From a virus, in the IMG/VR virus record IMGVR_UViG_3300027708_000206, positions 1 to 33,104 of that record: a stretch of DNA of 33,104 bases; one strand, given 5' to 3'. A program made the translations under genes and the position numbers. How positions within the stretch are numbered: position 1 is the first letter of the stretch; every line of letters starts with the position of its first letter. The notes beneath the pieces were generated by a model. The model had not been told where the DNA came from, made no database searches, and was given only the letters and a program-made list of their open reading frames with translations. Shown one piece after another: positions 1 through 33,104 of the stretch.

Positions 1-384
1 AAGAACCAGATGAACCAGAACTTCCGCTGGTGCCAGAAGAACCGCTTGTGCCAGACAAACCAGAAGAACCACTTGAGCCTGAAGAACCAGATGAACCAGA
101 AGAACCGCTTGTGCCTGAAGAACCAGAAGAACCGCTTGTGCCAGACAAACCAGAAGAACCGCTCGTACCAGATGAACCAGATGAACCACTTGAGCCTGAA
201 GAACCAGATGAACCAGAACTTCCGCTGGTGCCAGAAGAACCGCTTGTGCCATGCAATCCAGAAGAACCACTCGTACCAGATGAACCAGAAGAACCACTTG
301 AGCCTGAAGAACCGCTTGTGCCAGACAAGCCAGAAGAACCACTTGAGCCTGAAGAACCTCCAGTTGAAGAAGAGCCAGAAGATC
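1..384 (-). repeat. Collagen-like Gly-X-Y triplet repeat (coding)
   Basis: Degenerate 9-18 nt units encode GSS, GTS and GLS triplets for about 128 residues and continue past the window edge. Only one short interruption (GLHGTSG) breaks the monotony. Such Gly-X-Y runs form trimeric shafts in phage fibres. The low complexity also produces a long open frame on the opposite strand that is not a gene. Confidence 0.85.
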
Positions 385-2155
385 CAGTTTGTAATTTAAT
401 TGTATTGTTTTCTACAACTAAATATTGAACTGCTGTCGTTGTTGAAGCTGGCAAAGCGTCGAATAATAAACTACTGCCACTGTAATATAATGAACTATTC
501 CCTAAAACATCTGTTCCATTGTACTTGGGAATATATCCAGTAGTTCCCGAACCAATTAAAACCTTTTTTCCACTTAAACTGGTATGATTGATTGCATTAT
601 TTATGTATGCGCTAGTAAATAATAAAGTATTAGAGAATAAAGAAACATCTTCTGCTGAATTTATTGCTCTAGCTTTTATGAAATAATTATAATCTTCTTT
701 GATTGGAAAAAGATAACTCGGCTCGAACGTATTATAAACAAAATCAGATAATCCAGTGACTCTTTTTGCTATTAAAATTCCAGTTCTAAAAATGTTAGAA
801 TTAATTGGTCCAGAAACATTATTTTCATAAGCCGTGGAATACGCAGATCCAGAATAAGTTCCGGTATAAATTGTTCCATTATATTGGCCGCCACTAGGAT
901 AAAAATAAAAATTATTAGAGCTATAATCGTAATTATAAATCAAATAAGCTTCTGAATTAGCAGTGTATCCAGAAGGAATTCTTATTTCAGTAATATATTT
1001 TAAATCTCTACCTGTAGGATAAGTTCCGGCAGGCAAAGAACTAAAAAAATCAGGGTATAATGTATGATCAACCCATTGAACACCAGAATTAGAATAAGAA
1101 GAGAAAATTACGCCAGTACCAACAACTCCAGTGCCAGTTCCGGGATATATATCTGAAAGACTTTCTGGGAACTGATTAGATATTAAATCGGTATAAAAAA
1201 TAGAATTTGCGCCGCTTTCTAAAATATTTATTTCAAAATCAGCATTTTGCCGCGCAGTTAATTTATCCCATTTAACGAAAATCTCTAGATTTAAATTTTT
1301 ATCTGTAGAATTTGGAGTCGCCGAAACATAACCAGTTATATTATCTAATCCAGTTGGAAAAACCGTTGGATCGAAAGGTAATGTTTTAATACCAGAAAAT
1401 ACATATTTATTGCCAGTAGTAAGGTAATTAGAACCCACTAAATGAACGAAATAAGGCTGAGTCAAGCCCAAATCGCCATAGTTAGGCAATTGTATTGAAT
1501 TGCTATATAATCCTTGTTTACTTATTTTCTTTAGATAGATATCGTTATTTGGGTCAAAAACATAACCCGTTGTTAAATAAGCGTCAACCGATCTGATTAA
1601 ATTATAATTGGCGTAAGAAACTGATAAATTAGGATTGTAAATTCCTTGAATATTAACATTCGCGACATCAGGATTAACAAAATTAACATACGCAGTACCA
1701 GTTGATGTTCCGGAGTAATAATCCGTAGCTACCACATCAATATAAAATTGATTTAAACTGGCAATTCCAGAAGATCCTGTATATGCCGAAAAAATATCCT
1801 GCAAATTAGAAACGGCTATTGAAAATTGAGTGTTTCTGAAATTACTAGGGTAAGAATATATTAAATTCCTATTTAAATCATAAATATTAGCAGAAAATCC
1901 TGAAAAAGCATAATCATTTACTGTCGATTGTGTAGATAAGCTATTATTTATCGGATTAATTACCGACCAAGCTAAAGAAACTGTAGTTTCAGCCAAATTA
2001 CCGCTTACAAACGCCAAACTAGGATCAAATCCAAAAATCGACGGATTAATGTCGGTAGAATACGAAGAATAAACACTTTGATTGTCAAAGATTAAATTCT
2101 GAATCTGAAAGACACCATTATACTGAGGAGCATTTGGATTCGTTACGAACGGCAT
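1..2155 (-). CDS. Tail tip/central fibre protein with collagen-like repeats (C-terminus cut by left edge)
   Basis: Reading the minus strand from ATG at 2155 (MPFVTNPNAPQ...) the frame stays open to base 1, so about 718 residues are visible and the C-terminus lies outside. Residues 1 to about 330 look like beta-sandwich modules. A fibronectin-III-like stretch follows near residues 330-520 and contains YNYFIKARAINSAEDVS. Next comes a fibre motif, GTTGYIPKYNGTDVLGNSSL (about 540-560). From about residue 590 the protein is almost pure Gly-Ser-Ser/Gly-Thr-Ser triplets. The gene starts 9 nt after the gpJ-like stop and uses a GTGTAA-preceded ATG. Inference: it supplies the distal part that lambda gpJ carries in its own C-terminus, with a collagen-like trimeric shaft leading to a receptor-binding end beyond the window. 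The frame and the repeat are seen directly; the role is inferred. Confidence 0.85.
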   Translation of the reverse strand, partial: MPFVTNPNAPQYNGVFQIQNLIFDNQSVYSSYSTDINPSIFGFDPSLAFVSGNLAETTVSLAWSVINPINNSLSTQSTVNDYAFSGFSANIYDLNRNLIYSYPSNFRNTQFSIAVSNLQDIFSAYTGSSGIASLNQFYIDVVATDYYSGTSTGTAYVNFVNPDVANVNIQGIYNPNLSVSYANYNLIRSVDAYLTTGYVFDPNNDIYLKKISKQGLYSNSIQLPNYGDLGLTQPYFVHLVGSNYLTTGNKYVFSGIKTLPFDPTVFPTGLDNITGYVSATPNSTDKNLNLEIFVKWDKLTARQNADFEINILESGANSIFYTDLISNQFPESLSDIYPGTGTGVVGTGVIFSSYSNSGVQWVDHTLYPDFFSSLPAGTYPTGRDLKYITEIRIPSGYTANSEAYLIYNYDYSSNNFYFYPSGGQYNGTIYTGTYSGSAYSTAYENNVSGPINSNIFRTGILIAKRVTGLSDFVYNTFEPSYLFPIKEDYNYFIKARAINSAEDVSLFSNTLLFTSAYINNAINHTSLSGKKVLIGSGTTGYIPKYNGTDVLGNSSLYYSGSSLLFDALPASTTTAVQYLVVENNTIKLQTGSSGSSSTGGSSGSSGSSGLSGTSGSSGSSGSSGSSGTSGSSGLHGTSGSSGTSGSSGSSGSSGSSGSSGSSGTSGSSGLSGTSGSSGSSGTSGSSGSSGSSGSSGSSGLSGTSGSSGTSGSSGSSGS

Positions 2156-2164
2156 ATATTGATA

Positions 2165-2170
2165 TTACAC
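2165..2170 (-). promoter_or_regulatory. GTGTAA motif 9 nt before the fibre start
   Basis: GTGTAA overlaps the last sense codon and stop of the gpJ-like gene (GTG TAA) and lies 9 nt before the ATG at 2155. The 12-mer TTTAATGTGTAA is identical to the one in front of the tape measure gene. There is no purine-rich Shine-Dalgarno. The role is unknown; the near-fixed spacing suggests translation initiation. Confidence 0.35.
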
Positions 2171-5161
2171 ATTAAATAGTTGATTATTTACATTAAAAGT
2201 ATAAAAATCAATAACATAAGCGGCTATATTCGCATCTCCAACAGGTCTTTCGCCCAAACATATTTTTATTATTTTAGGATTTGATTTTAAAACTTTAAAT
2301 TTCAATATTTTACCATTTCTAGTAACAGAGCACAAAACCCCAGAAACACTAGTATTATTTAATAAAATAGACATATTAAAAATGGCATTAAAATCTATTA
2401 TTAAATCTTGATACTTTTGAGCCGCAAAGTCTTGCTCTAGATATTCTCTTTCTATAAAAAATGAATAATCATAAGAAGTGGAAAATATATCTATATAATT
2501 TCTTGCATTAAAAGAAGTAAAACTTGATACATCAGCTGAAGAAAAGTTCACGGCGGCAATTGGATTATTCGACCCAAACGATATCTGCTTTGCTCGATAC
2601 TGATCTGGATCTACATACTGATCTTTTTCTATAATGTCGAATTTTTCAGCTGAATACTTCATCGCTGAAATACTGTATTCATTAACGTTGTTTTCATGAA
2701 TGGATATGATTCTATATAAATCTCCAGTTTGTGAATTTTCATCATCAAGATAAATAGCAAAAACTGTTCCAGATCTAATGAAGCTAAAGTTAGAATAGGT
2801 ATCGTTGATATAAATATTCTGATTCATATTATCTACTGATGCAATGTCAAAAAATAATTCATTTGTAGATTCAGAAGCGTCAGAATTATAAGATGGGTTT
2901 TCAGAATAAATTCTTATTTTTTTAATAGCACAGTTTTCTGGAATTTGACGATCTATTGTTATGAATTTATTAACATTATCGATTGCCGATATTTTTCCAA
3001 ATACTACATTTTGATTTTTAAGCTTATCTGCGACTCTAACTATACTGCCGGGTTTTAAAACTGTAGCCTCCAAACCAACACTGAAAGACAATAATTGAGA
3101 TTCTAGTTTATTAGTCGCTAAGAACCATCTTCCTAGTCTTTTTGCTTGGCTTTTGGAAGTGGCACCAAAACCCAAAATCTCTTTATCAACGGGTCCAAAT
3201 TTTCTTACCAAAGTCGAATCCTCAACGATAACAATTTTATCTTTGAAATTATCATTAGAATCCAAGTATGTTATTTTAGCTGTTGAATAATTATTTTCAG
3301 CAGTTTGAGTGGCATAAGTAAAAAGGCCATCTTTAACATTAGAATTAGAAAAAATATAAGATACAGAACTCTTAATATCTGAAGAGATATTTAAATATCC
3401 ATTCTGAAAATAATACATTCCTCTAAAAATTGAAGTTAAATCATTTAAAATTTTCAATCCTTGGGATTCATTATTAATTAAAATATTAGCTGAAAAACGA
3501 GGTTCTAAATAAGGTAAATAAAAATCTTGCTGTGCGACACATGAGCCACCAGTAATATTTAAAGAGGCGTCAAAAATTACACGATATTTAAATCTCTTTA
3601 ATAAATCTTCAGTTAAAGAGACTCCAGCGGCGCCTATCAGGCTTTGAATTAAAAATTGTTTGATTTTATCTTGAGAGTTGAAATATTGGTCGCTATTTAT
3701 TTTAACATTTATTATTTGTAATAAAATGCCTGACTTATCGTATTCTAAAAACTTCCTTACTCCAAAATCATTACATAGAGTTAATGTTGCAGTAGTGCCG
3801 TTTGTAGTTACTTCTAGAATTATTTTTTTATAATTTGTTGATACAGAAGCCGGAGTAATTCCATAAATATATAAAAGATTTCCTACTGGATACTTTAGAT
3901 TTAATACATCTATAGAATCTGAAGTGTTAATTGTAATCTTGTTACCACTTCCTATAACAAAAGAAGCGGGAAAGTACTTAGTGGGATTTTGAGTGGCGAC
4001 TAATTCATCACAATATTTAGATATTTTTAACACCTCCCACTTACTAATATCATTTTCTGTAAAAGTACCTCTCGTTAACCCATATCTAGCATTTAAACAA
4101 AGATCATAAAATATCCACGCAGGATTATCTGACCACTTTAAAGCTTTATCGAAATTACCAGACCAAGAGCCATAATATTCCCTAGCTTCATTATCATAAT
4201 TTTCAGGAATTCTTATTTTTAGCAACTTACAATCAAAAGATCTTACGGGAATAGAATTAAAATGACGCGCACTCACTTGAGTTTTACAAACTACAGAATA
4301 AGGATAAGAAAAGTTATAATTAACATATTCAATTATTGAATCGATAGATATTTTTCTAAAATGATTCGTATCTAAACCGCTAATTCTTACTGATGTGCTA
4401 AAAACAGAGATTAAGAATTCATTATCTTGATTGATATCCGCATTTGCAAGGTCAATATAAACTGGGATGTGACTAGAAGACCCTTTTACTAAAACGCTAC
4501 CATAAAAATTAAAATATACTTTTGTTTTTTTAGTTAAGTTTGTAAATATAATACCAAAAGATATTGGATTCACATACTGATCCCCTTTTCCGCCAATATA
4601 AAAAGCTTCATCAACAGAAATTAACAATTTAAAATTTGTAGAATACTTATTTTTAACATAATGATTAAAAATGTTGGAGCTTTGAACAATTGAATCTAAG
4701 CAGGCAATAAATGGACTTTTATCTTGACCTTCGGAATAATTATTTGTTACAACAGCAGTTGATGCCGACGTTAAAACGGTTAAATCCATACTTTTAGAAA
4801 TATCATAAAGATGATTCTTATAAGAATAAACTGTTGAAGCGATGGTTTTTAATTTACTAACTTCATTACCTAAGTAAATATCAAAGTTACTTTCTGTAAA
4901 ATTCAATAAATTTGAGGTTTTATCTCTAACCGATACATCATTAAGGTAAATACCATATTGCAAAACTGAATCATTATTAGAGCTATTTTTTATATAATTG
5001 ACAGTATTTCCTTTTTTATCGCACAATCCTTCGATAGGTCCTTCGCATAACACATCAGTTGAGGAATAAGTCTGTAATGTTTCAAAGATATACTGATGGT
5101 AATAAGGATTAATCTTACTTAAAATATCCGACTGAACATAAATCGTAGTATCTGTGGCCAT
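2165..5161 (-). CDS. Tip attachment protein J-like (tail hub/central fibre base)
   Basis: This 998-residue protein resembles the hub part of lambda gpJ. Family hallmarks are DVLCEGPIEGLCDKKGN near residues 36-52 (compare the SEGPIxGL motif) and the segment around residues 325-362 containing SDNPAWIFYDLCLNARYGL, which matches the NPAWxxyDlLxxxRYG signature. Downstream sequence fits the beta-rich hub domains of the Phage-tail_3/gpJ family. gpJ caps the tail tube, contacts the host receptor and takes part in DNA ejection. At 998 residues it is about 130 shorter than lambda gpJ, and the fibre portion appears to be a separate downstream gene (1-2155). It starts 5 nt after the gpI-like stop. It is the last of an L-K-I-J run, which supports the call strongly. 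Confidence 0.9.
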   Translation of the reverse strand: MATDTTIYVQSDILSKINPYYHQYIFETLQTYSSTDVLCEGPIEGLCDKKGNTVNYIKNSSNNDSVLQYGIYLNDVSVRDKTSNLLNFTESNFDIYLGNEVSKLKTIASTVYSYKNHLYDISKSMDLTVLTSASTAVVTNNYSEGQDKSPFIACLDSIVQSSNIFNHYVKNKYSTNFKLLISVDEAFYIGGKGDQYVNPISFGIIFTNLTKKTKVYFNFYGSVLVKGSSSHIPVYIDLANADINQDNEFLISVFSTSVRISGLDTNHFRKISIDSIIEYVNYNFSYPYSVVCKTQVSARHFNSIPVRSFDCKLLKIRIPENYDNEAREYYGSWSGNFDKALKWSDNPAWIFYDLCLNARYGLTRGTFTENDISKWEVLKISKYCDELVATQNPTKYFPASFVIGSGNKITINTSDSIDVLNLKYPVGNLLYIYGITPASVSTNYKKIILEVTTNGTTATLTLCNDFGVRKFLEYDKSGILLQIINVKINSDQYFNSQDKIKQFLIQSLIGAAGVSLTEDLLKRFKYRVIFDASLNITGGSCVAQQDFYLPYLEPRFSANILINNESQGLKILNDLTSIFRGMYYFQNGYLNISSDIKSSVSYIFSNSNVKDGLFTYATQTAENNYSTAKITYLDSNDNFKDKIVIVEDSTLVRKFGPVDKEILGFGATSKSQAKRLGRWFLATNKLESQLLSFSVGLEATVLKPGSIVRVADKLKNQNVVFGKISAIDNVNKFITIDRQIPENCAIKKIRIYSENPSYNSDASESTNELFFDIASVDNMNQNIYINDTYSNFSFIRSGTVFAIYLDDENSQTGDLYRIISIHENNVNEYSISAMKYSAEKFDIIEKDQYVDPDQYRAKQISFGSNNPIAAVNFSSADVSSFTSFNARNYIDIFSTSYDYSFFIEREYLEQDFAAQKYQDLIIDFNAIFNMSILLNNTSVSGVLCSVTRNGKILKFKVLKSNPKIIKICLGERPVGDANIAAYVIDFYTFNVNNQLFNV

Positions 5162-5166
5162 TTTAA

Positions 5167-5685
5167 TTAAAGGGTTTGGTCTGAACTCGCAATCAAAGAG
5201 ACATTTAAATCATTAGACACTACAACAGTGCCTAATTTTAATCTTCCATAACCTATTGGGACCACAACATTTCTTTTTGCTACGTTTTCGTAATTATTAA
5301 AAAACATAGAAGTCGTCTTTATATCAACAGGCGATTTTGGTGTTAATAATTTAGTTACTAAAAATTGAATACCAGTTCCAATAGCCATCATCAATAAAGC
5401 AGTCAAAATTCCCCCTGATGGGTCTGACCCCATAATCAAAGGAACAACTTGTATTTTAGAATCTTTTTTAACAATAGGAGAATGAAAATATTCAGGAGGT
5501 ACTATTTTATCGTCTAAATAGATAATAAAATAAGAAATATATTCTTCAAGAATACCTAATGTATTTATTAATTTTCCAGTATTAGACTCTATAGCCTCAA
5601 AAACTTCAGCTATCGATTGAACATTTAATTGCCAATCGGTAGGGACGAATTCTTCAAAAATTCCATGAAGTTTAATATTAACCAT
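5167..5685 (-). CDS. Tail assembly protein I-like
   Basis: This 172-residue protein has the three-part gpI layout. The N-terminal ~82 residues look ubiquitin/ThiS-like (MVNIKLHGIFEEF...KDSKIQVVPLIMG). A Gly-rich hydrophobic segment follows at about 91-114 (GGILTALLMMAIGTGIQFLV). The C-terminal tail VVPIGYGRLKLGTVVVSNDL at about 141-160 matches the family's PvxYGRxxvGs ending. Lambda gpI is needed for tail-tip assembly but is not found in the mature particle. Here it sits between the JAMM protein and gpJ, the canonical order. The ATG at 5685 lies 4 nt after the upstream stop, with GTGTAA 8 nt before it. Confidence 0.88.
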   Translation of the reverse strand: MVNIKLHGIFEEFVPTDWQLNVQSIAEVFEAIESNTGKLINTLGILEEYISYFIIYLDDKIVPPEYFHSPIVKKDSKIQVVPLIMGSDPSGGILTALLMMAIGTGIQFLVTKLLTPKSPVDIKTTSMFFNNYENVAKRNVVVPIGYGRLKLGTVVVSNDLNVSLIASSDQTL

Positions 5686-5689
5686 ATAA

Positions 5690-6028
5690 TCATTTACACT
5701 CTAAAAAATTAAACGTTTTAGATGATATGTCATATATAACCATATCTATATTGTAGTATTTTTGGTACTTAACGTCAAAATCAGAAAAATTAGGATTGTT
5801 AACATGAGAATGAAAAACATACTTAATAGCAAAATCCTTTTTAATATTTAGAAAATCAATCGGCGATATTACAAAATAACTTTTTGAATCGGGATGAACA
5901 TTTTTTTGCTCTAAAACGTGCAAAACGCAGTCTTTTTCTACGACAAAGCCACAACTTTCAAAATCAGGATTTTTTTCGCATATTTGTTTTATTTTATCCA
6001 AAATATCATGTTGCAGTTTGATTTTCAT
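5690..6028 (-). CDS. JAMM/Mov34-type tail peptidase-like protein (gpK N-terminal domain only)
   Basis: I chose the ATG at 6028, giving 112 residues and a 23-nt overlap with gpL. The frame extends to 6100, but the extra N-terminus (MITLLIKIIPVKHYLSVLF) lies wholly within gpL and does not resemble the family. JPA metalloprotease features are visible: Glu24 in FESCGFVVE, and the zinc motif HSHVNNPNFSDFD with His73, His75, Ser82 and Asp85. The canonical motif is H-x-H-P-x6-S-x2-D; here Pro is Val and the loop is one residue shorter. Lambda gpK is about twice as long because a C-terminal NlpC/P60 peptidase follows; none is present here. Position between L and I supports a tail-tip assembly role. 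Activity is unproven given the shortened loop. Confidence 0.82.
   Translation of the reverse strand: MKIKLQHDILDKIKQICEKNPDFESCGFVVEKDCVLHVLEQKNVHPDSKSYFVISPIDFLNIKKDFAIKYVFHSHVNNPNFSDFDVKYQKYYNIDMVIYDISSKTFNFLECK
5694..5699 (-). promoter_or_regulatory. GTGTAA motif 8 nt before the gpI start
   Basis: GTGTAA lies inside the last codons of the JAMM gene (GAG TGT AAA TGA) and 8 nt before the ATG at 5685. Because it is partly coding, some of the match could be accidental. Confidence 0.3.
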
Positions 6029-7079
6029 ATGGAAATGTTGCCGGAAAAGAACCGAAAGGTAATGCTTTACCGGGATTATTTTTATCAGTAACGTAATCAT
6101 TAAACCTTAAAAGACATCCTTTTAATGTTTTAGAGCACTTATCTTCTTTCCAAACGTCTGTATTTTGTTCTGGATATTTTCCAGAGGTATTGTCTGAAAC
6201 GCACATGAAAAAACGTTTAGGTTTTACAAGGGGTTGTAAAGTGTTTTGATCGGTATCAAAATCTATATTAGATAAATTATCAACATAAATAAAGTGACCA
6301 CCTAAATAATTTTGCGTAGAAGAGTACGCCCCTAAATATTGAATTCCTGTAAGATTGTAACTATCGGTTAAAATAGTTGGTTGATAACCGCTTAAAAATG
6401 TTTTATCATTTTCATCTGCAATCGGAAGTCCTAAATCTGGGCCACCACCCGCCCAATACGATTGCTCAAACCAAACCTGAGAAGGAAATGGGGATGCCGA
6501 TGGAAAAGCTTTTATAACTGGGCCTTGATAATCGGCAGTATTTCCATAATTACATCCAAAACATTTATATTTCCAAACACAAGTGTCATTATTGATTTTT
6601 CTATTTGGTACGAAAACCGTTTCTACGTCGATAGAAGAAGATAATTCTATTTCTATAAATTCTTTGTTTTCCGAAATTTTTCTATTAATAATTAATTTAT
6701 CAAGAGAAATATAAGTATTAAAAGCGCTGGAGCCAAAAGGATTAATACTATTAGTGAAATTAACAGCGTCTAAATCTTTAGCTAGTATTCTTTTTCTATA
6801 AAAACCCTTAGCTATTAAATCATGACGATCATAAAAAACACGAGAAATATAATTATTTATATTAGAGATCTTTAATTTTGGCCTAGTTTGTTTTCCATCT
6901 ATAGATTTCTCCAACGTTGAAAGCTCGCAAGGTATAAACAGATATTCTTTACCTTGAAAAATCAAGTTTTTTTCAAAATTTTTCGAGCCATGAAATCTTA
7001 AATACCCTTCATTGGTATCAAGCTCTATTTCGAAAAGATCTATAACAACGTAGTTGTTTAGTTTAAAAAGACTTGACAT
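6006..7079 (-). CDS. Minor tail protein L-like (Fe-S cluster tail-tip protein)
   Basis: This 357-residue protein matches the gpL family. Conserved cysteines appear as Cys167, Cys173 and Cys176 (CVWKYKCFGCNYG), then Cys315 and Cys322 in KCSKTLKGCLLRFN. The C-terminal LPFGSFPA is the family's usual ending. Lambda gpL binds a [4Fe-4S] cluster through conserved cysteines, so the same is inferred here. Between the cysteine groups there is a Gly/Tyr/Ser-rich insertion of about 130 residues that makes this protein longer than lambda gpL (232). It starts 2 nt after the preceding gene's stop, and its end overlaps the JAMM gene. Confidence 0.88.
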   Translation of the reverse strand: MSSLFKLNNYVVIDLFEIELDTNEGYLRFHGSKNFEKNLIFQGKEYLFIPCELSTLEKSIDGKQTRPKLKISNINNYISRVFYDRHDLIAKGFYRKRILAKDLDAVNFTNSINPFGSSAFNTYISLDKLIINRKISENKEFIEIELSSSIDVETVFVPNRKINNDTCVWKYKCFGCNYGNTADYQGPVIKAFPSASPFPSQVWFEQSYWAGGGPDLGLPIADENDKTFLSGYQPTILTDSYNLTGIQYLGAYSSTQNYLGGHFIYVDNLSNIDFDTDQNTLQPLVKPKRFFMCVSDNTSGKYPEQNTDVWKEDKCSKTLKGCLLRFNDYVTDKNNPGKALPFGSFPATFPYENQTAT

Positions 7080-7081
7080 AA

Positions 7082-9670
7082 TTATATATTCTTATTTCCC
7101 GCTAATCCAAAAAAGTTAGGCACTCTGAAATTAGTTGAATCTATTCTCAAAGGAGAACTTTGGCCCGCAAAAAGATTGTAATAGTTATAAAGATAATAAC
7201 TACAAACATCTAATCTTTCGGCGTCTGATAAATATCTATTATACATCAGAATATCAAAATAATTAACTTTAGTAACTTTATCATTTGACGAATTTATATT
7301 TCCTATCTGCAAAGTGGTTACAGAAGAAGTCGTAATCAATTCAGAAACATCGCAAAAATAAGTACTAACTAAAACATTATTTATTAAAACCCTATAGGAA
7401 GTCCCACTTCGATTGATATTTATAAGCAATGGATAATAAGATGTGGAATTAGTAATAGACTTGCCAAAAGATACTTGATTTGTGGGGCTATTTAAATAAG
7501 TAGCCACAAATTTCTTGTTTCTTAAAGGATTAAAAAAAGCGCTAAATCCAAAATTTTCGCTTTGATAAGAATAATTTGGAGAAGTTAACTTTTTAAACGT
7601 CAAATTAACAGCTGTTGTATTTTCAGTTCCGGTAGTGTACCAGTCTAATATCTTAGTGTTAAAAATTGATGCGTCTGTAATAGCTGGAAATTCCAAACTA
7701 ACTAATAAAAAGATATCAAAATTAGCAGTATTAAAAGTATCATTATTAGAGGTTGTGAATGACTTAGTTGAAAATTTTGTATCTGCAAAAGGTAAACATT
7801 TTAAAGCTGTTGAATAATAGTTGCTATTAAATGTGGGTGTGTCAGTCAAAATGAAGCTGTTGGTAGTAGCGGGACTAAAAGAATTCCAAGTGGTTCCAGC
7901 AGCTAAATCGAGCGCTCTAAATTGAATATTATCGACAGGCAAACTATTACTTAATTTTTTTATGTTCGTTGGTAAAGGTACGTTATTGGTAGTTAAAAAA
8001 CATTTTGTATTAGCATTTGTTTTTATTACTTTTCCGGGAGATGTTTTAGTGGGGGTGGGGATAGTATTGAAAGAAATATGTGGGGTAGCGGCTGATTTTG
8101 CGTTGAGTATAACGCCGAAATCTCCTTGACTAACCAACACAGAGTTAATCACGTTAGGGGTGCTTGTGCTATTAAAAAAGCATAATAAATTATTAGATCC
8201 GCTTTCTCCATACCCAGCGGAAGGAGTCGTGAATGTAACATTATAAAGAGCCTGCGGACCAGAAGAATTATCTTGAGAGCTGTAACTATCTCCCAGCCAA
8301 GTCCTCATTCCATTGAAAGAAATTATATCTAAAGCATCATTTCCATTAACTGCATAATTTGCTGTAGTAACGCCGGGAGGATTTTCTAAATCTCTCATGC
8401 TATTAATCGTAATAGTTGATACGTTGCCGCCTAATCCAAATTGCAAAAGCCCACCTCTTGATCCTCCACCGCCAGCATTGATATTAGATTGAAAATCTTT
8501 TATAAAATAATAATTTAAATCAGTAAGCGAAAGTGTATTGACCAAAGAAGTTAAAGATAAATTAAAAATATCTCCACCATTACTAGCTTGATTTTTTTCT
8601 TTTGATGCGCCCCATTCCATAACGCCACCATTACCACCTACAGAATAAAAGTTTACATTTTTAGGTATATAAAAATTTATATTTGTACCATTAGAATCGC
8701 CAGTTAAATTATTAAGAGAACCTATTAAATTGACCGCATAAGTAGAGGCTTTAGAAGCTTTAAAAGTTGAACCTTGAGAAAAATAAACATTCACTCCAGA
8801 ATACAAAGCGAAATTGGTACCGCCAAATTTCTTTATAGAAGAAAAAAGATCAAAATCCAAATAAATACCAAGATCAATATATACATTAAGTCCTGTTTTA
8901 TTTATTTTTAAATCAATTGGCGTGCCAGAATATCCATTTAAAACTTCTTGCGACAAAACTGGAGACGATGTTTCGACACCGCTAGCATAAATACTTATAC
9001 CGGTATGAGAATTAGTTGTTGTATATAATCTTGAATAGTAAGTGGTATCCGCTATTAAATTATCTTTTACGGTATAATTTAAAAAAGTTTCTTGAAAACC
9101 ATTAAAAGTAGCGTATTTTGGAGAGTTATTTTGGTTTTGCCCTACAGGAATAGAATAACTATTCACAAGCGTAGAGAAATTAGAATTACTCGCTATATCA
9201 AGAGTATAACCAGTAATGAAATAATTATTTAAATTATTAGTTCCAGTTGGAGGCAGCCAATAAAATTGTAATTTAGGAATTCCATCTGATCTGTCTTTAT
9301 AAGCATAAAACGCTCTTGGATATCCTCCGGTTATATCGGTGAATCTATTGCCCGTAATAAATACGCTGATATTGCCGCTGGGATCAACAGACGAATCTTC
9401 AGTGGAAGCTGAAGAAATAGTTAGTATTCCACTTTCTTGAATGTCAGAAATCGTTTGTAAAGAAGGATTGTACTCTAATTTTACAGTTTTACTACTTCCC
9501 GGAGATAAAGTAAAAGATGAAGAATCCGTTAAAAAAGAATTTTGATTATCAAAACTTAATCCATAAATCACGTTAGAATTTCCGCTGTTAAATATTTCAA
9601 CAGGATAAGATACGCCGAAACCAGTAAAACAGTTTCCGATATTTTTGCCTGTTGAATTTACATATATCAT
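7082..9670 (-). CDS. Multidomain adhesin-like tail protein (Ig-like, FN3, LamG)
   Basis: 862 residues. Residues 1-105 resemble an ASH/HYDIN-type Ig domain (EIFNSGNSNV..., FTLSPGSSKTVKLEYNP, ending in the ITGNRF type strand). Residues about 115-235 look like fibronectin III (YWLPPTG...YSRLYT). The centre (about 250-540) is beta-rich with Gly-rich loops such as GGNGGVMEWG and AGGGGSRGGLLQFGLGGN, as seen in some phage receptor-binding tips. Residues about 650-850 resemble a LamG/concanavalin fold ending in the typical SDAERLDVCSYYLYNYYN helix. It overlaps the upstream gpM-like gene by ATGA, so the two are probably translationally coupled. Insertion of an adhesin between M and L is unlike lambda. 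Inferred role: side fibre or glycan-binding component at the tail tip. The exact function is not recognised. Confidence 0.65.
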   Translation of the reverse strand: MIYVNSTGKNIGNCFTGFGVSYPVEIFNSGNSNVIYGLSFDNQNSFLTDSSSFTLSPGSSKTVKLEYNPSLQTISDIQESGILTISSASTEDSSVDPSGNISVFITGNRFTDITGGYPRAFYAYKDRSDGIPKLQFYWLPPTGTNNLNNYFITGYTLDIASNSNFSTLVNSYSIPVGQNQNNSPKYATFNGFQETFLNYTVKDNLIADTTYYSRLYTTTNSHTGISIYASGVETSSPVLSQEVLNGYSGTPIDLKINKTGLNVYIDLGIYLDFDLFSSIKKFGGTNFALYSGVNVYFSQGSTFKASKASTYAVNLIGSLNNLTGDSNGTNINFYIPKNVNFYSVGGNGGVMEWGASKEKNQASNGGDIFNLSLTSLVNTLSLTDLNYYFIKDFQSNINAGGGGSRGGLLQFGLGGNVSTITINSMRDLENPPGVTTANYAVNGNDALDIISFNGMRTWLGDSYSSQDNSSGPQALYNVTFTTPSAGYGESGSNNLLCFFNSTSTPNVINSVLVSQGDFGVILNAKSAATPHISFNTIPTPTKTSPGKVIKTNANTKCFLTTNNVPLPTNIKKLSNSLPVDNIQFRALDLAAGTTWNSFSPATTNSFILTDTPTFNSNYYSTALKCLPFADTKFSTKSFTTSNNDTFNTANFDIFLLVSLEFPAITDASIFNTKILDWYTTGTENTTAVNLTFKKLTSPNYSYQSENFGFSAFFNPLRNKKFVATYLNSPTNQVSFGKSITNSTSYYPLLININRSGTSYRVLINNVLVSTYFCDVSELITTSSVTTLQIGNINSSNDKVTKVNYFDILMYNRYLSDAERLDVCSYYLYNYYNLFAGQSSPLRIDSTNFRVPNFFGLAGNKNI

Positions 9671-11655
9671 AGCGATAGTAGCGTTTTAAAATAAACATCA
9701 GATGGTAAATAACCTTTGAATTCGAACATCTTAGTTGTTACAGTGTGGCAATCTTTAAATTTATATGTATGATTCCATTCTGGACAATAAACATTTATAG
9801 TCTTATTATAAGGTTCAGGCAAATCAATTTCAAATATTTTAAATCCAGCCTTCTGATCTAAAAATTTCAAAAGCGCAGACGTTTCTTTGTCCGAACGATC
9901 AGAAAAGTTGTAACTTAATTCTAAAATGTTTTTATTTATTCCATTTTGTTGGTAAGATGGAGCGGAATTATCCAGTTCGTTCTTTAAGAATCTAGGAGCC
10001 AACTGGATAGAGTAATCAAGATCAGGTTTAAAATAAAATTTAGTAGTATATTTAGAATAAACTCCTGTTGGCGAATTATATTGTGAGATGGGAGCGTTTA
10101 ATCCGGCGCCAGTGTACCAATACCAAGTATTATTTGGTTTAAAAAATACAACATCACCTTTAGAAGAGGAAGTGTTTGAATCGTAATTTTTGTATCCAGT
10201 AACAAGAAATCCTCTGTAATCAAGCGAAGAATCATAAGGAGAACGGCAATTTATGGTTATGGAATTTAAATTACTGTTGACAGATTTAGATTCTAATGTT
10301 TCAAAATATATTTTGGCATTATCTTTATATGGATAAAATAATTTAATATCTACATTTTTATAAGAATCAAAAGGCGTTTCGGGAACAGCCTGAAATGAAT
10401 TCTGAAAAAACCCAGCAAGCGCGGCGCTTTGTTTATCAGTCAAGCCATCATACTTCAAAGAAAAAGTGCTGATTAAATTATTTATGTTAGTGATTGTATT
10501 TACGTAATAACCATCACCATAAGATGTTTTAAGAGCTTTTGTACTAAAATTTGCGGAGCAGCCGTATGTTTTGTTAAAAAGAGAATCTATATTCTTATTT
10601 AAAAAAGTTGAGCCTACTAAATTAATAGGACTATATCGATAATCAGAAGCTAAAAAAGCATCAGATGCGATATACAAACCATTTTGATTAGTAAAGTGTT
10701 TATTAAAAAGATATTTTTCTATCTGTATGATTTGATCGTCCGTTAGCGTTGTATCTATTCCGATTATTTCATGATAAGAAATATTGCTGCCATCAAAATT
10801 ATAAAGACCACCAATATACTGATCTGACGCTGAAGCGTGACTTCTTGCTGACGCACCAATCTGTAAATCAATCGCTCCTGTATGAAAATAATTACAATTA
10901 GCATTTAATACTTCATAACCATTATCTCTGATTCTTAAATTATTAGTGGTGTTGTTTTTTACTATAGAAATAATAGATTTCTTTTTAATCAGCTGTGATG
11001 ATGAAAATTTTGTGTTTAAAGATGGATTCAAAGATCCTTGCCCATCAACTACTAAACTTTGAGATTGCGATAAAGCTCCGATATTAGAATTAACTAATTG
11101 AGAATTATCTCCATAAACTCCAAAAAAACCGCTAGAAGTATAAGAGCCATTTGGATTATTATTATTTGTTTCTATAATGCATGATTGATTAGGATATGCG
11201 CTTGCAGAAGTTTTATAATCACCTTTGTATAAACTATTAAACTCAAAAACAACAAACCAATTTCTATCTTTATTGCTATAGGGAATATTAAAAGAATTAT
11301 AAAATAATTGATTTTGAGTAAAATTAGCTTCAACGTTCGAGGCTGTAAAATCTAAACTATTTTTAGTAAAATTATAATAAGGCTTATCAAGATTTGCATA
11401 AATAGATAAATTTTCTGTAGAATGATTTGGCGCAGAATTATACCAAGTTGACACGTAACCTGACGAATCAATTGCTAAATTGTTGCGATTATCGATGTTA
11501 AACCAAGCGAATAATCCCGTGCCCACTCTTGTTGGATAAATTGCGTTTCCTGTATAATATTCATAATCTACAAGATCGTATTTTTGATAAGACGTTCCTG
11601 TATTGAATAGAGAAATATTTGCTACTGATAATTGGCTCGCTAAATATCCAGTCAT
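9667..11655 (-). CDS. LamG domain fused to tandem gpM-like tail-tip domains
   Basis: 662 residues. Residues about 45-320 look like a concanavalin/LamG domain (FAWFNIDNRNNLAIDSSGYV near the start, LTDDQIIQIEKYLFNKHF at the end). Residues about 365-480 carry a gpM-type signature (TSYGDGYYVN, then SLKYDGLTDKQSAALAGFF). A second related unit lies at about 545-662 (LAPRFLKNELDNSAPSYQQ, LELSYNFSDRSDKETSALL, ending in the MFEFKGYLP type strand). Lambda gpM is only about 109 residues and sits between H and L in tip assembly; this gene has the matching map position before L. Inference: it forms the tube-to-hub adaptor and displays a glycan-binding module. The gpM call is by motif pattern and order. 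Confidence 0.68.
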   Translation of the reverse strand: MTGYLASQLSVANISLFNTGTSYQKYDLVDYEYYTGNAIYPTRVGTGLFAWFNIDNRNNLAIDSSGYVSTWYNSAPNHSTENLSIYANLDKPYYNFTKNSLDFTASNVEANFTQNQLFYNSFNIPYSNKDRNWFVVFEFNSLYKGDYKTSASAYPNQSCIIETNNNNPNGSYTSSGFFGVYGDNSQLVNSNIGALSQSQSLVVDGQGSLNPSLNTKFSSSQLIKKKSIISIVKNNTTNNLRIRDNGYEVLNANCNYFHTGAIDLQIGASARSHASASDQYIGGLYNFDGSNISYHEIIGIDTTLTDDQIIQIEKYLFNKHFTNQNGLYIASDAFLASDYRYSPINLVGSTFLNKNIDSLFNKTYGCSANFSTKALKTSYGDGYYVNTITNINNLISTFSLKYDGLTDKQSAALAGFFQNSFQAVPETPFDSYKNVDIKLFYPYKDNAKIYFETLESKSVNSNLNSITINCRSPYDSSLDYRGFLVTGYKNYDSNTSSSKGDVVFFKPNNTWYWYTGAGLNAPISQYNSPTGVYSKYTTKFYFKPDLDYSIQLAPRFLKNELDNSAPSYQQNGINKNILELSYNFSDRSDKETSALLKFLDQKAGFKIFEIDLPEPYNKTINVYCPEWNHTYKFKDCHTVTTKMFEFKGYLPSDVYFKTLLSL

Positions 11656-11659
11656 AATT

Positions 11660-13357
11660 TTACCAGTTTAGTTGTTTGATTTGTTTCGCTAAAATTGAGC
11701 AATATAAATCATAGCCAGTGCTGTTCATATGTGTGTCATCGGCAGCTAGAGAAGGAGGTATAACTCCACTTACAGAAACGTGATTGGCGTCGTCAGCGGT
11801 CCAAGTTCCTCCCCGACTTACTACATAACTCTGAGCTTGATTTAAAAATAAAGATCTCGCATCAAACCAATACCGAGGAAATGCAGCGGAAATTAAATTA
11901 TTCTGCAATCGCCAATAGTTAACTAGACCATTATAATTATAAATGTTCTGCCCAAACATAGGCAAAATCATTATTTTTTTATTTTTTACTGGAATAAAAT
12001 CAATCATTCCTTGTAATATTTCTATATTTGAATTGTCTGTTGAAGGATTAGATCCTTGTCCATTAGTGCCGACCCAAAAAATTGAAGAAAATTGATTAAG
12101 ATTTAATCCGGTATCGGGATCTATATATTTTGGAGATATAAGATTTGGAGAAGTTGCCGATACAGATTGTCCTGCGTTATTTCTGGTGAAAGTGTAAGTT
12201 GGAGTAGCGGAGGTTCTTTGTAAAGTTCCATCAACGCCATTTACATTTACAGGAATACTAGACGGTCCAAATTGTAAAAAATATAATCCACTATAAAAAC
12301 TTGGCGATGATAAAGCTACTGAAACAGGAGTCGTATCAGATGGGATAGTATTAGATGTAAAAACTCCGCTTATAGCCGCTCCGCCTTGTCTTGCGGCAAT
12401 TTGAAGCGACCTTTCTGAAGTAACACCTTTATTAGAAACTCTCCTTTGTATTCCTAAATCATTTAAAGCGCTAGACAAGCCAGTGCCCATTAATTCAGTC
12501 ATTGAATCTCCCCATTGTGCGATATAAGAATAAGAAGAGGTATCGTTTGATTGGTGAAGGGATTGTCTATTCGGAGCTACAGTTTGTTTAATATTTATAC
12601 TACCTTGCAAGACTCCATTATTAGAAATATTCTGATTCTGAGACATTAATTTACCAGTTATATCAAAAGTATTTAAAAGAGTACCTCCATAATTTTTCAA
12701 ATAAACCGAACAAGTAGAATCGCTGCCGTATATACTAATTAAATTATTAATTAATTTATTCCCTTCGACCCCTAAGCTTTTACTCTTGTTTGTTTTAGCG
12801 ACACGAAAGGGAACGGTAGAGTCATTAGCGAAAAATGGTACTCTATCACATTCTTCTGAATAATTGAAAGTTAAAATATCAGTAAATCCAAAAGACGCAG
12901 TCGAATCGGCGACATACGAATAATCTGCATGGGACACGTCAGTTGTTGCGGGATTTCTACCTTTAGTAAAAAATGTTTGATTAGAAAATGAGTTTTTTGC
13001 ATTTATCGTTCCATACCAATCAAAGGTTGCGCTGACTAAAATGGGAACAAAAGGCTCCACAGAAAAACTTATATTTTTGATATAACAATTATCGATAGAA
13101 ATTCCCGCAAAAGAACAAGGAACTGGATCTTCAGAATTATTTGCCGGAAGTAAATAAGAAGGCAAAGCTCCAGTTAGATAAAATTGAGTATCTAAACTCC
13201 CTATAACTGTATTAGATGGCGCGTATCTCAACAGAGTGCCATCAGATAATAATACTGGTTGTATATTAGTCTGAGCGGCAATTTTAACAGAAGTAGAATA
13301 AAACACTGAATTATTTATTCTGAAATCAATGTTTTCATATTTTATAAATTTGCTCAT
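11660..13357 (-). CDS. Tail-tube-like domain fused to an SGNH/GDSL hydrolase
   Basis: 565 residues. The N-terminal ~240 residues resemble the tube-like proteins nearby: the segment YIKNISFSVEPFVPILVSAT aligns by eye with YLTSFSLSCSVGEVPKTSAS of the 15134-16075 protein. From about residue 275 an SGNH hydrolase begins. Block I is GDSMTE with Ser285, block II Gly311 (NKGVTSERS), block III Asn432 in VGTNGQG, and block V Asp540/His543 in DDTHMNSTGYD. All four invariant residues S, G, N and H are therefore present. SGNH enzymes include carbohydrate and lipid esterases; in phage tails they typically deacetylate surface polysaccharide. Inference: a virion-mounted esterase. It starts by TAATG overlap with the upstream fibre gene. 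The substrate is unknown. Confidence 0.75.
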   Translation of the reverse strand: MSKFIKYENIDFRINNSVFYSTSVKIAAQTNIQPVLLSDGTLLRYAPSNTVIGSLDTQFYLTGALPSYLLPANNSEDPVPCSFAGISIDNCYIKNISFSVEPFVPILVSATFDWYGTINAKNSFSNQTFFTKGRNPATTDVSHADYSYVADSTASFGFTDILTFNYSEECDRVPFFANDSTVPFRVAKTNKSKSLGVEGNKLINNLISIYGSDSTCSVYLKNYGGTLLNTFDITGKLMSQNQNISNNGVLQGSINIKQTVAPNRQSLHQSNDTSSYSYIAQWGDSMTELMGTGLSSALNDLGIQRRVSNKGVTSERSLQIAARQGGAAISGVFTSNTIPSDTTPVSVALSSPSFYSGLYFLQFGPSSIPVNVNGVDGTLQRTSATPTYTFTRNNAGQSVSATSPNLISPKYIDPDTGLNLNQFSSIFWVGTNGQGSNPSTDNSNIEILQGMIDFIPVKNKKIMILPMFGQNIYNYNGLVNYWRLQNNLISAAFPRYWFDARSLFLNQAQSYVVSRGGTWTADDANHVSVSGVIPPSLAADDTHMNSTGYDLYCSILAKQIKQLNW

Positions 13358-15132
13358 TATATTACAGTATAATTTACAGAGCTTGTGATGGTAACTGGGA
13401 CATTTAATCCAGAACCTAATGAGTCATATATTCTATATTGCAAAAGCTGTCCGCTCGCAAATGATGGAGTTCCATTGAAGGAGGTGATTTGTGATATTGA
13501 ATTTTTAGTTAATTGGAAAGAGGCGTAAGCTTTTAAATTTCCACCTACGCTCGGTGGAACTGATCCGCCAGTTGCGGTGATATTTGTAAATCCATCTGAA
13601 GCTACAGTCGCAGGAGTCGTTGCGTAAATCTCAATATATGCAGGATTATTAATTAAAGACACATTGTTAGCGGAAGACATTAATGTGATTTTTTGTATTT
13701 TTCCTGCATAATTTGTAATCGAAAATGGCGATTCTGTATCAAAATTTCCACTTGCTCTGGTGGAAGATCCGTTAACACCTAAAGGATCTATGTAAATATT
13801 TCCAGATCCCGTGAGTCTGGTTTTATAAACTTCAATAAATTTACCTTTGCAGTATGAATTAGCAGTGGTGTAGCTGCCTTGAATATCTAAATTTCCATTA
13901 GTATCTAATGTTAATTCAACAATTGGGCTTGCGCCCAAAATACCATTCTTAACCAAAGCGAAACTATCGGCGTAAGTAGTAGATACGAAATTTCCATATA
14001 AGTTAGCCATCGACCACATTGCGGTAGTATATGTCGGTCCACTTGTCGCTCTTGCTAAAGTAAAAGCGCTTATTCTAGGACCAGTATCTGTTATTGTTTT
14101 ATCAGCAGATACTATAATTTGTGAATTAGTTGGTCCACTAGGACCAGTAGAAGCGAATAAAGCTTGCGTATCTCCAGTGCTAGAAACATGCAAATTGTAT
14201 AATGGAGTAGAAAGTCCCAAGCCCAAATATTTACTGGCGATATCTAAACAAAAAGTATTATCTACACCAGCGGAACTGTTGATAAAATATTTACCATTAA
14301 TTAATCCCACATAAGCTGTGGTATAAGTATTTTTATAACTTTGATAAACGCTGGTGGTATTACTTTGATATCTAGCTGTTTGTCCAGATCCGCTAAGATG
14401 TAATAAATAATTTGGAGTTGTAAAACCAAAACCTACTTTTGGACTATATAAATCATTAATAACATAAACACCATTATGACCGATATTAACGTTGGCGATA
14501 TTATTATAGTTTAAACTTAATACTTCATCTGTTGCGCTCGTTTTTATTTCCGTGTTTGCTGGATCAAAAGTAATAGCGTTATCTGCATTTTTAAACGTTA
14601 CAGTTCCGCCGCTGACAAAAAGACGATCAGTTAAAGGGTTATCAGAATTGTCTATTGCAAAATTTCCACCTGTATCAAATCTGGAAAATTTAGAAAATGT
14701 AGAACCAGAATCGGACGAGTATAAAAAATAAAGATTTGTATCATTAGCGATTTTAGAAAACTGATAATATACATTTGGATCTTGAATGGATAAACCTATC
14801 TGTCTTCCAGAATCAGGAGTGTACATTCGTATTTGGCCTCTACCATTTATCGAATTGACATTATCGGATACGTCAAGAGAAACCAAAGGATTAACATTGT
14901 AAATGCCTACGAATCCATACCCACTCACGCTTAAACCCAAAGTTGAATCGTTGTAGTTGATATTTATTCCGCTAGATGATTTGGCGGTAATAGAATCAAA
15001 TGACTTTGATAATTCTGATAGAGCAATTGAATTATTATTAGCTCCATCTTGGCTAATGATAAGAAAGAGATCTGTAGGACTCGTATTGATACCAGATTGC
15101 GGTGGCAGATTATTTATGTAAATTGGGTCCAT
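13357..15132 (-). CDS. Fibre-like tail protein with repeated G-I/F-G-xx-xP-xx-LHVSG modules
   Basis: 591 residues, rich in Ser, Thr, Asn and Gly. It shows repeated phage fibre-shaft modules such as VGIYNVNPLVSLDVS (about 75-90), VGFGFTTPNYLLHLSG (about 233-248) and LGLGLSTPLYNLHVSS (about 301-316), the pattern usually written GIGTTxPxxxLHVxG. A short collagen-like STGPSGPTN follows. The C-terminal ~170 residues appear beta-rich and could be a small knob. There is no S74 chaperone motif. The start MDPIYINNLPPQSGINT resembles an N-terminal attachment segment. It lies 1 nt after the tube-like gene stop and overlaps the next gene by TAATG. Inferred role: trimeric side fibre. The receptor is unknown. 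Confidence 0.6.
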   Translation of the reverse strand: MDPIYINNLPPQSGINTSPTDLFLIISQDGANNNSIALSELSKSFDSITAKSSSGININYNDSTLGLSVSGYGFVGIYNVNPLVSLDVSDNVNSINGRGQIRMYTPDSGRQIGLSIQDPNVYYQFSKIANDTNLYFLYSSDSGSTFSKFSRFDTGGNFAIDNSDNPLTDRLFVSGGTVTFKNADNAITFDPANTEIKTSATDEVLSLNYNNIANVNIGHNGVYVINDLYSPKVGFGFTTPNYLLHLSGSGQTARYQSNTTSVYQSYKNTYTTAYVGLINGKYFINSSAGVDNTFCLDIASKYLGLGLSTPLYNLHVSSTGDTQALFASTGPSGPTNSQIIVSADKTITDTGPRISAFTLARATSGPTYTTAMWSMANLYGNFVSTTYADSFALVKNGILGASPIVELTLDTNGNLDIQGSYTTANSYCKGKFIEVYKTRLTGSGNIYIDPLGVNGSSTRASGNFDTESPFSITNYAGKIQKITLMSSANNVSLINNPAYIEIYATTPATVASDGFTNITATGGSVPPSVGGNLKAYASFQLTKNSISQITSFNGTPSFASGQLLQYRIYDSLGSGLNVPVTITSSVNYTVI

Positions 15133-15133
15133 A

Positions 15134-16075
15134 TTAATTTATAAGGTAACCTTTATACCCTAGTTTTACACTTAAAAACTGATCTGTTGTTGAACTAAAT
15201 TCTTGCGATACTAATTTCATGTTAGATAATGAAGCGCTAAAAATAGTTGGAGGATTATTTACCTTACCTAATCCTATAGGTCCAGCGGGAGTTGATAAAA
15301 TGTTATTTCCAACGGCAGCTATCTGATCAGCAAGAAGTGTACCTTTTATATTAACGGCGAAACTCACGTCTGTATCTGATGTAATTTGATCGTAAATTGT
15401 TGTTACTTGATAATCATCAATGTCCATATTTACTGACGCATTAATTTCTATAGGCATTTCGGCGAGGACTTCCACGGGGATGTAGCTTATTTGATTTGTG
15501 GGGCCGCTCGGACCCGTTGGGCCCGAAGCAGGAGCATTTTGCAAGGCGTAAATAGGTTTTTTAGGGCAATTTATTTGATAATCAAAAGAGGTAATTCTGT
15601 TTGTGGTTGATCCGTTGCATGTCAAACTTATATCTTTTATTTGCGGAACTGACACATAAGGTCTGGGTGCATTTCCTGAATTAGAAAGACCCTTACCAAA
15701 ATCTCCGAAGACTTGTATGGAAGCGCTGGTTTTAGGAACTTCCCCAACTGAACAACTGAGTGAAAAACTAGTTAAATAACCCTTAGTAAATCCAATACAC
15801 CTGTTGTTATAATGAATGCTTCCGGCTAAACTTGATGCGGTTTTATCAGCTTTTTCGCCGGTATAATTTAAAAACGGTTCATTATATAGCAAATACTTAC
15901 TAACGGTAACTTGACCATTTGGCACTTGCGCCATCACCTGTTTATTGTATCCAACGCCGATAGTATTTATCGCCGAATAGTTAACAGTGTATCCGCCATT
16001 AACAGATAGAATACCAGAAAGGTTTGCGCCATTAAGGTAGAACTGTTGCTCATTATTTGTAATTCCGCCTTTCAT
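15134..16075 (-). CDS. Tail-tube-like protein (minor tube/distal tail-like)
   Basis: 313 residues. The segment GYLTSFSLSCSVGEVPKTSA (about 99-118) is strikingly like GFINEYTFDATVGQIPKASI in the major tail protein (27330-28679), with shared G-x-x-x-x-(F/Y)-x4-VG-x-(V/I)-PK-(T/A)-S. The N-terminus (FYLNGANLSGILSVNGGYTV) and C-terminal beta strands fit a tube-protein or distal-tail-ring fold. It lies directly after the tape measure gene (2-nt gap), where siphophages often encode the distal tail protein. A Pro/Gly-rich insert, GPTGPSGPTN, sits near residue 185. Inference: forms a ring or terminal tube segment between the tube and the hub. The fold assignment is by eye only. Confidence 0.55.
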   Translation of the reverse strand: MKGGITNNEQQFYLNGANLSGILSVNGGYTVNYSAINTIGVGYNKQVMAQVPNGQVTVSKYLLYNEPFLNYTGEKADKTASSLAGSIHYNNRCIGFTKGYLTSFSLSCSVGEVPKTSASIQVFGDFGKGLSNSGNAPRPYVSVPQIKDISLTCNGSTTNRITSFDYQINCPKKPIYALQNAPASGPTGPSGPTNQISYIPVEVLAEMPIEINASVNMDIDDYQVTTIYDQITSDTDVSFAVNIKGTLLADQIAAVGNNILSTPAGPIGLGKVNNPPTIFSASLSNMKLVSQEFSSTTDQFLSVKLGYKGYLIN

Positions 16076-16077
16076 GA

Positions 16078-19000
16078 TTATTTATTTTTTAGTCCAGCTA
16101 AAGAGCCGCCGAATCTTCTTTCATTTGCAATAACTTTTAGCACTGCGCCATACAGCTCAGTGCTCATGTTCTTGGAGAATTCAACATCTTTTTGTTCGTA
16201 ACTAGTTTGATTCTTACCAAGGTCGATCTTTCCAGTGCGATCAACATTAACTGCGAAATTAAAGGCGTTACTTGTGTTTGAATTGTTATTGTTTACTGTG
16301 CTGGAATTTCCGCCGGAAGCTAGAAGAGAAGATCCTCCAGACTGCATTCTTGTTCCATATTTTTGAACGATAGGGCTGTCAAGCATTCCACCATTCATAA
16401 AATGAGGGATCGTGTCAGAAAGACGAGAACCGATTGATCCACCAGATTGTTTATGACCGGGAGGCAAGACCATCATTTCTTCGCTTCCTCCTTGGCCCGA
16501 AGCTGCCATTTCTAATTTACCGGCAGTAGAAGAATTATAAGAGCCTTGAGGTTTGTAGTTTAATCCTTTAGATATACCAATGCTAGCCACACCCGCAACC
16601 ACGCTACCAATCAAAGCCGCCATCTGGGATTGTCTTTGTAACTTTTTTTGTCTTTGATCGGCAGCTATTGTTCTTGCTTCATCTCTTAATCTATTGTATT
16701 CGACACTGTTTTCGGCTCCATACGTTGTCATCTGAGATTCCAGCTCAGGAATCACCGACAACTGATATGGTTGCCTGATTCTATTTAAATTAGTGAGTTC
16801 AAAATTAGTTGCGCCGCCAGTTGCAAATCTTGGGGCCGCTCTGAAATTGAATGAATCAAGTGCGCTTGGCCCGCCTAATGTGGCGACCGCATTTCTATTC
16901 AATACGTATTCCCCATTTTCAAGCATTGCGGGATATTTATCGCCACTTCCCGTTCCAGAAACGAACATACCATTTTGCGCATGAATAACTTCACCTGCTT
17001 GTTTTCCAGTGCTGAATAAGTTTTGTATTCCCATGCTACCCAAAATATTTCCAACAGCTCCTCTCATTAACGTTGTACTAATCTCATCAACGAACTTTGA
17101 AGCGATTCCCATCAGCGCCGAACCAAGATTATGACTTTCTTTAATAGCCGCTTTTATTGCATCAACCATACCATCTCTAAATAAGATAGGAGCTTCTTTT
17201 CCTACTTTATTAAGAGTTTCTTCGCTATCGGTTCTCATTTGATTAAAACCAGCAGCTAAACCAACTTTAAAAGATTTTCTATCAGAAGCTTCTTGTTTTA
17301 CAGCTTCATTTATGATATCTTGCACTTCTCTCTGTTTTTCAAGCTCAGAGGTTTGGCTTTGTAAAATGCTTCTTATTTGCTTTTCAAAATCTGCTAATTT
17401 TTTTCTATCTTCAGATCCCGCAGCCATATTTGATCCAACTTCAGCTAAATCATTAGCTAAACGTTCAGCATCAGAAGTATTTTTTATATCAGCATTGATA
17501 CCTAAAACGCTTTGCTTAGCTGGTCCTGTAATTGAAGTAGAGCTTCCTATTGTTGATTGATATTTCTTAAATTCTTCAAGATTAGATCTAATCTGTTTGG
17601 TGTTTTGTATTTCAAGTTTCTTTTGATTTTCTTCTAGTTTTTTATTATTATAATTAATTTGAGATTCAGCTTTTCCTGAAATGCCTAAACCATAAAAATT
17701 TGCCGCTCTATTTTGATATGTTTCTAGCTTTTGAAGATTAATATCGGCAGCGTTAGCTGCTTTTTCTTCGGCTTTTTGATTATCTAAAATCAATTTAATT
17801 CTATCAACATACAATTTATTAAGAGCGGTTTCTATCTCCGCTCTTTGGTTTAAAGTCTTTGCGCCTTCTTCAAAACTGATATTTTGTTTTTCTTGTTCTT
17901 TTGCTAATTTTTGCGCAGCAACGATTTCTTTAACAATAGTTTCATAAATATCTTTATTGCCTGCTTTTAAAGGCTCCAGAGCTGTTTCTATTTTATCTAA
18001 TACGTCCAAATAATCGTTAAAAGAATTTACGTTGTCTGTATTTATCCCTTCAAGAGAGGTTAAAGATCCAATTAAGCTTTCAAATAAAGGATCATTCGCA
18101 GAAGGCAAAGCCGATCTTAAATTAGCTTTTACAGCATCTAATCTGCCCTGTAAAATTGGACCGGAATCTTTAAACAAGGCTTCTCGTTGTGTTGTTTGAT
18201 TTCTTTCGAGAGCTGCTTTTTCTATTGTATTTTTTATATTTTGTGTTTGAGTTGGAGGCAAATTAAAACCAAAACCGGGCCTTTCTATTGCTGATTTTTC
18301 TCTTATGTTTTGTATTTCTCTAGCTGTAGCTTCTCTGTCTAACATCATTGTTCTTTCGGCTTCAACGTCTATTAGCTTGATTGTTATATCTAAAAGAGTC
18401 TGGGCCAAAGCCGATCTTCTTTCCATGATAGAAATTTCAAGATTTTGTTGATTATTTTGTAAATCAAATTTTGTAGAAAGCGTGCCGCTTGTTTTTAAGA
18501 GTTTGTCAATTTCTTCATTCAAAGCTTTTAAAGATTTCTCATCTTTTGCTACAAAACCTGCGTTTTTTGCTTTTTCAATAGATGAAGTAGACTCTTTGAG
18601 AGACTTAATGACATCATTTGCTCCTCCAAAAGTTTGCATTTTGTTCAAAAGAGGATTTATTTGTTTTTCTAAAATATCTTTGCTTCCACCGCCTAAAACA
18701 TCACCAAGTTTTTTTCCCACATTTTCAGAAACATTGCTAGTAAAACTCAAACGCTCTTCTTGTTGAGTGTTTTGTAATTTTTGCCTTTTCATTGATATTT
18801 CTGAAAGAGAAGCTGATGCAGGACCAATAAATTTATCTAAAAATTCGTTCGCCGCAGATTGTAAGACTTCTAATCTCGAAGAATCAAACTGCAATTTTTG
18901 TATTTGCTTGGCTGTATTGAAGACGTATTCTTTAATTGAATCGTCTAATTTTTCAATTAATTGTCTTGAATTAAAACCCTCAGCAGCTTTTGCAGTAACA

Positions 19001-22000
19001 GTTTGAGTTAAAGTTTTTAACTTTCCCTTATAAATAGAATCTGTTATAGTTTTTAAATTGTTATAAAAAAACTGCGAATATTCACCAGTAGAACTTTGTA
19101 AATTTTCTATCTCTTTCACAAATGCTTCAACATCAACTCCCTCAAATTTTCTTTCACCTAAAAGATCTTTTATCTTTTCTGGACGTTGAATTTTTTTATT
19201 AAACTCATCAGTATCATCACCTAACGCATCTTGTATTTTTCTTAAATTTTCAAAGAATGCATTGTTTTGAAGTATTATTTTTTGATAATTTTCTTTAATC
19301 GGAGCCAATTTTTCATTTCCTTCGATATAATAAGGTTTAGACTCGTACGTTTTAGTTTCAGGATTAAAAACTCTTCGAGTTCTAGTAAGCATTTCTTTTT
19401 TTACGGTCAATTCTCCAGTTTTCTCAATATTAAAAAGACTTAAAGAATTACGTTTTTTAAAAGCTAATTCTTCTGTGTCAGCTAATTCTTTTTGTTTCGC
19501 TTTTAATTTAAATTCTCCGAGAACCTTATTTAAATCTTTAGTGTTATCGCCTAAAGCTTCGAAAGATTTGCCCAATTCTGTTCCTTGAAGTTTTGAAAAA
19601 TATTCAGTCAATTTAAGAGCCGTATCTTGTCCTTCTAAACTCTTGGGGTCAATATTTTTTATGATAGAAAAAGTATCAATAACTCCTTGAGCAGCTTGCG
19701 CTGTTTCTTCGTTTTTTCTTTTTTGATTTTCTAAAGCTTTTCCCATATCTTCTATCGATGTCTTTGAATTATAAGCTGCAATTCCTAAGCCTGTTAAACC
19801 TCCAATAACAGCACCAACCGCAGTACCAACAATAGGAATAGCTGAACCAATAGCTGCTCCTGTAGAAACGCCCGTTAATACTGAACTAGCTGCCGATCCT
19901 GCGAATCTTTGCCCATAAGAAAGCTCTTCTCTGGGTTTTCCTTGGGTAATAGCTTGTTCAATCAAACCACCAACTACTGGAGCGGCCATTTGAAATCCAA
20001 AATTGTTAGTTAATTTACCGATTTTATCTTCAAATCCTTTTACTTTATCAAAAGAAGATTCGCCACCTCTTGCATAAGCGGTTCTAGCTAAGAAAGATGA
20101 TTTTTGTCTTTCTTCTATTTTTTGTTGTGCCGCTGCCGCTTGTTGTGCCGCTGCTTGTTGTGCCGCTGCTTGAGCAGCGGTTCTTTCTGCTTTAGCGTGA
20201 TCCAGAGCAGCTCTTCTTACTTCATTAAAACTTGCTGCATTCAATTTGAACGCGGGTAACAAAGTCTGTGTCAAATAATCGCTAATTTGTTTGTTAGTTG
20301 TGGCAGACAAATCAATGCTTTTTATATAATTATTGATTGCATCATTTATTTTTTTATGAGAAACTGATCCACTGCTAGCGCTTTGCAAAGAAGTTCCAGT
20401 TATATCAAAATCCGCAAAATTAGGAATAAAACCTCTACTCATTAAACCAGCCATCTTCTGATTGTTTAAAGAATCCGATAACGCTTGGTTTAATCCACCA
20501 TGATCAGCAATTGCAGATTCAAAACTAGGCTGACCAGAATTACGAACGTGAGGAAAAGGATTAGTATCGAATACGGCTTTATTGCCGCTCATACCCTCTT
20601 CCAACTGCATTACGCCTTGTTGATAAGCGAAATTAGGAATAAATCCGTTAGCAGCGTTTTTAATTAATGTATGTTTCCATTCTCTAGGGGGATCAAAATA
20701 TTTATTCTTTTTATTTTCTGAATATACTCTTCTGAATTTATCTTGAATGTCTGCGTTATCAACTTGTCCACCTTTCATTTCAAAAAGGACATTTTCAATT
20801 GGATCAAGAGCGTCAACCGCAGCGCTTTTGCCACGACGTAATCCTGCTTGAACATTAGATAGTAGATCAGGATATCGCGGTCTTAAAATATTAGCAGCAT
20901 ATTTTTCATAAGCATCTCCAAAATCTGTAGATTTATCATAATCTTTATCAGTTATATGCCTTCCATTCACTAAGAAACGAATAATTTCAGTGGAATATCC
21001 TCTTCTTATAACAGCATCTTCTTTAGCTTGTTCGCGAGCGATAGCTTCATTTTTAGTAGCTGAATTTGGAGTCCATTTTTGGTCTCCTAAATTATCCCGA
21101 ATATCTTGTATAGGAACTCCAAATGAATGAGCGGCATTAGCTGAGGGCCCCTTTAATCTTAATATACCCTTGCTAGAAAGATACCCTTGAAGAGTAGCAA
21201 AATTAGGAATAAAACCGCCAGAAGAAACAGCTTCTGCTTGGGGACCTTTTCTTTGCAAAACTAAAGGAGGAGCGAATAAATAACCATAAATATCTTTTTT
21301 GTTATTTAATGAAGTACCTGAAGCTATAGACTTTTTCAAAGCCAGAGTTAATTGATTTCGCTTACCAGTATTATAATTTTCTGCAATACCTCTTAAAAAT
21401 TTCTGCTTAACATCTTCAAGCGTCCAATCTTCAAAACCAGACGCATCATCGCTTTTGACTTCAGCCAAAGATATTTTGTCTCCCTCTACTTTATACCCAT
21501 CAATAGAAGAACTCCGTTTATAAGCAAGATAGTTAGAGCTTTTATCAAACTTTGTGATATTATTATCGTATAATACTCTGTTTTCATATTTTTGAAAAGA
21601 TTCTCCTTTTTCTCGTTTAAAAGCTTTTTGATCGGGACCGTGAATCTCAAAAAAAGAAGGATCAAAACCTCTTAAACGCTTTGCCATAGCAACTCTGCCT
21701 TCCGTTTCTTTCGCAAAATTAGGAACAAATCCTCCTGACGCATAAGGATCGACACCAGTTCTAGCTATAGAGTTCTGTCTATGCGCTTGTCCAGCTTGAG
21801 AATTCGCAGGAGGATTTATAAAAGGCTGTGCAAAACCCGGCACATATTTAATACTCTCCGCAGTATTCATCACTCCACCAACTGGAGAATTAACAATTTG
21901 ACCGGGAGTGTATCCACCCGCTCTTGCACCAATCGCTTCAGCCATTTTATCAGACTGTGGAATATAACCACCGCTAGATTTCACTCCAAGCCCTCTATTT

Positions 22001-23535
22001 CCCACGTTAACGCCTGAAGAACTTAATGATACTGAAAGTTTTTGAGCTAATTGAGCTTGTAATTCATATTGAGCTGTCTGCGCTCTAGCGAGATTTAATA
22101 ATATATTAGCCTGAGCAGCCTGATTGCCCGTGTTTATAGCAAGTTCTTGAGAAATAGGATTTTGACTTTGCATGATCTGCAAAATCGCCGCTTCAATATT
22201 TTTTCTATTCTGAGTTTCAGTTGTTATGCCTGCTATCTGAGGAAGAACTTGAGCAACATAAGTGAACGAAGTCTGTATCAGTTTAAAAAGTGTATAAAAT
22301 GCAGCGATTGCCCCCGGTCCAGCTAATAAGTTTCTAATACCTTTTAAAAAGCCATTAGCAAAATCAGATCCAACACCTTCTCCTTGTAATATATCATTAA
22401 AAGCTTCAATTACTGATTTAGCCGTGCCCGCTGCTGATTTAGCTAAAGGTTCGAAGGTTACTTTACCAATATTAGCAGCTAATTGAGTAGACGCCGTTGA
22501 TGTTTGAGAGAGTAAAGAGGAAAGTGTTTGATTTAATTGCGCAGTAGCGGCATCCGCTTCGTTAGTGGCGTCAGCTCCCTTTTTTAATGAACTAGCATAA
22601 ACGCTGTTGGAAGAGTTTAAATCATTTACTAAAGATTTTAAAATGTTAACTTGATAAACGCCCGCAACTTGTTCTGAAAGTTGCGCTCTTTGTGACGAAG
22701 CTAATGTTTTATAAGATTGAGCGAAATTCTGTAAAATATTAACCGCTGGTAACGTATTGCCTTCAACATCTCTTACAGCGATATTGTAAGCTTCTAATTG
22801 ATCAAGAGTTTCTGAGCGCTGTAAACGAGTAAATATAGACTTAAGAGCGTTACCGATCACAGCGCCACCGCGAGCAGTGGTTTGTTGTGCGGTAGTTACC
22901 AAAGCATTCAACTGATCAAAACTGACATTAGCTTCTGATGCCGCTTGACCTGTACGAGTAAGAGCTTCAGAAAGATCTCCTGCGCTTACGCTAAAAGATT
23001 GTTCAACTGCAACCAATTTATTCAAAACTATGCTTGAATTTAAATTTTCTTTAGTGAAATTGTTTACAGTCGCCGTTAAAGCTTCTACTGCATCTTGAGT
23101 GGAAACCCCAGCTAATCTAGTTAACGTCAATGCGTCTTTGGTGCGAATTAAAGTTTCTTCCGCTTTTATACCTTGGCGAGAAAATTCCAAAGCAGCTTTC
23201 GAAGCTTCAGCAAACGAAGACGACGTTTGTTTGGTGACTTCAAATAATTGGCTGCTATATTTTTGAAGCTGATTAGTAGATAATCCTAAAACACGATTGA
23301 TATCAGTAAGATTTTTTTCAACTTCAATAGTAGCATCCGCTAATTCTTTAAAACCTCTTATCGCCGTTCCTAATACCGCCGTGGAAGCGCCGAATGCGAT
23401 AACGCGGGCATTCGATGCCGCTAACGCTGCGTCGAAGTCTTTAACGTTACCAGTAATTTTGCCAAGCGGTTGAGAAAATGAATTTGCATTAATCTGCAAA
23501 TTTAAATTAGTAGGTACATTTAGTGTTACTGCCAT
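16078..23535 (-). CDS. Tail tape measure protein with two inserted PD-(D/E)XK nuclease-like domains
   Basis: 2485 residues. Residues about 50-400 match the TP901-type tape measure core (ATIEVEKNLTDINRVLGLST, FSVSAGDLSEAL, TTARGGAVIGNALKSIFTRL). Hydrophobic segments lie near 405-440 and 1215-1260 (VGTAVGAVIGGLTGLGIAAY). Long coiled-coil helices fill about 1265-2140. A typical C-terminal GSGDKYPAMLENGEYVLNRN motif lies near 2190. Between residues about 598 and 1040 four GF(I/V)PNFA repeats fence two inserts with nuclease-like cores: Asp679...Glu692-x-Lys694 and Asp908...Glu919-x-Lys921. The tape measure sets tail length (about 1.5 angstrom per residue, so up to roughly 370 nm if all residues count) and enters the host envelope during ejection. 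It follows the chaperone genes, 25 nt downstream. The tape measure call is firm; nuclease activity is inferred. Confidence 0.92.
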   Translation of the reverse strand: MAVTLNVPTNLNLQINANSFSQPLGKITGNVKDFDAALAASNARVIAFGASTAVLGTAIRGFKELADATIEVEKNLTDINRVLGLSTNQLQKYSSQLFEVTKQTSSSFAEASKAALEFSRQGIKAEETLIRTKDALTLTRLAGVSTQDAVEALTATVNNFTKENLNSSIVLNKLVAVEQSFSVSAGDLSEALTRTGQAASEANVSFDQLNALVTTAQQTTARGGAVIGNALKSIFTRLQRSETLDQLEAYNIAVRDVEGNTLPAVNILQNFAQSYKTLASSQRAQLSEQVAGVYQVNILKSLVNDLNSSNSVYASSLKKGADATNEADAATAQLNQTLSSLLSQTSTASTQLAANIGKVTFEPLAKSAAGTAKSVIEAFNDILQGEGVGSDFANGFLKGIRNLLAGPGAIAAFYTLFKLIQTSFTYVAQVLPQIAGITTETQNRKNIEAAILQIMQSQNPISQELAINTGNQAAQANILLNLARAQTAQYELQAQLAQKLSVSLSSSGVNVGNRGLGVKSSGGYIPQSDKMAEAIGARAGGYTPGQIVNSPVGGVMNTAESIKYVPGFAQPFINPPANSQAGQAHRQNSIARTGVDPYASGGFVPNFAKETEGRVAMAKRLRGFDPSFFEIHGPDQKAFKREKGESFQKYENRVLYDNNITKFDKSSNYLAYKRSSSIDGYKVEGDKISLAEVKSDDASGFEDWTLEDVKQKFLRGIAENYNTGKRNQLTLALKKSIASGTSLNNKKDIYGYLFAPPLVLQRKGPQAEAVSSGGFIPNFATLQGYLSSKGILRLKGPSANAAHSFGVPIQDIRDNLGDQKWTPNSATKNEAIAREQAKEDAVIRRGYSTEIIRFLVNGRHITDKDYDKSTDFGDAYEKYAANILRPRYPDLLSNVQAGLRRGKSAAVDALDPIENVLFEMKGGQVDNADIQDKFRRVYSENKKNKYFDPPREWKHTLIKNAANGFIPNFAYQQGVMQLEEGMSGNKAVFDTNPFPHVRNSGQPSFESAIADHGGLNQALSDSLNNQKMAGLMSRGFIPNFADFDITGTSLQSASSGSVSHKKINDAINNYIKSIDLSATTNKQISDYLTQTLLPAFKLNAASFNEVRRAALDHAKAERTAAQAAAQQAAAQQAAAAQQKIEERQKSSFLARTAYARGGESSFDKVKGFEDKIGKLTNNFGFQMAAPVVGGLIEQAITQGKPREELSYGQRFAGSAASSVLTGVSTGAAIGSAIPIVGTAVGAVIGGLTGLGIAAYNSKTSIEDMGKALENQKRKNEETAQAAQGVIDTFSIIKNIDPKSLEGQDTALKLTEYFSKLQGTELGKSFEALGDNTKDLNKVLGEFKLKAKQKELADTEELAFKKRNSLSLFNIEKTGELTVKKEMLTRTRRVFNPETKTYESKPYYIEGNEKLAPIKENYQKIILQNNAFFENLRKIQDALGDDTDEFNKKIQRPEKIKDLLGERKFEGVDVEAFVKEIENLQSSTGEYSQFFYNNLKTITDSIYKGKLKTLTQTVTAKAAEGFNSRQLIEKLDDSIKEYVFNTAKQIQKLQFDSSRLEVLQSAANEFLDKFIGPASASLSEISMKRQKLQNTQQEERLSFTSNVSENVGKKLGDVLGGGSKDILEKQINPLLNKMQTFGGANDVIKSLKESTSSIEKAKNAGFVAKDEKSLKALNEEIDKLLKTSGTLSTKFDLQNNQQNLEISIMERRSALAQTLLDITIKLIDVEAERTMMLDREATAREIQNIREKSAIERPGFGFNLPPTQTQNIKNTIEKAALERNQTTQREALFKDSGPILQGRLDAVKANLRSALPSANDPLFESLIGSLTSLEGINTDNVNSFNDYLDVLDKIETALEPLKAGNKDIYETIVKEIVAAQKLAKEQEKQNISFEEGAKTLNQRAEIETALNKLYVDRIKLILDNQKAEEKAANAADINLQKLETYQNRAANFYGLGISGKAESQINYNNKKLEENQKKLEIQNTKQIRSNLEEFKKYQSTIGSSTSITGPAKQSVLGINADIKNTSDAERLANDLAEVGSNMAAGSEDRKKLADFEKQIRSILQSQTSELEKQREVQDIINEAVKQEASDRKSFKVGLAAGFNQMRTDSEETLNKVGKEAPILFRDGMVDAIKAAIKESHNLGSALMGIASKFVDEISTTLMRGAVGNILGSMGIQNLFSTGKQAGEVIHAQNGMFVSGTGSGDKYPAMLENGEYVLNRNAVATLGGPSALDSFNFRAAPRFATGGATNFELTNLNRIRQPYQLSVIPELESQMTTYGAENSVEYNRLRDEARTIAADQRQKKLQRQSQMAALIGSVVAGVASIGISKGLNYKPQGSYNSSTAGKLEMAASGQGGSEEMMVLPPGHKQSGGSIGSRLSDTIPHFMNGGMLDSPIVQKYGTRMQSGGSSLLASGGNSSTVNNNNSNTSNAFNFAVNVDRTGKIDLGKNQTSYEQKDVEFSKNMSTELYGAVLKVIANERRFGGSLAGLKNK
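20122..20169 (-). repeat. 15-bp tandem repeat encoding an Ala/Gln tract in the tape measure gene
   Basis: The unit TTGTTGTGCCGCTGC (plus-strand spelling) occurs at 20122-20136, 20140-20154 and 20155-20169, with a 3-nt CGC spacer after the first copy. It encodes AQQAA-type residues at about 1122-1138, inside a helical segment. Gain or loss of a unit would change the protein by five residues in frame. Confidence 0.8.
20415..21745 (-). repeat. Four dispersed GF(I/V)PNFA repeats flanking nuclease-like inserts
   Basis: Copies lie near plus-strand 21716-21745 (ASGGFVPNFA), 21199-21228 (SSGGFIPNFA), 20629-20658 (AANGFIPNFA) and 20415-20443 (SRGFIPNFA). Even the DNA is conserved: each contains GC(A/G)AAATTAGGAA(T/C)AAA (plus-strand spelling). 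Copies 1-2 bracket the first nuclease-like insert and copies 2-3 the second; copies 3-4 bracket a short segment without a recognisable enzyme core. A related SGGYIPQS occurs earlier, near residue 521. Confidence 0.8.
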
Positions 23536-23544
23536 AACTAATAT

Positions 23545-23550
23545 TTACAC
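23545..23550 (-). promoter_or_regulatory. GTGTAA motif 9 nt before the tape measure start
   Basis: GTGTAA lies in the non-coding 25-nt gap after the upstream stop, 9 nt before the ATG at 23535. It is preceded by TTTAAT, giving the same 12-mer as before the gene ending at 2155. Being outside any coding frame, this copy is among the best evidence that the motif is selected. Confidence 0.4.
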
Positions 23551-23560
23551 ATTAAAAACA

Positions 23561-24559
23561 CTATCCGCCAAATAATTTCATCATTTCATCCATATCTAGA
23601 CTACCGCCGCGCTTTTTAGCTTCGTCCGCCAAAGAAAGAGTCTTCTGACCGGGTTTCAAAACATTTATATATTCAAGGTCTTCTCTTGTTGCTCCAACCA
23701 ACGATTTAGCTTCGAAATCTTTGCCTGAATCATTTTCTTTAGCTTTTTTGGCGTTTTCGTTGGCATTTACGTAATCCATTATTTTATCCGGATCATTTTT
23801 GATATCTAGAGGCATTTTGTCGTTCTGACTGAACACATTCTTAAAAAAACGTGAATAAACTAGCAATTTCAACTGATTATAAGATAATGAGCACACCGAT
23901 TTACCGAAAAACTCTTGAGAACTTTCCGCAAAAGGCATATACAAATAATAAAATTCCTGCAATACTATTTTTTGAATACTTGAATCACTTATATTTTTAT
24001 AGACTTCGTTATATTCTTTAATTATTTCATAAAGAGTAGAAGAATCAATGTCGTCAAATTCTTGCTCATCGTACGTATTTTGTTTTAAATCTTTATCTTT
24101 GTACAAGCATTTTAAGATATAAAAGTCATTAACGCGCTCTTCTGCGTAAGATTCAGCGGTTCTAGAAAACAAAGAAGCTCTGGTATTCTTAATATCGAAC
24201 AATCGTTTTCTCGCATCTTCGATGTCTCTATTTAATCTTTCAATCTCAGATCTTAAATATAAAGATTTTTTCTGATTAACTAAATCATTTAAAAAGTTTT
24301 CGTATTCTTTGATTTTTCTTTCTTGCTTATCTGTCCACTCTCCTTCCGAAATCAATCTATCAACAGTTTCTTGATTGGTTGGGACACCTCTTAATTTAGC
24401 TTGATTAAAATATTTATCATGAATACAATCTATATCAACTTGATCGTCTATAGATAAATGCTTTAAATAAAAAAGATTCTCTGAGACTTTTATCTCAGAG
24501 AACCCTCTTTTTACATCTCTAAAAGCTTTTTTTAAATTATTCTGTAGGGAATGTTCCAT
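23561..24559 (-). CDS. Tail assembly chaperone-like protein, second of pair (gpT position)
   Basis: 332 residues from the ATG at 24559; an upstream in-frame TTG at 24562 is also possible. The protein is charged and mostly helical, with a coiled-coil-like stretch at about 85-125 (SEIERLNRDIEDARKRLFDI). It has a flexible Lys/Asp-rich C-terminus that ends GGSLDMDEMMKLFGG. No enzymatic motif is visible. It sits directly between a gpG-like gene and the tape measure gene, where lambda encodes the T domain that binds the tape measure and recruits tube subunits. It overlaps the upstream gene by 23 nt in a different frame, so it could be made by coupled reinitiation or by frameshifting (see the GGGG site). 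It is considerably longer than lambda's T domain. The function is inferred mainly from position. Confidence 0.55.
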   Translation of the reverse strand: MEHSLQNNLKKAFRDVKRGFSEIKVSENLFYLKHLSIDDQVDIDCIHDKYFNQAKLRGVPTNQETVDRLISEGEWTDKQERKIKEYENFLNDLVNQKKSLYLRSEIERLNRDIEDARKRLFDIKNTRASLFSRTAESYAEERVNDFYILKCLYKDKDLKQNTYDEQEFDDIDSSTLYEIIKEYNEVYKNISDSSIQKIVLQEFYYLYMPFAESSQEFFGKSVCSLSYNQLKLLVYSRFFKNVFSQNDKMPLDIKNDPDKIMDYVNANENAKKAKENDSGKDFEAKSLVGATREDLEYINVLKPGQKTLSLADEAKKRGGSLDMDEMMKLFGG

Positions 24560-25316
24560 CAATTTCCCCTATGATTCTATCGAATTCGGCAGTATCAGTG
24601 TTGCTTGTGAAAAACCAATGACTCACGATGCTAGCTAGCTTGCTGTAGCATTTTTGATAAACTTCATTCTGAGAGTCTTCGTATTCGTTCATTGCTCCTT
24701 CACGCTGATCAAAAGTCTTACCTGCAAAAAGAGGCTCAAATTCCATTCCTTTTTTAGATGTATCTTTAAAAAACGTTAAACTCAGAACATACCACAAAAT
24801 GGCGCGATTTTGAGCTTTAATGTCGGCTGTGTGTTGAAATAAAGTTAGATAACTTGTTTCTTTTTCTATCAAAGTCTTACGGCGGCGCAGAATTTGAGAA
24901 GTCAAATTTTGAATCTTATCTACTTCTTCTGAGCTTCTTTCTGATTCTGGCTTTAAGCTTAAGATAGTCAATTTACCTTGAAGATCGCGAATCTCTTCGG
25001 ATGCAGTGACCATAGTCTTAGCGTCCGCTTCGCTGATTAAACCGCCGGTGTCGTTATATTTATTTAACAACATAGCTTTGGTTAAAATACCGCTACGAAT
25101 GCAGCGGCTCATCTCGACGCTAAATTCCATATCTGCTTCTTGCATTTGCTTGCGCGAAGGTTGATTGATAAGAATCTCAACGGGCATATCCTTCTTAACT
25201 TTTTCTTTATACGTGCGAGTAACCATTTCGCCAGCTTCATTTTTTACTTCTTCAGTTTTTTCTTCTTCCACCTCGACAGACTTATTAATAATAAATTTAT
25301 ATAGAGACTTTGCCAT
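24537..25316 (-). CDS. Tail assembly chaperone-like protein, first of pair (gpG position)
   Basis: 259 residues, helical and rich in Glu, Lys and Arg. The N-terminus resembles a beta-hairpin module (SLYKFIINKSVEVEEEKTEE). Helical segments follow, such as LQGKLTILSLKPESERSSEE and ILRRRKTLIEKETSYLTLFQ. No enzymatic residues are recognised. It is the first gene of the leftward operon and is followed by the gpT-position gene and the tape measure gene, the usual place for gpG chaperones that coat the tape measure before tube assembly. Its ATG lies in a 54-nt divergent gap facing the neck genes. Identification rests on position and composition more than on sequence motifs. Confidence 0.5.
   Translation of the reverse strand: MAKSLYKFIINKSVEVEEEKTEEVKNEAGEMVTRTYKEKVKKDMPVEILINQPSRKQMQEADMEFSVEMSRCIRSGILTKAMLLNKYNDTGGLISEADAKTMVTASEEIRDLQGKLTILSLKPESERSSEEVDKIQNLTSQILRRRKTLIEKETSYLTLFQHTADIKAQNRAILWYVLSLTFFKDTSKKGMEFEPLFAGKTFDQREGAMNEYEDSQNEVYQKCYSKLASIVSHWFFTSNTDTAEFDRIIGEIDGTFPTE
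24566..24569 (-). other. GGGG slip candidate at the G/T chaperone gene overlap
   Basis: The zero frame reads ATA GGG GAA ATT GAT. The downstream gene's frame reads GGG AAA TTG ATG from one base later. A +1 slip of the P-site tRNA on GGG-G would re-pair fully and enter the downstream frame, where a stop (TAG) lies just upstream of the slip point. The same AGGGG could instead act as a Shine-Dalgarno 6 nt before the ATG at 24559. Both readings fit; other starts in the window do not use such sites. Confidence 0.3.
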
Positions 25317-25370
25317 ATTTAATAATAATAATATAAATTCTATGATTTTTCAACAAGTGTAACTAAATAT
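25317..25370. promoter_or_regulatory. Divergent intergenic region between tail operons
   Basis: This 54-nt A/T-rich gap separates the leftward chaperone operon from the rightward neck/tube operon, so promoters in both directions are expected here or upstream. On the minus strand TTGTTG (25356-25351) and TATTAT (25333-25328) are spaced by 17 nt, a passable sigma-70-like match, but transcription from it would leave only a few leader bases before the ATG at 25316. No clear plus-strand promoter was found. Confidence 0.3.
25357..25362 (+). promoter_or_regulatory. GTGTAA motif 8 nt before the neck-gene start
   Basis: GTGTAA lies in non-coding sequence 8 nt before the ATG at 25371 and is the only plus-strand copy at a start. 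Its presence on both strands in the same position relative to the ATG argues against a simple repeat and for a role in initiation. Confidence 0.4.
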
Positions 25371-25826
25371 ATGGGCACAAGTATTTTATCTGTGGATCAA
25401 AAGGCCGCGCTTAATTCGGCGCTTGATGATATGCATCAAACGTTTGCGCGTGATATCTTCGTCTTCAAAGAAGCTTCTCACACTGTGATTTCTACGGATT
25501 CCAATTACAATCCGTATTACAATGTTGCTGGTCAAACCACGTCTATTGTAAACACGCCCGTTTCCGGTCAATTCAAAGCTAGAATTCAATATAATGATGA
25601 TTTCAAAAAAGAATACTGGAGCGAAGTAAAATCAGAATCCCAAATCAAACTAGCGACAGTAAAAGGTTCTGTAAGATTAAAAATAGACTTAACTGCTTAC
25701 GCGTTTATTAAAGATTCTAAAAGATTTGATATTGATGGTGGTAGATTTGTCTTAGATTCGACTTTTAGAGGGCATGGCCTTTTTGATGTTAAATACTACA
25801 CTCTGTATCTAAAACCTGACGTATAA
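25371..25826 (+). CDS. Head-tail connector/stopper-like protein
   Basis: 151 residues. The N-terminal ~30 residues are helical (LSVDQKAALNSALDDMHQTF). A beta-rich remainder follows with QFKARIQYNDDFKKEY, VRLKIDLTAYAFIKDSKRF and a FRGHGLFDVKYYTLYLKP ending. The short helix plus small beta barrel fits stopper/neck proteins that close the portal below the adaptor, though no signature residue makes this certain. It is the first of four tightly packed plus-strand genes that end with the major tail protein, the usual connector-to-tube order. A 1-nt gap separates it from the next gene. It starts from an ATG with no Shine-Dalgarno. It could alternatively be a minor head completion protein. Confidence 0.45.
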   Translation: MGTSILSVDQKAALNSALDDMHQTFARDIFVFKEASHTVISTDSNYNPYYNVAGQTTSIVNTPVSGQFKARIQYNDDFKKEYWSEVKSESQIKLATVKGSVRLKIDLTAYAFIKDSKRFDIDGGRFVLDSTFRGHGLFDVKYYTLYLKPDV

Positions 25827-25827
25827 A

Positions 25828-26412
25828 ATGGATAATGATGTATTAGCTATATTAAAATTTTTGCAAAGCGACAGAAGCTTCATGGCGGAAGTTGAATCTA
25901 AATTCGAAAACGAATTCAAAAGAATTAAATCAGAAATGATATATGATTTCGTCACCCACGCTGTAACTATGGAGTTAGATGGCGGCAATTCCGCAGCTAA
26001 TATTTCGGGCACATTAGGCGGAATCACGAATTTATATTCTTTTATCGGATTTAACGATGGAGAAAACCCGACAAGAGCTATTAGAGAAATGTTGGAAGCG
26101 TCTACTTTTAATTTAAGAACTCTATCAAATGGTGATTTCGAATTCACCGCCAACATTCCAACAGCTAAAGATATTTTTAATAAAACCCCTATGCCTTGGG
26201 CGGAAGGTAGAAGTTGGGCGCAAGGTATTGAATTAGGCATTTCTGGTTTAGGTTATTATTTAAAAGGTCTAAATTCTAAAAGCCGTTCTGGATCTGGCAT
26301 TCAATCACAAGACCAAGTAAGACAAGCTCGGTTTAAAAACATTTCTTACATATCTGAGCTTATCAATATATATAATAAAAAATTTAAACAACTACAGAAA
26401 ATTTCACTATGA
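25828..26412 (+). CDS. Neck/tail-completion-like protein
   Basis: 194 residues. An N-terminal helical stretch (FMAEVESKFENEFKRIKSEM) is followed by a mixed alpha/beta core. A conserved-looking segment, PMPWAEGRSWAQGIELGISG (about 114-133), precedes SRSGSGIQSQDQVRQ and a C-terminal helix (YISELINIYNKKFKQLQKI). The arrangement recalls the HK97-gp10/neck family that bridges connector and tail tube, but the family is not assigned with certainty. It overlaps the next gene by ATGA, suggesting translational coupling. Position between a stopper-like and a terminator-like gene supports a neck role. Confidence 0.45.
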   Translation: MDNDVLAILKFLQSDRSFMAEVESKFENEFKRIKSEMIYDFVTHAVTMELDGGNSAANISGTLGGITNLYSFIGFNDGENPTRAIREMLEASTFNLRTLSNGDFEFTANIPTAKDIFNKTPMPWAEGRSWAQGIELGISGLGYYLKGLNSKSRSGSGIQSQDQVRQARFKNISYISELINIYNKKFKQLQKISL

Positions 26413-27269
26413 AGCCTACGTTTTCGCATAATTTAATGAATAGTTTTATACTATGGTTTGATAACTTCTTGCTTAAAAAAGCAGATGCATATAAAACATA
26501 TACAACAAACTTTTATAACTACACAGACGATAGATTAGGTGGAGGTAAGGTCGTTTACGGCAGCCCTTTTAAACAATGGGTATATGACAAAGGAATTACT
26601 GGCGCAACTGTGCCTTCTGGAGTTTATATAAATAACGCTTTCGTTCCGACAGGTACAAGCGGAATGTTATTTGATTATGATAATGGGCGTGTTATTTTTA
26701 ACAGCGGCGTTTCAACTAATCTTAATATCAGTGGCACGTATTCTGTTAAAGAATTAAATACATATATAACAAATGATCCAGAAGACAGGATAATCATCGA
26801 GAACAAATACGAACCTAATAACCGATTTACAGTTTTATCGAATTATATTCCTCCATACAAGCCTGTAACTCCAGCGGTTTTCTGTTCGATGGAGGGCATA
26901 ACAAATGATCCTTTTGCTTATGGCGGCGAAGATCAAACAACAAGCAGAATAAAAGCTGTACTATTATGTGACAGTTTGTATCAGTTAGACGGCGCGTTAT
27001 CTGTATTTTCTGATTCTTTATATACTGTATTTAGTCAAATACCTATGACTTCGCATCCTATCGCTGAATTTGGAAGCGTAAAAACAGGATTGTTCCCCAC
27101 TGGCTACAGTTTTGATGTGTTGGATACGTCTTATAATTCTCAGAGATTTTTTATTACAGAAGCGCGATCATCTAAGATTCGCGATAATTTGCAAAAAGAA
27201 TTAAATCCCACAACTTATATTGGTTTCGTCGATTTTGAAATCAAAACCTTTCGATACCCTAGGATTTAA
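26409..27269 (+). CDS. Tail terminator/tail completion-like protein
   Basis: 286 residues. The N-terminus begins with a helix (LMNSFILWFDNFLLKKADAY). A beta-rich domain with FDYDNGRVIFNSGVSTNLNI follows. The later core contains AVFCSMEGITNDPFAYGGED and the helix LYQLDGALSVFSDSLYTVFS. The C-terminus (TTYIGFVDFEIKTFRYPRI) ends in beta strands. Immediately upstream of the tube gene, this slot normally encodes the tail terminator that caps the tube and joins it to the head. The role rests on position; no diagnostic motif was recognised. It is longer than most terminators. Confidence 0.4.
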   Translation: MKPTFSHNLMNSFILWFDNFLLKKADAYKTYTTNFYNYTDDRLGGGKVVYGSPFKQWVYDKGITGATVPSGVYINNAFVPTGTSGMLFDYDNGRVIFNSGVSTNLNISGTYSVKELNTYITNDPEDRIIIENKYEPNNRFTVLSNYIPPYKPVTPAVFCSMEGITNDPFAYGGEDQTTSRIKAVLLCDSLYQLDGALSVFSDSLYTVFSQIPMTSHPIAEFGSVKTGLFPTGYSFDVLDTSYNSQRFFITEARSSKIRDNLQKELNPTTYIGFVDFEIKTFRYPRI

Positions 27270-27329
27270 AAATTTCACAACGATGTGTATACACTGTAAA
27301 AACTATTAACAATTTAACTAATATATATT
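27270..27329 (+). promoter_or_regulatory. 60-nt leader before the major tail gene with a GTGTATACAC palindrome
   Basis: The perfect 10-bp palindrome GTGTATACAC lies at 27285-27294, followed by TGTAAAAACTATT and an A/T-rich stretch to the ATG at 27330. This is the largest gap inside the plus-strand block and precedes what should be its most highly expressed gene, so a promoter or operator is plausible. TTCACA (27275-27280) with a weak TAAAAA 17 nt later is the best sigma-70-like match, and it is poor. Confidence 0.3.
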
Positions 27330-28679
27330 ATGGCAAGAAATCGTGTTATTTATCAAAGTCAAGCCCTTTTCCTAGCCCCCAGCTCTACTGGTGTACAGGT
27401 TAGTGGTGTAAATTCTGCTGGCACTGGCCCCACAACCTATTCCAGCGTTCCGGGTGCTACTGCTCCAGTAAGCACAGGCTCACTAGCTTCAGGTATTTCA
27501 TTACTTAAGAAACTAGATCGCGTACAATCCATCAATTTTAACTTAACCATTAATCGCAAAGATATTAATGAGTTTGGTAAACTAGCTCGTCTCGATTCAA
27601 TCGTTGTAGAATCGCCAACTGTAGGTCTTGATTTCGATTTTTATGTTACAGATGGTATGAATGAAAGATTGCTTGGTTTTAATATGTATGATAGCCGTGA
27701 TAGCCAAACCATTCAAGGTATTCAAGCTATTTCTGGACTAATCGCCGACACTCAAGGAAACAACTATTACATTCCAACCTTTGATGAAGGCGAAGACGTA
27801 GTTGGCGGCAGTTTAAAACCCTCCACTACTGTAGTAGCGATTGGTAATGGTTTCATTAATGAATATACTTTTGATGCCACCGTCGGTCAAATTCCCAAGG
27901 CATCAATTAAAGTCGAAGCGTTCAATATCAAATCGGATTACGCTGATGCTCCTGTAACACTAACAGCTAACGCAAGTCCTGCTGGCTCTGTAGGAGCTGA
28001 CCTACTGACCATTACAGGAACCAGTCCTGCAATTAACATTCTTTCTTCGCCGATATCTAAATACTCCGATGTTGGAACCTCTTATAAAATCGATCAATAC
28101 AGAAATTTCACTGGAGTTGGTTATACGAGCATCAACAGCAGCGGATTGTTCACGACCGGAAGCAGCTTGATCACAGCTCTTCGCCCCGGCGATCTGATCT
28201 TGTCATTATCTAATCTTACCGATACGATGAATGATCTTGGAACTTCACACGTTCAGTCGTTTAAATTCACTCTACCTCTAAAGAGAACCATATTACAACG
28301 TCTTGGTAATACATTCGGTTATGCTCGTATTATCGACGTTCCTATTAATATGGATTTCACTATCAGCGCAATCGTTTCTGAACTAAGAAGCCAAAACATC
28401 TACGATCAATTGGGTTCTCCTACTAAGAAAAACATGACTGTCACCCTTAATGATCCTAATGGCAACGCTAAGGTTTCATTTGGATTGTCAGGAGCCATCT
28501 TCAAGAGCGAATCGTTCTCAGAAGGCATCGGTGACAATCAAAAAGTTGATTTCACTTACGGCATTCAAATAGGTGGATCAAACGATCAATCAAATGGTCT
28601 ATTCATGTCAGGTAGCTATGGAGCTTATACTGACGCCATCACATCTGGATACTTCAAGTTGGGCACTGGTAAGCTCTAA
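27330..28679 (+). CDS. Major tail tube protein
   Basis: 449 residues. After an N-terminal arm (MARNRVIYQSQALFLAPSST) the core reads VQSINFNLTINRKDINEFGK, then LDSIVVESPTVGLDFDFYVT, typical of tube-protein strands. GFINEYTFDATVGQIPKASI lies near residues 189-208. A second half (from about 280) repeats a similar strand order, including ARIIDVPINMDFTISAIVSE. It is the last gene of the plus-strand block, directly before a strong terminator. Codons use more C and G than the neighbours, consistent with high expression. Hexamers or trimers of this protein would stack around the tape measure. It may contain two tube-fold copies or a tube fold plus a surface domain. Confidence 0.78.
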   Translation: MARNRVIYQSQALFLAPSSTGVQVSGVNSAGTGPTTYSSVPGATAPVSTGSLASGISLLKKLDRVQSINFNLTINRKDINEFGKLARLDSIVVESPTVGLDFDFYVTDGMNERLLGFNMYDSRDSQTIQGIQAISGLIADTQGNNYYIPTFDEGEDVVGGSLKPSTTVVAIGNGFINEYTFDATVGQIPKASIKVEAFNIKSDYADAPVTLTANASPAGSVGADLLTITGTSPAINILSSPISKYSDVGTSYKIDQYRNFTGVGYTSINSSGLFTTGSSLITALRPGDLILSLSNLTDTMNDLGTSHVQSFKFTLPLKRTILQRLGNTFGYARIIDVPINMDFTISAIVSELRSQNIYDQLGSPTKKNMTVTLNDPNGNAKVSFGLSGAIFKSESFSEGIGDNQKVDFTYGIQIGGSNDQSNGLFMSGSYGAYTDAITSGYFKLGTGKL

Positions 28680-28692
28680 CAACTGATTAAAT

Positions 28693-28723
28693 AAAAAACC
28701 CAGCCGAAAGGCTGGGTTTTTTT
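28693..28723. terminator. Bidirectional intrinsic terminator
   Basis: A perfect 7-bp stem CCCAGCC/GGCTGGG (28699-28705 with 28710-28716) closes a GAAA tetraloop. T7 follows it on the plus strand, and A6 precedes it, which reads as T6 on the minus strand. It sits in the 53-nt gap between convergent genes, so it should stop transcription from the tube gene and from the rightmost minus-strand block. Confidence 0.95.
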
Positions 28724-28732
28724 ATTGATGCG

Positions 28733-29266
28733 CTAAGGATCTGGCCCTGCACCGGGCCCATAACCATAACCATACGGGTAATAGAAGGACCCAGAACCAG
28801 AGAAAATAGGAGAACCATCTTCTCCAGCCACTTGAAGTGGTCGCGCTTGATAAATATTGTACGCGCTAACTAATTTTTCCATTTCTTCTTGAGCGTCTTT
28901 AGCTAAACTTTTGTATGTTTTGGCGATTTCATTTCTATTTACTCTTGTGATAGTAGTATCGCCTTCTTTAAGAGTTATAAAATCAACATTATTATCGATA
29001 CCTCGTAACACCTGACGAGTTTTCTTTGTATAAAACTCATAAAGATACATTTGTTTATAAATTGAGCGCTCTTCTTGTCTGAAGCCGCCTGTAGGATAAA
29101 ATTTATCATTACAAACGGAATATTCAGAAAATATTTTTGTATTTAACAAGCCAACGTTATTAGCTAACCATCCTGAAATGTAATAAAACTGCGCATATCC
29201 GCTGTCATATTCGAATTCGTTACCGAATATTTCATCGGCCATATCTTGAACGCTATAAGATACCAT
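28733..29266 (-). CDS. Head-tail adaptor-like protein
   Basis: 177 residues. It is mainly helical in residues 1-140: VQDMADEIFGNEFEYDSGYA, YYISGWLANNVGLLNTKIFS, SIYKQMYLYEFYTKKTRQVL and NEIAKTYKSLAKDAQEEMEK. This fits the gp6/gp15-type adaptors that bind the portal. The C-terminus is a Tyr/Gly/Pro-rich tail (FYYPYGYGYGPGAGPDP), unusual for the family. It is the last gene of the rightmost minus-strand block, ending just before the shared terminator. The ATG at 29266 has GTGTAA 8 nt upstream. The family call is by pattern only. Confidence 0.5.
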   Translation of the reverse strand: MVSYSVQDMADEIFGNEFEYDSGYAQFYYISGWLANNVGLLNTKIFSEYSVCNDKFYPTGGFRQEERSIYKQMYLYEFYTKKTRQVLRGIDNNVDFITLKEGDTTITRVNRNEIAKTYKSLAKDAQEEMEKLVSAYNIYQARPLQVAGEDGSPIFSGSGSFYYPYGYGYGPGAGPDP

Positions 29267-29274
29267 ACATTATA

Positions 29275-29280
29275 TTACAC
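29275..29280 (-). promoter_or_regulatory. GTGTAA motif 8 nt before the adaptor-like gene start
   Basis: GTGTAA lies in the non-coding 44-nt gap, 8 nt before the ATG at 29266; TATAAT overlaps the spacer. The spacing matches the other four copies. Confidence 0.4.
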
Positions 29281-29296
29281 TTTTTATTAGCAAATA

Positions 29297-29312
29297 GATA
29301 TCTATAGATATC
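29297..29312. repeat. Perfect 16-bp palindrome GATATCTATAGATATC
   Basis: The sequence equals its own reverse complement and straddles the stop codon of the small upstream gene, within the gap before the adaptor-like gene. It could be a regulator site or a weak cruciform. A/T-only stem steps make it a poor terminator, and no T-tract follows. Confidence 0.6.
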
Positions 29313-29535
29313 AAAAGAATTTCTGTCGAGCTAATGAATTTTTATCGATGTCTAAGAACTCAATATAATCAATAGAATTGTCTTGATTAATGATTACAGA
29401 AATAATTTGTGTATTTTGTTTTAACTGCTCAACCGAAGCGAAAGAAACATCTCTAGCAAAATGCTGAGGCAAAACGACCATTCTAGCGTCAGTCAAATAA
29501 TCTAAAACTAAATATTGTTTTAAAAAATCATACAT
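29311..29535 (-). CDS. Small unrecognised protein
   Basis: 74 residues from the ATG at 29535, which overlaps the upstream gene's end by 8 nt. The frame extends to a TTG at 29583, but that would place 16 hydrophobic residues wholly inside the upstream gene, so the ATG is preferred. The protein starts MYDFLKQYLVLDYL and has an alternating beta pattern (NTQIISVIINQDNSIDYIEF) near the end. No family is recognised. Its place between virion-like genes suggests a minor structural or assembly role. Confidence 0.6.
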   Translation of the reverse strand: MYDFLKQYLVLDYLTDARMVVLPQHFARDVSFASVEQLKQNTQIISVIINQDNSIDYIEFLDIDKNSLARQKFF

Positions 29536-30697
29536 AAGGTAAAAATATACTACCGCCAAGAGCGCTAGTTCTGCCGACGCCAACTACGTATCCTAGTACA
29601 TTGTTGCCTGTATCTCTAACAACGATATCATTAATAGAATCGGACAAACACATATCCGTCTCTCTAATTCTGCCTAAAAACGCTGGCGATTGAAAATCAA
29701 TAGAGCCAGCAACAGTTCTATCATTAGCAGCCATAAGAGGAATCTGACCTCTTGTATTGTTTCTCGTTAATGTAATGAAATTGTTGTTGCTATTATAGGT
29801 ATTCATAGCTTTAGAAAATAAAGCTTGACTACCAAATGCGCCAGTTCCGGGAACTAAACAGTAAAAAATTGGCGCGCTAACGCCAACTGTCGAACCTGTA
29901 GTATTCCAATTATAAAAATATTTTGTAGAATTACTCGCCAGAGAGGATGTTAGATCGTCTCCTAAACATAAGAAATCGCTGTTATTTCCACCTAAGCCTG
30001 ATACATTGCCTCCGATAGCTAAACCATATAATTTACCATCAATTTCGCTATCATAAGTGGTATTAGAACTTTCTGGATCGCAAATTGCTCCAAAATATCC
30101 CATACCATTTATTCTTGCATTTGAATAAGTGTTGTCAGCGGTTGCGGATAAAAACTGTAAAAAGAAAGTATCGTAGCTTTCCCAAATATTCATGTAATCA
30201 ATATTTCCGCTGCTTATAGTTCCGCTGCTTAAAAGTTGGGTATATCCTCCATTTTTTCCACCAGCGCCAGTAGCGCTGAAAGGCAAAGCGTTTGACCAAC
30301 CGGTATATGTTCCGGAATTACACCCACTTTGATATTTATTTACTGAAGTATAGAGAGTGTTTTTTAAGAAAGTGTCTCGCAACATAGTAGGCGTTGGAGA
30401 ATAAGCTGTACCGGTAGTGGAAGTTCCGGCGAAAATTATACGTCCATATACCCCAGAATTTCCAGAAATTGGAGGCGTACAAACGACGCATTCAGTAGGT
30501 GTAGTATTTTGAACTGTACCGCTACCGAATTTAATAGCGGACCAAGCATAATCAATACCTGTATTCCTAGGCGAACCATCAGCATAAATATTACTGGCGA
30601 AACCGGAGTAAATATAATCAAGAATATTGTTCACGCCAGAAGATGTGAGCATTGATACTGTTGGTAATTTTCTAAAAGTTAATCTTGGTAAACTCAT
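29528..30697 (-). CDS. Unrecognised virion-like protein
   Basis: 389 residues, rich in Ser, Thr, Gly and Asn as virion surface proteins often are. The N-terminus MSLPRLTFRKLPTVSMLTSS is followed by SGVNNILDYIYSGFASNIYA. Cys residues cluster in ECVVCTPP. The C-terminal part contains IRETDMCLSDSINDIVVRDT and ends GGSIFLPYV. No enzymatic motif or named domain is recognised. It starts 3 nt after the collagen-like fibre gene stop, in the same transcript as the adaptor-like gene, so a head decoration or head-neck surface role is possible; this is inference from context only. Confidence 0.6.
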   Translation of the reverse strand: MSLPRLTFRKLPTVSMLTSSGVNNILDYIYSGFASNIYADGSPRNTGIDYAWSAIKFGSGTVQNTTPTECVVCTPPISGNSGVYGRIIFAGTSTTGTAYSPTPTMLRDTFLKNTLYTSVNKYQSGCNSGTYTGWSNALPFSATGAGGKNGGYTQLLSSGTISSGNIDYMNIWESYDTFFLQFLSATADNTYSNARINGMGYFGAICDPESSNTTYDSEIDGKLYGLAIGGNVSGLGGNNSDFLCLGDDLTSSLASNSTKYFYNWNTTGSTVGVSAPIFYCLVPGTGAFGSQALFSKAMNTYNSNNNFITLTRNNTRGQIPLMAANDRTVAGSIDFQSPAFLGRIRETDMCLSDSINDIVVRDTGNNVLGYVVGVGRTSALGGSIFLPYV

Positions 30698-30700
30698 ATT

Positions 30701-33104
30701 TTATAATGATCCTATAGTTCCTGTCGATCCCGTGACTACTAAATGATATATATTTCCTACATTCATATTTACACCTGTTTTTTCTGCTTGTTGCTCAAAA
30801 TCTACTAATAATTCTTTATATGATGGTTTTAAAATTAAATTATACAAAGAGTATCTGGGAGAAGAAAGTAGTATTCCTTGTTCATCTATAGCGAAGGAAT
30901 CTTGAAAAGCTTGATTTACGAAAAAATTATAATCTGTTCTTCTTGGAATGGTTAAAAGAATACCGTCTTCATTCAAACTAAATGTCTCAAAAAAAAAATT
31001 ACCGCCAAAAGCCGCAGCCACATAAGGAAATAATCCCGCAGAAATAGATGCCCATACATAATTCGCTCCGTCATATTTTAAATAAGTATTTGCGGTTGTT
31101 GCCGCTGGTAGAGAAAATCCAGAAGTTCCACTAGATCCAGACGTACCGCTCGAACCGGAAGTTCCAGCCGAATAAGAACTATAATCCAAAATATTTACAT
31201 AAACTCTCGAAACTGAATCGCTTAAATAAGATCCAGATGGCTGACTAGAAACAGTCATTTTTCTTATTTTTACAGAAGAATCGTTTAATTTTTGGACTCC
31301 ATAGTCAACATTTAGATCATTTAAACCGCCAATCGAGCCTATGTATTTTGTGGCTAGTTGAGTAGCTGAATTTTGGAAAGCTGAAGTTGCAGTGGAGAAT
31401 GCTCCAGTATATCTTCCCACTCCTTTTGTAACTCTTAATTCATCAATAAATCCTTTGAAAGAATAATAAGCTCCGGGAGCTTGAGAAACATCCATTCCAA
31501 TATAACATCCAGTTTGAGTGAAGTTAGTGCTGCTGGCGGCGGATACTCCTGAAACTCCATTAACAAAGCATCTCAATACAGAAGAGTTTCTTGAGACAGC
31601 GATGTGATTCCACTGATTTATAGAAACAGGAATGGAAGAGGTTTCCACTAAAGAGTCAGTATATACTACTGGATATAAAGTATTACTTATTCCAAAGAAA
31701 ATTGCACTAGCTGTAGTTGCCGCTGTTGTTCTAGTTGTGAACATTGAAGCTACAACTGCTGATGGAGCAGCTGTTGGATAAATCCAACCTTCAATAGTAA
31801 AATCTCCAGTTCCAAATGCGGTCGCTTGGGTTGGCTGCGCATAAACCGTGTCTGTATTATTTGTGAAATAAGAGCTAGCGCTACCAAACTTAAACTGCCC
31901 ATAGTTTAAAAATACTCCAGAATTTATTAAATTTAAACCACTTGGGCCGTTATCTATAAAATTCCCACTAGAATTTAAACCATCAAAATGGCATAATAAA
32001 CTTATATTATTATAATAAGGGTCAGCGACGCCAGAATCCCATTCTTCTACTATTTTAACGTCCCATTTATTTGAAGATAAGTTTAATCCCGATATGGTAG
32101 CTTCGCTATTAAGAGTGAAGTTCGTGAAGACGCTTTGAGTTACTGCTATTCCACTTTGATTTACCCAAGCAAAATCATAATTAGCGCTAGAAGCTTTCGC
32201 TAAAACTTGATTAACTGTTCCGCCAGTTGGAAGACCTACCCCAGAAGAACCAGAAGTTCCAGATGATCCGCTGGTTCCAGAAGAACCAGAGCTTCCGCTG
32301 GCGCCAGAAGAACCGCTTGAACCAGAAGATCCAGATGACCCACTAACGCCAGAAGATCCAGATGAGCCAGAGCTTCCATTAATGCCAGAAGAGCCGCTTG
32401 ATCCGTTAGTTCCAGAAAATCCAGATGATCCACTAACACCAGAAGACCCAGAGCTTCCACTAATGCCAGAAGAACCGCTTGATCCATTAGTTCCAGAAGA
32501 ACCAGAAGACCCGTTTAGTCCGCTGGTTCCAGAAGAGCCAGAGTTTCCGCTGGTCCCAGAAGAGCCGTCGGTTCCTGAAGTGCCGCTCGATCCAGAAGTG
32601 CCACTTGAGCCATTAAACGAGGTTAATACTAAAATAATAGCATGATTATTTGCGAATTCCGGCGACCCTCCACTATTCAAATAAGTTACAGGGTATATCC
32701 AATAAGTGCTCGTATTTATTATTTGAGAAGGCGTCCCTGTGACAGTCCATTTTTGAAAGTTATTAGAATTATTTTCATCTTGGATGATTAAAATTTGACC
32801 CACACTAATTAATGATAAAAATATATCTATGTCAGTTTCTGGCTTATCCGTTAAGTGACTAACTATTATTTGAGTTGCGCTTATTTGTGTAGTATTATTC
32901 CAAATAATATATCCAGCAGACGGAGCGCCAGAAGTGCTTGATCCTTTAGTTTTATATGGAAAATAAGAACTTGAAATACCATTAATACCTGAAGTGCCGC
33001 TCGATCCAGAAGAACCACTTGAGCCAGAAGATCCAGACGAACCAGAAGATCCGCTAGTTCCGCTGGTACCACTCGAACCGTTAGTACCGCTGGTTCCATT
33101 AACG
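30701..33104 (-). CDS. Collagen-like LamG fibre protein (N-terminus cut by right edge)
   Basis: The minus-strand frame is open from the stop at 30701 to the right edge, about 800 residues; a GTG at 32803 is an internal codon, not the start. From the edge inward there is a Gly-Ser-Ser repeat and then a ~95-residue beta module (GYIIWNNTTQISATQIIVSH ... WIYPVTYLNSGG). A long collagen-like repeat follows, then a linker GLPTGGTVNQVLAKASSANY. Next is a LamG/concanavalin domain (about 31390-32010) with FTIEGWIYPT and FIDELRVTKGVGRYTGAF. A third short GTS/GSS run follows, then two tandem ~30-residue units near the C-terminus (SLNEDGILLTIPRRTDYNFF and AIDEQGILLSSPRYSLYNLI). Inference: trimeric fibre or capsid appendage with a glycan-binding module. 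Confidence 0.85.
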   Translation of the reverse strand, partial: VNGTSGTNGSSGTSGTSGSSGSSGSSGSSGSSGSSGTSGINGISSSYFPYKTKGSSTSGAPSAGYIIWNNTTQISATQIIVSHLTDKPETDIDIFLSLISVGQILIIQDENNSNNFQKWTVTGTPSQIINTSTYWIYPVTYLNSGGSPEFANNHAIILVLTSFNGSSGTSGSSGTSGTDGSSGTSGNSGSSGTSGLNGSSGSSGTNGSSGSSGISGSSGSSGVSGSSGFSGTNGSSGSSGINGSSGSSGSSGVSGSSGSSGSSGSSGASGSSGSSGTSGSSGTSGSSGVGLPTGGTVNQVLAKASSANYDFAWVNQSGIAVTQSVFTNFTLNSEATISGLNLSSNKWDVKIVEEWDSGVADPYYNNISLLCHFDGLNSSGNFIDNGPSGLNLINSGVFLNYGQFKFGSASSYFTNNTDTVYAQPTQATAFGTGDFTIEGWIYPTAAPSAVVASMFTTRTTAATTASAIFFGISNTLYPVVYTDSLVETSSIPVSINQWNHIAVSRNSSVLRCFVNGVSGVSAASSTNFTQTGCYIGMDVSQAPGAYYSFKGFIDELRVTKGVGRYTGAFSTATSAFQNSATQLATKYIGSIGGLNDLNVDYGVQKLNDSSVKIRKMTVSSQPSGSYLSDSVSRVYVNILDYSSYSAGTSGSSGTSGSSGTSGFSLPAATTANTYLKYDGANYVWASISAGLFPYVAAAFGGNFFFETFSLNEDGILLTIPRRTDYNFFVNQAFQDSFAIDEQGILLSSPRYSLYNLILKPSYKELLVDFEQQAEKTGVNMNVGNIYHLVVTGSTGTIGSL
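32240..32612 (-). repeat. Collagen-like Gly-X-Y triplet repeat (coding)
   Basis: About 120 residues of GSS, GTS, GVS, GIN and GFS triplets. It is more varied in the third position than the left-edge repeat (GTNGSS, GINGSS, GLNGSS occur). A second segment of the same gene at about 32990-33104 continues off the right edge. Confidence 0.85.

Follow-up and report, generated by a model that had tools for sequence, protein, structure and literature searches.

Why does a phage tape measure protein (TMP) contain domains that resemble nucleases, and what might they do there? The question is raised by a 33,104-base linear virus fragment from IMG/VR (the window), whose tail module is of the lambda-like siphophage type and lies on the minus strand.

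A tape measure protein with bordered inserts

The ORF that carries the inserts is a TMP, as a preliminary description of this DNA had stated. It contains a PhageMin_Tail domain (2.1e-26 at residues 100–292, Pfam) and matches 11 PHROG TMP families, the best at 7.1e-40. Its gene neighbours carry Phage_min_tail, Phage_tail_L and Phage-tail_3 (Pfam), which places the TMP domain within a tail module. The preliminary description had put two inserts at about residues 607–770 and 780–960 and had read in them the elements of PD-(D/E)XK nucleases. Two inserts are present, with limits refined here to residues 609–773 and 781–963, and all the motifs it named were found at their residues in the 2485-aa ORF (Table 1). 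Insert 1 has GESFQKYENRVL at residue 644, D679, E692/K694 and, after the ExK, DVKQKFLRGIAEN at residue 708. Insert 2 has GDAYEKYAANIL at residue 873, D908, E919/K921 and, after the ExK, DIQDKFRRVYSEN at residue 929. In both inserts the α-helix E, the catalytic D and the (D/E)xK come in the PD-(D/E)XK order; insert 1 has an unusual helix around E651. We refer to the inserts as cassettes.

Table 1. Positions in the window of the tape measure gene and its parts, with the evidence for each
Feature	Position	Strand	Evidence
Tape measure protein (TMP), P0001, 2485 aa	16078-23535	(-)	ORF, Pfam, PHROG
N-terminal TMP domain PhageMin_Tail, conserved, residues 100-292	22660-23238	(-)	Pfam
Probable decayed tag copy GYIPQSD, residues 523-529, upstream of first intact copy	21949-21969	(-)	sequence
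Tag copy 1, GFVPNFA, residues 602-608, borders cassette 1 on its upstream side	21712-21732	(-)	sequence
Cassette 1 (insert 1), PD-(D/E)XK-like, residues 609-773; E651, D679, E692, K694	21217-21711	(-)	relatives, profile homology
Tag copy 2, GFIPNFA, residues 774-780	21196-21216	(-)	sequence
Cassette 2 (insert 2), residues 781-963, predicted PD-(D/E)XK core 863-961	20647-21195	(-)	relatives, AlphaFold, Foldseek
Tag copy 3, GFIPNFA, residues 964-970	20626-20646	(-)	sequence
Terminal element (insert 3), 64 aa, residues 971-1034, between tags 3 and 4	20434-20625	(-)	relatives
Tag copy 4, GFIPNFA, residues 1035-1041, bounds the cassette zone downstream	20413-20433	(-)	sequence

Elsewhere in the window, three sizeable ORFs (313, 591 and 565 aa) separate the TMP from the Phage_min_tail protein (13357-16075 and 11660-13357, minus strand) and have no confident family; the 565-aa ORF has a weak GDSL-lipase match (0.025). 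A four-ORF plus-strand block (25371-28679), also with no confident family, stands amid the minus-strand tail genes. A fibre-like ORF (30701-32803, minus strand) has its best PHROG matches in collagen-like tail fibre and baseplate wedge families.

The inserts are bordered exactly by a short tag, G-[FY]-[IV]-P-N-F-A, which the preliminary description had overlooked together with the third, 64-aa element, with copies at residues 602, 774, 964 and 1035 of the window TMP; none of the four copies would be expected by chance (0 in 100 shuffles). Similarity to related TMPs ends at the final residue of tag copy 1. The GYIPQSD upstream of this copy reads as a probable decayed tag, and in relatives an intact GFIPNFA/S stands about 80 residues ahead of the first cassette (e.g. 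at residue 540 in both L108 and L114; related loci carry L numbers here). Viral contigs were scanned for the tag with a pattern of 14 fixed bases. The first scan gave at least 120 tag loci, which, except for about ten chance matches, lie in long ORFs, usually with 2–7 copies each; with the second scan the set now holds at least 195 tag-bearing ORFs, at least 170 of them with two or more copies. Because both sets were chosen by the tag, its frequency in them is no estimate for phages at large, and the contigs are not independent samples. The ORFs with two or more tag copies represent at least about 170 TMP genes of uncultured phages besides that of the window. Where the 5′ end is complete, the commonest location of the first copy is around residue 630, and PhageMin_Tail was found in 8 of the 8 N-termini tested among tag-bearing ORFs. 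Relatives were reached only via the tag and via alignments A2 and A3; neither insert 1 nor the entire TMP, used as query, returned close relatives.

The terminal element is 69–72% identical in alignment A4 and nearly always stands ahead of the last tag. Its consensus in the window group, PFPHIRN.QPTF..AI.DHGGL, is strongly conserved, and other phage groups have at the same place an unrelated-looking A..RE.AAGVP.SQIYVD...NPMGL.V.N.RDEP. Searches with this element, using patterns that lack the PNFA core, though the alignment includes tag residues, found at least 66 viral relatives with the same cassette layout. The element was absent from all cultured phages searched, and its only match in the genome collection was L207, a 3960-base MAG contig labelled Proteobacteria. 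This contig is probably stray (misbinned) phage DNA and was not taken as evidence of a host.

Exchange and content of the cassettes

The preliminary description had suggested that related phages might carry swapped inserts at the same place, and the relatives go well beyond this proposal, with the same slots holding different cassettes. In 41 relatives, TMP residues 11–600 are 59–73% identical to the window, the cassette zone 9–26% and the C-terminus 25–35%. The window and L093 share 68% identity over residues 11–608 and none beyond, and BLASTP matches between TMPs begin at a tag or end at its last residue (tag +6). A cassette of the insert-2 type occupies slot 3 in L124, slot 2 in L123 and slot 2 in L122, each time with different neighbours; the corresponding residues are L124 987-1161, L123 863-1037 and L122 832-1006. 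The genes of L265 and L264/L266 are 95–96% identical in nucleotides to nt 4051, and identity then resumes past an extra L265 cassette of 176 aa (528 bp), cleanly gained or lost, with a junction overlap of 26 nt that is the tag. Between L265 and L266 the cassette dS is 0.036–0.08 vs an N-terminal dS of 0.25; the lower cassette value indicates that the exchange of cassettes postdates the divergence of the backbone. Exchange of cassettes between phages is well supported by these comparisons.

A pair of linked profile families of the PD-(D/E)XK-like type accounts for 97 of the 204 non-redundant cassettes examined, and reversed cassettes, used as a control, gave 0 matches to these profiles. The common cassette type A7 also has D...(E/D)xK, judged by eye. 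Matches above the Pfam cut-off identify an SNase cassette (L100, 2.3e-9), GNAT acetyltransferase cassettes (L061 and L046) and a cassette with a cytidyltransferase-associated domain (L048); those to a GHKL ATPase (L024) and to P-loop ATPases fall below it. In L122, a relative of the window TMP, the slot 1 cassette groups with SNase, and slot 1 of the window holds a PD-(D/E)XK-like cassette; unrelated nuclease folds therefore occupy the same slot.

Two further loci deserve description. The extra cassette of L265 (9473-10000) has no Pfam match, and by eye its GFGVPLYDSVL...LTSDR resembles a GNAT acetyl-CoA loop. L125 (7911-8366 and 10398-10745) has an insert-2-like nuclease core in its first cassette, which also has a P-loop (GAGKTT), and a second, later nuclease cassette intermediate between inserts 1 and 2.

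It is conceivable that the cassettes serve the phage's own DNA by cutting, holding or processing the leading end of the genome during packaging or ejection. TMP-borne nuclease domains would lie near the genome end in the virion, which counts for this reading. Furthermore, PD-(D/E)XK nucleases process virion DNA elsewhere, as in the T4 gp4-like head-completion proteins (PMC7824862). A maintenance role should be conserved, however, whereas the cassettes swap, come and go between nearly identical phages and share their slots with non-nuclease domains, and we consider such a role unlikely.

A purely structural role, in which dead nuclease folds dock to the tube, chaperones or tail tip and the tag is an assembly signal, would agree with the conservation of the tag's protein sequence across all cassettes and with the near-constant place of the terminal element before the final tag. 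The metal-binding residues are nevertheless retained. Moreover, among 42 complete TMPs, the window included, the cassette zone ranges from 406 to 1006 aa (CV 0.30) vs a CV of 0.058 for the remaining TMP, and this length varies independently of the backbone, unlike that of a structural spacer; we regard a structural role as rather unlikely. As for the tag itself, codon identity is 0.63 vs a background of 0.55, and since this excess is only modest, there is no need to assume a DNA-level site. The tag probably acts at the protein level, perhaps as a docking turn or perhaps as a processing site, and may incidentally provide homology for recombination.

The cassettes might also be selfish nuclease modules of little use to the phage, spreading in a homing-like manner by cutting cassette-less TMP alleles. 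PD-(D/E)XK homing enzymes exist, the cassette content is nuclease-rich, and presence and absence are clean at a repeated site. Homing nucleases are also described as marking the boundaries of phage genetic exchange (PMC10448857). Against this, GNAT, P-loop and cytidyltransferase-associated cassettes sit in the same slots, neither HNH nor GIY-YIG patterns were found among the cassettes, and the cassettes lie in frame within a virion protein. A selfish spread of this kind seems to us quite improbable.

The inserts and the PD-(D/E)XK superfamily

The preliminary description had expected the D and ExK to hold in homologues. For either insert, every close relative keeps these residues and the helix E. 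The cassette 1 residues are the same in L055, L116 and 4 further loci, and insert-1 relatives retain GES..YE, DG, ExKS and the helix DVKxKFLR...ENY. Relatives of insert 2 retain G..YE, VDA.D, FExK and KF. Among the key residues of cassette 2 (G873, E877, D908, E919, K921 and K933), E877 and D908 are invariant across 83 sequences, a set selected partly by motif, and 90% or more of these also have G873, K921 and K933. The dN/dS between close insert-2 cassettes is 0.12–0.20; as read from substitutions, the cassettes are shown to be under purifying selection.

The two inserts had also been taken for diverged copies. In pairwise comparison this fails, as 152 of 1000 shuffles score as well, but it stands at the profile level. 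The cassette HMMs were built on tag-free cassettes, as the tag itself otherwise contaminates iterations. An insert-1 profile of 3 sequences finds insert 2 with an E of 1.4e-4 (hmmsearch), and when nine TMP segments are scored with a profile made without the window and its close relatives, insert 2 (7.6e-7) comes out on top, followed by insert 1 (0.0018), with the other seven at 0.35 or worse. An hhalign comparison of the small insert-1 and insert-2 profiles gives only 38% probability, and we base the homology on the hmmsearch profiles, not on direct alignment or hhalign. The group-A profile also matches 11 pieces defined as 'backbone', which probably come from truncated ORFs.

With 17 sequences, AlphaFold modelled only a core of insert 2 with confidence. 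The trimmed insert-2 core with 83 sequences gave a pLDDT of 79.5 and a pTM of 0.71, with the order helix–strand–strand–helix–strand. A combined two-domain alignment for folding was dropped, as it placed insert-1 relatives on insert 2. For insert 2, the insert modelled, the predicted core follows the α-β-β-α-β order of the fold anticipated by the preliminary description, but Foldseek finds no single structure match below 1e-3 for this core. Among the best 50 PDB chains in Foldseek, 23 are PD-(D/E)XK proteins as classed by protein names; these neighbours include the DdmD nuclease domain, Cas4 SSO0001, VSR, HincII and CdiA-CT, and also R.BspD6I, influenza PA and bunyavirus L. Neighbours in the Foldseek viral library are TnsA-like, exonuclease, resolvase and DUF559 proteins. 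Neither insert has a sequence match in Pfam, PHROG or PDB. PDB sequence-profile matches to a lectin, a terminase small subunit and a penicillin acylase are short or partial, cover only part of the core and were dismissed as chance. PADLOC found nothing, and NCBIfam gave scattered single weak matches, one of them to EcnA nuclease at 6.8e-5.

The inserts share with the PD-(D/E)XK superfamily the order α-E, D, (D/E)xK, helix and strand, the invariant catalytic residues and, for insert 2, a predicted core topology. They differ in that no named family detectably resembles them in sequence and in sitting inside a TMP, between GFIPNFA tags. From sequence and model together, we think it very likely that they belong to this superfamily, the fold itself being a prediction. 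Nuclease-family membership of the cassettes is well supported, and their enzyme activity is putative. It is highly improbable that the motifs are coincidental and the inserts only variable filler of the TMP, lacking a nuclease fold: the window sequence itself has no significant family or structure match, but the residues are conserved in a set of 83 sequences, both inserts are recovered by an independent profile, and the modelled fold order is accompanied by PD-(D/E)XK enrichment among structural neighbours.

Possible delivery of cassettes through the tail

We favour, with some confidence, a reading of the TMP as a modular cargo carrier whose swapped, nuclease-rich cassettes are delivered during infection. 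Its layout would consist of about 600 conserved N-terminal residues, a cassette zone between tags, the 64-aa element and the C-terminal TMP part. Domains of 100–190 aa, if folded, would have to fit in the tail tube beside the TMP, and the window's cargo would be the two PD-(D/E)XK nuclease-like domains. Whole cassettes would be gained, lost and swapped by recombination at the 21-nt tag. The TMP lies in the tail tube and exits ahead of or together with the DNA, and because of this exit the cassette domains would most likely enter the host at injection. Once inside, they may immediately exert nuclease activity, with host nucleic acid, resident or competing elements, or a defence system as possible targets; we infer both the delivery and such targets, host or competitor DNA among them. 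The lambda TMP is labelled by the inner-membrane host protein ManZ during injection and helps the DNA cross that membrane (PMC13190303). If the TMP of this group behaves like lambda's, its cargo would reach the cytoplasm or the site of DNA entry before any phage gene is expressed. The pairing of fast cassette turnover with purifying selection resembles an arms race against hosts or competitors. No candidate immunity or self-protection gene was found by Pfam among the neighbouring ORFs, and protection of the phage's own DNA may rest on specificity, DNA modification, RNA targets or inactivity within the virion. More tentatively, we propose that a large group of uncultured tailed phages possesses an exchangeable cargo rack, loaded mostly with nucleases, in which the GFIPNFA signal either docks the cassettes or frees them as separate enzymes.

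The closest prior ideas are polyvalent proteins, MuF toxins and Sle1 effectors, none of which, in the accessible portions of the sources, includes tag-delimited internal TMP cassettes. MuF polymorphic toxins are likewise virion-linked, variable proteins, often with nuclease effectors and proposed to be phage-delivered (PMC5576092). They are head/portal-associated and carry a single toxin at the C-terminus, usually followed by a small ORF for which an immunity function has been proposed, whereas the window has several internal cassettes in a TMP and no identified immunity gene. The TMP N-terminus has no Pfam match to a MuF domain and is PhageMin_Tail. Polymorphic toxin systems pair a constant trafficking part with exchangeable toxin domains; the window group has a constant N-terminus and exchangeable cassettes, whose trafficking and toxicity are putative. 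Polyvalent proteins combine several enzymes in one large mosaic chain that is believed to accompany the phage DNA at injection; they are not TMPs, 'tape measure' being absent from the paper's wording, and the accessible text describes no uniform inter-domain tag (PMC5512222). The Sle1-type effectors of actinobacterial contractile injection systems are TMP-related and have a highly variable functional domain, and one of them is toxic, probably acting on nucleic acids; they differ in belonging to a bacterial injection system and in their single C-terminal domain, with no tag-delimited internal cassettes described in the part of the paper available (PMC13277306). TMPs with peptidoglycan hydrolase domains, such as SPbeta YomI, annotated as a transglycosylase, share the TMP-embedded enzyme domain, but this is a cell-wall hydrolase for entry and not a swappable nuclease set. 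In the open literature searched, we found no earlier description of a PNFA tag in connection with tape measure proteins or of tag-delimited TMP cassettes.

If the cargo reading is correct, the tail ruler, usually seen as a passive spacer and DNA conduit, would be an evolvable vehicle with plug-in enzyme slots. A simple tag search would then lead to hundreds of candidate injected effectors, many of them with no family assignment, and the tag would show where cassettes can naturally be delimited for work on their expression, structure and delivery. The cassettes may in this way open a route to studying how siphophages affect the cell as infection begins.
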